Part shown: piece by piece, positions 1 to 64,000 of the stretch
Layout: the number at the start of each line of letters is the position of its first letter
Position numbering within the stretch: position 1 is the stretch's first letter
NCBI RefSeq assembly: GCF_026013965.1
Contig: NZ_CP110341.1
Location: 248,001-312,000 of the forward strand
Direction: 5' to 3'
DNA length: 64,000 bases
Source: Brevibacterium sp. JSBI002
Lineage (GTDB): Bacteria > Actinomycetota > Actinomycetes > Actinomycetales > Brevibacteriaceae
The notes under the pieces: generated by a model
Told to the model about the DNA's origin: nothing
The model's input: the letters and a program-made list of their open reading frames with translations, nothing else
Databases searched by the model: none
Program-made: the position numbers and the translations under genes

Positions 1-1588
1 GCACTTCGGTGGCGGGCAGGTGCTCGAGGTCGGCCAGGGCGCGCACCGAGTCTCTCCAGGTCACGGCCGGTTCGGACTCGTCGGCGAGGTCCTCGAAATC
101 CGACCACAGACCCACATGCATCCGGGAGATCTTCGGCGCTCCGGGCTCCCATTCGGGGATGAGGTCCGCCTCGGCGAGGAGGGCTTTGAGCTTGTCGAAG
201 ATCGGCTTGTTCAGCGACAGGAACGAATCGTCGGAGAGTTTGATCTTCTTCGTCCCCGCCGCCAGCGCCTTGTACAGCTTGACGAAGGGGACCGGGTGGC
301 CGTCGATGCTGATCTGGAAGCCGAGGTCGAACCAGTCGTTCTTCTCCGACTCGACCGAGGTGATCTTCACGTTCGGTTCCCCGCCGAGCTCCCGGTACGG
401 CTGCTTCTTCCCGCGCGTGATGACCTTGACGTGCTCGATCTCTTCGAGTCCGGGCAGGACGTTGACGACGAAATCCGCGGTGTCGGCGTCGTCGAGTTCG
501 ACGTCTCTGATGGTCGGCAGGGCGGAGCCGGTTTCGTGGGTGTCGGCGAGGAGTTTGTCGACCTCGGTGACGACGGCATCTTCGAAGTCGAGTTCGCGTT
601 GCTCCGCGTATTCCCTCGCCGAGGCGGCGCTGAGCCTCAATCGATCGATGACGGGGAAGGTGCGGCGGGGGCCCTGGTATTCCCAGTACCAGCTTAAGGA
701 GAGTTTGTCGCCGGCGCCGAAGGCGGCGAAGACGACGAGGCGGGGCCGGCCGTACTGCGGGAAGGCGACGGTGGCGTCGCTGCTGATGACCTCGGCGCTG
801 GAGCGCAGCTGCGGGTAGTACTCCTCGAAGAACTCTTCGGCCTCGGCCGCGGGGATCGTGATCGGCCCGGGGGACTGGAGCACGGGCAGCGCGGATTCCT
901 TCGTCGGGGTCTCCGCGGGGGCGAGGGTGACGGTGAAACCGCTGGTGACGTCGATGCCGAAGAAGCCGTGCGTCCAGATCGGTTTGATCAGCCCGGGGGC
1001 GTATTCGCGTTCGTCGATGGTCGCCCGTGTCTGCACGTTCAGGCGGTTCCGGCTGCGGCGGATGTCGATCGCGGCTTTCGCGTTGTGCCCGATGCGGACG
1101 GTCATATCCGGATTGATGCCGACGAATTCGATGCCGAGCTTCTTCCCCTGCGTGAAGTGATCCCACAGCAGGGGAGTGCGGAAATCGACGAGGTGGTACG
1201 GCGCCCCATCGGGTGTGAAGTCGGTCTTCCCGCGGGTGCGCAGTCCCGCGAGTTGGGTGAACCATTCCTGGTGGGCCGGGTCGATGTCGAACTGGCGGGC
1301 CATGCGGTCGATGGTGCGCCAGGACAGGGACTTCTTCACCCAGTTGCCGGACTCGCTGAGCATGAGCGGGCGGATCGCGAGGCTCGGGTTCGCACCCGGG
1401 GTGACGTCATCTTTGTCGAGGACGACGGAGTGCTGGGCTTCGAACCATGTGCGGGGGATGACCTGGACGAGCTCGAATCCCAGGGCCACGGGCGTGTGCG
1501 AGTGCGGAGCCGCCGCGGCGAGTGGGGCGAAGGCATCACGCCAATCGGCGGGGAGGGCGGAACCGGCTGCGGGCTGGGACTCGGGCAC
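1..1588 (-). CDS. SNF2-type DEAD/DEAH-box helicase, N-terminal part (3' end outside window)
   Basis: About 529 codons are present and the gene continues past the left edge. I read it from the reverse strand: GTG start at 1588, then VPESQPAAGS, with no stop to position 1. The visible part is the long N-terminal region of bacterial SNF2-family (RapA/HepA-like) proteins. Its last portion, around residues 430-500, has a pattern typical just before the SNF2 ATPase domain (PFVKLYKALAAG, then IKLSDDSFLSLN). The ATPase motifs themselves would lie outside the window, so the family call rests on this preceding region. Such proteins are ATP-dependent remodellers of nucleic-acid-protein complexes. A TGA lies just upstream in frame, so GTG at 1588 is the first usable start. 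Its first 36 codons match a truncated second copy at 7361-7468, so the present 5' end was probably rebuilt by an insertion event. Confidence 0.6.
   Translation of the reverse strand, partial: MPESQPAAGSALPADWRDAFAPLAAAAPHSHTPVALGFELVQVIPRTWFEAQHSVVLDKDDVTPGANPSLAIRPLMLSESGNWVKKSLSWRTIDRMARQFDIDPAHQEWFTQLAGLRTRGKTDFTPDGAPYHLVDFRTPLLWDHFTQGKKLGIEFVGINPDMTVRIGHNAKAAIDIRRSRNRLNVQTRATIDEREYAPGLIKPIWTHGFFGIDVTSGFTVTLAPAETPTKESALPVLQSPGPITIPAAEAEEFFEEYYPQLRSSAEVISSDATVAFPQYGRPRLVVFAAFGAGDKLSLSWYWEYQGPRRTFPVIDRLRLSAASAREYAEQRELDFEDAVVTEVDKLLADTHETGSALPTIRDVELDDADTADFVVNVLPGLEEIEHVKVITRGKKQPYRELGGEPNVKITSVESEKNDWFDLGFQISIDGHPVPFVKLYKALAAGTKKIKLSDDSFLSLNKPIFDKLKALLAEADLIPEWEPGAPKISRMHVGLWSDFEDLADESEPAVTWRDSVRALADLEHLPATEV
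1484..1560. repeat. 77-bp direct repeat, left copy (5' end of SNF2 gene)
   Basis: This 77-bp stretch matches 7367-7443 with one visible difference (C1499 against T7382). The two copies stand in the same orientation and bracket the helicase-nuclease insert. It encodes part of the first 35 codons of the SNF2-type gene. Weaker similarity continues beyond 1560 through the GTG start and its upstream sequence. Confidence 0.93.
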
Positions 1589-1634
1589 CCAGCCATCTTC
1601 TCATTGGACGGTGACGTGGGTGGAAAATCAGCAG

Positions 1635-1796
1635 CTAGCTGTCATTTTCAAACGACAGGTCATCAATCTTGCCGCGGATCTGGTCCACATCGTATTCGAT
1701 GCTCCACGCCTTGCTATCGAGGCCGGAAAGATTCGAGTTCACTTCCTGTAGCTCGAGGAGAATCTCTTTGAGTAGAAACTCAATATCGTCAGTCAT
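1635..1796 (-). CDS. 53-residue small protein downstream of the helicase-nuclease
   Basis: Read on the reverse strand, ATG at 1796 opens a 53-codon frame ending in TAG at 1635-1637. It is preceded at good spacing by a strong ribosome binding site, AGGAGG. The protein starts MTDDIEFLLKEILLELQEVN and ends FENDS. It is acidic (many Asp/Glu), and its first 25 residues show a leucine/isoleucine heptad-like pattern that could form a short coiled coil. No known domain is recognised. It lies 48 nt after the stop of the 1,795-residue helicase-nuclease, on the same strand and inside the same repeat-bounded insert, so it is probably cotranscribed. A partner, inhibitor or regulator of the large protein is possible but not shown by sequence. 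Confidence 0.65.
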   Translation of the reverse strand: MTDDIEFLLKEILLELQEVNSNLSGLDSKAWSIEYDVDQIRGKIDDLSFENDS

Positions 1797-1844
1797 CTTG
1801 ATTCCTCCTATTCAATTGTTCGAAGGGGTCGGCTTTAGCGGGGA

Positions 1845-4800
1845 TCAACTCAGAAGCTCACTCTGCAGCTGCAGGATCGGAGCCAGAGTTTCTCGAACGG
1901 TCTGCGTGAGAGATTTTCGTCCATAGATCCACAATGTGTATCGCATGATGTCATCGTCGCTGGTGGCTCCATAATGTGACTGAGCAAGCTCCATTGCGGC
2001 AGCAAGCTCAGTCGGAGGAACTTCATCGAGATTCCTGGGACCGAGACTGCGCAACTTAATTTCTGGCTGACTGCTGATGCGGTAAGTTCTTGGCTTGACC
2101 CCCGCTTGGTTCAATGGATTCTCGGCAAGCAACCGATTGGATCTAATCGCTTGGGTGAGAGCCACGTTTAATTGTTTGGCGATCGCACGGCCGACTCTTT
2201 GACCGCCCGATGACAATACGTACGCCCGTTGTAGGCGAGAACCGGTAACAGGGCCTTCAATTTCGACGATATTCAACAGCCCATCGATGATCTCATCACT
2301 CGTTGCTGAACTTATTGGTCGGTTGGAACCTGAGTACTCAACGTATGGCTCAAGTAGATCGAGATCAGATTCGAGTTGTACCTCAGCTGGGGCAGATTGA
2401 AGGTCCAATTCCATCTCCGCGACAGCGCGATTCTCTCGAACGATGAGCTCAGAATTTGGTGCAGCAGGTGGTGGAGGCGGAATCGCTACGTGCGCACCTT
2501 CTGTGCCTCCACGACTTTCATCTTCTGAGAAAAGTCCCAATTGCTCGGAAGTCACTGATGGATAGGGCCCAGCCGCGACGAGGTTGTCGCTATCAAAATC
2601 TGATAACGCGCGCTTTTGAGGGAGCTGAGGATGTTCTTCGGCAGGCGATTGGGCGATCCTGAGGTCTGCTTCTTGCCCTTCTTGACTCGCCTCTTTGCTG
2701 AGACTCTGCTCTGGTCGTGCGAATGAATGAGTCAATCCCTGATCGCCCTCAACTGCTTCTGATTCGGCGCTCTCCGTCTGCTCGAAGATATCGAAAGGGC
2801 GAATTTCAAGGTCGGCAAGGAGCTCCCACAAAGGTGAAAGGGCTGCCGCCCGGTCTGCGTAGAACAAGGACTCGCGGACCCTGAAGAAGTTCCATCCGCA
2901 GCGTTCGAGATCCCTCTGCCGCGCCAGGTCGCGAGCATAGGCTTCCGGCCCATGCCACCGGTCGCCGTCGCATTCGACAGCAAGGCGCCCATTAGCACCT
3001 ACGACGACCAAATCGATCCGATAACCCTGGGCCTCGTACTGCGGGACAACTGTAAAACCGCGATCGGCAATACGGTTGTAAACTCGTTGCTCGAACAGTG
3101 AGTCAAACCCTTCGATTCTGTGATCGTCGGGCACGAGAGGAGTTTGTTCTCCTTCAAGTTCTCGACCGCGCTTCTGGACTCCATATGCATATTCCAGGAG
3201 CTGATAGCGAAGATCTTGTTCGTTATTCAAGTCGTTGATTGTCAAAGTATGGAAGAGCCATACCTGATCCTTCGCGCGACTAACTGCAACGTTGTAGCGC
3301 TGCACATTCATTTCCTTCGTCAGCGGTGCAAGACGTCTGCCTGGTTCGACTGACGAGACCATGCTGAGGAATATGACATCTCGTTCTGCACCCTGGAAGT
3401 CCGGTGGGGAACCGACTTGGAGCTGGCGTTCCTCCCAGTCAGCGGAAGAGATTTCGTCGAGCAATAGTCCTTCGATGTAATTCGATTGGGCCGTACCTAC
3501 AAGCGCGATGACACCGAACGTGCGGCCGTCGTATTGAGGGTCTTGCAGACAACTTTTGATCGTGTCGACGAGTTCCCGGGCCTCAGCTCGGTTGATCTTG
3601 CTGCCGCTAGCACCTTCTTCGAACCCGTGAGGTGTCCGCGTCACGACAAAAGGCTCAATTCGATCTGCACCAAACTGCCGGACGGGGACAAGGCGGATGC
3701 CATTGGGTTCATAGGCAATTCTATTTGAGAACTGAATGATCTCAGGTACGCAGCGACGATGTTCGGTCAGAGTTAATTGCCCGCCATATCTCATGAGAGC
3801 TTCATCGAATAGCGATCGCGCGGGATCCTGCCAGGACGCCTTGTACCTGTCATCGTGCAGATACTGGTCAGCGAGATCACGAAGCGCTTGTTGATCAACT
3901 CCTACTGCCGCCGGTGAAACTTGTTTGTCGTCTCCAATCACGACAATTTTTGGCGCCAGATACTGCAGGAACGAGGCTTCTAGCCCTGCTTGAGAAGCTT
4001 CGTCGATCAGTACAACGTCGAACATGTTCTCGCTGATTCGAAGCTGTTCAATGACGCGGTAGATAGGCATGATCCAGACCGGAACTGACGGCCGGCAACG
4101 GTCGAGAGCTTCTCGGATCTCAGCCCGTTGCTGTGCCGCGTATTTGCCCGTACCTTTGCCGAGTTTTCGAACGAGCTGCGAGTACTGGGTCAAATCGGCC
4201 CTAGCGCTTGGGCTCAGGCGTTCCTTGCTGACCGCCTGGTTCCACGCCCGCATTGCAGCCACCGCTTCAGCGATACTTTGTATCCGCTGCTCAATTTGAG
4301 CAATTTGTGCCTGCAGCTTATTGACGTCGAGACTGTCTTGGTTACGTAACCAATGGCCGGTTCGTGCCCAGGCGTTCGCCGAGTGCAGATTGGAAATCCG
4401 TCCCAACCAAATGGGGTTCATCCTGTCATTAAGAATGGCTTCTACAAGAGTGCGATGAGTGGCAGCCAGCTTGGCCTGAAGCTCGTTTGCGCGAATCGAA
4501 TCACGGTGGATTTCGGAATGTCTTTTACCTTCGAGGTAGGCCGCGGAATAGCGGTCGTGCGACTGAGCCTCTACCGCCTCAAGTAACTTCGGAATCCATT
4601 GGACGGAATCTTTCCATTTGGCTACCTCTTCAATGGTGTCTTTTAGATCATTGAGAGGCCTCTGTGCGTTCTGAAGTTCCTCAAATGCTGTGGCGCCCTC
4701 GGCCACCAGTTGGTAAGCCTGAGCCTGGCCCAGGTCAGACCAGTTAATGGGCGGAACGGCTATCTCTCGCAGAAAGGCATCAACGCTGTTCAAGTGTTCT

Positions 4801-7232
4801 CGGAGGTACAGAACCTGACTCAGCATCTGAACCTGAGTTCTGTGCCAGGCGACTCGTTCGACGAGTGTGTCTTCTGGTGGGATATTGGTGCCAGTAGGCC
4901 AGCTCCTATCCAAGCGTTCCAGTGCCAGCAATGCCTCTTGGTATGCGATGAATTTGTCGATGAGCTGCAAAGTAGCGGGAGCTCGCCCGTTTATTCGGAC
5001 GCTTTCCAGGAAGGGGCGCGCCTTTTTAACGATTCCGGGTGAGAAGACGCCAATCTTGACAGAACCGTCAATCTGGGTCTTTATTTCGCTGCCGTTAGCA
5101 ACGTATTCGCGCAGTGCATGGGCGAACTGCAGATGGGTGTCTGGATCGCCGGAAACTTCAGCTCTGAAGTCTGCGCCGAGCACTCCAATACGTTCTTCTA
5201 CGAAGCGAACTCGATTCTCAACGTCGGCTTTCCTGCTTGCCCATACATCGACTATTCCTGCCCGCATATCCTGAACTGCGGCGGATATCCAGGTCGCCTG
5301 AAGTTGGGAAGTCCGGTGATGAACTTCCGCGATCTTGCTGAGTCGATTTCGAAGATTATCTCGATCGGACATGGTGCAGGCTAGAAGTGGCTCCCAAGAA
5401 GCGTAAGTCCTTGTCTGCGCGTAGTGTTGAAAGCGTGCCTCGGCCTGTTGGATCGAACCGATGATTTCAAAAAATTGTTCTGGACTGGGAAGGGCAGCGA
5501 TATCCAAAGATCGGAGGTGTCGGATCTGCGAGAATTCGGCAATATTTTGATCCTGGACGCAGTGTAGCCATTCTTTGGCTTCAGCGTCAGAGATTGTCAG
5601 CTGGCCAGCAGGTTCGGAACCATCAAGATACTCGGCGATCCATTCGAATTGATTCGCGTCTCTGGCGTGAGCTTGAGATATCTCCGCAAGAGTCCCCGAG
5701 TACCCGGAGACAGTATGTGGAGTGGTTTCGCTTTCTCTGGACTCTGTCAAAGTCCCATTTAGCGCCTGTCGTTGTTGACGGAGATCATCAACCTCGACTA
5801 GATACTTCTGTATCTTCACGTTGGCGCTAGTCGGATCATGCTCAGTCGAATTGCGTGAAATAGTGTCCACGGCGGTCCGAAGCTGAGCCATGTCGGATCG
5901 ACTTGAGCCGACTACTGAAACGGCAAGAGGGCGAATTTCCCCTGGAAGTTTCTGCCCGACTTCGTGAAGGGCACGATCTGTATGAGCGGTAACGAGGATA
6001 CGTTTTCCTTGGGCAAGAAGGTGTGACAAGAGCGCCGCAGCTGTGTGGGTCTTTCCAGTGCCGGGAGGGCCTTGCACCAAAGTCTGGGCGTTTTGATCGA
6101 CTCGCTCAAGGATTTGCCTTTGCACTTTGTTGAGAGGCAATGGTGAGAACACCTCGTCGTCAACGTGGAGCAACGCTCCATCGCTTGGGTCTGAATGCGA
6201 CTCAGGAGTCTCACCCGGATCGAGCAGAGGTTTCAGACCGGAGGGGACGGCACTATCGCTTTCAATGTCGAGCGCGATTTTTTCAAATGCCTGGGCCAGG
6301 CCGGTTTTCTGTCGCTTCCTGAGGATGAGCGCTGGTGACCAAGACAAGGCGGGATAGGGGCCCAGTGTGGTGGGTTCCAGCTGATCCAGGTATTTTCCTT
6401 CCGGATCAAGCGCGAAGATGGTTCTGGTTCCGAGCTCATCGAATGATTCTCTATTCAACGGATGAGCCGAAAAGCTGTGCGCGCGTTCTTCAGTCAGGGC
6501 TGGCAGATCTCTAGTCGGAAAGGCTGAAGGTTCCAGCATGTCGAGCTCGGCAGTCAGGCCAATGGCGTCACTGTCAGAAGAGAGACTTATCGAACCGTCT
6601 CTTGAGTCGATCTCGACTGAGACCTTGACTGAAAACATGTGCCGTCGCACTGGCTCATGGGGCTCTTTGTTCCATGCCAAGAGTCCTAGTGCCAAGACAA
6701 GTTCAAACTCCTCCGCGTTTTGAGAGGAAGTGACATGCGCACGGTGCATAGCCTTGTACGCTTTTCGTACCGGTGCGTTAGCTCGCTCTTGTTCTGCCCA
6801 GGCGTCCCAGCGAGAGATCCATTGGACGTACTCGTCTGCAACGTCATGGCGCTCGTCTAGTGACACCATCTTGTTGACGATTCTGTCTGCGTCTTCGTCG
6901 TAGACGGTGCCATCGACTATTTTAGTGCGCAAGGTGGGGCGTTTTTCAGGTGCAAGGCCCTCTCCGTCTACCCAATCCTTGATTAAGTTGGGAACTTCCG
7001 GGGGGTCAGCTTTTTCCAGCCGGTCTATTGTCAGAACCGGTTCTCCCAGGTCTGAGGCATCCTGTACCCACTGGACCGCCGAATGAGCTGGTAGCTCGTT
7101 TAACCAATAGACCATGCCATCGCGTTTATATTTTTCCACATCGCGAATGGGACGCTCTTTGAGCCGCTGCGCTTTTGCAAGAAAGTTGAACAGTCGTACC
7201 GCTTTGTCGACAAGCGGGTCTACATCATTCAC
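1845..7232 (-). CDS. Large SF1 helicase with Vsr/DUF559-like nuclease and DUF3320-like C-terminus; candidate defence protein
   Basis: This 1,795-residue protein has a superfamily 1 helicase core: Walker A GPPGTGKT at about residues 388-395, Walker B IDEAS at D1077/E1078, and motif VI VAVSRAK with the arginine finger near R1319. A long helical, probably coiled region of roughly 680 residues separates Walker A from Walker B. After the helicase comes a PD-(D/E)XK-type nuclease of the DUF559/MTES_1575 kind, with YRIDLVVVG then LAVECDGDRWHG (E1420, D1422). The last 150 residues resemble the DUF3320 module seen at the end of DUF4011-type helicases. That architecture is common in bacterial defence islands, where helicase-nuclease fusions attack foreign DNA; phage defence here is inference. 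The start is supported by GGAGG upstream of ATG 7232. Codon use is clearly more AT-rich than in the flanking genes, and the gene sits between direct repeats, which suggests transfer. Confidence 0.85.
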   Translation of the reverse strand: MNDVDPLVDKAVRLFNFLAKAQRLKERPIRDVEKYKRDGMVYWLNELPAHSAVQWVQDASDLGEPVLTIDRLEKADPPEVPNLIKDWVDGEGLAPEKRPTLRTKIVDGTVYDEDADRIVNKMVSLDERHDVADEYVQWISRWDAWAEQERANAPVRKAYKAMHRAHVTSSQNAEEFELVLALGLLAWNKEPHEPVRRHMFSVKVSVEIDSRDGSISLSSDSDAIGLTAELDMLEPSAFPTRDLPALTEERAHSFSAHPLNRESFDELGTRTIFALDPEGKYLDQLEPTTLGPYPALSWSPALILRKRQKTGLAQAFEKIALDIESDSAVPSGLKPLLDPGETPESHSDPSDGALLHVDDEVFSPLPLNKVQRQILERVDQNAQTLVQGPPGTGKTHTAAALLSHLLAQGKRILVTAHTDRALHEVGQKLPGEIRPLAVSVVGSSRSDMAQLRTAVDTISRNSTEHDPTSANVKIQKYLVEVDDLRQQRQALNGTLTESRESETTPHTVSGYSGTLAEISQAHARDANQFEWIAEYLDGSEPAGQLTISDAEAKEWLHCVQDQNIAEFSQIRHLRSLDIAALPSPEQFFEIIGSIQQAEARFQHYAQTRTYASWEPLLACTMSDRDNLRNRLSKIAEVHHRTSQLQATWISAAVQDMRAGIVDVWASRKADVENRVRFVEERIGVLGADFRAEVSGDPDTHLQFAHALREYVANGSEIKTQIDGSVKIGVFSPGIVKKARPFLESVRINGRAPATLQLIDKFIAYQEALLALERLDRSWPTGTNIPPEDTLVERVAWHRTQVQMLSQVLYLREHLNSVDAFLREIAVPPINWSDLGQAQAYQLVAEGATAFEELQNAQRPLNDLKDTIEEVAKWKDSVQWIPKLLEAVEAQSHDRYSAAYLEGKRHSEIHRDSIRANELQAKLAATHRTLVEAILNDRMNPIWLGRISNLHSANAWARTGHWLRNQDSLDVNKLQAQIAQIEQRIQSIAEAVAAMRAWNQAVSKERLSPSARADLTQYSQLVRKLGKGTGKYAAQQRAEIREALDRCRPSVPVWIMPIYRVIEQLRISENMFDVVLIDEASQAGLEASFLQYLAPKIVVIGDDKQVSPAAVGVDQQALRDLADQYLHDDRYKASWQDPARSLFDEALMRYGGQLTLTEHRRCVPEIIQFSNRIAYEPNGIRLVPVRQFGADRIEPFVVTRTPHGFEEGASGSKINRAEARELVDTIKSCLQDPQYDGRTFGVIALVGTAQSNYIEGLLLDEISSADWEERQLQVGSPPDFQGAERDVIFLSMVSSVEPGRRLAPLTKEMNVQRYNVAVSRAKDQVWLFHTLTINDLNNEQDLRYQLLEYAYGVQKRGRELEGEQTPLVPDDHRIEGFDSLFEQRVYNRIADRGFTVVPQYEAQGYRIDLVVVGANGRLAVECDGDRWHGPEAYARDLARQRDLERCGWNFFRVRESLFYADRAAALSPLWELLADLEIRPFDIFEQTESAESEAVEGDQGLTHSFARPEQSLSKEASQEGQEADLRIAQSPAEEHPQLPQKRALSDFDSDNLVAAGPYPSVTSEQLGLFSEDESRGGTEGAHVAIPPPPPAAPNSELIVRENRAVAEMELDLQSAPAEVQLESDLDLLEPYVEYSGSNRPISSATSDEIIDGLLNIVEIEGPVTGSRLQRAYVLSSGGQRVGRAIAKQLNVALTQAIRSNRLLAENPLNQAGVKPRTYRISSQPEIKLRSLGPRNLDEVPPTELAAAMELAQSHYGATSDDDIMRYTLWIYGRKSLTQTVRETLAPILQLQSELLS

Positions 7233-7360
7233 TGTTCAAACCTCCGGTTCTGGCCGCCACGACACCGACTTGGTTGTCCTTATGGTTCTGCGATATGAGC
7301 TGGCCATTGCTCTACTGTATTTGTCTTAACTCTAGCGACGATTTTGCTAGTTGCGTCGAG

Positions 7361-7468
7361 TCAAAAGGCCACGGGCGTGTGTGAGTGCGGAGCCGCCGCG
7401 GCGAGTGGGGCGAAGGCATCACGCCAATCGGCGGGGAGGGCGGTGGGGGTCGGTCGATTTTCGGGCAC
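7361..7468 (-). pseudogene. Truncated 5' end of the SNF2-type helicase gene (35 codons)
   Basis: The reverse strand opens with GTG at 7468 (VPENRPTPTALPADW) and stops at TGA 7361-7363. Residues 11-34 are identical to residues 12-35 of the intact copy at 1588. The first ten residues differ at several positions. Identity ends at GCC (7367-7369), after which the frame runs into foreign sequence and terminates. I read this as the resident gene start cut off from its body by the insertion, still next to its original upstream neighbour. Confidence 0.85.
7367..7443. repeat. 77-bp direct repeat, right copy
   Basis: This is the partner of 1484-1560 and marks the right edge of the AT-richer insert. 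Homology stops sharply at 7366/7367 on the insert side, which defines the right junction to the base. Confidence 0.93.
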
Positions 7469-7480
7469 GGAGACATCCTC

Positions 7481-8146
7481 TCACCGCTCACCGTCGTCAG
7501 TCGTCGTTCGGTCGTCCTCGTCTCGGGCATCTTCGTCTGGGGCGCCCGCGCGTGAGCTGCGGTCGAAGAGGACGATGAAGGTCGCGATCGCGAGCACGAG
7601 TCCGGAGGCGACGACGGCGATCGGTCCGAAGCGGAAGGGCAGCACCTCGTGGAGGAGGCCGCGCACCGTCGACGTCGGATCCGCCAGCGTCGCAGCGGTG
7701 AAGATCGCGACGAGGACGGAGACGCCGAGAGCCGCGAGGCGATTCCACCGGCCGTCGACGTGGTGGGACAGGAGCCGTCCGGCCTTGATGATCCGCCCGG
7801 TGCGCAGGATCCGCAGGGCACCGATGAGGCGGATGAGGCGGAAGAGCTGCACGGGCCCGAGGGCGAAGAGCACGCCGAGGATGATGAGGACGGTGAGGAC
7901 GATGAGCCACAGGTGACGGCGCAGCCACGCGACACGGTCCTCGGAGACGGTGAAGAGGATGAGCGTCTCGCCCACGAGCACGAGCCCGGAGAGGAGATTG
8001 ACGATGCGGCCGGCGGCGCTCCACGGCTCCGAGAGGAAGGAGAGGAACACGGCGGGAATCGACACGAGTGCGGCGATGAGCACCGGTATGGCCAAACGGC
8101 TGCGCCAGCGGTCTTCGCGGGACGCAGGCGTCGGCTGATCAGTCAT
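7481..8146 (-). CDS. Six-helix membrane protein with voltage-sensor-like S4 segment
   Basis: The ORF can extend further upstream, but ATG 8146 (MTDQPTPASR) gives a normal short cytoplasmic N-terminus, so I take 221 residues. Helices lie at about 18-38, 47-67, 79-96, 101-122, 136-155 and 172-194. The fourth carries basic residues at every third position (R103, R106, R112, R115, R118, K121, R124, with a gap at 109), the hallmark of an S4 voltage sensor. The layout mirrors voltage-gated cation channel subunits, yet no GYG-type selectivity filter is seen between the fifth and sixth helices. The C-terminus is a charged Asp/Glu/Arg tail. It could be an ion-transport-family protein with an unusual pore. 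It was probably the original upstream neighbour of the SNF2 gene. Confidence 0.6.
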   Translation of the reverse strand: MTDQPTPASREDRWRSRLAIPVLIAALVSIPAVFLSFLSEPWSAAGRIVNLLSGLVLVGETLILFTVSEDRVAWLRRHLWLIVLTVLIILGVLFALGPVQLFRLIRLIGALRILRTGRIIKAGRLLSHHVDGRWNRLAALGVSVLVAIFTAATLADPTSTVRGLLHEVLPFRFGPIAVVASGLVLAIATFIVLFDRSSRAGAPDEDARDEDDRTTTDDGER

Positions 8147-8204
8147 GGCAGTCCCAGGATACGGCCCTCGGTCGGAGTCAGGGGCGTGGAGTAGCCTGTG
8201 CCCT

Positions 8205-8385
8205 ATGGATGAGAACAATGAGGTCGACACCGCTGTCGAGGTGGCTGCATCGACCGCACACAGCATCTGGGCCGACGTCACTTGGACCTACCACGGAGGT
8301 GCCCCCCGACGAGCGGAACATGTACCAGCTCGTGCGGACCGACGAGGGCTGGAAGATCGCCGTGCTCACCCCGCTGGAGTACTGA
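8205..8385 (+). pseudogene. Frameshifted fragment of an NTF2/SnoaL-like protein
   Basis: ATG 8205 reads MDENNEVDTAVEVAASTAHS and on to TWTYHGG. The family-typical ending, EVPPDERNMYQLVR then GWKIAVLTPLEY and a TGA at 8383-8385, continues in another frame. The span is 181 nt, so one base is extra. The switch falls around 8292-8307, a tract of G and C runs including six C. NTF2-like folds often end in this YxLVR...GWkIA pattern. The fragment is also short for the family, which suggests decay in addition to the frameshift, although an assembly error cannot be excluded. Confidence 0.5.
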
Positions 8386-8567
8386 TGAACCCTGCGAGAC
8401 GGGAGAGGGGGACACCGGTGTCGGACCGGGATGCCCTCGAGTGCCAGCGTGAGCGGGCGGCGGACTTGGGTGCCCGGCTGTTGCTCGACCGCACCGACGA
8501 TGACGACGAGCCGCTGTACGTCTTCGCCGATCCCTCCGCCCACCCGTTCTGCGTCTTCCTCGGATGA
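8385..8567 (+). pseudogene. C-terminal fragment of a VOC/glyoxalase-like protein
   Basis: The frame starting at ATG 8385 gives 60 residues. Its latter part, LGARLLLDRTDDDDEPLYVF then ADPSAHPFCVFLG, is the usual ending of vicinal-oxygen-chelate proteins, in which ADPxGHPFC is common. The N-terminal half of such a domain is missing, so this is probably a remnant. Its start overlaps the stop of the preceding fragment (TGATG), and its stop overlaps the next start. It may still be translated as a small coupled peptide. Confidence 0.5.
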
Positions 8568-8863
8568 GCGTGGACGACTACACCGATGACGAGAAGTGGC
8601 TGATCGTCACAGGGCGGAGGTGGCGACGAACCGATCCGGGCCTGGAACCGCGCGTGGTCGAGGAGCTCAAGAGCCATCTCGGTGCGGCACGAAACGCTGT
8701 CGGGAAAGCGAAGAAGGCGGGTGTGGAGGACGATCTGGCCGAAGCCCGGCGGCGGGTGAACGCCGCGAAGATCGGGCTCGGCGAACGTGGCGACTACTGG
8801 TGGGAGATGGCGATAGAGGATCGGCGTGCGCGCGCGGAAGCGGCCCTGAGCGAACTGCGGTGA
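8564..8863 (+). CDS. Conserved small hypothetical protein (often named biopolymer transporter Tol)
   Basis: The 99-residue product begins MSVDDYTDDEKWLIVTGRRW and is rich in Arg, Glu and Ala. Proteins with a DEKWLxxxGRRWRRTDP start are common in actinobacteria and are often labelled biopolymer transporter Tol, but I see no transmembrane or Tol-like domain here and do not trust that name. The body is predicted helical and highly charged, compatible with a nucleic-acid-binding or structural role; that is a guess. Its ATG overlaps the stop of the VOC fragment by four bases (ATGA), implying translational coupling. Confidence 0.6.
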   Translation: MSVDDYTDDEKWLIVTGRRWRRTDPGLEPRVVEELKSHLGAARNAVGKAKKAGVEDDLAEARRRVNAAKIGLGERGDYWWEMAIEDRRARAEAALSELR

Positions 8864-8930
8864 GTTCGCTCAGGGCCGCCGGAAGCGAGCGGGCGCTCCG
8901 CAGGGTTGTCCAGCGGATGCCCGGCAGCGT

Positions 8931-9395
8931 TCAGTCCTGCGAGACCGCTGCGGCGAGATTGCCGAGTGAGGACTCAAGGTCCTGTTCGCTGACGACGGGG
9001 AAGCTGATCTTCTTGAGCAGCTCCTTGTCGGTCACCGCACTCCAGTCGTAGGTGACAGAGACCTCGGTCGAGTGCCGACCCAGCGGCGTGAGTTCCCAGA
9101 CCCACTCCCAGCCCGGAGGTTCTTCGCCTGCCGGCGCGGTCTTCCAGGCCAGCAGCTTGTTCTCCTCATAGCCGATGACGTGGTTGTCGGTCTTGTAGTC
9201 GCCGCCCATCTGATCCCACTGCATGTTCATGGTGAACTTCTGACCGGTCCTGGTGATGCGATCGCTCGTGTCATCGGAGACAACCATGCCCGAACCGTCG
9301 AGCTGCGCGTGACGCTCCGGATTGTTGAGGACGTCGAAGATGTCCTCGGGTGCCGCATCGATCGTTCTCGAAGCGCTGATTTTCGTATCGGTCAT
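8931..9395 (-). CDS. SRPBCC (START-like) family protein
   Basis: This 154-residue protein starts MTDTKISASRTIDAAPEDIF. Members have one hydrophobic ligand-binding pocket of the Bet v 1/polyketide-cyclase fold. The N-terminal strand-helix pattern with IDAAPEDIFDVL, the central WDQMGGDYKTDN region and the late WVWELTPLGRHSTEVSVTYD strands all fit. The ligand cannot be told from sequence. It is a single gene on the minus strand with no obvious operon partner; the facing gene at 8564 converges on it. Related proteins are annotated as toxin/ATPase-like or SRPBCC domain proteins. Confidence 0.75.
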   Translation of the reverse strand: MTDTKISASRTIDAAPEDIFDVLNNPERHAQLDGSGMVVSDDTSDRITRTGQKFTMNMQWDQMGGDYKTDNHVIGYEENKLLAWKTAPAGEEPPGWEWVWELTPLGRHSTEVSVTYDWSAVTDKELLKKISFPVVSEQDLESSLGNLAAAVSQD

Positions 9396-9649
9396 TGACT
9401 TCGCCTTTCGTTGACGGTCATCAGATCTCAGGGCGCCGGCACAGGAAGCCGGTGCCCGGTCGCCACGCTATACCGTCTCCGGTGCGGCGGCTAGAGGGGT
9501 CGGCCGTGGCGGATGCGCAGCCGGCAGGTCTCAATCCGGTGACGCCGAGGCGGTATTGACGGAGAGCTTCGAGCGCGCTGATAAAATGCTGGGAAGAACT
9601 GCAGTGACGATGCGCAGAAGCATCGTTCGACTCCGAAGGGAGGGTCCTC

Positions 9650-11377
9650 ATGGGCTCCCTGTTGATTATGATCATCGGGCTGGCGATGCTCATCGCCGGC
9701 TACCTCCTCTACTCGAAGTTCCTCGGACGCAAGATCTTCAAGCTCGACGACTCCTTCACCACTCCGTCGCACGAACTCCACGACGGGGTCGACTACGTGC
9801 CCACGAACAAGTACATCCTGTGGGGCCACCACTTCACCTCGGTGGCCGGAGCCGCGCCCATCGTCGGCCCGGCGATCGCCGTCATCTGGGGCTGGCTGCC
9901 GGCCCTGCTGTGGGTGACACTGGGCACCGTCTTCTTCGCAGGCATGCACGACTTCGGGACGCTCTGGGCCTCCGAACGCAATAAGGGGCGGTCGATCGGA
10001 GCCCTGTCGGCGCGCTATATCGGCAAGCGCGGGGCGAACCTCTTCCTCATCGTCATCTTCCTGCTGCTGCTCATGGTCATCGCGGCCTTCGCCGTGGTCA
10101 TCAAGGACCTGCTCATCAGCACCCCGTCTGCCGTGATCCCGGCCTGGGGCGCGATCGGCGTGGCGCTCATCGTCGGTGTCTGCGTCTACCGTCTGCGGGT
10201 GCCGCTCATCCCCGTCACCATCGTCGGCGTCATCCTGCTCTACGGCCTCATCGTGCTCGGCAACTATGTTCCGGTCGCCTTGCCCGATGACTTCCTCGGC
10301 GTGGGACCGGCGACCTTCTGGATCGTCCTGCTCTTCGCCTACGGGGCGATCGCCTCGCTGCTTCCGGTGTGGGTCCTGCTGCAGCCGCGCGACTACATCA
10401 ACGGCGTGCAGCTGTTCATCGGACTCATCCTCCTCTTCGGGTCCGTGCTCACGGCGACTCTGTTCTCGGCGACGAAGCCCGAGATCGTCGCCCCCGCCAT
10501 CAACACCGCCGTGCCGGAGGGCACCCCGAGCATGGTGCCGCTGCTGTTCGTCACGATCGCCTGCGGTGCGATCTCCGGGTTCCACGGCATGGTCGCCTCG
10601 GGGACGAGTTCGAAGCAGCTGGACAAGGAGACCGACGCCCGTTTCGTCGGCTACTTCGGGGCTGTCGGCGAAGGGCTGCTCGCCCTCGGCACCGTGCTGG
10701 CCATCATCGGCGGCATCAAGTCCACCGCAGCGTGGCACGAGATCTACTCGGCCTTCGGCGAAGGCGGAGTCGGTGCCTTCGTCCAGGGCGGCGGCGCCCT
10801 CATGGAGCACGGCCTCGGTCTGCCGGCATCGCTGTCGGCGACGGTGCTCGCGACCATGGCGGTGCTCTTCGCCGCGACGACGATGGACACAGGCATGCGT
10901 CTGCTGCGCTTCGTCATCCAAGAGGTCGGCGATGCCGTGAAGATCAAGATCACGAACGTCCCGGCCACGCTCCTCGTCGTCGTCATCGGCCTCGGCCTCA
11001 CCTTCTCCCAGGGGCTCGGCGGAGAAGGCGGACTGCGGATCTGGCCGCTGTTCGGCACGACGAACCAGCTCATGGCATCCCTGTCGCTGTCGATCATCGC
11101 CGTCATCCTCATCCGCAAGCGGCGCAACCCGGCACCGGCCCTCGTGCCGCTCGTGTTCGTGTTCGTCATGTCGTTCTGGGCGGCCATCGAGCAGCTCGTC
11201 AGCTTCACCACGCCGGGAAATCAGGACTGGCTGCTCTTCGCCATCGACGTCGTCATCATCATCGCCAGCATCTGGGTGGCGATCGAAGCGATCCAGGCGA
11301 TGCGGCGAGCATGGGCGGAACCGCCCGAGGACCCGGACGCCGACGAGAAGCTCGTCGCGACCCGAGAAAACGTCTGA
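9650..11377 (+). CDS. cstA: Carbon starvation protein CstA, peptide/pyruvate transporter family
   Basis: The 575-residue product is a polytopic membrane protein with about 15 hydrophobic segments. The CstA signature, HHFTSVAGAAPIVGPAIAV, lies at about residues 62-80, followed by the conserved HDFGTLWAS stretch. The family imports peptides or pyruvate during carbon limitation. ATG 9650 follows GAAGGGAGG at good spacing. It begins an operon: the cory-CC-star gene starts 5 nt after its stop, and an ArsA-like ATPase follows. This three-gene order hints that the ATPase and the small protein serve CstA assembly or function, which remains inference. Confidence 0.93.
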   Translation: MGSLLIMIIGLAMLIAGYLLYSKFLGRKIFKLDDSFTTPSHELHDGVDYVPTNKYILWGHHFTSVAGAAPIVGPAIAVIWGWLPALLWVTLGTVFFAGMHDFGTLWASERNKGRSIGALSARYIGKRGANLFLIVIFLLLLMVIAAFAVVIKDLLISTPSAVIPAWGAIGVALIVGVCVYRLRVPLIPVTIVGVILLYGLIVLGNYVPVALPDDFLGVGPATFWIVLLFAYGAIASLLPVWVLLQPRDYINGVQLFIGLILLFGSVLTATLFSATKPEIVAPAINTAVPEGTPSMVPLLFVTIACGAISGFHGMVASGTSSKQLDKETDARFVGYFGAVGEGLLALGTVLAIIGGIKSTAAWHEIYSAFGEGGVGAFVQGGGALMEHGLGLPASLSATVLATMAVLFAATTMDTGMRLLRFVIQEVGDAVKIKITNVPATLLVVVIGLGLTFSQGLGGEGGLRIWPLFGTTNQLMASLSLSIIAVILIRKRRNPAPALVPLVFVFVMSFWAAIEQLVSFTTPGNQDWLLFAIDVVIIIASIWVAIEAIQAMRRAWAEPPEDPDADEKLVATRENV

Positions 11378-11381
11378 GCCG

Positions 11382-11672
11382 ATGTCCCAGTCGCATTCCG
11401 GGAGCTCGGGTGGTCTCGGGCAGTGGTGGTCGTCGTTCCGGGACGGACTCGTCGAGTTCTACGTCGGCCCTTACCGGCAGACCCTCAAGCGCGAACAGCA
11501 GGCCGAGGACGACTTCTTCACCGTCGTCGTCCTCGGCGAGGCGCTCGGGGTACCCGACCCGGCGGCCTACTACACGGCCGAGCTCATGCCCGCCCTGTGG
11601 GAGAACTTCCATGCCTGGCATCGCCGCATGGGGCTGCCCCGTTCGCCCCTGGACCACATCGCATGCTGCTAG
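11382..11672 (+). CDS. Cory-CC-star family protein
   Basis: The 96-residue protein reads MSQSHSGSSGGLGQWWSSF and so on, with a conserved FYVGPYRQTLKREQQAEDDF core. It ends in Cys-Cys immediately before the stop, the feature that names the cory-CC-star family. It has no signal peptide or membrane helix. Family members accompany CstA and an ArsA-type ATPase, as here. The terminal Cys pair could bind metal, be lipidated or be a thiol handle for the ATPase, but none of this is shown. Its 3' end overlaps the start of the ATPase gene by ten bases, so translation is probably coupled. Confidence 0.88.
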   Translation: MSQSHSGSSGGLGQWWSSFRDGLVEFYVGPYRQTLKREQQAEDDFFTVVVLGEALGVPDPAAYYTAELMPALWENFHAWHRRMGLPRSPLDHIACC

Positions 11673-12628
11673 ACATCGCGCGCGACCACCGGTGCCTGTT
11701 CGTCGGCGGCAAGGGCGGGACGGGGAAGACGACCGTCTCCTCGGGCCTGGCCATGGCCCGGGCCGACGACGGCGGACGCGTCCTGCTCGTGTCCACGGAT
11801 CCGGCGCACAACCTCGGCGACATCTGGGGACAGGAGCTCGCGGACGAACCTCGGCGGGTCCATACGGGTGAGCGCGGATTCGTCGATGCCCTCGAGGTCG
11901 ACCCCGAAGCGACGATCGACGCACACTTCGCCTCAGTCGAACGGATGATGACGCGGATGCTGCCCGAGAGCACTCACCGCGCGGCTCGGGTGCATCTGGC
12001 CTCGGCCAGGTCGGCTCCCGGCAGCCACGAGTCGGCGGTGCTCGAGCGGATCGCGACGATCCTCGCCGAGGCGGCCGACTACGACCTCGTCGTCGTCGAC
12101 ACGGCGCCGACCGGCCACACCCTGCACTTGCTGGCGCTGCCGGAGCGTCTGACAGATTGGGCGGAGACGCTGCTGTCCAACCGCGACCGGTCCGAGCGTT
12201 TCGCCGCCGCGGCCCGCCACCTGGTCAGCCCAAAGGAGGAGACGCCGACGCCGGATGCCGAACTCCGGCAGAGGCTGCAGGCTCGTCGCGATCGCTTCGC
12301 CGCGCTGAGGCGGTCCATCTCCGACTCACGGCAGACCGGGTTCCTCATCGTCACCATCGCCGAACAGCTGCCCGTCGCCGAGACGCTCGGTCTCGTCACC
12401 GACCTCGGCGGAATCGGCATCGAACTGTCCGGGATCGTCGTCAATCGACGCTCGCCGGCCGACGCCGGAGAGTTCCTCGCGGACAGACGACAACGGGAGG
12501 ACGAACACGTGTCACGGCTGAGGTCCGCGGTGCCGACGGTTCCGCTGGCACAGCTGCCGCTGACCGCGACCGAACCGACCGGGGTCGGGGGGATCACCGG
12601 TCTCGCGGCTCTGCTCGCCGAGCGCTGA
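11663..12628 (+). CDS. ArsA/GET3-family ATPase
   Basis: I choose ATG 11663, inside the last codons of the cory-CC-star gene, because MLLDIARDHRCLFVGGKGG puts the deviant Walker A GGKGGTGKTT at residues 15-24, the normal position. Further motifs are STDPAHNLGD (switch I) and VVVDTAPTGHTL (switch II) near residue 140. The product has 321 residues, one nucleotide-binding unit rather than the double ArsA of E. coli. Relatives either energise arsenite export or guide tail-anchored membrane proteins; no arsenic genes are nearby. Cotranscription with cstA and cory-CC-star suggests a role with that membrane protein. Confidence 0.88.
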   Translation: MLLDIARDHRCLFVGGKGGTGKTTVSSGLAMARADDGGRVLLVSTDPAHNLGDIWGQELADEPRRVHTGERGFVDALEVDPEATIDAHFASVERMMTRMLPESTHRAARVHLASARSAPGSHESAVLERIATILAEAADYDLVVVDTAPTGHTLHLLALPERLTDWAETLLSNRDRSERFAAAARHLVSPKEETPTPDAELRQRLQARRDRFAALRRSISDSRQTGFLIVTIAEQLPVAETLGLVTDLGGIGIELSGIVVNRRSPADAGEFLADRRQREDEHVSRLRSAVPTVPLAQLPLTATEPTGVGGITGLAALLAER

Positions 12629-12770
12629 GCCCGGCGGGATCTGGACGCGGCGGTGGCCGTTCGCCCGTGTACCGAACGTGGCCGTTCCGATCCGGCTCCA
12701 CCTGTGCGCCCGTTCCAATTAGACTGGTGCGCATCCGCGATCGACACGGCACCGGCGGAAGGACCTGACC

Positions 12771-13556
12771 GTGGGATGGAGCACGAGCGAATTGGCGCGG
12801 CTGACCGGCACCACGGTCAACACGATTCGGCATTATCACAAGCTCGGGCTGCTCACCGAGCCCGAACGGATGAGCAACGGATACAAACAGTACGGGGCTT
12901 CCCACCTGCTGCGACTCCATCAGATCCGGCGGATGCGCGAACTCGGGATCCCGTTGGCTGATATCGGTGCGGTCGAAGACGATCACGAACAGCAGCAGCT
13001 CGCCCTCAAACAGCTCGAGTCCGACCTCGGTGAGCAGATCGCGGCCCTGGAAAAGGCACGCACCGAGGTGTTCCAGCTCCTCGAACACGGAGCGCCGATC
13101 GATACTGCTTCAGGCTTCATCGACATCGCCGCCCGGATGTCGAGTGCCGATCGCGGACTGATGAACATCTATTCGACCCTGTACGAGGAATCGGCTCTCG
13201 CGGAGATGCGGTCCATCATGTCCGAGACCACACCGTATGACCAGGAGGTCGACGAACTCGCCGAGGACGCCGACGACGCCACCCGTGCGCGCTTGGCCGA
13301 GCAGATCGCTCCGAGCATGAAGCAGCATCTCGAAGCGAAACCCTGGCTCCTCGCGCCGACCGATCGGATGACCGGGGACGTGAAGATGGGGCAGGCCGCG
13401 ATCATCGGCTCCATCAGCGAGCTCTACAACGACGCGCAGATCGACGTCATCCAGCGTGCCTTCATCTCCGTCTTCCCGACTCTCGAGATTCCCGATGCCG
13501 ATCGTGAGCGGTTCATCGCCTTCATCAAGGACGTTGCCGCGGCGGAAGAGAGCTGA
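12771..13556 (+). CDS. MerR-family transcriptional regulator
   Basis: The 261-residue protein starts at GTG 12771 (GWSTSELARLTGTTVNTIRH), placing the winged-helix MerR DNA-binding domain at residues 1-70, with the typical RHYHKLGLL turn and RRMRELGIPLADI. A helical dimerisation region follows (about 75-110). The remaining 150 residues are a helical effector region with no cysteine cluster for metals, so a small organic ligand is more likely. A ribosome binding site AAGGAC lies 5-6 nt upstream. It lies between the ArsA operon and a small export protein gene on the same strand; the latter may be its target. Confidence 0.85.
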   Translation: MGWSTSELARLTGTTVNTIRHYHKLGLLTEPERMSNGYKQYGASHLLRLHQIRRMRELGIPLADIGAVEDDHEQQQLALKQLESDLGEQIAALEKARTEVFQLLEHGAPIDTASGFIDIAARMSSADRGLMNIYSTLYEESALAEMRSIMSETTPYDQEVDELAEDADDATRARLAEQIAPSMKQHLEAKPWLLAPTDRMTGDVKMGQAAIIGSISELYNDAQIDVIQRAFISVFPTLEIPDADRERFIAFIKDVAAAEES

Positions 13557-13681
13557 GGATTCGCTGGGTTCGCCGATGAGGGCTTGACCCTGTTCTGAGA
13601 ACACAGTCTGTACTGAACGTATCAACCATCAGATCCGGTCCTTCCGGGCCGGGATCTGCCGATCACGTTCAGGAGGACACC

Positions 13682-14302
13682 ATGAATCCCATCATCGAAT
13701 TCGTCCAAGGTCTCGCCGCTCAGGTTCCCGACCTGCTTCAGCCGTTCATCATCGCCGCCGCCGGGGCGATCCCCTTCATCGAGGGTGAGATCTCCTCGAT
13801 CATCGGCGTCTGGGCCGGGATGAACCCCGTGCTCGCCGGAGTCGCCGGAGCCATCGGCAACTTCATCTGCGTCACCGTCATCGTGGTCCTCGGCGCCCGC
13901 GCCCGCCGCGCCGTCGTGAATCGTCAGAGCGAAAAGCGTGAGCTCGCGGCCGTAGGGGCAGGCGGACATGCCGACCCGAGCACGGATGGAACACTCCCCG
14001 ACGGACTGGAGCTGTCCGATGTCACTGCCGGTGACACGGCGACGGAGGGCCACCTCGGTGAAAGTGGGAAGCCCGAGTCCAAGGGCCGGGTCAAGTTCAA
14101 GAAGTTCCTCACTCGGTTCGGCGTCCCCGGTGCGAGCCTGCTCGGACCGCTGACGATTCCCACTCAGATCACCTCGACGATCCTCGTCGGCGCTGGTGTG
14201 AAGACCTCGTGGATCCTTCTGTGGCAGGGCATCGCGATCATCGCCTGGACGACCCTGACCACGCTCATCGCCACGGGATCGCTCGCGCTGCTGGCAGGCT
14301 GA
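13682..14302 (+). CDS. Putative small multidrug export protein (Sm_multidrug_ex family)
   Basis: This 206-residue membrane protein starts MNPIIEFVQGLAAQVPDLLQ after an AGGAGG site. Hydrophobic segments lie at about 18-45, 50-70, 150-172 and 178-204. The IPFIEGEISSIIG motif and the late GPLTIPTQITSTILVGAG motif match the Sm_multidrug_ex family (PF06695). A hydrophilic, acidic loop at about 80-140 is longer than I would expect for the family. Despite the family name, the transport substrate is not established. An intergenic promoter and possible control by the MerR regulator just upstream are plausible. Confidence 0.7.
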   Translation: MNPIIEFVQGLAAQVPDLLQPFIIAAAGAIPFIEGEISSIIGVWAGMNPVLAGVAGAIGNFICVTVIVVLGARARRAVVNRQSEKRELAAVGAGGHADPSTDGTLPDGLELSDVTAGDTATEGHLGESGKPESKGRVKFKKFLTRFGVPGASLLGPLTIPTQITSTILVGAGVKTSWILLWQGIAIIAWTTLTTLIATGSLALLAG

Positions 14303-14344
14303 GCAAATCCTCGACCGACGTACTGGAACAGCAGCCGACCTAGC

Positions 14345-14605
14345 TCAGACAATCCAGGTGACTACGCCCATGTATTTCTGACTTGGTCGAACCGTGACGC
14401 ATTCCGCCTTGACGACCCGATATCCGAAGAGACGGTGGACAGAAGCCGCCGTGCGCACATATTTCTCGCACTGTGTCAGAGTCGGGTGATATGTGTGGCT
14501 GGCTTTCATCACACCGGCGTGAGCGGCGGTGCCGCCGAATACGCTCGCCGTAGCCAGAATCAGGGAGGCAGTTCCAATTCCAAGAACTCGTTTCATCTGC
14601 ATCAT
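14345..14605 (-). CDS. Small secreted protein
   Basis: The 86-residue ORF (MMQMKRVLGIGTASLILATA) has a clear Sec signal peptide: basic residues, a hydrophobic core, then AAHAG, giving cleavage after about residue 30. The mature part of about 56 residues has two Cys (in TQCEKY and KAECVT) that could form a disulfide. Three in-frame ATGs sit together; GGAGAA upstream favours the second. No family is recognised. It faces the Sm_multidrug_ex gene tail to tail with only about 40 nt between stops. Confidence 0.6.
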   Translation of the reverse strand: MMQMKRVLGIGTASLILATASVFGGTAAHAGVMKASHTYHPTLTQCEKYVRTAASVHRLFGYRVVKAECVTVRPSQKYMGVVTWIV

Positions 14606-14756
14606 CTTCTCCGCATCTCAGGGGCATCATTTTCTGTACGCGGCCACCATCTCTGGCCACGGGACCGACACTATTTGCAGTTGCGTGAGTCGGAGACGAT
14701 TGCGTGTACCGAGGTTGAAACCGGATGTGCCCCATCTGAAACGTACAATGGAGTGA

Positions 14757-15406
14757 ATGTCTGATACCGGGAGAACCCACACCTCGTCGCTGGCCGTGCT
14801 CGGTGCGCTGCTGTTCATCACCGCCCGCAGCCTCGATTCCACCGGAGCGCCGGGGATCCCCGCGAGTGCCGACCCGGCCAAGCTCAGCCCCACCGACCGA
14901 GAGACTCTCGCCGAGGTGGAGTCCGCGCTGACCGTCCAACTCGAGAACTCAGGGACGTCCGTGACGTCCACTCTCGCCGAGGTGGCTGCGGCGGTTGCGT
15001 ACGTCCGTGGCCGGGCGGAGGTCCCAAGTCTGACCGCCAGCCGGTACGACAAACTGCGCAAGACGGTGCTCGACGGCCTCGGAGCGACCTCGGCGCAGGG
15101 GGCGACGATCTGGCCGCCGACCAGTCAGACCGCGGTGCAGAGGTTCGGGTCCTGGAACGAAGCGCTCAAGGCGGCGGGTCTGGCGACGAACAAGATCGGC
15201 CGAGCCAAGGGGCAGCTGCGCTTCGACGCGGATGCCTACGACAAGGCGATTGCCGAATTCCTCGCCGACTGCGAATCACGCGGGACCGCCGCGACCTACA
15301 AGGCTTACACCGAATACGCCGCCGAGCACAAGGGCGAGGTTCCCTCGCCGCGGCCGTCCGGAAGTTCTACGGAAGCTGGAATTCAGCGCTCGCCGCGGTG
15401 GAATGA
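14757..15406 (+). pseudogene. HNH-associated-repeat protein gene with single-base frameshift
   Basis: ATG 14757 opens MSDTGRTHTSSLAVLGALLF. Around residues 115-145 is a homing-endonuclease-associated repeat (PTSQTAVQRFGSWNEALKAAG). A second repeat begins with AAEHKGEVPS, but its conserved end (AAAVRKFYGSWNSALAAVE, TGA at 15404-15406) lies in another frame. The original frame runs on into antisense of the next gene, so one base is missing near 15341-15352, in a GC-rich tract. Such repeats bind DNA and often occur with nucleases; none is adjacent. If the indel is an assembly error, the intact protein would have about 216 residues. Confidence 0.72.
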
Positions 15407-15419
15407 GGTTGTTGCAGGC

Positions 15420-16608
15420 TCATCGAGCTGCGGCGAACGCCTCCAACCGGTCGCACGCCGTGTTGATGGTCTCGTCCGACACCGCGAAAGTCAGACGCAG
15501 GTAGCCTTCGCCGGCCGGGCCGAAGGCCGAACCGGGGATCGTCGCGAGATTGTGCTTCTCGAGCAGCTGAGTCGCCAACTCCCACGAGTCCAAACCCCAC
15601 TCGGAGACATTCACCCAGGCATAGAACGTCGCCGCAGGGCGCAGCAGACTCAAGCCCTCGATGACGTTGATGCGTTCGACCATGAGCTCACGCCGCCTGG
15701 CATACGAGGCGACCATCTCCTCGACAGCGGTCTGCGGCCCCTCAATCGCGGCGACGGCGGCCTCCTGGACGAACCCGGGCAAACTCGAGGTCAGGCCCTC
15801 CTGCAACAGTGCCATCGGCGCGATGAAATCTTGCGAACCGATGACGAAACCGCACCTCCAGCCGGTCATGGCATAGGTCTTCGAGAAGCTGCCGATGGCC
15901 AGGAACCGATCGAACTCAGCCCCCCGCCTCGGCGGTGGATGGTTTCACCTCGGCGATGGAGGTGTATTCCGCCTCGAAGACCATCTCGTCATAGACCTCA
16001 TCGGAGATGACGGTGAACCCATGCTCATCGGCCAGCGCAGCGATCTGCTCGAGGTCGGCCCGATCCATGACCGAACCCAAAGGGTTCGACGGACTGTTGA
16101 TGATCACGGCGGCGGTCCTGGCTGTGATCACTGAGCGGACATCCTCGGCGCGGAGTTTGAAATCGTTGTCCTCGGTGACGGGAACGGACACCGCAACCCC
16201 GCCGAGGCGGTGCACCTGCCCCAGATAGTTCGGGAAGCTGGGGTCGGGGATGATGACCTCGTCACCGGGGGAGACGGTGACATCGAGGGCGAAGGTGAGT
16301 GCTTCCATCGCGCCGAAGGAGACCATGACGTTCGCGGGCTCGATGCTGCGATTCCACCGAGTCGAGTACTTCCGCGCGATTGCGGCCCGCAGCTCGGGGA
16401 TGCCGGCGTTCGCGACGTAGCGGGTGTTGTCGTGCTCGATCGCGCGGATGCCCGCGGCCTTGATGTGCTCCGGGGTGGTGAAGTCCGGCTCGCCGACGGT
16501 CAGCTTCACGGCGTCGGGGAAGTCGAGCGCGAGATTGAACATCTTGCGGATGCTCGACGCCGGGTAGGAAGCGGCCATGGGGGAGATGCGAGGGTGCGTG
16601 TCCGTCAT
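15420..16608 (-). pseudogene. Class I PLP-dependent aminotransferase, split by a frameshift in a six-base homopolymer
   Basis: Two frames together form one fold-type I aminotransferase of about 395 residues. The first (16608 to 15916) begins MTDTHPRISPMAASYPASSI and contains INSPSNPLGS and VISDEVYDEM. It stops just after six G on the coding strand (15920-15925). The rest, including the PLP-lysine motif GSFSKTYAMTGWR, continues in a shifted frame to 15420. The span of 1,189 nt fits one extra base. Without correction or frameshifting the product lacks the catalytic lysine. An amino-acid aminotransferase of the aspartate/methionine type is likely. Upstream lies the DAO oxidoreductase on the same strand. 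Confidence 0.85.
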
Positions 16609-16714
16609 GCTGTCAGTGTCCTCCTGTCGTTCGGGTGCGGGATGAGCCGGTCACGAGACGAGACCGGGGCGGCCGTGCGTTCACCATGCGCTGCTCCACC
16701 TTGCTTCGATATCC

Positions 16715-16774
16715 AGCTTGGTGAAACTGCGCCGGCTTGGTCCCTGCACCGAGCTGATGCAGTTTCACCGAGCT
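16715..16774. promoter_or_regulatory. 16-bp inverted repeat between oxidoreductase and aminotransferase genes
   Basis: AGCTTGGTGAAACTGC (16715-16730) and GCAGTTTCACCGAGCT (16759-16774) are inverted copies with one mismatch and a 28-nt loop. It lies after the stop of the oxidoreductase and before the aminotransferase start, both on the minus strand. No T-run follows, so it may be a weak terminator, an mRNA-stabilising stem or an operator. Confidence 0.5.
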
Positions 16775-16810
16775 GGTGGAGCTGGTAGGACTGGTGGAGC
16801 CCCGCCCTGT

Positions 16811-18265
16811 CTACTCGTGCAGGCCAGCCAGCCGAGAACCGAATCCGGCGAGCAAGCTTGTCTTCTTCGCCCCGGTCGCTGACTCCCACGCATCGGCGAG
16901 GCCGAAGATCTTGTACATCGACCGGATGCCCAACCACCGAATCGGTTCGGGCTCCCACTGTCCGGAGAAGTGGTCGTTCCACGGCAGCGCTGTAAGCGGA
17001 CTCGATGTCCCGGCGGCCCGATCGAGCAGGGTCTTCGCCGCCAGATGAGTCGCCGTCACCCCGTGCCCGGCATAGCCGCGGGCCACTCCGATGCGCTGTG
17101 TCGGGTCGAAGAAGATGCCGGCGCACCAGTCTCTGGTCACCCCGAGCGCACCGCGCCAGGCATGCGCAACCTCGAACTCGAGGTCCGGGAAGAGCGAGGA
17201 CAGGCGCCCGGCCAACAGGTCGACCACCTCGGCGGGGACCTCACCGTCACCGGGCAGACCCGACCGGAAAGCATAGGGTGCCCCACGGCCGCCGAGCGCG
17301 ATCCGGCCATCGGCCGTGCGCTGGGCGTAGATGAACGTGTGCGCCGTATCGCCGAGGCATTCGCGCCCCTCCCAGCCGATCGACGCCCACGCGTCGTCCG
17401 GCAGCGGCTCGGTCGCGATCATCGACGAGAACACCGGGATGACCTGCCGTCCCTGCAGGCCCGGCAGGTCGCCGCCGACCGTGTCCGAATAACCCTCGAG
17501 ACACACGAAGATCGTGTCCGCGCGCACCGGCCCGCGGTCCGTGGCGACCGAATTCTTTCGGATATGCCTCGCCGAGGTGGCCTCACAGATGGTCACGCCC
17601 TGTTCCCTGAGCACGTGGCCGAGTCCCCGGGTGAGCAGTGCAGGATCGATGGCGGCGGTACCGGGGAAGTAGAGGCTGCCGAGCGCCCCGTCGACGTTGA
17701 TGCGGGCACGAGTCGCCTCGGCGTCGAGGAACTGCATATCCTCGGGCCCGTATCCGAACTGCTCATTGCCGGCCTCAAGATCGCGCAGCCGGGACAAGCC
17801 GGCCTCCGATTGAGCGATGTCGATATGACCGCCGCGGACTTGGTGGGCATCGATGCCCTCGGTCTCGCAGACGTCGAGGACCTCGTTGATGGAGTCGAAG
17901 AGTGCGGACTGGAATGCGCTGACGCTGGCCACGCCGTCGAGCCCTGCCGAGCCGACCGGCCCGGTGGGATCGTCCTTCCGGGCACGGTCGACCGCCTCGG
18001 CGAACTTGGTGCGATTGCCCGGCAGCAGGGTAGAGAGCCATCCGCCGTTGCGGCCGGAGGCGCCGTAGCCGATGTGGCGGGCCTCGATAATGGTGATCGC
18101 CCAATCGGGGTGGGCCTGCCTGGCGTAATAAGCCGACCACAGGCCGGTCAGTCCGCCGCCGACGATGACGAGATCTTGTTTCTCTCGTGGCAGCGGTGCG
18201 GGGTCGACGTCGTCGGCGGGGGAGGCCGCCAGCCAGTGTGAGGCTTCACCATTGAAGTAGGACAC
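16811..18265 (-). CDS. FAD-dependent oxidoreductase of the DAO family (putrescine/amino-acid oxidase-like)
   Basis: The 484-residue product starts MSYFNGEASHWLAASPADDV. The FAD-binding Rossmann motif VIVGGGLTGLWSAYYA lies at about 33-48, followed by YGASGRNGGW near 70, typical of the D-amino-acid-oxidase (DadA/GlpO/PuuB) superfamily. The C-terminal GVARGYAGHGVTATHLAAKT segment also binds FAD. Members oxidise secondary amines such as gamma-glutamylputrescine or N-methyl amino acids; the substrate cannot be fixed here. The next gene on the same strand is an aminotransferase, so the pair may degrade an amine or amino acid. Confidence 0.85.
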   Translation of the reverse strand: MSYFNGEASHWLAASPADDVDPAPLPREKQDLVIVGGGLTGLWSAYYARQAHPDWAITIIEARHIGYGASGRNGGWLSTLLPGNRTKFAEAVDRARKDDPTGPVGSAGLDGVASVSAFQSALFDSINEVLDVCETEGIDAHQVRGGHIDIAQSEAGLSRLRDLEAGNEQFGYGPEDMQFLDAEATRARINVDGALGSLYFPGTAAIDPALLTRGLGHVLREQGVTICEATSARHIRKNSVATDRGPVRADTIFVCLEGYSDTVGGDLPGLQGRQVIPVFSSMIATEPLPDDAWASIGWEGRECLGDTAHTFIYAQRTADGRIALGGRGAPYAFRSGLPGDGEVPAEVVDLLAGRLSSLFPDLEFEVAHAWRGALGVTRDWCAGIFFDPTQRIGVARGYAGHGVTATHLAAKTLLDRAAGTSSPLTALPWNDHFSGQWEPEPIRWLGIRSMYKIFGLADAWESATGAKKTSLLAGFGSRLAGLHE

Positions 18266-18787
18266 GGATCATCTCCTGAACTCGAGGCGGACCATGTGGT
18301 CGCCTACGAAAACAGTTCTATCTCACGCTCAAGGTGAAGTAAATAGTTGCGACGGTTTGTATTGAGTGCTGAACTAATCGCGACAGCCTACTGATTTCCT
18401 CGTCACGGCCGTACATGAGCGGACTGACTGACTGCACTGTTCGCATGAGCGCAATGGAGCCGATCAATACCCGCGAATTTCCACTCAGCCAAGAACCGAT
18501 CGAGGACTGGCAGGCCATTCCGGCCACCTCGGCGGGAGGGCCTGACACGGTTGGGTCGGTGGGACAGGATGGGCCGGCGCCTCGGTGAGGGGCGCCAACA
18601 TGGGCAGCTCGGTGGGGCAGGAAGAGGCGGCCGCCTCGGCGGTGGAGGCGAGTGTGACGACGGGACTCGCCGAACTCGGCACCATCGGCGGCGCTCAGAG
18701 CCGAGGGAGTCGGGAAAACGTCATAGGTCCGGATCCTCTTTGTTGAGTAGTGTCGAAGTCAGCCCGCACGGATGAAAGGGAACGACG
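18266..18787. other. Non-coding stretch between divergent genes
   Basis: About 520 bp separate the divergent oxidoreductase and membrane protein genes. Short frames here show no family-like sequence. The half near 18300-18450 is AT-richer and probably holds the promoters; the rest is GC-rich with low-complexity runs such as GGCGGCCGCCTCGGCGG. A GAAAGGGA site precedes ATG 18788. I see no RNA gene. Confidence 0.4.
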
Positions 18788-19345
18788 ATGATCGACGTGG
18801 CCCACCCGCGCGACCTTGTCATGATCGGCGCGATCTTCGGCCTCGCCGCGTTCATCTGGTCGGGTTGGGCACAGGAAGCGCCACCCAGAGCACTGGTCTG
18901 GCGACTCGTGCTCGCCGGACTCGGAGTCGCGGGCCTCGCACTCGCAGTGCCGAGCATTCTCGCCGCCATCGGCAACTGGTCGGAACCCAGCGCTTTCACC
19001 ACCGGGACGTCCGCGTTCACGCTCTACCTCATCGTGTTCTGGGCGGAGGTCATCATCGGGGCGGTGGCGAGCTTCTTCCTCATCCGTACCGGCCAGACCG
19101 AGAACGTCGCCCCGCTCATCCTCGCGATCGTCGGTATCCACTTCTTCGCGCTCGCCGCCGTCTTCGGCCAGCCCGTCCTTCACGTGGCGGGGCTGCTGCT
19201 GACCATTGTCGCGGTGGTCGCGTTCATCCTGCCGCGCGAGACCGCGGCGCCGAGTTTCTGGTGCGGCATCCTCGGCGCTCCGGTGTTCCTCGGCATCGGC
19301 CTGTGGTGCCTGCTCGCTGGGCGGAGCGCGCTCGCCGTCGGATGA
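18788..19345 (+). CDS. Hypothetical membrane protein, about six helices
   Basis: The 185-residue protein starts MIDVAHPRDLVMIGAIFGLA. Hydrophobic segments are visible at about 10-27, 38-60, 75-100, 108-128, 131-148 and 155-180. Apart from one Cys in FWCGILG there are no obvious catalytic residues. The family is not recognised; actinobacteria carry many such unnamed integral membrane proteins. It is followed after 170 nt by an aminotransferase gene on the same strand, without clear operon coupling. Confidence 0.65.
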   Translation: MIDVAHPRDLVMIGAIFGLAAFIWSGWAQEAPPRALVWRLVLAGLGVAGLALAVPSILAAIGNWSEPSAFTTGTSAFTLYLIVFWAEVIIGAVASFFLIRTGQTENVAPLILAIVGIHFFALAAVFGQPVLHVAGLLLTIVAVVAFILPRETAAPSFWCGILGAPVFLGIGLWCLLAGRSALAVG

Positions 19346-19514
19346 AACTCGGACATCGCTGACAATCCCTGGTCAGGTGCTCTATCGTGAGTGAACCGGT
19401 GCGCACCGTGGTCCGGGGACGGTTTCGTCCTGCGTTGCGCAGCACGCATGGATACCTCAGCACCGATACCTCAGCACTGCCCCGAAGAGATGGACCCCGA
19501 AGAAGGAGTCGACG

Positions 19515-20714
19515 ATGAAGACCGCTCGCCGTTTGGACAACCTCGGCACCGAGACCGCTTTCCGCGTGGCCCAGGCCGCCGCCGATTGGAAGGCGAAGGG
19601 CAACGAGGTCTTCCCGTTCCACCTCGGCGATCTCAATTTCCCGCTCGCTCCTCACATCGTCGAGGCGATGGAGCAGGCGATCCGCGACGGCAAGACCGGC
19701 TACTGCCCTGGGCCGGGGATTCCCGAACTGCGGGAGGCGCTCGCCGATGACATCGGCTCGCGGCGCGGAATGACGATCGACCCCGCCGAGGTGGTCGTGA
19801 CCACCGGTGGCAAGCCCGTGATCACGAAATTCCTCCAAGCCGTGATGAACCCAGGTGAAGGCGTGCTCTACCCGAATCCGGGCTTCCCGATCTACGAATC
19901 CCAGATCGAATATCTGGGCGGTACGGCCCTGCCCTACCGATATGTTCCGACCTCCGACGGCTTTGCCATCGACCTCGACCACCTGCGGGCATCGATCGAT
20001 GAGAACACGACGGCCATCATCTACAACGACCTGCAGAACCCGATCTCGGCAGAGTCCACCCCGGGCGAGCGTGAGGCCATCGCCGCGATTGCGCAGGAAT
20101 TCGACCTGTGGGTGCTCTCAGACGAGGCGTACTTCGAGATGCGCTATCGCGGGAAGTCCCAGTCGATCGCCGCGCTGCCGGGCATGCGGGAGCGCACCGT
20201 CATCCTCTACACCTTCTCGAAGAAGTACGCGATGACAGGGTCGCGGCTCGGCTGCGCGGTGGCGCCGAAGGAGGTCGCCGAGGCGATCTCGCTGATGAAC
20301 ACCAACGACGAATCGTGCACGAACCAGTACGTGCAGTGGGCAGGGATCGCTGCCCTGCGCGGACCGCAGGGGCCGGTGGGGCAGATGTTGGAGGTGCTGC
20401 GCAAACGGCGCGATGCCACCTGTCGACTCATCAATGAGATCCCCGGCATGAGTGTGGCGACACCGGGCTCGACGTTCTACGTCTTCCCCGATGTCACCGA
20501 GGCGATGGAGTCGAAGGGGATCGCGACTCTGGCGGACTTCTCCACCGAGGCGCTGCATGCCACGGGTGTCTCGTTCTGCACCCGCGAGCACTTCGGCTCA
20601 CCGCAGCCCGGGGAGGACCGGTCCTATATCCGACTGGCCTATTCGGGTATTGATGAAACCGCGATCACTCGCGGCCTGGGCCGTCTTAAGGAGTGGATCG
20701 AAGCGGGGCGGTAG
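19515..20714 (+). CDS. PLP-dependent class I aminotransferase
   Basis: The 399-residue protein (MKTARRLDNLGTETAFRVAQ) has the fold-type I layout: the substrate/PLP loop KTGYCPGPGIPELREAL near 60, IIYNDLQNPISAEST near 170, VLSDEAYFEMRY near 200, and the Schiff-base lysine in YTFSKKYAMTGSRLG near 235. The more usual NPTG is replaced by NPIS, a modest divergence. Substrates of this group include aspartate, alanine and aromatic amino acids; I cannot choose. GAAGAAGGAG upstream of ATG 19515 supports the start. Confidence 0.9.
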   Translation: MKTARRLDNLGTETAFRVAQAAADWKAKGNEVFPFHLGDLNFPLAPHIVEAMEQAIRDGKTGYCPGPGIPELREALADDIGSRRGMTIDPAEVVVTTGGKPVITKFLQAVMNPGEGVLYPNPGFPIYESQIEYLGGTALPYRYVPTSDGFAIDLDHLRASIDENTTAIIYNDLQNPISAESTPGEREAIAAIAQEFDLWVLSDEAYFEMRYRGKSQSIAALPGMRERTVILYTFSKKYAMTGSRLGCAVAPKEVAEAISLMNTNDESCTNQYVQWAGIAALRGPQGPVGQMLEVLRKRRDATCRLINEIPGMSVATPGSTFYVFPDVTEAMESKGIATLADFSTEALHATGVSFCTREHFGSPQPGEDRSYIRLAYSGIDETAITRGLGRLKEWIEAGR

Positions 20715-20878
20715 TCCGTTTTGCGGGGTTGGTCGCAGTGGTGTCGAGCTGCGGCGCCGTGCCGACCGCGGCGCCGTCGCGACCACGGCTCTGCCCGGGC
20801 CGCGGCGCCGTGCCGAGCGCAACTCAACGCGGACCACGGTGCAGTGCCGATTACAGCTCGGTCCAGACGACAGCTCTG

Positions 20879-21430
20879 TTATGTCCAGCTGCTCCAGGCG
20901 GGCCGGCGGGTGCTCGGCAGCGCGTTGTCACGGCGCCAATCGTGGATCCAGTCGGGCAGTTCGGGTTCGTTCTCCGGCATCCCGAAGGCCTCGATGAGGG
21001 CGTCCCTGGTGAGCGGCCGGTCATCGGAGATCAGGCGAGTGGCGACATAGGCTCGGGCGAAGATCTCGCCGTCGACGACCATGCGCTGTTCGAAGAACAC
21101 GGTGCGCTCGTCGATTCCGCAGACCTTGGTCTCGAGGTTGTAGCGCTGCCAGAGTTTCAGCGATTTGCGGAAGCTGATGGTCTCGGCGCTGACGACGCCG
21201 GTCCATCCGCGCTCACGCATCGCCTGCCATGCTCCGCTGCGCACCATCATGTCGAGTCGTCCCAGGTCCATGATCGAGAGGTACTTGCCATTGTTGAGAT
21301 GCATGAATATGTCGATCTCGCCCAGGTGGACGCGCATGGGGAGGGAGTAGGTGTCCCAGATGTCGCGCGCGGATCGTCGGTGGGACCTCAGCAGGTGCAG
21401 GATCATGCGGAAGAAGTGCATGCAATCCAT
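20879..21430 (-). CDS. Thioesterase-family protein (hotdog fold, 4HBT-like)
   Basis: I take ATG 21430 (MDCMHFFRMILHLLRSHRRS), giving 183 residues; the longer frame upstream is antisense to lgt. The core, LPMRVHLGEIDIFMHLNNGK then YLSIMDLGRLDMMVRSG, matches the acyl-CoA thioesterase/THEM6-like hotdog group, with the HLNNGKY helix start. The later strands (ETKVCGIDERTVFFEQRMV) fit. A CoA- or ACP-thioester is the probable substrate. The gene lies downstream of lgt on the same strand with about 160 nt between, and converges on the aminotransferase. Confidence 0.8.
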   Translation of the reverse strand: MDCMHFFRMILHLLRSHRRSARDIWDTYSLPMRVHLGEIDIFMHLNNGKYLSIMDLGRLDMMVRSGAWQAMRERGWTGVVSAETISFRKSLKLWQRYNLETKVCGIDERTVFFEQRMVVDGEIFARAYVATRLISDDRPLTRDALIEAFGMPENEPELPDWIHDWRRDNALPSTRRPAWSSWT

Positions 21431-21568
21431 GTTACTTGACAGTAGTTTGTTGGGTGAGCATAACCCTGCCAAGTGAATGGGACTCTGAATGACAAACGTG
21501 GAGACTGGCAAACGTGGACCCGAAGGCGGATGCGGTCCCGGAAGGGCGCGCATCCACGGATCGGGGGA

Positions 21569-21586
21569 GCCGCCTCGGTGAGGGTG
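21569..21586 (-). repeat. CACCCTCACCGAGGCGGC motif just after the lgt stop
   Basis: The 18-mer lies 4 nt past the lgt stop codon. Near-identical copies sit at 33736-33753 and 35553-35570, also just after minus-strand stop codons. It contains a small CCTC/GAGG stem with a 3-nt loop. Confidence 0.6.
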
Positions 21587-21590
21587 TGTG

Positions 21591-22511
21591 TCAGTCTTTC
21601 GCGGGTTCGGGTTCGCGTCCGGGGATGAACGGTGATTCTTCGGGCTCGGGGTGGCGCTTCCACTGGATGAGCATGATCGCCACGCCGAGAGCGACGGCGC
21701 CGATCGCGCCCCACACGTTGGTGCGCAGGCCGAGGATGACGAAGCTCGGATCGAGGCGGATGGACTCCCAGACGATGCGGCCGGCGCCGTACCACATGAG
21801 GTAGACGGCGAAGAGGCGCCCCCACTGGAAGAAGACCTTGCGGCCGAGGTAGAGCAGGACGAGAGCGCCGAGGCTGTTCCAGATGACCTCGTAGAGGAAC
21901 GTTGGATGGAAGAGGGTGCCAGGGGGAGTGCCCAGCGGGATTGCTGGGTTGCCGGGATCGATCTCGAGGCCCCAGGGCAGGGTGGTGGGCAGGCCGAAGA
22001 GCTCCTGGTTGAACCAGTTGCCGAATCGTCCGCAGGCCTGAGCGAGGATGAGACCCGGTGCCAGGGCGTCGAGCAGAGTGGTGAGTTTGAGGCCGAGGCG
22101 GCGGCACATGATCCATGCACCCAGCGTGCCGCCGATGAGGGAACCGAAGATCGCGATGCCGCCCTCCCAGATCGCCCAAACCGAGCCGGGTTCGAACGGG
22201 TTCCACGGGTTGCGGCCGGGGCCGAAGTAGTCGGTGTAGTGCGTGATGACGTGGTAGATGCGGGCGAAGACGATGGCCATCGGCACGGCCAGCGTTGCGA
22301 TGTCGAGTACCTGCCAGTCCTCGACGCCGCGCTTGGTCAGTCGACGGTTCGTCAGCACGATGGCGATGATGATGCCGACGAGGATGCACAGCGCATAGAA
22401 GTGGATCGTCAGCGGTCCGAGTTGGAAGCTCGAGATGGATGGGCTGGGGATTGCCGCCGAGATGTCGTGCGGAATCGCGGACGCGCTGGAGGTGACTGGG
22501 CCGAGGTGCAT
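21591..22511 (-). CDS. lgt: Prolipoprotein diacylglyceryl transferase
   Basis: This 306-residue integral membrane enzyme transfers diacylglycerol from phosphatidylglycerol to the lipobox cysteine of prolipoproteins. Visible family features are HFYALCILVGIIIAI (helix 1), the YHVITHYTDYF segment, GGIAIFGSLIGG, and the signature GRFGNWFNQELFG followed by HPTFLYEVIWN. Seven hydrophobic helices can be traced. The start MHLGPVTSSA gives an N-terminus somewhat longer than usual; a later start is possible. A likely client in this window is the metal-binding lipoprotein at 59763-60755, which has a lipobox. Confidence 0.96.
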   Translation of the reverse strand: MHLGPVTSSASAIPHDISAAIPSPSISSFQLGPLTIHFYALCILVGIIIAIVLTNRRLTKRGVEDWQVLDIATLAVPMAIVFARIYHVITHYTDYFGPGRNPWNPFEPGSVWAIWEGGIAIFGSLIGGTLGAWIMCRRLGLKLTTLLDALAPGLILAQACGRFGNWFNQELFGLPTTLPWGLEIDPGNPAIPLGTPPGTLFHPTFLYEVIWNSLGALVLLYLGRKVFFQWGRLFAVYLMWYGAGRIVWESIRLDPSFVILGLRTNVWGAIGAVALGVAIMLIQWKRHPEPEESPFIPGREPEPAKD

Positions 22512-22721
22512 GGGGCCAGTCTATTTGCACCCGTCTGAGAATCCCTTATGCAGCGGCTGGTCTGTGACCGGCGAGGACCGTTTTCGGACCGAACGCTGTA
22601 CCGCCTGCGCTCTGACCAGCGCGTAAGCACGAGTCCGGTGGGGTGAAGGCAGCCGCGCCAAGGCCACTCGCGCTCACTTCAGAATGGAGGCACAGCGGCG
22701 CCATTGAATGGCCATGCGCCG

Positions 22722-24989
22722 CTACGTTCCGAAGAGGCCGTCGATGATGTCGTCTGTGATGAATCGTGAGTGTAGGATCGGGACGCGAGCAGGGTCGGTG
22801 CTTTCGGGCGGTCGCCATGCCGGCCGTCCGTCGCCGAGCATGAAGACTTCCCAGTCGGAGCGGTCCATCAAGTGGTGGTGGAAGGAGCACAGCAGGCACA
22901 TGTTGTTGATGTCGGTCTTGCCGCCCAGGGCGTGCGGCACAACATGGTTCACGTCGCACCACCCCGCCGGTGCGTCGCAACCGGGGAACACGCATCCGCG
23001 ATCCCTGGCGGTGACGATTGCGGTCTGCTTCTTGTTTGCGAAGCGCTGTTCCGTGCAGACTTCCACCGTGCGAGCCTTTTCGTCCATCAGGTGGAAGAAG
23101 ACGGTGCCTTCGAGGCCGCGCCGAGCGACGTCGCCCATCGGGAAGCGGTCGCCGGAGCCTGTGGTGGCTTCGCCGATGCCGTTGGCAATGTCGGACGCTT
23201 TTGCTGTGACGACCAGGGCGTAAGGCGAACCTTTGGCGGCTTCCTTCATGCTGATGCGCGAAATGAGAGTGGCGAAACGTTCGTAGATCCAGGCCTTCGC
23301 ACTGGGCTGCTCGCTCATGAGATCGACGGCCGAACCATTGGCGCGGACCCCGTGACCGGCAGGAACGGCACGGTTGGCAGCGGGATCCGCGGATTCGGCT
23401 TTGTTGTCTCCGGTGGCCTCGATGACAGCCCATGGAGGTGCATCGAAACGATCTCCGGTAAGGACGGCATCGAGAGGTTCGAACCGTTGCTCGTCGAAGG
23501 TCTGGCCGAGGCCGCCACTAGCGGGAGTCTGGTCTGGCCCGGCGTTTGGGGCGAGTGAGGGAGCGTCTTCGCGCTCGCCTTCGTCCGCCTCGGAGTCGGT
23601 GGGTTCTGCGATTGTCGATGTGGTGCCTTTCGCGGATTGGATCCGCGAGGTCAGCAGTCCGTGCAGTTCGGATCCCGCCACAGGATCGAGCACACCCTCC
23701 AGTCTCCAGTCTCCATTGCGCTTGGGCCGGGCAGTGATGAAGTAGGCGGAACGATCGCTGGGGTCGAGCGGCTCGGCACCATCGGGGTCGATGAGAGCGA
23801 GCATCCGACGGAAGATGTCGCGGAGCTCGCTCACAGTCACCGATTTCGCGTACTTCACGAGGTCGGTCTCCACACGGGACTTCGTCTCGTGGTCCACCCA
23901 CGCGGGCAGTGCCTTGAGGCAGTCTTCGATGACGGTGAGGTGCTCCGCGGGTAGGGTGCCGAGGTGGAGCTGCTCGGCGACGAGCGGGTGTTCGGGCTCA
24001 AGGGGTTGTCCGTCGAGTGCGACTCGTCCGCCGAGATTCTCTGCGAGCCTTGCCCGGCGGTTCGCTTCTCGCCCTGAGAGGTTGAGGCGTTCCTGGATGA
24101 GCGCCTTGGTCGACTTGGCACCACTGTCCTTAGGCGTGCCGACGCGTTCGTAGACGGCCAGTGCCAGGGTGGACAGAGATTCACTGAGTCGACGCAGCGC
24201 CTCGGCCCCATCGATGACCTGCAGGGCCTCGTTCGGTCCCATCGGCCGGTCGAATGCACGAAGACCTCCGACCAGTCCGGTCAGGGAGGCGATCGAGTCG
24301 GTGATTTCGGGAGCGCTCGCAAGCAGGTCGTTCCAGGCGGCGTCGGTGAGGATCGGGTGCAGCGAGGTTGGTCGTTGAGGATCAGTTCCAGCCTCAGGCT
24401 CAGCGGCGACAGAGGCGCTTGTGTTGGCCGGGCTGGCAGGATCAGCGGAGGCGGGCTGCGTGGTTGAGCTGATCTGCTCGGTTGTTTCGAACAATGAGGT
24501 CGGGTCTGCATGTGCGGTCGAGTCAGTCTTGGCGTTCGGATCGAGCCCTGTGGATTTCGCCGGATCGACGGTATCTCTCGAATTATCTCTGCTGGAGGTC
24601 GTGACGGTTTTGCTTGGTTGTCCTGCATCGAGAGCCGACGTGTCTTCGTCCATTTGTTCGTCGTCGGCTATCGGCGCATTGTCAATGGCTGCGTCATCGT
24701 CGGTCGAAACTGGGTCAAGGGCCTCGAACACCTCGGCGAAGTGGTGGCCGCTGAGGTCGAGCCCGGCCGCCTTTAGCTGTTCGGCCAGTGTTGCGGGGTC
24801 CGATGTTTCTTCGGGTTGTGCTTGCGCGGTGTCCTCGGGTGCGTGGGCATTCTGAGAAGAGGTGCCCACGAGGTCTGCCGGTGTGATGTTCGTCGGCGGT
24901 CTTCTGCTCGCCCCACCGCGCGAGTCAGCGGCGGCGCGGCGGTCGCGCTTTCCTGACTTGCGTCGCTTGCGGTCGGGGGTGAAGGTCAT
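22722..24989 (-). CDS. DUF222 domain protein with C-terminal HNH endonuclease
   Basis: The 755-residue protein has a basic N-terminus (MTFTPDRKRRKSGKRDRRAA), a low-complexity acidic linker to about 210, a helical DUF222 region (about 230-400, including LNLSGREANRRARLAENLGG) and an HNH nuclease near the end. There DRGCVFPGCDAPAGWCDVNH provides zinc-like Cys pairs and the first His, and HALGGKTDINNMCLLCSFHH completes the motif. These 13E12/DUF222-HNH proteins occur in many copies in actinobacterial genomes; some travel with mobile elements, but their role is unknown. No repeats or transposase were seen nearby. Confidence 0.88.
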   Translation of the reverse strand: MTFTPDRKRRKSGKRDRRAAADSRGGASRRPPTNITPADLVGTSSQNAHAPEDTAQAQPEETSDPATLAEQLKAAGLDLSGHHFAEVFEALDPVSTDDDAAIDNAPIADDEQMDEDTSALDAGQPSKTVTTSSRDNSRDTVDPAKSTGLDPNAKTDSTAHADPTSLFETTEQISSTTQPASADPASPANTSASVAAEPEAGTDPQRPTSLHPILTDAAWNDLLASAPEITDSIASLTGLVGGLRAFDRPMGPNEALQVIDGAEALRRLSESLSTLALAVYERVGTPKDSGAKSTKALIQERLNLSGREANRRARLAENLGGRVALDGQPLEPEHPLVAEQLHLGTLPAEHLTVIEDCLKALPAWVDHETKSRVETDLVKYAKSVTVSELRDIFRRMLALIDPDGAEPLDPSDRSAYFITARPKRNGDWRLEGVLDPVAGSELHGLLTSRIQSAKGTTSTIAEPTDSEADEGEREDAPSLAPNAGPDQTPASGGLGQTFDEQRFEPLDAVLTGDRFDAPPWAVIEATGDNKAESADPAANRAVPAGHGVRANGSAVDLMSEQPSAKAWIYERFATLISRISMKEAAKGSPYALVVTAKASDIANGIGEATTGSGDRFPMGDVARRGLEGTVFFHLMDEKARTVEVCTEQRFANKKQTAIVTARDRGCVFPGCDAPAGWCDVNHVVPHALGGKTDINNMCLLCSFHHHLMDRSDWEVFMLGDGRPAWRPPESTDPARVPILHSRFITDDIIDGLFGT

Positions 24990-25378
24990 CGCTGTTGAGT
25001 TCCGTTCGTCATTGAAGGTCTCTTAGCTCAATTATAGGCAGTCAGAGAATAGAAGACAATAGAATCTTCGAAAAAGATTCGACTGGAAATCACATGCTGA
25101 ATTTGAAGGACGCTTTTGAGTGGTTTATTGGGAGTTCGATCAGTTTCAGGGCACTTTACTCGTCGGCATGGACTCGGGATCGGTGACGACTGAAGTGTCG
25201 GGAGAATTCTCGGAACTGGATCCGACCCGGTAGAAGTGGATGGTCTGTGCGATGCCTGCCGTCTGGGAAGGGTTGCAGCCTGCCGTCTGGGAACGGTCGG
25301 TCGGTAGTGCTCGAACAGAACCGCCTCGGCGCGGTTGGATCTGCACGCGGATGGCTGCGAGTGAGATGATGGTGAGCT
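24990..25378. other. Intergenic region with AT-rich stem and 16-bp direct repeats
   Basis: This 389-bp divergent region has no convincing gene. It holds a stem GAATCTT-CGAAA-AAGATTC at 25062-25080 and two direct copies of GCCTGCCGTCTGGGAA (25254-25269 and 25278-25293), spaced 24 bp apart start to start. The direct repeats could be binding sites for the divergent LysR protein (25379) or another regulator. Confidence 0.45.
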
Positions 25379-26290
25379 ATGGCCCTTGATTTCACCCTGG
25401 TGCAGCTGCGCTATTTCCAGGAGGTCGCCAGGCGGGAGAACATGACCGAGGCGGCGAAGCAGCTCAACGTCACCCAGTCGGCGATCTCGACGGCGATGGC
25501 GCAGCTTGAGCGGACCATCGGCCTCGACCTTTTCATCCGACAGCGCAATCGTTCGGTGGTGCTCTCGCCTGCCGGGAAGCGATTCCTCTCAGAGGTCACA
25601 CCTTTCCTCGAAGCCTCCGACAACCTCGGCGAGACTGCGTTGGGCCTCTCACGTCGTCTCAGTGGAGACCTCACGGTCGGAGTCTTCTCGCCGATCGCGC
25701 CCACCCGCCTGCCGCTCATCCACAGCGAATTCGAGAAGCGCTACCCGGATGTTCGGATCAACTACCTCGAGGCGAACCTTCAGGAGCTGCAAGCCGCTGT
25801 CATCGCCGGCGACTGCGATCTCGCACTGACTTACACGCTGGGAATGACCGATCGCTTCGATCGCTTCCTCATCGACGTCGTGAAGCCGCACGTCCTCGTC
25901 TCACTCGATCACCACCTCGGCGGGGGTGGGAAACGGCCGCGACCAATCCACCTGCGAGAGCTCGCAGATGAAAACTACATCCAACTGGATCTGCCGTTCA
26001 GCACTCAATACTACGACGAGCTCTTCCGGATCGCCGGCGTCGAGCCGATCGTGCGGCACACCTTTGCTGGCTACGAAACCGTGCGGTCGTTCGTGGCGAT
26101 GGGGCACGGGTACTCGCTGCTGAGCCAGAGCGTGTCCTCGGGGACGTACATCGGATCGAAGACGGTGGACGTTCCGCTGCTCGACGACTTCCCGAGCATC
26201 GACCTTGCCATCGTCTGGCCGAAAGAGCTGAGGCTGAGCAAGCGTGCGCGAGCCTTCTGCGAGCTGACCTTGGAGATCCTCGGGACCTAG
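25379..26290 (+). CDS. LysR-family transcriptional regulator
   Basis: The 303-residue protein starts MALDFTLVQLRYFQEVARRE. The helix-turn-helix is at about 5-64 (EAAKQLNVTQSAISTAMAQL). The periplasmic-binding-like effector domain follows from about 90, with GVFSPIAPTRLPLIHSEFEK. LysR proteins respond to a pathway metabolite. It stands 235 bp upstream of the transporter/amidohydrolase array at 26525-33601 on the same strand, so it is the best candidate regulator of that array. Confidence 0.9.
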   Translation: MALDFTLVQLRYFQEVARRENMTEAAKQLNVTQSAISTAMAQLERTIGLDLFIRQRNRSVVLSPAGKRFLSEVTPFLEASDNLGETALGLSRRLSGDLTVGVFSPIAPTRLPLIHSEFEKRYPDVRINYLEANLQELQAAVIAGDCDLALTYTLGMTDRFDRFLIDVVKPHVLVSLDHHLGGGGKRPRPIHLRELADENYIQLDLPFSTQYYDELFRIAGVEPIVRHTFAGYETVRSFVAMGHGYSLLSQSVSSGTYIGSKTVDVPLLDDFPSIDLAIVWPKELRLSKRARAFCELTLEILGT

Positions 26291-26524
26291 GCGGCTGAAG
26301 CGGACAGAAGGACCCGAACCGCGGGCCGAGGACTGCGCTGGTGCTGGGGAAGGCGGTCGGTGGGGAAGCGGTCCGCCGCCGAGGTCAGGGGCTTACGCGG
26401 AGAGGTGCCACCTCGGCCTCTCATCGATTTTCCTCATGACCAGTTTCAAAAGTATCTGTTGGACTAATGTGTTGTGGATCGCAAAGATGGTGGAAATCAT
26501 CCCCGCGCCCTAAGGAGATCCCGG

Positions 26525-27829
26525 ATGTCCATCACAGCCCCGACCGAGCAGCGAACCACGTCGACGAAGATGCAGCGGAAGGTGCTCCTGGGCGGCAGCA
26601 TCGGCCAGTTCGTCGAGTTCTACGACTTCACGTTGTACGGTCTATCGGCGGTGATCCTGTCCGAGTACTTCTTTCCCGACGGCGACCGGATCACAGGTCT
26701 GCTCGTCATCTTCGCGACTTTCGGAGTCGCCTTCGTCATGCGGCCCCTCGGCGGCTTGTTCTTCGGTGCTCTCGGTGACAAGGTCGGCCGCCGCAAGACT
26801 CTGACCATCACGATCTTCCTGGTCGGTGTGTGCACGGCACTCATCGGAATCCTGCCTGGCTACGCTCAGATCGGCTGGCTCGCCCCGACCCTGCTCATCC
26901 TCGCCCGCCTCGGGCAGGGATTCTCGGCCGGCGGCGAATCCGTGGGCGGACCGTCCTTCGTCTACGAACACGCTCCCGTGGCCAAACGCGGACTGTGGAT
27001 CAACATCACCTTGGCTGCGACCGCACTCCCGTCGGTCTTCGCCGGAGGCCTCATTCTGCTGCTGTCGACCGTGATGAGCGACGCGTCCTTCGACTCTTGG
27101 GGCTGGCGTGTTCCGTTCCTTCTCGCCCTGCCGCTCTCAGCCGTCGGGCTGTGGATCCGAGCGAAGACCGACGAATCTGAGCTGTTCAAGAAGACCGCCG
27201 CCGAACGCCCCAAGGAATTCAGCCCGATTCGTGACTCGTTCCGCGAGAACTGGGTCGGCATGCTCCAGGTCTTCTTCGTCCTCGGCGTCACCGCGCTCGG
27301 CTTCTACATGCTCTCGGCGTACTTCGTCACCTACATCCAGACCACCGGCGACCTCAGCCGGGAGCAGTCCCTACTGACGAACGCGATCGCCATGGCCAGC
27401 TACACGATCTTCCTGCCCATTGCCGGCCACCTCGGTGATCGATTCGGTCGCCGTCCCATGCTCATCGCGGGATCGATTCTGCTCGCAGTCACCTCGGTGC
27501 CGGCATTCGGGCTCGTGACCAGTGGGCACATGGGGCTGGCATTCCTCGGGCAGACGATCTTCGTCCTCGCGCTGTGCTGCTACGGCGGCGGCTGCTACAC
27601 CTTCTTCTGTGAACGCTTCTCGACGAAGACGCGCTTCACCTCGGCCGCCATCAGCTACAACATCTCCTACGCAGCACTCGGCGGCACTGCGCCGTTCGTC
27701 GGCACCTGGCTCGTCGACATCACTGGCGTCAACACCGCGCCCGGCTACTACATGGCGACTGTCGCGGCCGTGTGCCTCGTGCTCATCTTCGTCACCCGAC
27801 TGCCCGAGACCCGCGGACGGCTGGGGTGA
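26525..27829 (+). CDS. MHS-type MFS transporter (metabolite:H+ symporter)
   Basis: ATG 26525 (MSITAPTEQR) with an AAGGAG site gives 434 residues. The GQFVEFYDFTLYGLSAV start and the loop GALGDKVGRRKTL between helices 2 and 3 are MHS-family hallmarks; a second GHLGDRFGRRPML is at the centre. Twelve helices fit. MHS members import organic acids, shikimate, proline-betaine and similar substrates. As first gene before an M20 amidohydrolase and amidases, it probably imports their amide or ureido substrate. Confidence 0.88.
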   Translation: MSITAPTEQRTTSTKMQRKVLLGGSIGQFVEFYDFTLYGLSAVILSEYFFPDGDRITGLLVIFATFGVAFVMRPLGGLFFGALGDKVGRRKTLTITIFLVGVCTALIGILPGYAQIGWLAPTLLILARLGQGFSAGGESVGGPSFVYEHAPVAKRGLWINITLAATALPSVFAGGLILLLSTVMSDASFDSWGWRVPFLLALPLSAVGLWIRAKTDESELFKKTAAERPKEFSPIRDSFRENWVGMLQVFFVLGVTALGFYMLSAYFVTYIQTTGDLSREQSLLTNAIAMASYTIFLPIAGHLGDRFGRRPMLIAGSILLAVTSVPAFGLVTSGHMGLAFLGQTIFVLALCCYGGGCYTFFCERFSTKTRFTSAAISYNISYAALGGTAPFVGTWLVDITGVNTAPGYYMATVAAVCLVLIFVTRLPETRGRLG

Positions 27830-28019
27830 GCACGGGTGAGCCTGCATCGACATCGAGTTTCGTCCACTTTCACATCACATTCTGTACAGATCATCGGGAT
27901 GAAAAGCGATGAACTGAACGAAAAGCGATGTGCGGGCCCGCCCGTGCCCTCAACCGCCCTCAACCGCGCCCCAGACCTTTGCAAACCACATCCCACCCTC
28001 ATGAGAGAAGCGATCAGCA

Positions 28020-29327
28020 ATGAACCAACAGGCACGCCCAACCTCCGACGCGGCCTTCCTCACCGATTTCCACTTCGTCGCCACCATCGGCGCGACCGTC
28101 AACAACGGCGTCGACCGGCAGGCGCTGACGCAGGAGGACAAGCAGACGCGTGACTGGATGCGCGGCTGGGCGACGGACAAGGGCTTCGACGTGCGTGTGG
28201 ATGCGATCGGCAACATGTTCGCGTGCCTCGAGTTCGTTCCCGATGCCCCGTACGTCCTCATCGGCTCGCACCTCGATTCGCAGCCGCTCGGTGGTCGCTT
28301 CGACGGCGCCTACGGAGTCATCGCCGCGCTCTTCGCAGCCCTGCGGGTCAAAGAGGAACTCGCCGAATCCGGCCTGAAACCGAGCTACAACCTCGCCGTC
28401 GTCAACTGGTTCAACGAGGAAGGTGGCCGTTTCGCCCCATCGATCATGGGCAGTTCCGTCTACGCCGGACTCTTCGACCTCGACGAGATGCTCGCCGTCG
28501 CCGACCTCGAAGGCACGACCGTCGCCGAAGCGCTGGCCGCCATCGGCTATGCAGGCACCGACACACCGCCCGAGGCGATCACCTACGCCGAGATCCACAT
28601 CGAGCAGGGCCGCATCCTCGAACGCGAAGCTACGGACATCGGCGTTGTCGAATCCAGCTGGTATACGCAGAAGCTCGACATCGACGTCCTCGGCGAACAG
28701 TCCCACACCGGTGCGACCGCCATGGCCGATCGCCACGATGCGCTGGTCGCCGCGGCCAAAGTCGTCCTCGCCGTCGCCGAGGTGGTCGACGAATTCGAAG
28801 AGGAAGCCCTCGTGTCCTCGGTCGGCCAGCACATCGTCGAACCGAATTCGCCGATCGTCGTTCCCCGCCGCGTCCACATGGTCGCCGACCTCCGCTCCTC
28901 CGATCCGGCCATCGTTCAGGCTGCCCGCGACTCGCTGAGGACGCAGATCGCCGAGATCGCCCGCGCCCACGACATCACCATCAACGTCGAGGATTTCGAC
29001 ATCCGCGACAAGCGCCACTTCCCGACCGAGGGCGTCGAACTCGCCGAGAAAGCCATTGCCAACGAAGGTCTGAGCATCCGCCGGCTGGAGACGATGGCCG
29101 GTCACGATTCCGTGGCGATGAATCACCGCGTGCCCGCCGTGATGATGTTCGTGCCCAGCGTCGACGGCGTCTCCCACTGCGAACGCGAATTCACCACCGA
29201 CGACGACATGCTCCGCGGCGTCCGCGTCCTCACCTCGGTGGCCGGCGAGCTCGTCCGCGGTGAGCTCGCCGATGTCCGTGACGGTGCCGTCTGGGTCGGT
29301 TCCTCCGTCGCCGAGGTGCGCGCATGA
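28020..29327 (+). CDS. M20-family Zn-dependent amidase/carbamoylase
   Basis: The 435-residue enzyme belongs to the hydantoinase/carbamoylase branch of M20 peptidases. Metal-site motifs are GSHLDSQPLGGRFDGAYG near 83-100, FNEEGGRF near 140, HIEQGRIL near 197 and GVSHCEREF near 390; the dimerisation insert lies between about 210 and 330. These enzymes remove carbamoyl or acyl groups from N-carbamoyl amino acids, beta-ureidopropionate or allantoate; the exact substrate is open. Its stop overlaps the start of the next amidase (ATGA), so the two are translated together. Confidence 0.88.
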   Translation: MNQQARPTSDAAFLTDFHFVATIGATVNNGVDRQALTQEDKQTRDWMRGWATDKGFDVRVDAIGNMFACLEFVPDAPYVLIGSHLDSQPLGGRFDGAYGVIAALFAALRVKEELAESGLKPSYNLAVVNWFNEEGGRFAPSIMGSSVYAGLFDLDEMLAVADLEGTTVAEALAAIGYAGTDTPPEAITYAEIHIEQGRILEREATDIGVVESSWYTQKLDIDVLGEQSHTGATAMADRHDALVAAAKVVLAVAEVVDEFEEEALVSSVGQHIVEPNSPIVVPRRVHMVADLRSSDPAIVQAARDSLRTQIAEIARAHDITINVEDFDIRDKRHFPTEGVELAEKAIANEGLSIRRLETMAGHDSVAMNHRVPAVMMFVPSVDGVSHCEREFTTDDDMLRGVRVLTSVAGELVRGELADVRDGAVWVGSSVAEVRA

Positions 29328-30871
29328 GCCCTGCCACCCCGCACCCCAGCACAACGACCGCCACCACCGAACCCTGGACCCTGTCCGCCAGCGAGGCGCT
29401 CGCCGCCTTCCGGTCCAAGGACCTGTCCCCGGTCGATTACCTCAAGTCGTTCATCGGCCGCATCACGACCGAAGATGAGCGCATCAACGCGGTCACGGAG
29501 GTCGTCGAGGAGGCGGTCACCTCGGCGCGGGAGGCCGAGGATTTCTACGCGAACGCCACCGACGATGCCGTCGCCGAGGCGGCCGCCGCCCGCCCGCTGC
29601 TCGGACTTCCCGTGATCGCCAAGGAGAAGCACGCGCTCGCCGGCCGCGGCCTCACCCAAGGGCTGCTCCACGAACGCGACACCGTCGCCGACCATGACGC
29701 CGCGATCATCGCCCGCATCCGCGCCGCCGGCGGATTCGTCCACGCCCGGGTGACCTCTCCGGAGTTCAGCTGCGCGACGATCACGCACTCCCCGATGTGG
29801 GGCGTGACCCGCAACCCGTGGAACCCCGACCTCTCGCCGGGCGGATCCTCCGGCGGATCCGGTGCTGCGCTGGCCGCCGGTTTCGCACCCTTGGCCACGG
29901 CCTCGGACATCGCCGGATCCACGAGGCTGCCCGCCGCCTTCACCGGCACCGTCGGGTACAAGGCGCCCTACGGGCGGATCCCCGGAGCTCAGCCTCTGGC
30001 CGCGGACTGGTACCGCGGGGACGGGCCGATGGCCCGCACCGTCGCCGATGCCGCCCTGCTCGCGAAGGTCATGGTCGGCGTCGATCCGAGCGATCACGCG
30101 ACCACCACCTCGCCCGGATTCCTCGACGATTTCAACCCCGCCGAGGCGACCGACCGACTCCGCGGACGCAGGGTTGCGCTGTGCGTGAGGTTGGGGGACT
30201 TCCCCGTCGGGAAGGACATCGAGGCGAATACCCGCACGGTCGCCTCGGCGCTGGAATCGGCCGGAGCACACGTCGAGGAGATCGAACTGCCGTGGACGGC
30301 CGAGCGAATCTTCGAGACCGCGTTCACCCACTTCGGGCACCTGTTGGCACCCGCCATGCGGAAGGCCACACGCGGCCACCAGGACACCTTGGCCCAGTAC
30401 ACGGTACGGTTTATGGCCGACGCCGAGACGGTCGCCGCTCGCCGTTCCTTCTTCGCGGGACTCGAAATGGAATCCCAAATTCAGGCCGAGCTGGCGTCGG
30501 CGATGGACGGTTTCGATGTGCTCTTGGCGCCCACCTCGGCGGTGGCGGGATTGGAGGCCGACGCCAGCTACCTCGATGGGATCACGATCGGCGTCGACGG
30601 CGTCGGACGTGAAGATGCCAGGTCAGGTGGTGAGAGCGGGAATGACGGCGGGGACGGCGTGCGCCTCGACCACTATTGGCAGGCGCACATGACGATGCCG
30701 TTCAACATCTGCAACCGGGTGCCGATAGTCAACGTTCCCTCCGGAATGGCCGACTGCGGCATCCCCACCGGCGTCCAGGTCATCGCTCGCCCGTACGATG
30801 ACACCCGCGCCTTCGACATCGCCGCGGCGATCGAAGCGATGCGTCCGTGGTCCGGTCTCGCGCCACAGTGA
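29324..30871 (+). CDS. Amidase signature family hydrolase
   Basis: The 515-residue protein has the amidase Ser-Ser-Lys triad region: lysine in GLPVIAKEKHALAG (near 105), the Gly/Ser loop SPGGSSGGSGAALAAG (near 175), and the nucleophile loop SDIAGSTRLPAAF (near 200). A Gly/Asp-rich insert (ARSGGESGNDGGDG) near 430 is unusual. Members hydrolyse amides to acid plus ammonia. Overlap with the M20 gene and the flanking transporters indicate sequential steps on one imported compound, releasing nitrogen; the compound is unknown. Confidence 0.88.
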   Translation: MSPATPHPSTTTATTEPWTLSASEALAAFRSKDLSPVDYLKSFIGRITTEDERINAVTEVVEEAVTSAREAEDFYANATDDAVAEAAAARPLLGLPVIAKEKHALAGRGLTQGLLHERDTVADHDAAIIARIRAAGGFVHARVTSPEFSCATITHSPMWGVTRNPWNPDLSPGGSSGGSGAALAAGFAPLATASDIAGSTRLPAAFTGTVGYKAPYGRIPGAQPLAADWYRGDGPMARTVADAALLAKVMVGVDPSDHATTTSPGFLDDFNPAEATDRLRGRRVALCVRLGDFPVGKDIEANTRTVASALESAGAHVEEIELPWTAERIFETAFTHFGHLLAPAMRKATRGHQDTLAQYTVRFMADAETVAARRSFFAGLEMESQIQAELASAMDGFDVLLAPTSAVAGLEADASYLDGITIGVDGVGREDARSGGESGNDGGDGVRLDHYWQAHMTMPFNICNRVPIVNVPSGMADCGIPTGVQVIARPYDDTRAFDIAAAIEAMRPWSGLAPQ

Positions 30872-30914
30872 GAACCCGACTTCGGAACCCCTGAAACAGC
30901 AAGAAGGACCCACA

Positions 30915-32249
30915 ATGACGTCTGATCCACAATCGGTTCGCCCCGACGACCCCGTCGGAACCACCACACATTCAGCCGATCCGAGCAGCACCAACCCGGG
31001 CAAGGTCGCCTTCGCGAGCTTCATCGGGACAACCGTCGAATGGTACGACTACTTCCTCTTCGGCACCGCTGCAGTGCTCGTGCTCAACGAGCAGTTCTTC
31101 CCCTCTCTCGACCCCGTCGCTGGCCAGCTGGCCTCACTGTCGACCTTCGCAGTCGCCTTCGTCGCTCGCCCTCTGGGCGGCGTGATCTTCGGCCACTTCG
31201 GCGACCGGCTCAGCCGCAAATCGATGCTCGTGCTGTCCCTGCTCATGATGGGTATAGCAACCTTCCTCATCGGCCTTCTGCCCGGCTATGACACGATCGG
31301 CGTGGCTGCTCCAGTCCTCCTCGTGCTGCTGCGCGTGGTCCAAGGCTTCGGCGTCGGCGGTGAATGGGGCGGGGCTGTGCTGATGGCGGTCGAACACGCT
31401 CCACCGCACAAGAAAGCGTTCTACGGTGCGTGGCCACAGGCCGGAGTGCCTGCCGGCTCCGTGCTCTCGAGCCTCGTGTTCTTCCTCGTCCAGCTCATGC
31501 CCGACGAGAAGTTCATGTCGTGGGGCTGGCGGATCCCCTTCCTCATCTCCGCCGTCCTTGTCCTCATCGGACTGTTCATCCGCCTGCGCCTGACTGAATC
31601 CCCGGAACTCAATGAGGTCAAGGAAGAGAAGAAGGTCGCGAGCCTGCCCTTCTTCGAACTGTTCAAGACCTCGAAGAAGTCCCTGCTCATCGGCATCTTC
31701 TGCCTCGTCGGCTCGAACACCCTGTTCTATATCGCCAGCGTCTACCTCCTCTCCTATGCTCCAGAGGCGACTGCACTGACTCGCGGTGAGGTGCTGCTGG
31801 CCATCGCGATCGGTGCCTCCTTCGACGTCATTGCCATCCCGCTCGTGGCGATCTTCGCCGACCGTCATGGGAAACGCACGATGATGCTCGTCGGCAGCCT
31901 AGTCACGGCTGTCGCTGCGCTGCCGATCTTCTGGGCGATGAACACCGGAACCTTCCTCGGCGCAGTGTTGGCGATGATCATCGCCTTCCCGATTGCACAT
32001 TCGATCGTCTACGCGACCTCCTCGGGCTTCATCTCCGGGCTCTTCGACCCTGAAGTCCGCTACACCGGTGCTTCGATCTCCTATCAGGTGGGCGGTCTGA
32101 TCTCTTCCGCCCCAGCTCCGATGATTTCCGTTCTCCTCTTCACGACATTCGACTCGTGGGTGCCCGTCGCGCTCTATCTCGCTGCGGCTAACCTGTTGGC
32201 AGGGATCTTCGTCCTCTTCGATACGAGGAACAAGGCGCTGAGCCAGTGA
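30915..32249 (+). CDS. MHS-type MFS transporter (second of the array)
   Basis: ATG 30915 (MTSDPQSVRPDDPV) with AAGAAGGACC upstream gives 444 residues. FIGTTVEWYDYFLFGTAAV and the loop FGHFGDRLSRKSML are MHS motifs. Twelve helices are visible; the N-terminal 30 residues are hydrophilic. It resembles the transporter at 26525 only at family level, so the array probably handles two related compounds or import and export. The last bases overlap or abut the following amidase gene. Confidence 0.88.
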   Translation: MTSDPQSVRPDDPVGTTTHSADPSSTNPGKVAFASFIGTTVEWYDYFLFGTAAVLVLNEQFFPSLDPVAGQLASLSTFAVAFVARPLGGVIFGHFGDRLSRKSMLVLSLLMMGIATFLIGLLPGYDTIGVAAPVLLVLLRVVQGFGVGGEWGGAVLMAVEHAPPHKKAFYGAWPQAGVPAGSVLSSLVFFLVQLMPDEKFMSWGWRIPFLISAVLVLIGLFIRLRLTESPELNEVKEEKKVASLPFFELFKTSKKSLLIGIFCLVGSNTLFYIASVYLLSYAPEATALTRGEVLLAIAIGASFDVIAIPLVAIFADRHGKRTMMLVGSLVTAVAALPIFWAMNTGTFLGAVLAMIIAFPIAHSIVYATSSGFISGLFDPEVRYTGASISYQVGGLISSAPAPMISVLLFTTFDSWVPVALYLAAANLLAGIFVLFDTRNKALSQ

Positions 32250-32266
32250 GCAGGAGCAGACACACG

Positions 32267-33601
32267 ATGGACGGGCAATCGCAGCCGACGACGGGACAGG
32301 CGCATCGGATGGACGAGCACACCCTTGCCGAGGTGGCGCGTGCCGGAACGCAGTTCAACGCGGTCACAGCGATGACCGATGAGCGCGCGAATGCCCTTAC
32401 CGCCGAGTCGATGAAGCGCGCGGATTCCGGGCAGCCGCCTCGGCGACTGGAGGGGATTCCCTTCGCCATCAAGGACGTCATCGACGTCGCCGGATACCCG
32501 ACGACGATGGGATCGAAAGCGTCCCTCGCCGAGGCGGCAGCCACCTCGGCGCCGACCGTGACCGTGCTGGAAGAGGCCGGGGCGATCCCGGTGGCGAAGA
32601 CGAACTGCCAGGAGTACTCCTATGGAATCCTCGGCGACGAATCCGCCTTCGGCCGCGTGATCAACCCCGTCGATCCCGCACTGTGCACCGCCGGATCGAG
32701 CTCCGGATCGGCCGCGCTCGTCGCCGCCAACGCGGTGCCTTTGGCCTTGGGCACGGACACGGCCGGGTCCGTGCGCGTGCCCGCGGCCTGCCAGGGTGTG
32801 TTCGGGTTCAAACCGACCTTCGGCGTCGTGCCCGTCGACGGAGTCTTCCCGCTGTCGCCTGCCTTCGACACCGTCGGCCTGTTCGCCTCGGACCTCGGCG
32901 TGCTGACCACGGCCTTCGATGTGATCGCGGGCGACGAGTCCGGCGAGGTACCTGACCTGAATGCGGCGATCGGCCTCATCGGCAGCGGCGAACGGACGAT
33001 CGATGTCAGCCTCTTCGGCGACGACGATAGCCGGGCGAGAGACCTGCTCATGACGGTCCCGGAGCTCACGATCACCTCGGCGAATGGCCCGACCCTGGGC
33101 GAACTCCTCGACGACCTTGCGCCGATCTACGACTTCATCCGTCTCTATGAGGCTTACGAAGTCCACAAGGACCTCTTCGCCGAGCACGCCGCGGACTACC
33201 AACCGGGCGTGGCCAAGAAGATCGAGGCCGGCCGGGACCTCAGCGAGGCCGAATACCGGAAGCAGTTGGACGCGCTCGCCGAACTGCGGGAGCGGTCGCT
33301 GTCGGTCTTCGGCGCCGCCGATTTCCTGCTCACTCCAGCCCTCGACGGGCCGGTGGTCCGCTGGGATGAAATCGACTCCGGATCGGCGGCGAAGTTCATG
33401 CGCTATTCGATGCCGTTCAACGTGCTCGGCTGGCCGGCGTTGACGATCCCGCTGCCCGGGGCCGGCGTCGGAAACGGAGCTGGCGTCGGAAACGGAAACG
33501 GCGTTGAAACTGGAGCCAGCTCAGGACCGCGGGCGGTGCAGCTGGTCGGTCGCCCGGGTGGTGACCGCGACCTGCTCGCCTTCGCCTCGCGGCTGGGGTG
33601 A
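32267..33601 (+). CDS. Amidase signature family hydrolase (second of the array)
   Basis: Two starts are possible: GTG 32246, overlapping the transporter stop, or ATG 32267 (MDGQSQPTTG), which has AGGAG at better spacing and is used here (444 residues). Catalytic features are the lysine in GIPFAIKDVIDVAGY, the loop CTAGSSSGSAALVAAN, and the nucleophile loop GTDTAGSVRVPAAC. A Gly-Asn-Val repetitive insert lies near residue 405, similar in nature to the insert in the upstream amidase. It is the last gene of the array and is followed by a strong hairpin terminator. Substrate unknown. Confidence 0.87.
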   Translation: MDGQSQPTTGQAHRMDEHTLAEVARAGTQFNAVTAMTDERANALTAESMKRADSGQPPRRLEGIPFAIKDVIDVAGYPTTMGSKASLAEAAATSAPTVTVLEEAGAIPVAKTNCQEYSYGILGDESAFGRVINPVDPALCTAGSSSGSAALVAANAVPLALGTDTAGSVRVPAACQGVFGFKPTFGVVPVDGVFPLSPAFDTVGLFASDLGVLTTAFDVIAGDESGEVPDLNAAIGLIGSGERTIDVSLFGDDDSRARDLLMTVPELTITSANGPTLGELLDDLAPIYDFIRLYEAYEVHKDLFAEHAADYQPGVAKKIEAGRDLSEAEYRKQLDALAELRERSLSVFGAADFLLTPALDGPVVRWDEIDSGSAAKFMRYSMPFNVLGWPALTIPLPGAGVGNGAGVGNGNGVETGASSGPRAVQLVGRPGGDRDLLAFASRLG

Positions 33602-33619
33602 ACGCAATTCAGATACCGC

Positions 33620-33654
33620 CGAGGCGGCCCTCCCATTTCGGGAGGGCCGCCTCG
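33620..33654. terminator. Strong GC hairpin after the amidase array
   Basis: Perfect 15-bp arms CGAGGCGGCCCTCCC and GGGAGGGCCGCCTCG enclose the loop ATTTC, 18 nt after the amidase stop. There is no long T-run, but stem strength and position support a transcription end. Confidence 0.8.
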
Positions 33655-33735
33655 TGTGCATGGGCTTCCCAACGGTGCGGGCCGCCGCGGCGAGGATGGG
33701 CCACGTCGTTCGGATGCGTGATCCGATCAGGGAGG

Positions 33736-33753
33736 GCTGTCTCGGTGAGGGTG
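33736..33753 (-). repeat. CACCCTCACCGAGACAGC motif just after the lipase stop
   Basis: Second copy of the 3'-flanking 18-mer described at 21569-21586, with two base differences, 5 nt past the lipase stop codon. Confidence 0.55.
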
Positions 33754-33758
33754 GGAGG

Positions 33759-35216
33759 TCACAGCCTCCAGCAGCTGTCGAGCGGAGCCTTGCCCGCGAA
33801 GGTGCGACTGGTGAAGGTCTCGATGCGGGGCAGGGCTGCGACGTAGCCGCCTAAGTGAGTGGGCCCGAGATTGTCTTCGAAGGCCACCTTGTGACCGGCT
33901 CGGCACCAGGTCGACGCGAGCTCCTTGCCCTGATCGAACGAGATGACGTCGTCGAGGCGGCTGTGGTTGACCAGCAGCGGAATATCAGGCACTTCGGCCT
34001 TACCCAACCGCTGCCGGTCAACGATGTCCGTGAAGTGCTCGTCGATGACCTCAGGGAACGACTCGCCGTTCTTCGTCAGCGACTTCCCATCCGTGAAGGC
34101 AGTCGAGAGCAGGGCTTGGACGGTGCACTTGTCCGCTGTTTCGGCGACCACCTTCTGCCCCTTCTCGTTGAGGAATTCTGACAGATCGATGTCAGCCTGA
34201 TCGGCGAACCCGACGACGCCGTAGAGTGCGAATGCCGTATAGACGCTCGAGAGACCGGAGACGGTCTTGTACAGGTCGGTCGGCACGGCACCGGCCGAGG
34301 TGGAGACGACGTTGAGCTCGGGAGCCCATTCCTTCTGTAGCTCCAGAGCTGCCGTCGTGGCGTGGCCGCCCTGTGAGTATCCGCGCAGCTGGAGCTGGGT
34401 GTCCGCGTCGATCTCGCTGCCGTCGAGCTGCTGAACGGCGCGTGCCGCGTCGAGGACGGAGCGCCCCTCTTCGACACGGTTGACGTAGTGGTGGGTGCCT
34501 TCGGTGCCGAGGCCCATGTAGTCGACGACGACAACCGGATGCTTTGCGGCGAGGGCCGATGCGACGGAGATGCCTTCGTATTCGGTGCCCATGCCCATCT
34601 GGCGGCTCGGAGCGCACTTGTCGGCGATGCCCTGGGTGCCCGGCGCGATGACGACGGCATCCTCAGCGTGGCCGCTCGCGCCGTTCGGGGTGAGCAGAGT
34701 GGCGGTCGCGGCTCGGGCCTGTCCCTTCTCATCGGTGGTCTTGTACATGAAGACCGTCGACTTCGCGTCATGCTTGATGAGCTTCACCGGATCGAGGTAG
34801 AACTCGGATTCGGCCTGCTTGACCACTGCGCCGTCCTCGCTCGGCAGTGAGTCCGGGGTCTGATAGAAGTTCCCGGGGACCCCCGATGCCGGAAGCTCCT
34901 CCTGCGCGGCGGCGTATTCGACATCGGCCGTGGTGATCTCATCGGACTCTTCGACGGCCTTCTGCGCCTGTTCGACGCTGACGCCTTCGGGGACGGAGCC
35001 GCGGTCGAGTGTGCTCGGACCCTCTGCCGCACGGTCGTCGAGGAACTGTTCGGCTTCGGCATCGGTCTGCGGAACGAGTTCGGTGGCCTTGGCCGGCGCG
35101 GTGGTCGTGCACAAAGTGAGTGCGAGGCCGACGACAGCTGCGGCGCTCAGGGCCTGCAGGCGACGACGGGAACCGTGTGAGGAGGTGGTCGGCAGTGCTG
35201 TGGTTGGCGTGCTCAT
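33759..35216 (-). CDS. Secreted lipase (LIP family)
   Basis: The 485-residue protein has an N-terminal signal peptide: twin arginines in SHGSRRRLQAL, a hydrophobic stretch, then PAKATE, with cleavage near residue 45. The alpha/beta-hydrolase core shows VVVVDYMGLG, the nucleophile elbow GYSQGGHA near residue 280, the acid region LLVNHSRLDDVISFDQG, and a late PTHLGGY histidine. This matches actinobacterial secretory lipases (PF03583). Substrates are probably triacylglycerols or other fatty esters outside the cell. The RRRLQALSAA signal could be Tat-like, but the motif is imperfect. A lipase maturation factor homologue lies at 60930, far from here. Confidence 0.88.
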   Translation of the reverse strand: MSTPTTALPTTSSHGSRRRLQALSAAAVVGLALTLCTTTAPAKATELVPQTDAEAEQFLDDRAAEGPSTLDRGSVPEGVSVEQAQKAVEESDEITTADVEYAAAQEELPASGVPGNFYQTPDSLPSEDGAVVKQAESEFYLDPVKLIKHDAKSTVFMYKTTDEKGQARAATATLLTPNGASGHAEDAVVIAPGTQGIADKCAPSRQMGMGTEYEGISVASALAAKHPVVVVDYMGLGTEGTHHYVNRVEEGRSVLDAARAVQQLDGSEIDADTQLQLRGYSQGGHATTAALELQKEWAPELNVVSTSAGAVPTDLYKTVSGLSSVYTAFALYGVVGFADQADIDLSEFLNEKGQKVVAETADKCTVQALLSTAFTDGKSLTKNGESFPEVIDEHFTDIVDRQRLGKAEVPDIPLLVNHSRLDDVISFDQGKELASTWCRAGHKVAFEDNLGPTHLGGYVAALPRIETFTSRTFAGKAPLDSCWRL

Positions 35217-35457
35217 AGGCGTGGTCCTGTTCTGCCATGTCTCTCGGCATTGAGAAGGTGCGGGACAGTGGTGTCGGTGCAGACCGCAGCGGTGTACACC
35301 GTGACGGTGAGAACAGTGTCACGACGGGGTGCAGTCGGCCAGAGTGTTCACCGTTGGACGCCCTGATTCTGACGGGCACCACACACATTACTTGATAGTA
35401 GAACTGAGTGGTAGTTAAGTGGCAGATTGGGTCTGTTGCCTGGTGGAGAGACACGAC

Positions 35458-35504
35458 AACGGCCGCCGGTCGGCAGCGAAGCACGCTGCCGGCCGACGGC
35501 CGTT
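35458..35504. terminator. Long imperfect hairpin downstream of the NCS1 permease gene
   Basis: Arms of 21 nt (starting AACGGCCGCC and ending ACGGCCGTT) pair with two mismatches around loop AAGCA. It lies 70 nt after the permease stop and before the lipase promoter region, consistent with a terminator. Confidence 0.65.
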
Positions 35505-35552
35505 GACTAAACGAAGCCACCTCGCACAGGTCAGCTGCCAGGGAAGGGCGGT

Positions 35553-35570
35553 GCCGCCTCGGTGAGGGTG
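35553..35570 (-). repeat. CACCCTCACCGAGGCGGC motif just after the permease stop
   Basis: Third copy of the 3'-flanking 18-mer, identical to the one after lgt and lying 4 nt past the permease stop codon. Confidence 0.6.
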
Positions 35571-35574
35571 GGGC

Positions 35575-37005
35575 TCACTTGCGCTCGAGTTCCTCGAGGC
35601 TGGGGTAGATCGTCTCCTTCGGGGCGACTCCGTGGTTGCGGATGAGCACGAAGTAGAGGACGAAGGTGACGACGATGCCGACGAGCCACGAGATGTCCGC
35701 GCCGCCGAGCTTCGCGACCAGCGGGCCGGTGTAGAACGACTGCGCGAGGAACGGGATCTGGATGATCACGCCGACGCCGTAGGCGACGAGTGCCCGCCAA
35801 TTCCATGCGCCGTAGCGGCCGGCCCGGTCGTAGAAGGCGGGGATGTCGAAGCGGTCCTTCGAGATCAGGTAGTAGTCGGTGAGGTTGATGACGCTCCATG
35901 GGGTGAAGACCATGAGCAGGGCGAGGACGAAGTTCTTGAAGTTCGCGAGGAAGTCCGCCGAGGCCAGCAGGGCCACGAGCACGGTGAGGGTGACGATGCC
36001 GATGACGAAGACCGCGCGCGTCCAGCGGCGGATGGTCGCCTTGTTGCCGAAGGAGGTGAGGATCGTCAGCGTGCACATGAACGCTCCGTAGGCGTTGAGC
36101 GTGTTGACGGTGAGCTTGCCCAGCAGGATGACGACGAAGATGAGGAGCGCGAAGACGCCGCCGCCGACGATGTCCCCGACATAGGCGACCTGGTTCTCGA
36201 CGAATTCGTTGCCGGACTCCGTCATGGCGGCGGCTCCGATGAGTGCGCCGAGGGTCATCGACCACTGCGATCCGATGACCGATCCGCCGAAGGTGAACCA
36301 GAAGGTCTTCGATGACGGGGTCGATCGCGGTAGATACCGCGAATAGTCGGCGACGTAGGGGCCGTAGGTCAGCTGCCAGCCCACGGACAGGGCGATCGCG
36401 GAGAGGAAGGCGGGGAAGGCGAACGACGATCCCGAGATCAGTCCGGGAACGTCGACCTGCGTGATCACGCAGTAGGTGATGAAGAGGAATCCGAGCAGAC
36501 CCGTCACCGAGGAGATCCGACCGAGCACATGGATGTACTTGTATCCCAGCAGGGCCACCAGGGCGGTGAGCGCGCCGAAGATGACGATGCCGATCCACGG
36601 AGTCTGCACGCCGATGATCAGATTGACTGCCTGGCCGGACAGGACCGCGCCGGTCGAGGCGAAGCCGATGTACATGAGCACGACGAGAACGAGCGGGATG
36701 ATCGCACCGATGATGCCGAACTGAGCCCGCGAGGAGATCATCTGTGGCAGTCCCAGCTGCGGACCCTGCGCCGAGTGCAGCGCCATGACGATTCCGCCGA
36801 TGATGTTGCCGATGAGCAGGCCGATGATCGCCCAGAGTGCGTCAGCGCCGAAGACGACGGCCAAGGCCCCGTCGACGATCGCGGTGATCTGAGTGTTGGC
36901 GCCGAACCACAGGGTGAACTGGGAACGTGGCGTTCCGTGACGCTCGGCGTCAGGCACCATCTCGATGGATCGCTTCTCGATCCCCGAATTGGTCGTACTC
37001 GCCAT
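35575..37005 (-). CDS. NCS1-family permease (cytosine/purine/allantoin type)
   Basis: The 476-residue protein begins MASTTNSGIEKRSIEMVPDA and has about 12 membrane helices. FTLWFGANTQITAIVDGALA and GPQLGLPQMISSRAQFG are typical of the nucleobase:cation symporter-1 family, as is FTPWSVINLTDYYLISKDRF near 390. NCS1 carriers import cytosine, purines, allantoin, hydantoins or other small ring compounds. A TCCGA-type palindrome shared with the hut operons lies 83 bp upstream, so import of urocanate or another imidazole compound is an attractive inference. The call of NCS1 is firm, the substrate is not. Confidence 0.9.
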   Translation of the reverse strand: MASTTNSGIEKRSIEMVPDAERHGTPRSQFTLWFGANTQITAIVDGALAVVFGADALWAIIGLLIGNIIGGIVMALHSAQGPQLGLPQMISSRAQFGIIGAIIPLVLVVLMYIGFASTGAVLSGQAVNLIIGVQTPWIGIVIFGALTALVALLGYKYIHVLGRISSVTGLLGFLFITYCVITQVDVPGLISGSSFAFPAFLSAIALSVGWQLTYGPYVADYSRYLPRSTPSSKTFWFTFGGSVIGSQWSMTLGALIGAAAMTESGNEFVENQVAYVGDIVGGGVFALLIFVVILLGKLTVNTLNAYGAFMCTLTILTSFGNKATIRRWTRAVFVIGIVTLTVLVALLASADFLANFKNFVLALLMVFTPWSVINLTDYYLISKDRFDIPAFYDRAGRYGAWNWRALVAYGVGVIIQIPFLAQSFYTGPLVAKLGGADISWLVGIVVTFVLYFVLIRNHGVAPKETIYPSLEELERK

Positions 37006-37087
37006 GTTTCTCTCCTTTGAACTGATGGATCTGGTTCAGTGTGGCACCGCCGGTTCGCATCCCACGAGATCCGAGTCACAGGTTTCG

Positions 37088-37101
37088 TCCGAGATATCGG
37101 A
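37088..37101. promoter_or_regulatory. TCCGA-GATA-TCGGA operator upstream of the NCS1 permease
   Basis: Perfect 5-bp arms with a 4-nt centre, the first of four related sites (39810, 42540, 45764). It lies 83 bp before the permease start, in the gap after the acyl-CoA dehydrogenase stop. Confidence 0.7.
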
Positions 37102-37173
37102 AAATCTCGCCGAGGCGGCCCTCGCCTCCCGTGGGATCGACGAGTTCCGGACGATGCGTGCGGGTTTTCGCCT

Positions 37174-37243
37174 CCAAGTTCCGCACAGATCGACCGGAAC
37201 TTGGACGACGTGCACTCAAGCGACGTGCACTCAGGCGACGTGC
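37174..37243. repeat. 10-bp inverted repeat and 15-bp tandem repeats
   Basis: CCAAGTTCCG (37174-37183) and CGGAACTTGG (37195-37204) are perfect inverted arms 11 nt apart. Directly after come GACGTGCACTCAAGC (37207-37221), GACGTGCACTCAGGC (37222-37236) and a partial third unit. The whole gap 37006-37323 has no gene; it holds these repeats and the operator at 37088, and the inverted repeat may end the acyl-CoA dehydrogenase transcript. Confidence 0.55.
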
Positions 37244-37323
37244 CGATCGTAGACCTGGACAAGTTTCGGTGCTGTTTCGCGCTCGGCCTCTCGGACACCG
37301 GCGCCTGTGTTCCGTGCCGGCAG

Positions 37324-38463
37324 CTACTTCGCCAGGGAGCGGGCGATGATCGTGCGTTGGATCTCCGAGGAGCCTTCGTAGATGCGGTAGATCCGGGCAT
37401 CGCGCACGTAGCGTTCCAGCGGGAAGTCCCGGGTGAAGCCGTAACCGCCGTGGATCTGCAGGGCTTCATCGGCGATGAAGGCGGCCGCCTCGGAGGCGGC
37501 GAGTTTCGCTGTGGCCGAGGAGCGGGTGAAATCGACCCCTGAATCGCGCTGTTCGGCGGCGTCCATCGTCAGCAGCCACGCTGATCGGTACTTCGTGTAC
37601 ATGTCCGCGAGCTTGAACGCGATGCCCTGCAAGCGGCCAAGCGGTTTCCCGCTGATCTTGCGCTCGCCCGCCCAATCCACGGCGGCGTCGAGGGCGGCCT
37701 TGCCGATTCCCAGGCTCATCGCCGCGACCTCGATGCGACCACGGTCGAGCACGCGCATTGCCGTCGTGAAGCCTTCGCCTGCGTTCCCGATGAGGGCGTC
37801 CTCGGGAACGACGGTGTCGATGACGAACTCGTAGACCGGACTTCCCCGCAGACCCATCGTCTTCTCCGGGGGATTGAAGTCCAACCCCGCCGAGGCGTCC
37901 GCGGTGTCGACGATGAATGCGCTGATTCCCTTGTGGCCGGCATCGACGTCGGTCTTCGCGTAGACGACGATGAAGTCCGCGAAGCCGGCGTTGGTGATGA
38001 AGCACTTCGTGCCCTTGAGATGCCAACCACCGTCGACCCGTGTGGCCTTCGTCGACATCTCCGCCGGGTTCGAACCGGCACCCGGCTCGGTGAGCCCGAA
38101 AGCGCCGATGACCTCGCCGGCAGCGGCACGTGGCAGCCACGCTTCGCGTTGGGCATCGGTGCCGCCGAGGAGGATCGAGTCGGTGGCGAGGAACTGCGCG
38201 GTGACGATCGACGCGGTCGATGCGCACGCCTCGGTGATGGCGGCGACCATCTGGCTCATCGCCACCGAACCGACGCCGGGCCCGCCGAATTCATCGGGCA
38301 GGTTGAGCCCCATGACCCCCACCTCGGCGAGGGTCTTCAAGGTTTCGTCGGAGACGCGTTCGTTCGCGTCGGCGGAGGCCGCCTGCGGGGCGAGGACGTC
38401 CTTGCTGATCTGGGCGACGGCGTCGACGAGTTCCTGTTCGTCGGCGGAGATTTCGAAGGCCAT
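37324..38463 (-). CDS. Acyl-CoA dehydrogenase (short-chain type)
   Basis: The 379-residue flavoprotein starts MAFEISADEQELVDAVAQIS. FAD and substrate motifs are GAFGLTEPGAGSNPAEM (near 125-141) and CFITNAGFADFIVVYAK. The C-terminal QIHGGYGFTRDFPLERYVRD and IYRIYEGSSEIQR contain the probable catalytic glutamate. It resembles butyryl-CoA-type dehydrogenases, forming a 2,3-enoyl-CoA and passing electrons to ETF. It is 93 nt downstream of a CaiB-type CoA-transferase, so the two probably activate and dehydrogenate one acid. The transferase has a hut-like operator upstream, linking this pair to histidine catabolism by inference. Confidence 0.92.
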   Translation of the reverse strand: MAFEISADEQELVDAVAQISKDVLAPQAASADANERVSDETLKTLAEVGVMGLNLPDEFGGPGVGSVAMSQMVAAITEACASTASIVTAQFLATDSILLGGTDAQREAWLPRAAAGEVIGAFGLTEPGAGSNPAEMSTKATRVDGGWHLKGTKCFITNAGFADFIVVYAKTDVDAGHKGISAFIVDTADASAGLDFNPPEKTMGLRGSPVYEFVIDTVVPEDALIGNAGEGFTTAMRVLDRGRIEVAAMSLGIGKAALDAAVDWAGERKISGKPLGRLQGIAFKLADMYTKYRSAWLLTMDAAEQRDSGVDFTRSSATAKLAASEAAAFIADEALQIHGGYGFTRDFPLERYVRDARIYRIYEGSSEIQRTIIARSLAK

Positions 38464-38556
38464 GAGTGCTCCTTGGAGGTAAGGTGATCGTGAGGTGAAG
38501 AGGATGTGCGTGGAGGGAGGCGTCCGCGGGAGGAGCCGAATCCTTCGGCCCGCGGC

Positions 38557-39762
38557 TCAGTTCGCCGACTCGGTCGGTTCGGCCGAGTCCGTCGAATCCG
38601 TTGGGTCCGATGGCTTCGTCCGCCCCGCCTCGGCGAAGTCTGCATTGTGCTCGCCGAGGCGGGGCGCCGGAAGCGCGGACGCCGGGCGGGTGCCGTCGAC
38701 GAGGAGCGGGTGGCCGAGGAAGGCGTGTCCGGACCGGGGATCGGTGGCAGTGAGATCGCGATCGGAGCCGATGGGGCCGGTGACCGCCTCGGCGAAATCG
38801 AGGACGGGGGAGTTCGGGATTCCGGCGGCATCGAAGATCTCGCACAGCTCGGTCACGATGCGCCCGGTGGTGAATTCTTCGATCTCGATGCGCAGCGCGT
38901 CGTCGTTGTCCGACCGATGCGCGTCGGTGGCGAAGCGCGGATCGGTGGCCAGCTCCGGCTTGCCGAGGGTGGCGGCCAGGGTGGCGAAGAGTCGGTCGTT
39001 GGCCACGGCGATGACGAGGAGTCCGTCGGCGGCGCGATAGGTGTCGAACGGTGCCGAAACGGGGTGGCGGTTGCCGACCCGGGTGGGGGCGGATCCGGCG
39101 GAGTGGAGGGAAGCGTTCGTCGGCTGCATGGCGAGCATGACGTCGAGCATCGGAATGTCGATATGGGCGCCTTCGCCGGTCGTCTGGCGGTGGAAGAGCG
39201 CCGAGGAGATGCCGAAGGCGGCGAAGACTCCGGCGGAGACGTCGGCGATGGATTCGCCGACTCGGGTGGGGGACCCGTCGGGGAAGCCGGTCGAGGCCAT
39301 GAGCCCGCTCAGGGCTTGAATGACGGTGTCGTAGGCGGGGCGTTTTGCTTGGGCGCCGTGCTGTCCGAAGCCGGAGATCGACGCGTAGACGATATCGGGC
39401 TTGACGGCCTTGAGGTCCTCATAGGACAGGCCGAGCTTCGCGGCGACTCCGGGGCGGAAGTTCTCGACGACGACATCGCAGCTCGTGATGAGATCGAGCA
39501 GGCGAGCGTGGTCTTCCGGGTCCTTGAGATCGGCCTCGATCGAGCGCTTTCCGCGGTTGAGTCCGGTGAAGTAAGTCGACCCGGATTCAGTGAAGGGTCC
39601 GAGATGTCGGGAATCGTCCCCGTGGCCGGGCATCTCGATCTTGATGACCTCGGCGCCCTGGTCGGCGAGCATCGCCGTGGCGTAGGGACCGGCGAGGACT
39701 CGGGAGAAATCGGCGACCCGAACCCCGGTCAGCAGCTGCTTCGTTGCGTTCATGATCCTCAT
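38557..39762 (-). CDS. CaiB/BaiF (family III) CoA-transferase
   Basis: The 401-residue protein (second ATG gives MNATKQLLTGVRVADFSRVL) has family III motifs: RVLAGPYATAMLADQGAEVI, then KRSIEADLKDPEDHARLLDL, and the catalytic-aspartate region VVENFRPGVAAKLGL, YASISGFGQHG. It moves CoA from one acyl-CoA to another acid. The C-terminal tail (PSDPTDSTDSAEPTES) is a low-complexity Pro/Ser/Asp/Thr extension. It is followed by the acyl-CoA dehydrogenase and preceded by a TCCGA-type operator 48 bp before the start. Confidence 0.92.
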   Translation of the reverse strand: MRIMNATKQLLTGVRVADFSRVLAGPYATAMLADQGAEVIKIEMPGHGDDSRHLGPFTESGSTYFTGLNRGKRSIEADLKDPEDHARLLDLITSCDVVVENFRPGVAAKLGLSYEDLKAVKPDIVYASISGFGQHGAQAKRPAYDTVIQALSGLMASTGFPDGSPTRVGESIADVSAGVFAAFGISSALFHRQTTGEGAHIDIPMLDVMLAMQPTNASLHSAGSAPTRVGNRHPVSAPFDTYRAADGLLVIAVANDRLFATLAATLGKPELATDPRFATDAHRSDNDDALRIEIEEFTTGRIVTELCEIFDAAGIPNSPVLDFAEAVTGPIGSDRDLTATDPRSGHAFLGHPLLVDGTRPASALPAPRLGEHNADFAEAGRTKPSDPTDSTDSAEPTESAN

Positions 39763-39809
39763 CTTCGGCGCTGACCTGGGCTAAGACAACGGGGTCTCCG
39801 CGGATTTCG

Positions 39810-39823
39810 TCCGAGGTGTCGGA
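39810..39823. promoter_or_regulatory. TCCGA-GGTG-TCGGA operator upstream of the CoA-transferase
   Basis: Perfect 5-bp arms, 48 bp before the CoA-transferase start. The flanking TTTCG-TCCGA is shared with the site at 37088. Confidence 0.7.
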
Positions 39824-39886
39824 CGGACGGGTACGCAGTCTGGGCTGGGCTGGAGTCGCGACGGTCTCGGTCGCCGGAGTCGAGGA

Positions 39887-39947
39887 GAGTTCCGGCCGTT
39901 CCGTGCGGGAAATGGGTGTTTGTTCCCGCACGGAACGTCCGGAACTC
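39887..39947. terminator. Long hairpin after the thiolase gene
   Basis: Arms of 25 nt (starting GAGTTCCGGCC, ending GTCCGGAACTC) pair with one mismatch around an 11-nt loop. It lies 41 nt after the thiolase stop and upstream of the CoA-transferase, so the thiolase transcript probably ends here. Confidence 0.75.
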
Positions 39948-39987
39948 AGTTCTGCCTTGAAAAGATCAGGCTCAGGAGGGGTGAGTC

Positions 39988-41210
39988 TCAGGCGACGCGT
40001 TCGAAGACTGCGGCCATTCCCTGACCGCCGCCGATGCACATGGTCTCGACTCCGTAGCGCGATTCGCGGCGATCCATCTCCCGCAGCAAGGTGGCGAGGA
40101 TGCGCCCACCGGTCGCGCCGACCGGGTGGCCCAGTGAGATGCCCGAGCCGTTGACGTTGAGACGCTCGGCGAAGTCGGATTCGGACAGTTTCCATTCGGT
40201 CGTGCAGGCGAGCACCTGCGCCGCGAATGCCTCGTTGAGTTCGATGAGGTCGATATCGCCGAGTTCGAGACCTGCGCGCTGCAGTGCCTTCGCGGTCGCG
40301 GGGACCGGACCGATGCCCATCGTCTTCGGCGGCACTCCGGCCACCGCCCAGCTGCGCATGCGGGCGAAGACCCGCAGCCCGAGCTCGGCGCCTTGGCCGC
40401 GGTGGTGACGATGCACAGAGCGGCGCCGTCGTTCTGGCCCGAGGCGTTGCCCGCGGTCACCGTGGCCTCATCGTCGGACTTCCCGAGCATCGGCTTGAGC
40501 TTCGCGAGCTTCTCGACCGTCGATCCGGAGCGGATGTGCTCGTCGGTCGTGATGACCTGTTCGGGGGTCTTCCTGGTGGCCGGCAGCGTGATCGGCACGA
40601 TCTCCTCGGCGAACTTCCCCTCTTCCGTCGCAGAGGCGGCCCGACGATGCGATTCCACGGCGTAGGCGTCCTGGTCCTCCCGCGAGATCTTGTACTCCCG
40701 ACGCAGGTTCTCCGCGGTTTCGATCATTCCGCCGGGCACCGGATAATCCTTGCCGCCGGCGGTGAGGCGGCCGCGGACGAGACCGTCCTTGAGTTCGATG
40801 TTGCCGCCCTTGACGCCCCACCGGATCTCCTCGTTGAAGAACGGTGCGCGGCTCATCGACTCGACACCGCCGGCAACGACGAGGTCGGCGAAGCCAGCTG
40901 AGATCATCGCGTGAGCGTCGGCGATCGCCTGCAGGCCGGAGCCGCAGCGACGGTCGACCTGTCGGCCGGGAACGGTGATCGGCAGTCCCGCATTGAGGGC
41001 GACGACGCGGCCGATCGCCGGAGTCTCCATGTGCGGATAGCAGTTGCCGAGGACGACATCCTCAATGGCCTCGCCCGGCAGGTTGGTCTTCTCCAGCAGA
41101 GCTGTGAGGACCTGTCGGCCGAGCTCCTCATGCGGAACGTTCTTGAACTGTCCGCCGAATCCGCCCACGGGGGAGCGGAGAGGTTCGCAGATGACGATGT
41201 CTTCGGACAC
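39988..41210 (-). pseudogene. Acetyl-CoA C-acetyltransferase (thiolase) with single-base frameshift
   Basis: The first frame (from 41210, MSEDIVICEPLRSPVGGFGG) carries the N-terminal thiolase domain, including VDRRCGSGLQAIADAHAMI with the acylation cysteine near 90 and GGVESMSRAPF. After TAGNASGQNDGAALCIVTTA the conserved sequence moves to another frame (ELGLRVFARMRSWAVAGV) and runs to 39988 with ELNEAFAAQ, NGSGISLGHPVGATG and CIGGGQGMA. The span of 1,223 nt implies one missing base near 40387-40396. If it is an assembly error, the intact protein has about 407 residues. The second catalytic Cys and His lie after the frameshift. Confidence 0.88.
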
Positions 41211-41478
41211 AGAGTCTCCCTTTGGGTTGTGATCGAGCCGTCCTGCCGCGGCGGTGAGGCATCGATCCCTTCGGCATCACTGCCGATGCTGATATCAATA
41301 CATTCTGATTTATGAACATATCCGAATAGATCTCGAGAGACAAGAGGTCGTCTCAATGAATGGGTATCCGGACACGCATCAGATGGTCGGCGGACGCGTG
41401 CGCGGCGAACGATGGTGGGCTCGGTCGCGTGGGCGACGGACGTGGAGGTTTTCCGAACGGCGGTGAAGCCGGCCGAGC

Positions 41479-42372
41479 TCAGCGGACTGTCGGCAGGACC
41501 GCCTCGGCGACATCGAGGACCGTGCTCAGGGCTGCGTCCTGTTGGTCGAGGCGGTATGCGAGGTGAAGCTGGGTAGCTTCGTTCGGGAGGTCGAGCGGCA
41601 CCGCGGTGATCCGCGAGTCGTAGCCGGCGGCGACGGAGTCGAACGTGATCGTCACACCCATTCCGGCGGCCACGAGCGCAGAGATCGACTGCGAATCGGG
41701 GGCCTCCTGGACCGTGCGCGGGCTGAACCCGGCATCGAGGCATAGGCGCATGGCGGTCTCGCGCAGGTTCGAATTCGGGCGCGCGGGCAGAAGGACGAAA
41801 GGCTCGTCGGCGAGCTCTGCGACGTCGATCTTCTTCCGATTCGCCAGGTGATGTGAACTCGGCAGGGCGACACATGGGCGCTCGATCGCCACTGGGCGAC
41901 CCGCGATGAGCGGAGGCCGCCGGCGCCAACGGACAAGGGCGAGATCGAGCGTGCCGTCCATGATCCGCTCGAGACCCTCGTCGGCATAGACGGTCGACTC
42001 GAGGTGGAAGGTGATTCCCGGACTGCGTTCGTGTGAGGCGGCCACGAGGGTGGCTGCCAAGTCGCGGGAAGACGGGTGCGAATACCCGAAGCGAACCCGG
42101 CCGACCTCGCCGCTGGAGGAGCGGTGGACGGATTCGATCGCGGCCTGCTGGGTCGCGAGCATGTGTTTGGCCGGTTCGAGCAGGGCCTCGCCTGCGGAGG
42201 AGAGGCTGACCGAGCGGGTTGTGCGCTGGAACAGTGAGGCGCCGAGTTCGGTCTCGAGGGAGCGGATGGTGCGGCTCAGCGGAGGCTGGGCCATGCCGAG
42301 GCGTTCGGCAGCGCGGCCGAAGTGGAGTTCCTCGGCGACGGCGACGAAGGCGCGGATCTGCTGCAGCTCCAA
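41479..42372 (-). CDS. LysR-family transcriptional regulator, divergent from hutU
   Basis: The 297-residue protein starts MELQQIRAFVAVAEELHFGR, with the helix-turn-helix at about 1-60 (AAERLGMAQPPLSRTIRSLE) and an effector domain from about 90 (VRFGYSHPSSRDLAATLVAA). It is transcribed away from hutU, with 335 bp between the starts, the usual arrangement for a LysR activator. A candidate LysR box is at 42427-42444. Control of hutU, or of the acyl-CoA genes on its own strand, is possible. Confidence 0.9.
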   Translation of the reverse strand: MELQQIRAFVAVAEELHFGRAAERLGMAQPPLSRTIRSLETELGASLFQRTTRSVSLSSAGEALLEPAKHMLATQQAAIESVHRSSSGEVGRVRFGYSHPSSRDLAATLVAASHERSPGITFHLESTVYADEGLERIMDGTLDLALVRWRRRPPLIAGRPVAIERPCVALPSSHHLANRKKIDVAELADEPFVLLPARPNSNLRETAMRLCLDAGFSPRTVQEAPDSQSISALVAAGMGVTITFDSVAAGYDSRITAVPLDLPNEATQLHLAYRLDQQDAALSTVLDVAEAVLPTVR

Positions 42373-42426
42373 CGTTTCTCCATTCGGTTCGCTCTGGTCG
42401 GTTCTCGGTGTGGGTGGATCATTATC

Positions 42427-42444
42427 ATTGCACGATTCGGCAAT
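42427..42444. promoter_or_regulatory. Candidate LysR box ATTGC-N8-GCAAT
   Basis: Inverted arms ATTGC and GCAAT enclose ACGATTCG in an AT-rich stretch, 55 bp upstream of the LysR gene start. The spacing fits the T-N11-A pattern of LysR-type sites. Confidence 0.5.
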
Positions 42445-42539
42445 AATGCCAGGTGTGTTTACCGAAGCGCGGGCTGCTCTTCGTGGGGTGGATTGGATCT
42501 GTTCCCGGGCTGCGAGTTTCTGCCGTCAATTTCAGTCCG

Positions 42540-42553
42540 TCCGAAATGTCGGA
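42540..42553. promoter_or_regulatory. TCCGA-AATG-TCGGA operator upstream of hutU
   Basis: Perfect 5-bp arms, extended on both sides (CCG-TCCGA...TCGGA-CGG). It lies 155 bp before the hutU start. Third member of the four-site family. Confidence 0.75.
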
Positions 42554-42707
42554 CGGAACTTGATGCGGGCCACTTCCGCATTCTGCTCCAGTCGTCAGAA
42601 TGGATGGTGTAGTCAGAGCCGACAGCGCAGGGGAGCCCACACCTCGGCGCGACCGCGAAGCGGCAGCCAAGCATCCGCCTCGTCGGACACAGCGACAAGG
42701 AGAACCC

Positions 42708-44429
<1,722 letters not shown>

Positions 44430-44481
44430 GCAGTCTGCGGCGCAGCTGCGTACACGGGCGCGGTCGCGGCTGAAGCGGGCA

Positions 44482-44550
44482 CTTTGGTACACGCTGTTCT
44501 GAATTGCTCACGTTCCTCGGTGGGCATTTCAGAACAGGGTGTACCAAAAG
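44482..44550. repeat. About 26-bp imperfect inverted repeat after hutU
   Basis: CTTTGGTACACGCTGTTCTG (from 44482) is mirrored by CAGAACAGGGTGTACCAAAAG (ending 44550), with a loop of about 16 nt. It lies between the hutU stop and the terminator at 44584. It could be a second terminator, a miniature element or a binding site; there is no flanking duplication I can see. Confidence 0.6.
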
Positions 44551-44583
44551 AGCAAACTGCCGTGTGGCTGCTGAATAGCTCGA

Positions 44584-44629
44584 AAAAAGTCGAGCAGCAC
44601 AGTTTTGAAACAGTGCTGCTCGACTTTTT
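44584..44629. terminator. Bidirectional intrinsic terminator between hutU and SDR genes
   Basis: AAAAAGTCGAGCAGCAC (44584-44600) pairs perfectly with GTGCTGCTCGACTTTTT (44613-44629), and inner GTTT/AAAC bases extend the stem. A-run and T-run on either side make it a classic terminator for the convergent genes hutU (+) and SDR (-). Confidence 0.93.
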
Positions 44630-44679
44630 GTGTGCCGCGGGGAATTGTCGACCGCGAGTAATCGGCTGCGCCGCGAACC

Positions 44680-45570
44680 CTACTCGTCGAGGAAGAGGTC
44701 GAGCTCGAGGTCGTTGGGCCCGTGACCGACGGAACCGGACTTCGACGCATCATGGGCGTAAGCCGAGAGGTCCGTGACACCTTGAGCCGCCAACACCTCG
44801 TCGTCGATGAAGAAATTGCCGGTGACCTCGCGGGGGCCGCTGGTAAGGATCACCCATGCCGCCCCGGCCATGATCTCGGGCTTGCGGCTGCGCGCCATGA
44901 GCTGTTCGCCGCCGAGGAGGTTGTTCACAGCGGCCGTCGCGATCGTCGTCCGTGGCCACAGGCTGTTCGCCGCGACTCCGGCCTCGCGCTGCTCCTCGGC
45001 CAGCCCGAGCGTGACCAGCGACATCCCGTACTTCGCCATCGTGTAACCCAGGTGCCTGCCCGCCCATGCCGGATTGAGATTGAGCGGCGGGGAGAGCGTG
45101 AGCACATGCGCGGCGTCCGAGGCTCGGAGGTGCGGCAGAGCCGTTTTGGCCAGAAGGTAGGAGCCACGTGCGTTGATCGAGTTCATGAGATCGAACTTCT
45201 TCATCGGCAGGTCCTCGACTGGGGAGAGGTCGATGGCGCTGGCATTGTTGACGACGATGTCGATGCCCCCGAAGGTCTCAACGGTCTTCGCGACCGCTTC
45301 GGCGACGGATTCGTCGCTGCGGACGTCACCGATGATCGGCAGGGCCTTGCCGCCGGCCGCCTCGATCTGCTCGGCCGCGGTGTAGACCGTGCCCTCGAGC
45401 TTCGGGTGCGGTTCCGCGGTCTTCGCCAGCAGCGCGACGTTCGCCCCGTCCTGGGCTGCGCGCAGAGCGATCGCCAGTCCGATTCCACGGCTGCCGCCGC
45501 TCATGATGATCGTCCGTCCGGCCAGCGATCGGGTGGAATCTCCCTCGCCGAGGTGGCTGTCAGTGGTCAT
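44680..45570 (-). CDS. Short-chain dehydrogenase/reductase (HSDL2-like)
   Basis: The 296-residue protein has the cofactor motif IIMSGGSRGIGLAIALRAAQ near 20-40, NNASAIDLSP near 112, and the active-site YTMAKYGMS near 180 with catalytic Tyr and Lys; the usual catalytic Ser region reads LTLSPPLNL. The ANVALLAKTAEPHPKLEGTV stretch and FIDDEVLAAQGVTDLSAY ending match the hydroxysteroid-dehydrogenase-like 2 subgroup, thought to act on fatty-acyl substrates. It lies between hutU and hutI and is divergent from hutI, sharing the region with the TCCGA operator at 45764. Confidence 0.88.
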   Translation of the reverse strand: MTTDSHLGEGDSTRSLAGRTIIMSGGSRGIGLAIALRAAQDGANVALLAKTAEPHPKLEGTVYTAAEQIEAAGGKALPIIGDVRSDESVAEAVAKTVETFGGIDIVVNNASAIDLSPVEDLPMKKFDLMNSINARGSYLLAKTALPHLRASDAAHVLTLSPPLNLNPAWAGRHLGYTMAKYGMSLVTLGLAEEQREAGVAANSLWPRTTIATAAVNNLLGGEQLMARSRKPEIMAGAAWVILTSGPREVTGNFFIDDEVLAAQGVTDLSAYAHDASKSGSVGHGPNDLELDLFLDE

Positions 45571-45763
45571 CGTTCGTCTCCTTCATCCGTAGTCCGATGA
45601 TCGTATCCGTGTGTTCGGTGCTCGGGTCCGTGTGTCCGCGATCCGTTGATCAGGATGGATATGAGCCAGGCTAGCCTTCGGGCGACGACTTTGCCCAGGT
45701 GTCAGGTGCTTCCGGTGCCCGACAGCGAGGGTGACCGTTCCGACAGGACGGCATGAATTCTTG

Positions 45764-45777
45764 TCCGAAATATCGGA
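45764..45777. promoter_or_regulatory. TCCGA-AATA-TCGGA operator upstream of hutI
   Basis: Perfect 5-bp arms extended by G/C (GTCCGA...TCGGAC), 87 bp before hutI and 194 bp before the divergent SDR gene. Best-conserved of the four sites. Confidence 0.75.
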
Positions 45778-45863
45778 CGAATATCTTTCTTGGCCGTTCA
45801 CTGCCGTTCGTCGACAGTCCATACTGGGACTGAACCACACTCGATCGGAAAGGGCCGACCGTC

Positions 45864-47135
45864 ATGCAGCTATTCACCGGGATCAGCGAACTCGTCGTCA
45901 ATGATCTCGACCGTCTCGGCGAACTCGACGTGATCGCTGACGCCGCTCTGCTCGTCGACGCCGGTCGGGTGATCTGGTCGGGACCGTCCGCACAGGCGGA
46001 CACCGCGCTCGCTGCACACGAGGACCAGACCGGCACCACCGGCCTCAGCGACGATGACATCGCCAACGGGGAAGTCACCTCGGCGAATGACCTCGGCGGG
46101 CTCGAGACGATCGACCTCGGTGGGAAAGCCGTCATCCCCGGCTTCGTCGACAGCCACAATCACCTCATCTTCGCCGGTGACCGGTCCGAGGAGTTCGCGG
46201 CTCGGATGGCCGGTCAGAAGTACTCGGCCGGGGGGATCGCCACCACCGTGGCAGCCACCCGCGCCGCCACCGAGACCGAACTCGAGGCCAACCTCGTCCA
46301 CCTGATGGGGCAGGCGCAGCGGCAGGGCACGACGACGTTCGAGGTCAAGACTGGGTACGGGCTGACCGTCCCCGACGAGATCCTCGCGCTCGACATCATC
46401 AACCGGCACACCGAGGAATCGACGCTCATCGCCGCCCACGTCGTCCCGCCGGAATTCAAGGACGATCCGGAACGCTATGTCGACCTCGTCATCGACGAGA
46501 TCATCCCCGCAGCCGAGGGCAAGGCGAAGTGGATCGACGTGTTCTGCGAAACCGGTGCCTTCACCGAGGACCAGACCCGGCGGATCATCGAAGCCGGCAA
46601 AGCCGTCGGCATGAAACCGCGGCTGCACGCCAACCAGCTCACTGAGGGCGGGGCGCTCAAGCTCGGCGCGGAACTCGGCTGTGTGTCTGTCGACCACGCG
46701 ACCTTCGCCTCCGTTGAGGACCTGGCTGTCCTCGCCGAGGCGGGCACCGTCGTCACCCTGCTGCCGAGCATCGAATTCTCCACCCGCCAGCCCTACCCCG
46801 ACGCCCGCCGCTACGTCGACGCGGGGGTGTCACTGGCGATCGCCAGCGACTGCAATCCCGGCTCCGGGTTCTCCAACAGCATGCCCTTCGTCATCGCCAT
46901 CGGCGTTCGCGACATGCACTTCACCGTCGAACAGGCAGTGTGGGCGGCGACCGCGGGAGGGGCGAATGCTCTGCAGCGCACCGATGTCGGCCACCTCGGG
47001 GTGGGTGCTCGAGCCGATCTGGCCATCCTCGACGCCCCCAGCTACCGCCACCTGGCCTACCGGCCCGGTGTGCAGCTGGTCGAGAGGGTCTATTCCGGCG
47101 GTGAGCTCATCGTCGACAACCGACCCCGAGACTGA
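45864..47135 (+). CDS. hutI: Imidazolonepropionase
   Basis: The 423-residue metal-dependent amidohydrolase hydrolyses 4-imidazolone-5-propionate to N-formimidoyl-glutamate, step three of the pathway. Visible motifs are VIPGFVDSHNHLIFAGDRSE (metal ligands, near 90), KYSAGGIATTVAATR, TTFEVKTGYGL, IAAHVVPPEF near 196, and ASDCNPGSGFSNSMPF near 330 with the metal-binding Asp. The N-terminus MQLFTGISELVVNDLDRLGE follows GGAAAGG. It heads an operon with hutH, an M20 hydrolase, hutF and an IclR regulator. Confidence 0.96.
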   Translation: MQLFTGISELVVNDLDRLGELDVIADAALLVDAGRVIWSGPSAQADTALAAHEDQTGTTGLSDDDIANGEVTSANDLGGLETIDLGGKAVIPGFVDSHNHLIFAGDRSEEFAARMAGQKYSAGGIATTVAATRAATETELEANLVHLMGQAQRQGTTTFEVKTGYGLTVPDEILALDIINRHTEESTLIAAHVVPPEFKDDPERYVDLVIDEIIPAAEGKAKWIDVFCETGAFTEDQTRRIIEAGKAVGMKPRLHANQLTEGGALKLGAELGCVSVDHATFASVEDLAVLAEAGTVVTLLPSIEFSTRQPYPDARRYVDAGVSLAIASDCNPGSGFSNSMPFVIAIGVRDMHFTVEQAVWAATAGGANALQRTDVGHLGVGARADLAILDAPSYRHLAYRPGVQLVERVYSGGELIVDNRPRD

Positions 47136-47170
47136 ACTTCATCCACGACGAACACAAGGAAAGGCTCTTC

Positions 47171-48847
47171 ATGACCACATTCATCGATCTCGACCCCGAT
47201 ACGCTGACCTTCGCCGAGGTGGTCGACGTCGCCCGTCGCGGAGCGTTGGTCTCGCTGTCCGAAGCTACCCTGGCCCGGGTGAACAAATATCGCGAGGCCA
47301 TCGACGCCCTCGCTCAGGCGGAGAAGCCCGTCTACGGAGTCTCGACCGGATTCGGTGCGCTCGCCCAGCGCCACATCCCCGCCGCACTGCGCACCCAGCT
47401 GCAGAAATCCCTCATCCGCTCCCACGCCGCCGGCGTCGGCGAACCCGTCGAACGCGAGGTCGTGCGCGCCCTCATGCTGCTGCGCGCCCGGACACTTGCC
47501 ACCGGTCGGGCCGGCGTCCGCGCCGAAGTCCTCCAGACCTACGTCGACCTGCTCAACGCCGGAATCACCCCGGTCGTCCACGAATACGGATCACTCGGCT
47601 GCTCCGGTGACCTCGCACCACTGTCGGCATGCGCACTCGTCGTCATGGGCGAAGGCGTGGCCGAGGGACCCGACGGAGTGGCGGGGCCTGCCGATGAGAT
47701 CCTCGCGAAGGCCGGAATCACCCCGGTCACCCTGGCCGAGAAGGAAGGCCTCGCGCTCGTCAACGGCACCGACGGCATGCTGGGCATGCTCATCATGGCC
47801 CTGACCGACCTGGAGAACCTGCTCACCGCCGTCGACGTGTCCGCGGCCATGAGCATCGAAGGACTCTTCGGCACCGACGCCGTCTTCGCCCCCGAACTCC
47901 ACTACGCGCTGCGCCCGCACGACGGTCAGGCCGCCTCGGCCGCGAACATGCTCGCCTCGCTCAAGGACTCGGGCATCACCGCCAGCCACCGCGACTCCAC
48001 CCACCTCGTCCAGGACGCGTACTCGATGCGCTGCGCCCCGCAGGTCAACGGCGCCGCGCGTGACGCCGTCGCCTTCGCCGCCCAGGTCGCCGAACGCGAG
48101 CTGCGCGCCGCCATCGACAACCCGGTCGTGCTCACCAACGGAATGGTGTCCTCGAACGGCAACTTCCACGGAGCGCCCTTGGCCCATGCCCTGGACTTCC
48201 TCGCCATCGTCGCCGCCGACGTCGCCTCGATGTCCGAGCGTCGCACCGACCGGATGATGGATGTCGCCCGCAATCAGAACCTCACCCCGTTCCTCGCCGA
48301 TGACGCCGGTGTCGACTCCGGCCTGATGATCGCCCACTACACGCAGGCGGCCATGGTCTCCGAGGCCAAGCGCGGCGCGACCCCGGCTTCGGTCGACTCG
48401 ATCCCGTCTTCGGCGATGCAGGAAGACCACGTGTCCATGGGGTGGTCGGCCGCACGCAAGCTGCGCAAGGTCGTCGACAACCTCGCTTCCGTCGTCGGCA
48501 TCGAACTCTATGCCGCCTCCCGAGCCTGCGATATGCGCGACGCCGCACCGGCACCGGTGACCGGAGCCGTGATCGCGGCGATCCGTGAGACCGTGCCGGG
48601 GCCCGGACCCGACCGGTTCCTCTCGCCCGAACTCGCCGAGACCATCGCGAAGGTCAAGGACGGCTCGCTCGTCGCCGCCGCCGAGTCGGTCGCACCGCTG
48701 ACCCACACCGTCACCGCTGCTGCCGGAACCTGGCAACCGGAAGACGGCGGACCGGCCGTCAACGATCCCGAGTTCACTGCGCTGGGCAACCTCGAAGCCG
48801 CCGCCGAGGCGTCGGGCACCTCAGCAGCCACCACCCACCAGGACTGA
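47171..48847 (+). CDS. hutH: Histidine ammonia-lyase
   Basis: The 558-residue enzyme deaminates L-histidine to urocanate, the entry step. VYGVSTGFGALAQRHIP near 54 holds the catalytic tyrosine. The prosthetic MIO group normally forms from Ala-Ser-Gly; here the triad is Cys144-Ser145-Gly146 in EYGSLGCSGDLAPLSACALV. Other motifs are GKALVNGT-like EGLALVNGTDGMLG, QDAYSMRCAPQVNG and SSNGNFHG. The C-terminus is about 40 residues longer than usual (Ala/Glu-rich). It is 35 nt after hutI. Confidence 0.96.
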   Translation: MTTFIDLDPDTLTFAEVVDVARRGALVSLSEATLARVNKYREAIDALAQAEKPVYGVSTGFGALAQRHIPAALRTQLQKSLIRSHAAGVGEPVEREVVRALMLLRARTLATGRAGVRAEVLQTYVDLLNAGITPVVHEYGSLGCSGDLAPLSACALVVMGEGVAEGPDGVAGPADEILAKAGITPVTLAEKEGLALVNGTDGMLGMLIMALTDLENLLTAVDVSAAMSIEGLFGTDAVFAPELHYALRPHDGQAASAANMLASLKDSGITASHRDSTHLVQDAYSMRCAPQVNGAARDAVAFAAQVAERELRAAIDNPVVLTNGMVSSNGNFHGAPLAHALDFLAIVAADVASMSERRTDRMMDVARNQNLTPFLADDAGVDSGLMIAHYTQAAMVSEAKRGATPASVDSIPSSAMQEDHVSMGWSAARKLRKVVDNLASVVGIELYAASRACDMRDAAPAPVTGAVIAAIRETVPGPGPDRFLSPELAETIAKVKDGSLVAAAESVAPLTHTVTAAAGTWQPEDGGPAVNDPEFTALGNLEAAAEASGTSAATTHQD

Positions 48848-48967
48848 CGCCGGGCCGGGGCCGGTCGCTGACCGGACCAGACCGCCGGGCCTCTGATGCC
48901 AGGGTCGGCCGACCACGGCACCGACACATCACCGGACCCGACCGATTTCGAACGGAGTGAACTGACA

Positions 48968-50236
48968 ATGAGCGATGTCGTCTCGCTGCTGAGCCAGATC
49001 GAGGACACCGGCCGCGACACCCGCGGGCCGGGCTACCAGCGGCCCGGATTCTCGGACACCGAACGGGAACTGCGTGAGTGGTTTCTCGCCGAGGCGGCCC
49101 GCCGCGGTCTCGATACCGAGATCGACGCCAACGGAATCACGTGGGCCTGGGCCACCCCGCCTGGTGACAATGCCGTGGTCACCGGTTCCCACCTCGACTC
49201 GGTGCCCGGCGGCGGCGAGTTTGACGGTCCTCTCGGTGTCGCCTCGGCGCTGGCGGCCTTCGATGTGCTCAAGGCCTCCGGCGCACTCGAACAGTCCACC
49301 CGGCCCTTCGGGCTGGCTGTGTTCCCCGAGGAAGAAGGTTCACGCTTCGGCGTCGCCTGCCTCGGTTCGCGGCTGCTCACCGGTGCCATCGACGCCGACC
49401 GCGCACTCGGTCTCAAGGACGCCGCCGGTGACTCCTTCGCCGACGTCGCCCGTGGCTATGGCCTCGATCCGGATCGGATCGGGCGTGACCAGTCTCGACT
49501 GGCCGGAATCGGTTCCTTCATCGAACTCCATGTCGAACAGGGCATCGGTCTGATCAACACCGATCAGGCCGTCGCCATCGGCTCCTCGATCATCGGCCAC
49601 GGGCGCTGGCACTTCGCCTTCTCCGGCCAGGGCAACCACGCCGGTACGACGCCGATGAGCCATCGCGCCGACCCGGTGGTCGCAGCTTCCCGCGTGATCG
49701 GGGATATCCCGACCCTAGCGGCCGCCACTGACGCGACTGCCGTGGCGACCGTGGGGCGCACTCTCATCCACCCGGGCGGGACGAACGTCATTGCCTCGTC
49801 GATGAGCTTCTGGCTCGACATCCGTCATCCCGACGATGCCGTCGTCGAACAAGTGCTTGAGGCGATCAGCCGACGTGCGAAGGACCTCGGCGCCGAGTCC
49901 GGTGTCGAGGTGACCATCTCGCAGGAGTCCTACTCGCCGACGACCCACTTCACCGCCGATCTCAATTCGCGCCTGACCTCCGTGCTGCCGGACGCTCCGC
50001 TGCTGCCCTCGGGGGCCGGACACGATGCCGGAATCCTCGCACCCCATGTGCCGTCGGCGATGCTCTACGTCCGCAATCCGACCGGCGTCTCTCACGCTCC
50101 CGAAGAGGCCTGCGAGGTCGACGACCAGAGGGCCGGGGTTGATGCGCTCGCCAAGGTGCTCGCCCGCGAACTCGGTATCGAAAACGCGTTCGCCGAGGCC
50201 AGCGCCGGAGGCCCGGCGACGGGGGGTGCACGATGA
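48968..50236 (+). CDS. M20-family amidohydrolase in the hut operon (allantoate amidohydrolase-like)
   Basis: ATG 48968 (MSDVVSLLSQIEDTGRDTRG) gives 422 residues. Metal motifs are TGSHLDSVPGGGEFDGPLG near 76-94, VFPEEEGSRFGVACLGSR near 120, ELHVEQGIGL and GVSHAPEE near 385. By family it cleaves N-carbamoyl or allantoate-like substrates. In this operon it sits exactly between hutH and hutF and overlaps hutF by four bases (ATGA). HutF yields N-formylglutamate, which HutG would normally deformylate; no hutG is seen, so this enzyme may do that job. That role is inference. Confidence 0.85.
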   Translation: MSDVVSLLSQIEDTGRDTRGPGYQRPGFSDTERELREWFLAEAARRGLDTEIDANGITWAWATPPGDNAVVTGSHLDSVPGGGEFDGPLGVASALAAFDVLKASGALEQSTRPFGLAVFPEEEGSRFGVACLGSRLLTGAIDADRALGLKDAAGDSFADVARGYGLDPDRIGRDQSRLAGIGSFIELHVEQGIGLINTDQAVAIGSSIIGHGRWHFAFSGQGNHAGTTPMSHRADPVVAASRVIGDIPTLAAATDATAVATVGRTLIHPGGTNVIASSMSFWLDIRHPDDAVVEQVLEAISRRAKDLGAESGVEVTISQESYSPTTHFTADLNSRLTSVLPDAPLLPSGAGHDAGILAPHVPSAMLYVRNPTGVSHAPEEACEVDDQRAGVDALAKVLARELGIENAFAEASAGGPATGGAR

Positions 50237-51681
50237 GCACCCGTTACTGGTGCGAATCCGCCTGGGTCGACGGAGCCGTCGCCCGCGGAGTCCTGCTGAG
50301 CGCCGACGACACCGGAACGCTCACCGCCGTCGAGACCGGGATCGACACCGCACCGTCCGACGCCGAAGCGGTGTCCGGGTTCATCCTGCCCGGCGGAGTC
50401 AACGCGCACTCGCATGCCTTCCACCGGATGCTGCGCGGCCGCACCCATGGCGACGGCGGCACCTTCTGGACCTGGCGCGAAGTCATGTACTCCGTCGCCG
50501 CGAAACTCGACCCCCAGTCCTACGAGACCGTGGCCCGCGCCGTTTTCGCCGAGATGCTCGCCGGCGGCTACACCTCGGTGGGGGAGTTCCACTACGTCCA
50601 CCACGTTCAGGACGGAACGCCCTACGGCGCTGAACGTCCCGGTGGGGACGCGGCGGATCCGGTCTCCGACGCGGACGAACACACCGAGCGTCCCGGCGGG
50701 GACGCGAACGACGATGCCGGACACCGCGCCCACGCGATGGAACGGGCGCTGGCACGGGCGGCCGCCTCGGTGGGGATCCGCATTCGACTGCTCGACACCT
50801 GCTACCTCACCGGCGCCATCGATACCGAGCTCTCGGCTGAACAGGCCCGGTTCGGTGACGGCACGATCGACGGGTACATGGACCGGCACGCCGGATTGGT
50901 CGACTCCTTTGCCGACGAATTCCCCGTCAACGCCCCCGGTGAGAGCTTCGTGCACGTGGGTGCGGCGATCCATTCGATCCGCGCGGTCCCGGCCGCAAAC
51001 CTGCCTCGCTTCACCGAACTGTCCGGCCCCGTGCACGTGCACCTGTCCGAGCAGCCGGCCGAGAACGACGCTTCACAATCGGCCTACGGGGCTAGCCCCA
51101 CCGAGGTGCTCGCCCGCTCGGGCGTCGTCGACGACAGGCTCTCGGCCGTCCATGCCACGCACCTGAGCGAGAAGGACATCGCGCTCCTCGGCGGATCCCG
51201 GTCGACGATCGTCATGTGCCCGTGCACCGAGGCGGACCTCGCTGACGGCATCGGACCGGCCCGGGAACTCGCCGACGCCGGAGCTGTGATCTCGCTCGGC
51301 TCCGACCAGCACGTCGTCCTCGACGCCCTGCGCGAGACCCAAGGGCTCGAGGCGGGGGAGCGGCTGCGGTCGGGTCAGCGCGGACGATTCTCCCCGGCCG
51401 AACTCATCACGGCACTCACCGAAGGCGGGGCACGCAGCCTCGACCTGCCCGTCGGCGCGCTCGAGGTCGGGAAGGCATGCGATTTCGTCGCCCTGCGCAC
51501 CGACAGCATGCGCACCATGGGATCACGGGACGAACAGATCATCCTCACGGCCACCTCGGCGGACGTGTCCTTGACCGTCAGCGGCGGTCGAGTGCGCGTG
51601 CGCGACGGCGTGCACGCCGAACTCGGGGACATCTCCGAGCTCTACGCGCAGGCGTTCGCGGCGCTGGAGATGGAAGGCTGA
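50233..51681 (+). CDS. hutF: Formimidoylglutamate deiminase
   Basis: The 482-residue amidohydrolase starts MSTRYWCESAWVDGAVARGV. GFILPGGVNAHSHAFHRML near 50 carries the first metal His pair; GRTHGDGGTFWTWREVMY follows, typical of HutF. Later motifs are HVHLSEQPAEND near 270, DDRLSAVHATHLSEKDIALL, and ISLGSDQHVVLDAL near 355. It converts N-formimidoyl-glutamate to N-formyl-glutamate plus ammonia. The extended Gly/Asp-rich segment near 135-165 looks like an insert. Its start overlaps the M20 gene and its stop is 3 nt before the IclR gene. Confidence 0.94.
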   Translation: MSTRYWCESAWVDGAVARGVLLSADDTGTLTAVETGIDTAPSDAEAVSGFILPGGVNAHSHAFHRMLRGRTHGDGGTFWTWREVMYSVAAKLDPQSYETVARAVFAEMLAGGYTSVGEFHYVHHVQDGTPYGAERPGGDAADPVSDADEHTERPGGDANDDAGHRAHAMERALARAAASVGIRIRLLDTCYLTGAIDTELSAEQARFGDGTIDGYMDRHAGLVDSFADEFPVNAPGESFVHVGAAIHSIRAVPAANLPRFTELSGPVHVHLSEQPAENDASQSAYGASPTEVLARSGVVDDRLSAVHATHLSEKDIALLGGSRSTIVMCPCTEADLADGIGPARELADAGAVISLGSDQHVVLDALRETQGLEAGERLRSGQRGRFSPAELITALTEGGARSLDLPVGALEVGKACDFVALRTDSMRTMGSRDEQIILTATSADVSLTVSGGRVRVRDGVHAELGDISELYAQAFAALEMEG

Positions 51682-51684
51682 GTC

Positions 51685-52491
51685 GTGGCTGAGGTTCCGG
51701 CACTGCGGCGGGCGATCGCGATCCTGCGGCATATGGCCTCGTCGAATCGGTCGATTACGGCCGGCGCCCTGGTCCGGTCGCTCGAGATTCCGCGGTCGAG
51801 TGCGTATGGCATCCTCGCCGTGTTGGAGGAGCTCGGGCTCGTGGCGCGCACCGAATCCGGGTATGTGCTCGGAGCCGGTGTGCACGAGCTCGGGGCGTCC
51901 TACCTGCGGACGAACCCCTTGCAGCGGTTGGCGCACCCGATCGTGCGACAGCTGGCCGAAGATACAGCCGCCACGGCACAGCTCGCGATCATCCGCGGTT
52001 GGGAGACCGAGTACGTGCTCAAGGAGCAGTCGCTGAAGTCGGTTGCCGTCATCACCGCCACCGGGGTGCGCATGCCCAGCTACCTCACCGCGACGGGGCG
52101 GGCGATCCTCGCGCAGCTGCCGAAGTCCGAGGTGCTCGCGATGTTGCAGTCCGAGACCGGATTCGTCACCCGCACCGGTAAGGGCCCGACCTCGGTCAAG
52201 GCCCTCAACGCCGTGCTCGCCCAGGAGAGGCGAGTCGGCTGGGCGATCGAACATGGAGAGGTGACGCCGGGCATCTCGACGATCGCGGCACCGGTGTTCG
52301 ATGTGCTGGGACGCCCGATCGCCGCCGTCGGACTGTCAGTGTCCGACAGTGTGAAGGCCACGGGAACGAGGGCGGATAAGGGCACGGGGAAGGACCTGGA
52401 TCAGGGGCCTGGGGTGGACTCCGATCCATTGGCGTCGCTGGTTGAGAAGGTCATCGCCACCGCCGCCGAGGTGACCGCGAAGCTGCGGTGA
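51685..52491 (+). CDS. IclR-family transcriptional regulator of the hut operon
   Basis: The 268-residue protein starts at GTG 51685 (AEVPALRRAIAILRHMASSN). The winged helix-turn-helix is at about 10-60 (ITAGALVRSLEIPRSSAYGI) and the IclR effector domain from 75 to about 235, with ATGVRMPSYLTATGRAILAQ and the GVTPGISTIAAPVFD-like EVTPGISTIAAPVFD. A hydrophilic Gly/Asp/Lys linker interrupts the C-terminus. It is the last gene of the hutI operon and is the best candidate to bind the four TCCGA palindromes, sensing urocanate or another pathway intermediate; this is inference. Confidence 0.9.
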   Translation: MAEVPALRRAIAILRHMASSNRSITAGALVRSLEIPRSSAYGILAVLEELGLVARTESGYVLGAGVHELGASYLRTNPLQRLAHPIVRQLAEDTAATAQLAIIRGWETEYVLKEQSLKSVAVITATGVRMPSYLTATGRAILAQLPKSEVLAMLQSETGFVTRTGKGPTSVKALNAVLAQERRVGWAIEHGEVTPGISTIAAPVFDVLGRPIAAVGLSVSDSVKATGTRADKGTGKDLDQGPGVDSDPLASLVEKVIATAAEVTAKLR

Positions 52492-52612
52492 GGCGCATCC
52501 TGTTCGCCGGCAACGAGCGGGCCAATGCCATCGCCGCGGCGACGCTTGCCGAGGTGCGCATGGCCGAGGGTATGGCACGGCGTGAGCTTCCAACGCTGTG
52601 AGTCCCCCGTTC

Positions 52613-53845
52613 TCACTGCCGGCGCAGCAGGGCCGCGACCTCGAGATGCTTCGTGTGCGGGAACATGTCGAAGATCCGCGCCCGCTCGACGGTATAGCTC
52701 GGCATCCGGGCGCGGTCCTTGGCCAGGGAGACGGGATTGCAGCTCGAATACACGATGTGCTCGACACCCGAATCCTCGAGCACAGACGACAGCTTGGCCC
52801 CGATCCCGCGCCGAGGGGGGTTGACGACCACGCAGTCCGGCCGTTCATCCGTGGCTAGGTGTTCCTCCGCGGACGAGGCGGAAACGTCGACCAGGGGCGA
52901 GGAACCAGCACCACCCAGGTGCTCCTCGGCGAACTCTGTGGCATCGCCGGCGAGGAATCGTGCGTCGATGCCGAGCTCGCTGGCACTGATCTTCGCGGAT
53001 TCGATCGCCTGCTCGCTGATCTCGACACCGGTGACGTGGCGGGAGCCGTCTGCACAGTAGAGCGCGAATCCACCGACGCCGCAGTAGAGATCCCACAGGT
53101 TCTTGGCCTCCACTGAGTCCACCCATTCGGCGACCTGGTTGTACAGTCCGATGGCGACAGCGGTATTGGTCTGGAAGAAACTCTGCGGCCGCAGATGCAG
53201 ATCGACCCGATCAAGATTCATCCGCAGCGATTCCCCGCGGAGCATTTCCTCGCGGCTGCCTTCGAGCACGGCCTTGTGCTCGGGCAGCAGATTCACCGAC
53301 ACCACGGACGCGGCGGGAATGAGCTCGAAGAGCGGCCCTTTCCGCGACCGCAGCACATCGAGACCGTGCTGAGTGCGGACGACGAACCGGATCATCAGCT
53401 CACCCGACGGCGCCGCCGTGACATGGACGAACTTCAGCTCCCCACGGCGAGCAGAGACATCGTAGGGCTCGAGCCCAGTGCCATCGAGGAAGTCCGCAAG
53501 CACCGGAATCACCGCACGGATCGCCGGGGCCTGAATTCCACAATCACGCAGATCGACCCCGTGGAACTCCTGATCGAGGATGCCCAAGGTGACGTGCCTG
53601 GCCGACCCGCCGACGGCGAGCTTCGCCCGATTTCTGAAATCCCGTGCCCCGCCGGCGAAGGTCGGCAGCCAAATCCGGGGCGCTGCCTCGGCGAGGGTCT
53701 CCCGGCACCAGGACTCCTTGTCCGTGATCTGCTGCCCATAAGGCGTCTCGATGAGCGCGCAGGAACGGCATTCCCCGCGCTCGAAATACCCGCAGTTCAG
53801 GCGCCCATGATCCGCCGAGGCGGGGGTCAGCGGCAAGGTCGTCAT
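52613..53845 (-). CDS. rlmC: 23S rRNA (uracil-C5)-methyltransferase, RlmC type
   Basis: The 410-residue enzyme methylates a uridine of 23S rRNA with S-adenosylmethionine. The N-terminal cysteines in LNCGYFERGECRSCALIETP (C18, C26, C29), with a fourth near residue 102 (LRDCGIQAP), match the iron-sulfur site of RlmC, as does ARDFRNRAKLAVGGS. The SAM fold shows NLWDLYCGVGGFALYCA and VVNPPRRGIG, and VYSSCNPVSLAKD holds the catalytic cysteine. A gene-poor 120-nt region separates it from the convergent IclR gene. Confidence 0.93.
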   Translation of the reverse strand: MTTLPLTPASADHGRLNCGYFERGECRSCALIETPYGQQITDKESWCRETLAEAAPRIWLPTFAGGARDFRNRAKLAVGGSARHVTLGILDQEFHGVDLRDCGIQAPAIRAVIPVLADFLDGTGLEPYDVSARRGELKFVHVTAAPSGELMIRFVVRTQHGLDVLRSRKGPLFELIPAASVVSVNLLPEHKAVLEGSREEMLRGESLRMNLDRVDLHLRPQSFFQTNTAVAIGLYNQVAEWVDSVEAKNLWDLYCGVGGFALYCADGSRHVTGVEISEQAIESAKISASELGIDARFLAGDATEFAEEHLGGAGSSPLVDVSASSAEEHLATDERPDCVVVNPPRRGIGAKLSSVLEDSGVEHIVYSSCNPVSLAKDRARMPSYTVERARIFDMFPHTKHLEVAALLRRQ

Positions 53846-53924
53846 CCCCTCATTCTATTCCGCGATCGGCTCCGGAATATCGTTGACCCGGATCGTCTGG
53901 CACCGTAGAGGAATTCGGACAGAT

Positions 53925-53998
53925 CGCCGAAAAACGGGGTGAGCGTCGAGAAACGCACGCGCACACCCGTGCGTCGCCGCTCAGCCCGTTTTTCGGCG
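53925..53998. terminator. Long hairpin between rlmC and the DUF4190-like gene
   Basis: CGCCGAAAAACGGG (53925-53938) pairs with a CCCGTTTTTCGGCG stretch ending at 53998; GAGCG/CGCTC and an inner ACGCACG/CGTGCGT stem extend it. It lies downstream of the minus-strand gene at 54010 and carries A- and T-runs, consistent with a terminator. Confidence 0.8.
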
Positions 53999-54009
53999 GA
54001 GCCGGGAGA

Positions 54010-54522
54010 TCAGGCGGCGATGAAGGCGAGGGCGACGAATGTGCCGAATGAGACGAACGGGGCGATCGCTGCAATCGCGATGGCGATGATGCCGGGTGTT
54101 CGGCCCCGCCCGGTGACCGCGGCCGTGATGCCGAGGATGATGCCTGTGAGACCTAAGCAGGTGCACAGGCCCTGGACTCCGACGAGAACGGTCGCCAGGG
54201 TCTGATGCCAATCCGTTGTGTCCGTGAAGTAGTAGCCGGACGCGGCCTCGGACGGCCCGACGGTCACGCCCAGGATCACCGAGGCGGCCAGGCTCAGGGC
54301 CATGGCGACGATCGAGAGCGCCACGGCCACCTTGCCCAGCGCCGGCGACTTCACCGAGGCGGCGCCATCCATTCGAGGGTTGACGCCGTTGTGCGCATCA
54401 GCCAGATCGTCGGGCCGCGGCGAGGCATAGACGGGATGGACGGGAGGGGCGGGGACTCGGGGCTGCTGTGCCGCGAGCTCATCGTCGGTGGGCTGGGGGT
54501 ACGAGAAGTCCGTCGAAGTCAT
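54010..54522 (-). CDS. Small membrane protein (DUF4190-like)
   Basis: The 170-residue protein has a proline-rich cytoplasmic N-terminus (MTSTDFSYPQPTDDELAAQQ) of about 60 residues, then hydrophobic helices at about 66-88, 108-137 and 143-168. The last two flank a short Arg/Gly loop, TGRGRTPG, as in DUF4190 proteins. Function unknown; such proteins are common in actinobacterial envelopes. It is a single-gene unit followed by a strong hairpin. Confidence 0.65.
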   Translation of the reverse strand: MTSTDFSYPQPTDDELAAQQPRVPAPPVHPVYASPRPDDLADAHNGVNPRMDGAASVKSPALGKVAVALSIVAMALSLAASVILGVTVGPSEAASGYYFTDTTDWHQTLATVLVGVQGLCTCLGLTGIILGITAAVTGRGRTPGIIAIAIAAIAPFVSFGTFVALAFIAA

Positions 54523-54610
54523 GCTTCGACGCTATCGACGCAGAAAGGCGGCGCCCCACCCTGCTATCCCAAGAGTGGGGTCGGGAAAACCACCCTGCAG
54601 GCAGCGCGAG

Positions 54611-55432
54611 TCAGGGCTTGTGGGCGACGATGAGGAATCTCTTCTGGGTGACGGTGATCGGCTCACTCGATTCGGCCAGGCGTCTGAGGACATCGAGGTT
54701 GGACCTGACGGCGAACCCGGGAACGTCCCACGGAATATAGGCGAGGTACTCGATGACCGCCTCGACGTCGGTGAAGCGCATCGTGCCCTGCCATTTGCGA
54801 GCCGCCTCGATCGACAGACCCTGACTCTCGGCGTCGCTGACGCACGGCTCGAGCTGCTGGTGCAGATCGCCTACCCCGCCGCCGAAGAGGTCGCGGAACT
54901 CCTGTGCCTCGGTGCCGTCGACCTGCTGGGTGACGAACACTCCGCCCGGGGAGAGGACACGGGCCACTTCGGCGAGGTCATAGCTTTCGTGTCGATTCAT
55001 CACGAGGTCGAACTCACCGTCGCCCCACGGCATCTCCGGGTGATGATCACTGTCGTACCGGGTGACCTCGACGCCATAGTCCTGCAGCGTCGAGGCGGCC
55101 AGGGGGACGTTGGGTTCCCAGCCCTCGGTCGCGGAGATCGTCGGCGACGGTTCGCCGGGAGGCCTGGCCTCGTCGAGCCGAGCGATGAGTTCGCTGAGGC
55201 GCTCGCCGCCTCCCGTGCCCATGTCGAGGCATCTGCTCGACTCGGCCATCGCATCGAGGCAGATCTTATCGAAGTCCCACGGCGGATCATCGGCGACGAG
55301 GCGGCCGGCCAGTGGGGAGAAATCCCACCCGGTCATCGCCGCCGTCTCATGGATCCAGGCCCATCGCTCGTGGCGTTCATGGGGAGTCTCGTCGCGCGTG
55401 CGACTGCTGTCGGCATATTCGGGCATGTCCAC
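54611..55432 (-). CDS. Class I SAM-dependent methyltransferase
   Basis: The 273-residue protein starts MDMPEYADSSRTRDETPHER. The SAM-binding motif I reads CLDMGTGGGERLSELIARLD near 68-87; motif II-like region ISATEGWEPNVPLAASTLQD; FDLVMNRHESYDLAEVARVL then SPGGVFVTQQVDG corresponds to motifs III-IV. Similar actinobacterial proteins are unnamed methyltransferases. Substrate unknown; neighbours give no hint. Confidence 0.85.
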   Translation of the reverse strand: MDMPEYADSSRTRDETPHERHERWAWIHETAAMTGWDFSPLAGRLVADDPPWDFDKICLDAMAESSRCLDMGTGGGERLSELIARLDEARPPGEPSPTISATEGWEPNVPLAASTLQDYGVEVTRYDSDHHPEMPWGDGEFDLVMNRHESYDLAEVARVLSPGGVFVTQQVDGTEAQEFRDLFGGGVGDLHQQLEPCVSDAESQGLSIEAARKWQGTMRFTDVEAVIEYLAYIPWDVPGFAVRSNLDVLRRLAESSEPITVTQKRFLIVAHKP

Positions 55433-55627
55433 ACTCCTCTGCCGGGAGGCTCGGCACCATCGCCGAGCAGTTCAGCAATTCTGCCGGACGGCTCAGCGCC
55501 GAAGGAGGCGCCGGTGCCGTACTTCGACTCTAGGCCAAAACGGGATCGAGGTGCGGGATGTGGGAGAAGAATTCTCCGGACCGAGACCTGAGCGGGTCCG
55601 CCAGGGCGCCGCCGGGGAGGTGGGTGC

Positions 55628-55987
55628 CTACACGAGGAAGCAGAACACGAGCACCGCGATGCAGACGACGAGCATTCCCAGACAATTGAGCCAGAAATCC
55701 CGACTGACATACCTCGCTCGCAGGTGAGCGGCCGCGGCGCAGAGGAAGTAGACGACGAGGCCCGCCGCGGCTGCTGCGCCGAGCCCGGGAATCCAGATCC
55801 CCGTCACCAGTCCGGCCGCGGCGAGGAACTTCACGACGGCGAGTACCCACCACCACTCCCGCGGGAAGCCGACCCCGTCGAGACAGGCGGCGATCGCCCG
55901 CGGGGGACGGAAGGTGAGCAGGCCGTCGCCGAAGACGATGACCGCGAGGACGATGACCGGCCAGACCGGTTCGGGCAGGAGCGTCAC
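55628..55987 (-). CDS. DoxX-like membrane protein
   Basis: I use the GTG at 55987, whose bases overlap the stop of the TetR gene (GTGA), giving 119 residues (TLLPEPVWPVIVLAVIVFGD). Four hydrophobic helices are apparent. FPREWWWVLAVVKFLAAAGL and GLVVYFLCAAAAHLRARYVS match DoxX-like small membrane proteins, whose roles in redox or membrane stress are poorly defined. Translational coupling suggests TetR control. Confidence 0.75.
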   Translation of the reverse strand: MTLLPEPVWPVIVLAVIVFGDGLLTFRPPRAIAACLDGVGFPREWWWVLAVVKFLAAAGLVTGIWIPGLGAAAAAGLVVYFLCAAAAHLRARYVSRDFWLNCLGMLVVCIAVLVFCFLV

Positions 55988-56637
55988 AGCGAGCTCCTGA
56001 CTCTCGTATGGAAGACGATGCTCGCGAGCATCGCCTCGACGGCGTCGTCGAGACCCATCGTCGTCGCCGCCCACCGGAAGAGGATGCCCAGGTAGGAATC
56101 GTAGAGAGCCGCGGCACTGGCCCGTGCGTGGTCCTCATTGATCCCGATCGAGACCAGTGACTCGCTCAGGCGGCTCTGCAGGTCCACTGCGAGAGCGTTG
56201 AACACCTCCGGCTCGCCCTTGACTCGCATCATCACCGCCGCATAGTCGCGGGACAGATCCTCGTGTTCGGCGAAGAATTCGAGGAAGGGCAGGAAGAGTT
56301 CGAGCAGATGACGCTGCACCGCCGAGGATGGTCGGGGCGGGCCCGTTGTTGCGCCGGCGTTCGGTTCCCGACGCGACAGGCTCGTGCGTCGCGCCGGTGG
56401 CCTGTACGTCCCGTTCTGCAGCTGCCCGATCCACTGATCGAAGCACCGGACGAGGATGACGTCCTTATCACCGACCGACATCACTCTGCCCACCGACACC
56501 TCGGCAGTTTTCGCGACTGCCCGAATGGTCGTGGCCTTGAAACCATGTTCGAGGAACAGCTCGGCGGCGGCACCGATGATCCGATCCTCGGTCTGCCGGC
56601 GCTTGCCGGACCTCAGCTGAACGTGTTCACTGACCAT
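55984..56637 (-). CDS. TetR/AcrR-family transcriptional regulator
   Basis: The 217-residue protein starts MVSEHVQLRSGKRRQTEDRI. The helix-turn-helix occupies about 14-62 (AAELFLEHGFKATTIRAVAK then TAEVSVGRVM), followed by a helical ligand-binding domain. It precedes and overlaps the DoxX-like gene, which it probably controls. Its start is 85 bp from the divergent mntH start; the metal operator at 56701 lies in between, nearer mntH. Confidence 0.88.
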   Translation of the reverse strand: MVSEHVQLRSGKRRQTEDRIIGAAAELFLEHGFKATTIRAVAKTAEVSVGRVMSVGDKDVILVRCFDQWIGQLQNGTYRPPARRTSLSRREPNAGATTGPPRPSSAVQRHLLELFLPFLEFFAEHEDLSRDYAAVMMRVKGEPEVFNALAVDLQSRLSESLVSIGINEDHARASAAALYDSYLGILFRWAATTMGLDDAVEAMLASIVFHTRVRSSL

Positions 56638-56700
56638 GCGCGAACCCTAAGCCCTTCCGTGTTCACTTTCCAGACCAAGTGTCGTGTTGCCCTCGGCGGG

Positions 56701-56722
56701 AAAGTTTATGTACCTTAACTTT
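56701..56722. promoter_or_regulatory. 22-bp palindromic operator at mntH (MntR/DtxR-like)
   Basis: Halves AAAGTTTATGT and ACCTTAACTTT form a near-palindrome that ends immediately before ATG 56723. It matches the site at 60788-60809. Shared occurrence before two metal uptake systems suggests a Mn- or Fe-sensing repressor. Confidence 0.8.
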
Positions 56723-57994
56723 ATGAACGTCGATCCCTCTGCATCGGTGGGCACCCGCGAATGGGGGCGGAAGAAGCACGGCCGGAAGAAGATCTCCACC
56801 GCAGTGCTCCTCGGCCCGGCCTTCGTCGCCGCCATCGCGTATGTCGATCCGGGCAACGTCGCGGCCAATCTCACCGCCGGTGCGGAATACGGATACCTGC
56901 TCGTCTGGGTTCTCGTGGCCGCGAACCTCATCGCCGTTCTCGTCCAATATCTGTCCTCGAAGCTCGGACTCGTCTCCGGGCAGTCGCTGCCGAGTCTGCT
57001 CGGTGATCGCCTCCGCAATAGAAGCCGCCTCGCATATTGGGGGCAGGCCGAGATCGTCGCCATCGCCACCGACCTCGCCGAAGTCATCGGTGGGGCGATC
57101 GCGCTGAAGATCCTCTTCGACTTGCCGCTCCTCCTCGGCGGAGTCATCGTCGGGGTGGTGTCGCTGTTCCTGCTGTCGATCCAATCCACCCGCGGTCAGC
57201 GTCCCTTCGAGTTCGTCATCATCGGCTTCCTGGTCATCATCGCCATCGGCTTTCTAGCAGGCCTGTTCGTCGGGGACGTGAACTGGGGACAAGCCGCAGG
57301 TGGAATCGTGCCGCGGCTCGAGGGCACGAACTCCGTGGTACTGGCCGCGAGCATGCTCGGAGCCACCGTCATGCCCCATGCGATCTACCTCCACTCGGCG
57401 CTCTCGGTCGACCGTCACCGCGACAATGCGACCACCTCGACCGGGCAGCTGCTGCGCGCCAGCCGCTGGGACGTCGTGCTCTCCCTCGTCATCGCCGGGT
57501 CCGTGAATATCGCCATGCTGCTGCTGGCCGCCGCGGCGCTGCGCGGCCAGACCGGCACCGACACCATCGAAGGTGCCCACGCGGTCGTCACGGCCAACCT
57601 CGGCGAGGTCGTCGGCCTCTTCTTCGGCATCGGACTGCTGGCCTCGGGGCTGGCCTCCAGCGCCGTCGGCTCCTATGCGGGTGCATCGATCATGCAGGGT
57701 CTGCTGCGCGTGCACATCCCGATCGTGTGGCAGCGCGCGTTCACGATGATCCCCGCACTCATCGTCCTCGCCCTCGGCGTCGACCCGACCTGGGCGCTCG
57801 TGCTCAGCCAGGTCGTGCTCAGCCTCGGCATCCCATTTGCGATGATTCCCCTGGTCAAGCTCACGAGCAGCCGCCGGGTGATGGGCGAATTCGCGAACTC
57901 CCGGTGGATCACCCTCATCGCCGCGGCCGCCTCGGCGCTCATCATCGTCCTCAACGTCATCCTCATCGTTCTGCTCGCGCTCGGCGTGGACTGA
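56723..57994 (+). CDS. mntH: Nramp-family divalent metal (Mn2+) transporter
   Basis: ATG 56723 (MNVDPSASVGTREWGRKKHG) gives 423 residues; earlier in-frame starts would run through the operator. Eleven helices can be traced. The family metal-binding motif GPAFVAAIAYVDPGNVAANL is near 37-56, and ASMLGATVMPHAIYLHSALS near 213-232 carries the second, unwound helix with the conserved M-P-H. It imports Mn2+ (or Fe2+) with protons. No ribosome binding site is visible because the operator abuts the start, so the mRNA may be leaderless. Its 3' end overlaps the convergent ABC permease gene by 32 bp. Confidence 0.94.
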   Translation: MNVDPSASVGTREWGRKKHGRKKISTAVLLGPAFVAAIAYVDPGNVAANLTAGAEYGYLLVWVLVAANLIAVLVQYLSSKLGLVSGQSLPSLLGDRLRNRSRLAYWGQAEIVAIATDLAEVIGGAIALKILFDLPLLLGGVIVGVVSLFLLSIQSTRGQRPFEFVIIGFLVIIAIGFLAGLFVGDVNWGQAAGGIVPRLEGTNSVVLAASMLGATVMPHAIYLHSALSVDRHRDNATTSTGQLLRASRWDVVLSLVIAGSVNIAMLLLAAAALRGQTGTDTIEGAHAVVTANLGEVVGLFFGIGLLASGLASSAVGSYAGASIMQGLLRVHIPIVWQRAFTMIPALIVLALGVDPTWALVLSQVVLSLGIPFAMIPLVKLTSSRRVMGEFANSRWITLIAAAASALIIVLNVILIVLLALGVD

Positions 57995-58906
57995 CCGTCG
58001 CCGAGCCGGGGCGCCTGGCTTCGGTCGACACCCGGCGGATCCGAGTATTCCCGCGCCGTCGGCGCATCGCTGCCAGGCGGCGACCGATGAGCCCGTGTCG
58101 AGGAGCGAAGAGGTAGACGAGGCCGAAGACAGTGCCTTGCGAAAGCACCACCATCCCGCCGGATGCGGTGTCGAGGTAGTAGCTCGAATAGAGACCGATC
58201 ACTGCGCACAGAATCGAGATCACCGGGGCGATGAGCAGCATCCGCTGGAACCTGTCCGTGAGCAGGTATGCGGTCGCTCCGGGCACAATGAGCATTGCCA
58301 CGACGAGCACGACCCCGACCGCCTGCAGTGCGACCACGGAGGTCAGGGCGAGCAGCCCGAGCAGCGCGGCGCCGAGGAGGCGCGGATTGATCCCCAGCGC
58401 ATGCGCATGAGTCGGGTCGAAGGCGTAGAGCGTGAAATCGCGGTTCTTGGCGGCGAGCACAAGCAGGGTGATCACCCCGAGAAGGGCCACCTGGACCAGT
58501 TCGGAACTCGAGACTCCGAGGAGGTTGCCGAAGATGATGTGGTTGAGGTCGACGTGCGAAGGGGTGACAGAGATGAGGACGAGGCCCAGGGCGAAGAGCG
58601 AGGTGAAGACGATGCCGATCGCCGCGTCCTCCTTGATCCGGCTGGTATCGCGGACGGCTCCGATGAGCCCGACTGCGAGGAATCCGAAGACCACCGCACC
58701 GAGGGCGAACGCGCGCCGACGACATAGGCGAGAACGACTCCGGGCAGTACTGCATGCGAGACGGCATCGCCCATGAGTGACCAGCCGATGAGCACCAGCC
58801 AGCAGGAGAGAACGGCGCAAACGACCGAAGCGATGAGGGTCGTCGCCAAGGCGCGGAGCATGAAGTCGAAGCCGAAGGGCTCGAGCAGGAAGTCGATGAG
58901 CGTCAT
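57963..58906 (-). pseudogene. Metal ABC transporter permease (ZnuB/MntB type) with single-base frameshift
   Basis: The first frame (58906, MTLIDFLLEPFGFDFMLRAL) has helices 1-3 with GDAVSHAVLPGVVLAYVVGA. It then loses homology, and FALGAVVFGFLAVGLIGAVR continues in a shifted frame to 57963, including HIIFGNLLGVSSSELVQVAL and GVVLVVAMLIVPGATAYLLT. The 944-nt span suggests one missing base near 58711-58717 (GCGCG tract). If real, Mn import by this ABC system is lost; mntH could compensate. If an assembly error, the intact protein has about 314 residues. Confidence 0.85.
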
Positions 58907-59766
58907 GCCGTCTCTCCTTCGATGCGGTCGGCTCGGTCGGAGTTGGGACTCTCACCGTCCCGGGGTGTCTCGCTCGCACCGGACGGGTCGAGGCCGAACG
59001 CCAGAGCGAGATTCTCCGGGCGGAGCACCTCGGCAGGAGAGGCGTGGAGAAGGACGCGGCGCATCAGGAGGATCGCCTCGTCGGCGAGTGCGGGCAGCGC
59101 ATTGAGGTCGTGAGTGGACACGAGCACCGTCGCCCCCGCCTCGGCGAGTTCCTTCAGCAGGCCGGTGATCGTCGCCTCGCTGCGTTTGTCGACGCCGGCG
59201 AAAGGCTCATCGAGGAGCAGGATCGTCGCCCCCTGCGCGAGTCCGCGGGCGACGAAGGCCCGTTTCTTCTGCCCGCCCGAGAGCTGACCGATTTGCCGGT
59301 CGGCGAACTCGGTGAGTTCGACGCGATCCAGAGCGTTCTCGACGGACTCGCGGTCGGCTCGCCGGCTCAACCGGAGTGGGCCCATGCGGCCATACCGACC
59401 CGTCATCACCACATCGCGGACCGAGAGTGGGAAGTCCCAGTCGACGTCCTCGCTCTGAGGGACGTAGCCGAGTGCTCCGGCCCTGCGGGCCTGCCGTGTC
59501 GGGCCGCCGTCGATGCTCACCTGCCCGGAGTCGGGGTCGACGATGCCCATGATCGTTTTGAACAGGGTCGACTTGCCCGAGCCGTTCATCCCGATCAGCC
59601 CGCAGATGCGTCCCCGCTCGAGCGTCAGGGAGGCGCGATCGAGAGCGAGCGTGTCCCCGTAGTGGACGGTCACCTCGTCGACGGTGATCGCCGGTGGTGC
59701 ATCGCCGGCCGGCCCGACCGTGGAGCACTTCTGTTCGGTCACGGAGGCGGCAGCTGCACCGCTCAC
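58903..59766 (-). CDS. Metal ABC transporter ATP-binding protein
   Basis: The 287-residue protein has Walker A GMNGSGKSTLFKTI near 60, signature GQLSGGQKKRAFVARGLAQG near 155, Walker B ILLLDEPFAGVD near 177 and the H-loop STHDLNALP near 212. It belongs to the Mn/Zn family of ABC ATPases. It overlaps the permease gene by four bases and is overlapped by the binding-protein gene, so all three form one operon from the operator at 60788. Confidence 0.94.
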   Translation of the reverse strand: MSGAAAASVTEQKCSTVGPAGDAPPAITVDEVTVHYGDTLALDRASLTLERGRICGLIGMNGSGKSTLFKTIMGIVDPDSGQVSIDGGPTRQARRAGALGYVPQSEDVDWDFPLSVRDVVMTGRYGRMGPLRLSRRADRESVENALDRVELTEFADRQIGQLSGGQKKRAFVARGLAQGATILLLDEPFAGVDKRSEATITGLLKELAEAGATVLVSTHDLNALPALADEAILLMRRVLLHASPAEVLRPENLALAFGLDPSGASETPRDGESPNSDRADRIEGETA

Positions 59767-60755
59767 GATTCGCTCCCGGTCAGTGCGCCGGCGATGACGT
59801 GCGCGTCGTGGCGGATGAGGTCGAGGTAAGTGGGCACGGGGCCGTCGGCCTCGGACAGCGAATCTACGTAGAGTGTGCCGCCGAATTCGGCCTCGGTGGC
59901 TTCGACGACCCGATCCATCGGCGCCTGGGAGACCGTGGATTCGCAGAAGACTGCGGGCACATCGTTGTTCTCGACGAAGTCGATCGCCGAGGTGATCTGG
60001 CCCGGTGTCGCCTGGGATTCGGCATTGACCGGCCAGATGTACTTCTCCCCCAGCCCGGCATCGCGGGCGAGGTAGGAGAACGCCCCTTCGCAGGTGACCA
60101 GTGCCCGCTGGGACTTCGGCAGCGTGGAGAGATCATCGACGAGGTCGTCCTGCACCGTCTGCAGCTGTTCGCTGTAGTCCTTCGCGTTGGCCGTGAAGTC
60201 CTCGGCATGGTCCGGGTCGAGGTCGGCGAAGGCGCGGGCGATGTTCTCGGCGTAGATCTGGACGTTGAGCGGGCTCATCCAGGCGTGCGGGTTGGGTTTT
60301 CCGGCGTAGGCGTCCTCGGTGATCGAGAGCTCGTCGATCCCCTCGCTGACGACGGCGTGAGGGACGTCGACCTCGTCGACGAACTGGGAGAACCACTGTT
60401 CGAGGTTGAGCCCGTTGTCGAGCACGAGATCGGCCTTCGCGGCTTTGCGGATGTCGCCGGGGGTGGGTTCGTAGCCGTGGATCTCGGCCCCGGCCCTCGT
60501 GATCGACTCGACCTCGAGGTGCTCGCCCGCGACATTGTCCGCAATGTCGGCGAGCACCGTGAAGGTCGTAAGCACGACCGGTTTGTCGCCGGCGTCCTCG
60601 GCTGTGGCGGTGCCGCAGGCGACCAGTCCGAGGGGCAGGGCCGCTGCCAGGGCAGCAGTGAGTGCGCGACGAGAGCGAGGGATCGGGTGCCCGGTGGTGT
60701 TTCCGGGTGCGGATGGGGCGTCGGTGGTCGTGGTGGAATTGCTGTGCTCGGACAC
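59763..60755 (-). CDS. Metal-binding lipoprotein of an ABC transporter (MntA/SitA type)
   Basis: GTG 60755 with CAAGGAG upstream gives 330 residues. After a long hydrophilic N-terminus, a signal peptide with lipobox LVACG places the lipidated Cys near residue 47. The cluster 9/A-1 fold shows VVLTTFTVLADIADNVAGEH, the metal ligands HGYEPTPGDI (His), NPHAWMSP (His), and late ESTVSQAPMDRVV and YVDSL with acidic ligand. This pattern (His, His, Glu, Asp) fits Mn/Fe-type proteins. It binds metal outside the membrane and delivers it to the ABC permease. First gene of the operon. Confidence 0.93.
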   Translation of the reverse strand: MSEHSNSTTTTDAPSAPGNTTGHPIPRSRRALTAALAAALPLGLVACGTATAEDAGDKPVVLTTFTVLADIADNVAGEHLEVESITRAGAEIHGYEPTPGDIRKAAKADLVLDNGLNLEQWFSQFVDEVDVPHAVVSEGIDELSITEDAYAGKPNPHAWMSPLNVQIYAENIARAFADLDPDHAEDFTANAKDYSEQLQTVQDDLVDDLSTLPKSQRALVTCEGAFSYLARDAGLGEKYIWPVNAESQATPGQITSAIDFVENNDVPAVFCESTVSQAPMDRVVEATEAEFGGTLYVDSLSEADGPVPTYLDLIRHDAHVIAGALTGSES

Positions 60756-60787
60756 GAGGGGCTCCTTGTTGTCGGGGGTCCCGAATA

Positions 60788-60809
60788 AAAGTTAAGGTAC
60801 GTTAACTTT
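60788..60809. promoter_or_regulatory. 22-bp palindromic operator before the metal ABC operon
   Basis: Halves AAAGTTAAGGT and ACGTTAACTTT form a palindrome with one mismatched pair, 32 bp upstream of the lipoprotein start. It is the better copy of the site at 56701. Confidence 0.82.
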
Positions 60810-60929
60810 ATGCCCTGAGCTGAGGAAAGCCAAGTCAATGGGTCCCGCCGAGGGGGCCCTTCAGTCGGAGTGGGATACCGAGCAGGCGAAGGCGTGGCAT
60901 TGGGCTCGCCTGCGTGTTCGCATGGTCGG

Positions 60930-62462
60930 TCAACCCTGCCGCAGGTCGATCGGACGAATGAGGATGCGCGGGTCCGAGCGCACCCACCACGGCTTCGGTT
61001 CGCTTGCGGCCTTCGCCGCTGCGCGCTCGGCTCGGGTGGCGTAGCGGTAGGTGAAGACACGGACTCGGATGAGCTCGGGTGCGGCACCGTCGAAGGGGTC
61101 GGGGCCCATGAGGCGGCGGATCTGCGGATCCCCGGAGCCGATCGCGTGCAGCAGCTCGGTGAACCACGTCTGCCGATAGTCGCCGAGCGCGGCGAACCAC
61201 ATGAGCCAATCCAGCCTGAGGTGATAGGGCGCGACGACCGGCCCGCGACGAAGAAGGTCTCCCGGTTTGCCCTTGAACTCGTACTCCCGCCAGCGCTCGC
61301 CGTCCCACCCTTCGACGACGATCTCGTTGCGGGTCTCGGTCATCGACCCGAAAGCGCCGTAGGCATTGCCGAGCCCGAGCCGATTGAAGCTCGCGTTCAT
61401 CAGCTGATTCGGTGAGAAGAAATTGCGCAGCGCTGGCACGTTCAACCAGGCCTGCCAAACGACGAATACGAGGACGATGATCAGCCACCAGACCGGCAGT
61501 GCTTCGACCGGGTGGGCGACGGCTGCGGGGTTGTCCACCTCGGTGCCGGTGGGATCAGCGAATTTCGAGGTGACTGAATTCCACCCCCAACCGGGGAACG
61601 GGCCGCCGACGATCCAGCGGAAGAACGTGTCGCTGATGCCGGAGCAGGCGAGCAGGATCGTCGCCCAGTTCAGCCACGCATAGTTGCCGCTGATGACGAG
61701 CGCGAGTTGGGTGATGATGATGGCGACAGCCGCGAAAGAGGCGATCGGCTGGGGCAGGAACAGTAGCCACGGGGCAGCGAGCTGGACGATATGGCTGCCC
61801 AAGGTCTCAGCCTTGTGCCACCAACCGGGCATGAGGTGTGCCCGCCGGGAGAGCGGGTTCGGCATCGGCTGGGTCTGATGGTGATAGTCCATCGCGGTGA
61901 GGTCCCGCCAAGAGCTGTCCCCGCGCATCTTGATCATTCCGGCACCGAACTCGATGCGGATGACGAACCAGCGCAGCAGCAGGATCATCGGCCACGTCGG
62001 AGCCACCTCGTGAGAGCCGAGGAAACCGATGAGGAACCCGGCTTCGAGGAGCAGCGATTCCCAACCGAAGCCGTAGAAGCGCTGCCCGATCGAGACGATC
62101 GAGAAGTACAGCGCCCACATCGCTGAGAACACCGGAATCGGCACCCACGCGGGGCCGGCTTGGGGAAGACCGATGATCGCCGAGGCGGCCAGGACCATTC
62201 CGACTACGCAGACGAGGCGCAGCCTTCGGTCCGAATAGGAAAACCGCTTCCAGCGGAAGATCGTCGGCGCCTGAAGGGCCGAGGTCAGAGCGATGAAGCG
62301 CGGAGCAGGGGTGAGTCCCCGTTCGCCGAGGAGAGCCGGGAACTGGTTGAACGCGGAGGCGAAGGCGATGAGGAAGAGCAGCGCGATACCGCGTTGGATG
62401 ATCTCGCGGGAGATCGTGTAGTCGCCGGCGGTGAGCAGAGCGACCACCTGGCTGAGGTCCAT
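60930..62462 (-). CDS. Lipase maturation factor (LMF1)-family membrane protein
   Basis: The 510-residue protein starts MDLSQVVALLTAGDYTISRE. It has several membrane helices in its first 300 residues and a soluble C-terminal domain. Family features include FYGFGWESLLLEAGFLIGFL, LLLRWFVIRIEFGAGMIKMR near 165-185, and the late NEIVVEGWDGERWREYEFKG with PYHLRLDWLMWFAALGD. In animals LMF1 is needed to mature lipases in the endoplasmic reticulum; the bacterial role is unknown. The gene starts 4 nt after the stop of the upstream membrane protein gene, so they are cotranscribed. Confidence 0.9.
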   Translation of the reverse strand: MDLSQVVALLTAGDYTISREIIQRGIALLFLIAFASAFNQFPALLGERGLTPAPRFIALTSALQAPTIFRWKRFSYSDRRLRLVCVVGMVLAASAIIGLPQAGPAWVPIPVFSAMWALYFSIVSIGQRFYGFGWESLLLEAGFLIGFLGSHEVAPTWPMILLLRWFVIRIEFGAGMIKMRGDSSWRDLTAMDYHHQTQPMPNPLSRRAHLMPGWWHKAETLGSHIVQLAAPWLLFLPQPIASFAAVAIIITQLALVISGNYAWLNWATILLACSGISDTFFRWIVGGPFPGWGWNSVTSKFADPTGTEVDNPAAVAHPVEALPVWWLIIVLVFVVWQAWLNVPALRNFFSPNQLMNASFNRLGLGNAYGAFGSMTETRNEIVVEGWDGERWREYEFKGKPGDLLRRGPVVAPYHLRLDWLMWFAALGDYRQTWFTELLHAIGSGDPQIRRLMGPDPFDGAAPELIRVRVFTYRYATRAERAAAKAASEPKPWWVRSDPRILIRPIDLRQG

Positions 62463-62465
62463 GGC

Positions 62466-63406
62466 TTAAGTATCCTCCTCCTGCGGAGGACGTCCGGTCG
62501 TGGCCAGAGAGGTCAGTGCCTCGGCGAACTTGTCTGCCTCACTCGGGTCCCCGCCGACGAGTTCCATGTCCGGGCGGTCCCGGAAATGCACCGAGGTGGT
62601 GTGCCCGGTCGGGCGGAACTTGGTGCTGGCGCCGCGCAGCTGTCTGGGATGAGCCTGGTCGAGGATGCGGACCTGTCCGGCCGGGTGGGACTGGTTCCGA
62701 TGCTGGTGGGTGCGGCCAGGAGGAGTCGCTGGTTCGTGGCGGCGAGGATCTGTCCGGCAGGGTTCTCCCTGTCGGCGAAGTGGAGCATGAGGTTCTCACC
62801 TGGGGCGAGCGTCGCCAGCAGCGACTGCAGCCGAGATTCGTGGGCGGCATCGATCCGGTTGGTGACGCGTGCACGGGTGACGGCGAACAGGCGAGCCGGG
62901 ACGAGTGCCGCCGTGGTGATGATGAGGCAGACGGCGGTCACAGCCAGGGCCGCCAGGGGCGATATGGTGAGGATGTTCGAGGCGACGACGCCGATGGTGA
63001 TGGCGAGAATCGCGATGAGCACAGAGACGATGAGGAAGACCGCCCAGAGCGTGCGGTGGAAGGCGTCGGCGATCGCTCCGAGGGCGAGGCTGAAGTTGAC
63101 CGTGGCCCACAGTCCGAAGAGCAGGGCAAAGGCCGGCAGAGGCGATGCGGTGAGATCGCCCCAGACGGTTCCGGGAATGCCGGAGTCCTTAGCGAAGGCG
63201 TGCCAGACGAATGCGGCGATGGCCGAGAAGAAGAACAGGACCAGGATCCCGATGCTCGGCGCCTGGTCCGGGTTGATGCCTCTGAGCACATGCTTGCGGA
63301 GCGGATTGATACCGGCATTGGCAAGGAAGAACGGAATCGAGGCGAAGACGGCGAACCCGATCCCGAGCACGAGTGTGGTGCTGGTGGAGCGTCTGTCCCT
63401 ATTCAT
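62466..63406 (-). pseudogene. Membrane protein with C-terminal soluble domain, single-base frameshift
   Basis: From ATG 63406 (MNRDRRSTSTTLVLGIGFAV) five or six helices run to about residue 175, then a soluble domain with LAPGENLMLHFADRENPAGQ and ATNQRLLLAAPTS, a PH-like or bacterial-PH pattern. Near 62681-62698 the frame is lost. The matching ending, QVRILDQAHPRQLRG then EADKFAEALTSLATTGRPPQ, continues in another frame to TAA 62466-62468. The 941-nt span suggests one missing base. Its ending resembles that of the next gene (63504), so the two are probably paralogues. Confidence 0.72.
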
Positions 63407-63503
63407 ACCTCCATCCTCGCAGGAACTCTGCGAACCCGGGGAGTGACGATGTTCCGGATCCGTTGCCTCGGAGTCACGGGAGAATGTGGAGTGGCGCGTC
63501 GGA

Positions 63504-64000
63504 TCAGTGAGGAAGGCGCCCCGTCCGCGCGAGGATGGTGACCGCTTCCGCGAAGCGACCGGATGCCTCCGCGGTTCCACCCATGACGCTCATTGGCTGC
63601 CGACCGTTGAACAGGACCGTGGTGACCACTAGGTCGGTATGAAGTTCCGATGCGCCCCCATTCAACTGACCGGGTTCGGCCTGTTCGAGGACGAACGTGC
63701 GCCCCGGCGCGAGGACCGAGGCACGAAAGATCCGCCGGTCAGTCAGCACCAGCATCTGCGGGTCGGCGGTGCCGCCGTTTGCACGGGCATTCGGCGCCTC
63801 GCCGAGGTAGCTGGTGAGGACCCGCTCTCCCGGCTGCAGGGCGTCCTCGGGCGGTTGACGGGTTCGACCGAATCCCCGTCGGCTTCCAGCAGGCTGCCGT
63901 TCGCCGGAGTCGTAACGGTCGACTCGCCTGATCGCCCACCATCTGAGCAGGATGAGAAGGGCCGTCGAAAGGATCAGACAGATCAACCCGAGCAGAAACG
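63504..64000 (-). CDS. Membrane-anchored protein, paralogue of the preceding gene (5' end outside window)
   Basis: The visible frame runs from the right edge (FLLGLICLILSTALLILLRW, one hydrophobic helix) to 63504, about 165 residues. A Gln/Arg/Pro-rich linker precedes a soluble domain with LQPGERVLTSYLG, LVLTDRRIFRASVL and RFAEAVTILARTGRLP. The GERVL...LTDRR pattern resembles the soluble half of the gene at 62466 and bacterial PH-like domains. Function unknown. The start may lie beyond the window; a TTG at 63986 is the only in-window candidate. Confidence 0.65.
   Translation of the reverse strand, partial: FLLGLICLILSTALLILLRWWAIRRVDRYDSGERQPAGSRRGFGRTRQPPEDALQPGERVLTSYLGEAPNARANGGTADPQMLVLTDRRIFRASVLAPGRTFVLEQAEPGQLNGGASELHTDLVVTTVLFNGRQPMSVMGGTAEASGRFAEAVTILARTGRLPH

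Follow-up and report, generated by a model that had tools for sequence, protein, structure and literature searches.

Conserved palindromic operators point to a jointly controlled histidine-breakdown regulon in Brevibacterium that includes a CoA-transferase/acyl-CoA dehydrogenase pair

Introduction

Histidine utilisation in Corynebacterium resistens is controlled by HutR, an IclR-family regulator with the operator GTCTGWWATWCCAGAC (PMC8222616). HutR is described there as one of a group of IclR regulators, including CatR, PcaU, PobR, MhpR and others, with the motif GTNCG-N5-6-CGNAC (PMC8222616). In Pseudomonas, the local regulator of the hut pathway is described as HutC, a GntR-type repressor. 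In the Brevibacterium DNA analysed here (a stretch of 64,000 nt, the window), the candidate regulator is likewise local but belongs to a different protein family, being IclR-type. With C. resistens HutR the system shares both an IclR-type hut regulator and a 16-bp inverted repeat with equal spacing, GTC arms and an AT centre (PMC8222616). Compared by family and motif, the two differ in that the Brevibacterium arms read GTCCGA/TCGGAC and match the C. resistens form in part only. The Brevibacterium form GTCCG-N6-CGGAC fits the IclR group motif, and the portion of PMC8222616 covered here names no member with the exact Brevibacterium operator. Relative to the C. resistens HutR regulon, that of Brevibacterium adds feeder branches, among them a CoA-transferase/acyl-CoA dehydrogenase pair (the CoA pair) and an NCS1 permease.

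Pairs of a CoA-transferase and an acyl-CoA dehydrogenase family member that link a saturated and an unsaturated acid are known from the CaiA/CaiB carnitine enzymes and the CarA/CarC caffeate loop. Brevibacterium has the same family pair, and the solved relatives of its dehydrogenase include CarC (6fah). It differs in scoring below the carnitine equivalog cut-offs (173 of 540 bits for crotonobetainyl-CoA dehydrogenase and 111 of 413 bits for L-carnitine CoA-transferase), in its hut control and in its proposed oxidative direction. Breakdown of imidazolepropionate by Pseudomonas testosteroni was reportedly studied in the 1970s. Literature searches among open-licence PMC papers brought up no title or abstract opening describing genes for the imidazole propionate oxidation proposed here. 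The urocanate reductase UrdA is reported to link urocanate and imidazole propionate, producing the latter (PMC13320830), a microbial (gut) metabolite connected with cardiometabolic disease (PMC11872695, PMC13320830).

Results

Four palindromes in the window exceed chance expectation

A preliminary description of this DNA had claimed four TCCGA/TCGGA palindromes with perfect arms and an RRTR centre, located in intergenic DNA before the permease, CoA-transferase, hutU and hutI genes and never inside a gene. In the whole window, TCCGANNNNTCGGA was matched with 0 mismatches only at 37088, 39810, 42540 and 45764, confirming the arms and the positions. All four copies are intergenic, ~82 bp (NCS1), ~47 bp (CoA-transferase), ~154 bp (hutU) and ~86 bp (hutI) from the ORF start (Table 1). 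When the window was shuffled 500 times with dinucleotides preserved, the perfect palindrome occurred 0.308 times on average and three times at most, and four copies were reached in 0/500; the mean for the RRTR-centred form on either strand was 0.008. Among the other arm spacings tried (0-10), one extra match was observed, at spacing 3 only. The claim that no copy lies inside a gene held for perfect copies but not for a one-mismatch copy, TCCGAGATGTCGGG, at 39598 within the CoA-transferase gene. We read this near-copy as coding-driven, because it has 2 mismatches of 12 in close relatives and the window form was not seen in loci L084-L094.

Table 1. Features of the window with coordinates and supporting data
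Feature	Coordinates	Strand	Details
NCS1-family permease	35575..37005	-	PF02133 (Transp_cyt_pur) 208.9 bits, cut-off 23.5
Predicted -10 box CACACT of NCS1 gene	37038..37043	-	44 bp past operator; conserved spacing
Operator of NCS1 permease	37087..37102	.	GTCCGAGATATCGGAA; <=2 mismatches, 76-81 bp before NCS1 in 29/31 genomes
Acyl-CoA dehydrogenase	37324..38463	-	PF00441/PF02770/PF02771
Family III (CaiB-type) CoA-transferase	38557..39762	-	PF02515 391 bits
Operator of CoA-transferase/acyl-CoA dehydrogenase pair	39809..39824	.	GTCCGAGGTGTCGGAC; <=2 mismatches in 30/31 genomes
Operator of hutU	42539..42554	.	GTCCGAAATGTCGGAC; <=2 mismatches in 39/39 genomes
Predicted -10 box CAGAAT of hutU	42596..42601	+	42 bp past operator; conserved spacing
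hutU, urocanate hydratase	42708..44429	+	TIGR01228 894 bits, cut-off 375
Operator of hutI operon	45763..45778	.	GTCCGAAATATCGGAC; <=2 mismatches in 31/42 genomes
Predicted -10 box CATACT of hutI	45820..45825	+	42 bp past operator; conserved spacing
hutI, imidazolonepropionase	45864..47135	+	TIGR01224 354 bits, cut-off 298
hutH, histidine ammonia-lyase	47171..48847	+	TIGR01225 624 bits, cut-off 539
M20-type amidohydrolase, named allantoate amidohydrolase	48896..50236	+	NF006770 540 bits, cut-off 372
hutF, formimidoylglutamate deiminase	50233..51681	+	NF006681 494 bits, cut-off 362
IclR-family regulator, candidate HutR	51685..52491	+	PF01614 100 bits, PF09339 43 bits, both over cut-off

The M20-type amidohydrolase may perhaps carry out the N-formylglutamate step here. 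Thiourocanate was rejected as the substrate of the window's hutU product by NCBIfam profile scores, and likewise for the linked hydratases of L112, L115, L121 and L123, all four of which pass the cut-off for hutU but reach neither of those for thiourocanate.

The operators are conserved across the genus

The genus-wide site reads KTCCGA-NATN-TCGGAC and stands before hutU, hutI, the CoA pair and the NCS1 permease. Over 129 sites (47 different), the arms extend one base further outward than 5 bp and the centre is NATN; RRTR as a conserved asymmetric centre was rejected as a small-sample artefact. In 25 of the 30 genomes with the site, the distance from the CoA-transferase operator to the ORF start is exactly 46 bp. 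In ten of the 11 genomes without a hutI site, hutI directly follows hutU, and wherever the hutU-hutI gap is 15-125 bp hutI has no site (10/10), indicating that the sites go with transcription units. Control genes were empty, with no site of <=1 mismatch before hutH (0/42) or before the regulator gene (0/42 genomes). At detached loci (L085, L086, L090, L092, L094), where the stretch compared contains no hut gene, the CoA pair and the permease retain their sites. This supports the proposal that the regulon includes both.

Could the palindromes nevertheless be chance or coding-driven repeats, common in the genome and unrelated to promoters? The whole genome (3.74 Mb) contains 18 copies of the core palindrome, compared to 2 of a reversed control pattern, and 14 of the 18 therefore lie outside the window, as such repeats might. 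However, among ten outside copies read together with 60 bp downstream on each side, none is flanked by both G and C (the flanks at L009 and L015 take the T...C form), and none has a -10 pattern at +41..+45. The 16-mer GTCCGA-DNTD-TCGGAC is rare, with four copies in the genome, of which the window contains three, and throughout the genus it precedes this set of four genes. A loose pattern (<=3 mismatches) discriminated poorly, with 244 places genome-wide compared to 97 for the control. Together with the shuffles, the conservation of place and form and the empty control genes refute chance or coding-driven repeats, to which we assign a negligible probability. It is nearly certain that the palindromes mark one jointly controlled histidine-breakdown (hut) regulon in Brevibacterium.

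Lone sites were also observed in G017 (L224), on contig 16 of G026 (L221, inside an ORF) and on contig 33 of G048 (L219).

An IclR-family protein is the likely binder

The IclR gene is the last gene of the hutI operon, likewise in the relatives aligned, and its product has both the IclR DNA-binding and effector domains. Of 60 genomes, 51 have an ortholog; 39 of these 51 also carry the exact 16-mer (DNTD centre), and most of the other 12 have 0-2-mismatch sites before hut genes. The exact 16-mer is also present in four of the nine genomes without IclR (G013, G037, G038, G057). G059 has an IclR homolog (46%) beside hutU and no visible site. IclR and motif presence match imperfectly across the 60 genomes, which counts against the HutR reading. 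In its favour, G008 has hutU but no IclR, and no site was found there.

Another protein might bind the sites, either a regulator encoded elsewhere or the LysR neighbour (41479-42372), which adjoins the hutU site both here and in several relatives. A LysR ortholog (79% or more) is, however, present in only 22 of 60 genomes. At E<=1e-90 none was found in G006, G007, G035, G043 or G050, all of which have exact hutU sites and IclR, and LysR was rejected as the general binder on this basis. No GntR-type (HutC) regulator was found at the hut operon, where the regulator inside the operon is of the IclR type and its neighbour of the LysR type. As the motif, too, belongs to an IclR class, a different binder appears quite improbable. 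The gene position, the motif class and the exclusion of the neighbouring LysR make the IclR protein the best candidate, suggesting that this candidate HutR is likely to bind the palindromes.

Promoter spacing suggests activation

At hutI, hutU and NCS1 the distance from the site to the predicted -10 box is constant (42-44 bp) regardless of the start-codon distance. Among 44 thinned promoters, a -10-like hexamer occurred 33 times at +41..+45 past the site, compared to <=3 times in any other 5-nt bin, using a -10 pattern picked after the alignments had been viewed. The CoA-transferase promoter does not share this conserved spacing. By this fixed spacing the site falls close to -62, a position typical of activators, and the candidate HutR probably activates at hutI, hutU and NCS1. 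Many catabolic IclR-type regulators are repressors, which favours the alternative that HutR binds but represses, with release by urocanate or another inducer. At these three promoters, however, the site is upstream of the predicted -35 in fixed phase from the -10 and would leave the promoter uncovered, and we consider repression unlikely.

The CoA-transferase of the pair belongs to a hut-linked clade

The CoA-transferase and the acyl-CoA dehydrogenase are neighbours under one operator, and both score under every NCBIfam equivalog cut-off. A thiolase (39972-41210) was set aside as a member of the pair, because the window copy is frameshifted and several relatives (e.g. L083-L088) have no thiolase match beside the pair. 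At E<=0.001 the NCS1 permease has a single solved relative, the hydantoin permease Mhp1. In the CoA-transferase tree, a 25-row clade (support 100/99) contains all 22 hut-linked CoA-transferases. It spans three classes, Actinomycetota, Alpha- and Gammaproteobacteria, and its neighbours are canonical urocanate hydratases. In other taxa the partner is an oxidoreductase, or a hydratase plus a 3-hydroxyacyl-CoA dehydrogenase, and the substrate may therefore not be imidazole propionate everywhere.

It is an even bet that the CoA pair acts on another acid (such as glutarate, an imidazole lactate or a hydroxy acid) or beta-oxidises the urocanate side chain. Solved or named relatives of the pair include succinate-glutarate-type CoA-transferases and glutaryl-CoA dehydrogenases, and Gammaproteobacterial clade members adjoin an enoyl-CoA hydratase and a 3-hydroxyacyl-CoA dehydrogenase. 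The Brevibacterium operon, in contrast, itself encodes neither a hydratase nor a 3-hydroxyacyl-CoA dehydrogenase, the CoA-transferase clade is tied to urocanate hydratase, and the conversion of a saturated to an enoyl-CoA by an acyl-CoA dehydrogenase fits the imidazole propionate/urocanate couple. Our best guess for the substrate, held tentatively and at somewhat less than even odds, is that the pair oxidises imidazole propionate to urocanate via a CoA loop.

Discussion

The sites, their conservation, the operon logic, the fixed promoter spacing and the hut-linked CoA-transferase clade were observed directly. As an overall explanation we propose, with a probability of roughly 0.8, a HutR-controlled, urocanate-centred regulon that would include a CoA loop for imidazole propionate. 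HutR would regulate the core hut pathway (hutU; hutI-hutH-amidohydrolase-hutF-hutR) and the feeder branches, sitting ~62 bp upstream of the hutI, hutU and NCS1 starts next to a poor -35 and activating there. Uptake of an imidazole acid would fall to the NCS1 permease. The CoA-transferase would move CoA from urocanyl-CoA to imidazole propionate, and the dehydrogenase would oxidise imidazolepropionyl-CoA to urocanyl-CoA; the urocanate set free by CoA transfer would pass to HutU. Whereas UrdA makes imidazole propionate, the Brevibacterium pair would consume it through CoA esters. We infer HutR binding, activation, the inducer and all substrates of the CoA pair and the permease from sequence.

More broadly, and a shade more speculatively than the substrate itself, the hut-linked CoA-transferase clade with its exchangeable redox partners could be a general device by which imidazole C3 acids enter histidine catabolism at the level of urocanate. 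The Brevibacterium CoA-transferase/acyl-CoA dehydrogenase/NCS1 set would then be an oxidative imidazole propionate route. HutR would switch it on along with further branches that deliver urocanate or histidine, one combining a second HAL-family lyase with a BCCT transporter, the other an M20 amidohydrolase with a YfcC-type transporter. For Brevibacterium, the regulon amounts to a testable HutR code in which the operator keeps a fixed distance from the promoter. Should the CoA pair oxidise imidazole propionate, it would provide candidate genes for removing a disease-connected microbial metabolite.

The predicted operator in the window and across the family

The preliminary description had reported four perfect palindromes upstream of the NCS1 permease, CoA-transferase, hutU and hutI genes. 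Exactly four perfect TCCGANNNNTCGGA palindromes were found, all at the positions reported there (Table), and the ORFs and sequence place them 47-154 bp upstream of these genes. Shuffled windows held 0.31 palindromes on average and reached four in 0/500 cases. The claim that no copy lies inside a gene held for perfect copies but not for a one-mismatch copy in the 5' part of the CoA-transferase gene, which close relatives keep. A genome-wide scan, as that description had suggested, gave 18 copies of the core palindrome in the own genome (3.74 Mb, one contig, of which the window is 248001-312000) compared to 2 for the reversed control. The 16-mer GTCCGADNTDTCGGAC occurs there at four places, three in the window and one at 465118. 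It is present in 43/60 family genomes, the reversed control occurring once across all 60; the named close relatives are Brevibacterium.

Features of the hut region and of related loci, with conservation of the sites (mismatches out of 12 positions)
Feature	Coordinates	Strand	Genes counted	Mismatches (number of genes)
NCS1 site	37088		31	0 (1), 1 (27), 2 (1), 4 (2)
CoA-transferase site	39810		31	0 (14), 1 (12), 2 (4), 3 (1)
hutU site	42540		39	0 (32), 1 (4), 2 (3)
hutI site	45764		42	0 (26), 1 (4), 2 (1), 3 or more (11)
One-mismatch palindrome	39598-39611
Acyl-CoA dehydrogenase gene	37324-38463	-
Family III CoA-transferase gene	38557-39762	-
Thiolase ORF	39972-41210	-
LysR neighbour	41479-42372
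Candidate HutR (IclR-type) gene	51685-52491
Stretch with fifth exact 16-bp site, own genome (locus L225, C1:455200-475100)	9284-11929
Two 2-mismatch palindromes (locus L267)	7692-7741

The hutU, hutI, hutH, hutF and allantoate-amidohydrolase-type enzymes all scored above NCBIfam cut-offs, and the final gene of the hutI operon is of the IclR type. The CoA pair, a family III CoA-transferase and an acyl-CoA dehydrogenase, scored above no equivalog cut-off. The thiolase ORF is frameshifted: Pfam detects Thiolase_N only, the C-terminal half continues in another frame, and relatives match thiolase as two pieces. It is either a broken gene or a sequencing error.

Conservation was counted in 52 genomes, namely the loci of 51 relatives from the 60-genome family set and the window, the other eight lying outside the count. 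Genes passing the identity threshold were included where 60 bp or more of upstream sequence was available, and the best 16-mer within 300 bp before the ORF start was scored (Table). In the controls, no 16-mer better than 2 mismatches was found upstream of hutH (n=42, reached in 6 genomes) or the regulator gene (n=42, reached in 1 genome). Of the 11 hutI genes with 3 or more mismatches, ten have hutU ending 15-125 bp upstream, and nine of these were readable before hutU, all nine with a hutU site of at most 2 mismatches. The eleventh, in G020, has TTCCGGCATTTCAGAC with 3 mismatches and a remote hutU. The smallest hutU-hutI gap at which hutI retains its site is 262 bp. Since hutI behind hutU lacks its own site while hutU keeps one, the sites track transcription units. 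Five loci whose fetched stretches hold no hut gene (L085, L086, L090, L092 and L094) still keep the sites of the CoA-transferase and NCS1 genes. In G010 and G020, a 2-mismatch site lies at the same 46 bp before CoA-transferases of 73-74%, with no NCS1 or hut match near the gene.

Position of the site in the promoters

Anchoring 44 thinned promoters of hutI, hutU and NCS1 on the site revealed a hexamer, [CT]ANRNT, picked after the alignments had been seen, that begins 33 times within +41..+45 beyond the site, against at most 3 in any other 5-nt bin. It was found in 12/15 hutI, 12/17 hutU and 9/12 NCS1 promoters (unthinned, 27/31, 37/43 and 18/29), two hutU rows (G041, G051) having been dropped because their best matches lay over 300 bp from the start. 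Start codons lie at variable distances, from 56 to 254 bp. Taking a transcription start ~7 bp past this -10-like hexamer, the predicted HutR site at the hutI, hutU and NCS1 promoters would be centred near -62, where class I activators typically sit. The CoA-transferase promoter is unlike the other three, with TTGTCTT conserved at about +19..+25, and its site is perhaps near -41.

The candidate regulator

IclR orthologs (E<=1e-60) were found in 51/60 genomes and hutU in 54/60. The exact 16-mer occurs in 39/51 genomes with the ortholog and in 4/9 without. In most of the 12 genomes that have IclR and lack the exact 16-mer, hutU or hutI is preceded by a site with 0-2 mismatches; one, G012, has no hutU at 1e-150. 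Of the four with the 16-mer and without the ortholog, G013, G037 and G038 have no hutU at 1e-150, and G057, from a different genus, encodes an IclR homolog of 49% within its hut stretch, where hutU is preceded by a 2-mismatch site; an exact site stands before an NCS1 gene of 53%. G008 has hutU, hutI and hutH, lacks IclR (E<=1e-60), and its 17-kb stretch holds no site with at most 2 mismatches and an AT, AC or GT centre. By the same definition no site was found beside hutU in G059, although an IclR homolog of 46% adjoins that gene; this argues against the code being shared outside the genus. Order-wide, 20/248 genomes match the regulator at 1e-50. Brevibacterium accounts for 18 of these, and the remaining two matches (43-44%) have no hut gene within the fetched stretch. 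The LysR neighbour was found at 79% or more in 22/60 genomes and is absent at 1e-90 in five genomes with exact hutU sites. L267, a locus from a different family, has two palindromes with 2 mismatches each, GTCTGATATTTCAGAC and ATCCGAAATATCAGAC, between divergent non-hut genes, and close to them an IclR resembling the candidate HutR at 43%.

The regulator type and motif class are already known. In the consulted part of PMC8222616, HutR of C. resistens is listed with GTCTGWWATWCCAGAC under the group GTNCG-N5-6-CGNAC, which the window motif fits; the C. resistens hut cluster is described in the consulted part of PMC3350403. The portions of the literature searched contain no mention of these arms, the regulon content, the promoter spacing or a hut-linked CoA-transferase clade.

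Further branches carrying the site

A second HAL-family lyase was found in 5/60 genomes (L215-L218, L275), and in 5/5 its operon is preceded by the exact 16-bp site. A BCCT-type transporter precedes it as an ORF in L215 and L216 and as a match in L275, L217 and L218 lying outside the search. The five promoters of this branch carry, read by eye, CAGCAT at +43, one letter off [CT]ANRNT. Because the L216 lyase, at 580 bits, exceeds the HutH cut-off of 539, the second lyase may simply be another histidine ammonia-lyase; the transporter type does no more than suggest a trimethylated substrate. In G000, G026 and G029, a site lies after the end of an acyl-CoA synthetase-like gene and before a YfcC-like transporter (363.8 bits, below the cut-off of 500), followed in G026 and G029 by an M20 amidohydrolase. 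The own genome has its fifth exact 16-bp site between the same two genes. This branch is probably dead there, because the transporter is cut to 183 aa and matches the profile end only (~470-530 aa ORF in G026 and G029). For both the BCCT/lyase and YfcC-like/M20 branches, the substrates are ones that we infer.

The CoA-transferase clade and a possible role of the CoA pair

The best 80 CoA-transferase loci among the matches listed comprise 11 Brevibacterium and 69 others, of which ten have hutU in the fetched stretch and an eleventh, L111, has a HAL-family gene there. A 61-row tree (the window plus 60 of these loci; the 20 omitted ones carry no hut match) places all 22 hut-linked CoA-transferases in a single 25-member clade (support 100/99). 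The hut-linked label, set by the analyst, changes 4 times compared to 18.3 in shuffles; it includes L100 and L101, whose contigs hold hutU (L072, L073), and L108 and L110, which carry sites with hutU ~22 kb away on the same contig. The three unlabelled members are L109 (B. luteolum), whose gene is preceded by a 2-mismatch site, L125, which lies at one end of a 3.5-kb contig, and L114, which has neighbours other than hut genes.

Partner genes differ between taxa. Brevibacterium has the acyl-CoA dehydrogenase. Seven loci (L115, L117, L118, L121-L124) share a conserved Alphaproteobacterial operon of IclR, a PIG3-like oxidoreductase (below its cut-off), CoA-transferase and hutU; a divergent ABC transporter, or in L115 a TRAP transporter, adjoins it. 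L137, a short contig, has the oxidoreductase and hutU with the CoA-transferase, without IclR. In L111-L113 (Serratia, Cedecea, Enterobacter), the partners are an enoyl-CoA hydratase and a 3-hydroxyacyl-CoA dehydrogenase. The order there is betaine-type ABC transporter, HAL-family lyase, CoA-transferase, 3-hydroxyacyl-CoA dehydrogenase and enoyl-CoA hydratase, adjoining hutG, hutI, hutU, hutC and hutF in L112 and L113.

The clade-linked hydratases scanned are canonical urocanate hydratases. The consulted parts of PMC13320830 and PMC11872695 treat imidazole propionate as a product and give no bacterial breakdown route for it. Since only a transferase and a dehydrogenase are present, oxidation of imidazole propionate is the simplest chemistry leading to urocanate, and we tentatively assign this role to the CoA pair, with a probability of roughly 40%. 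The pair would oxidise imidazole propionate via CoA esters to urocanate, and the CoA would pass on to a new imidazole propionate substrate.
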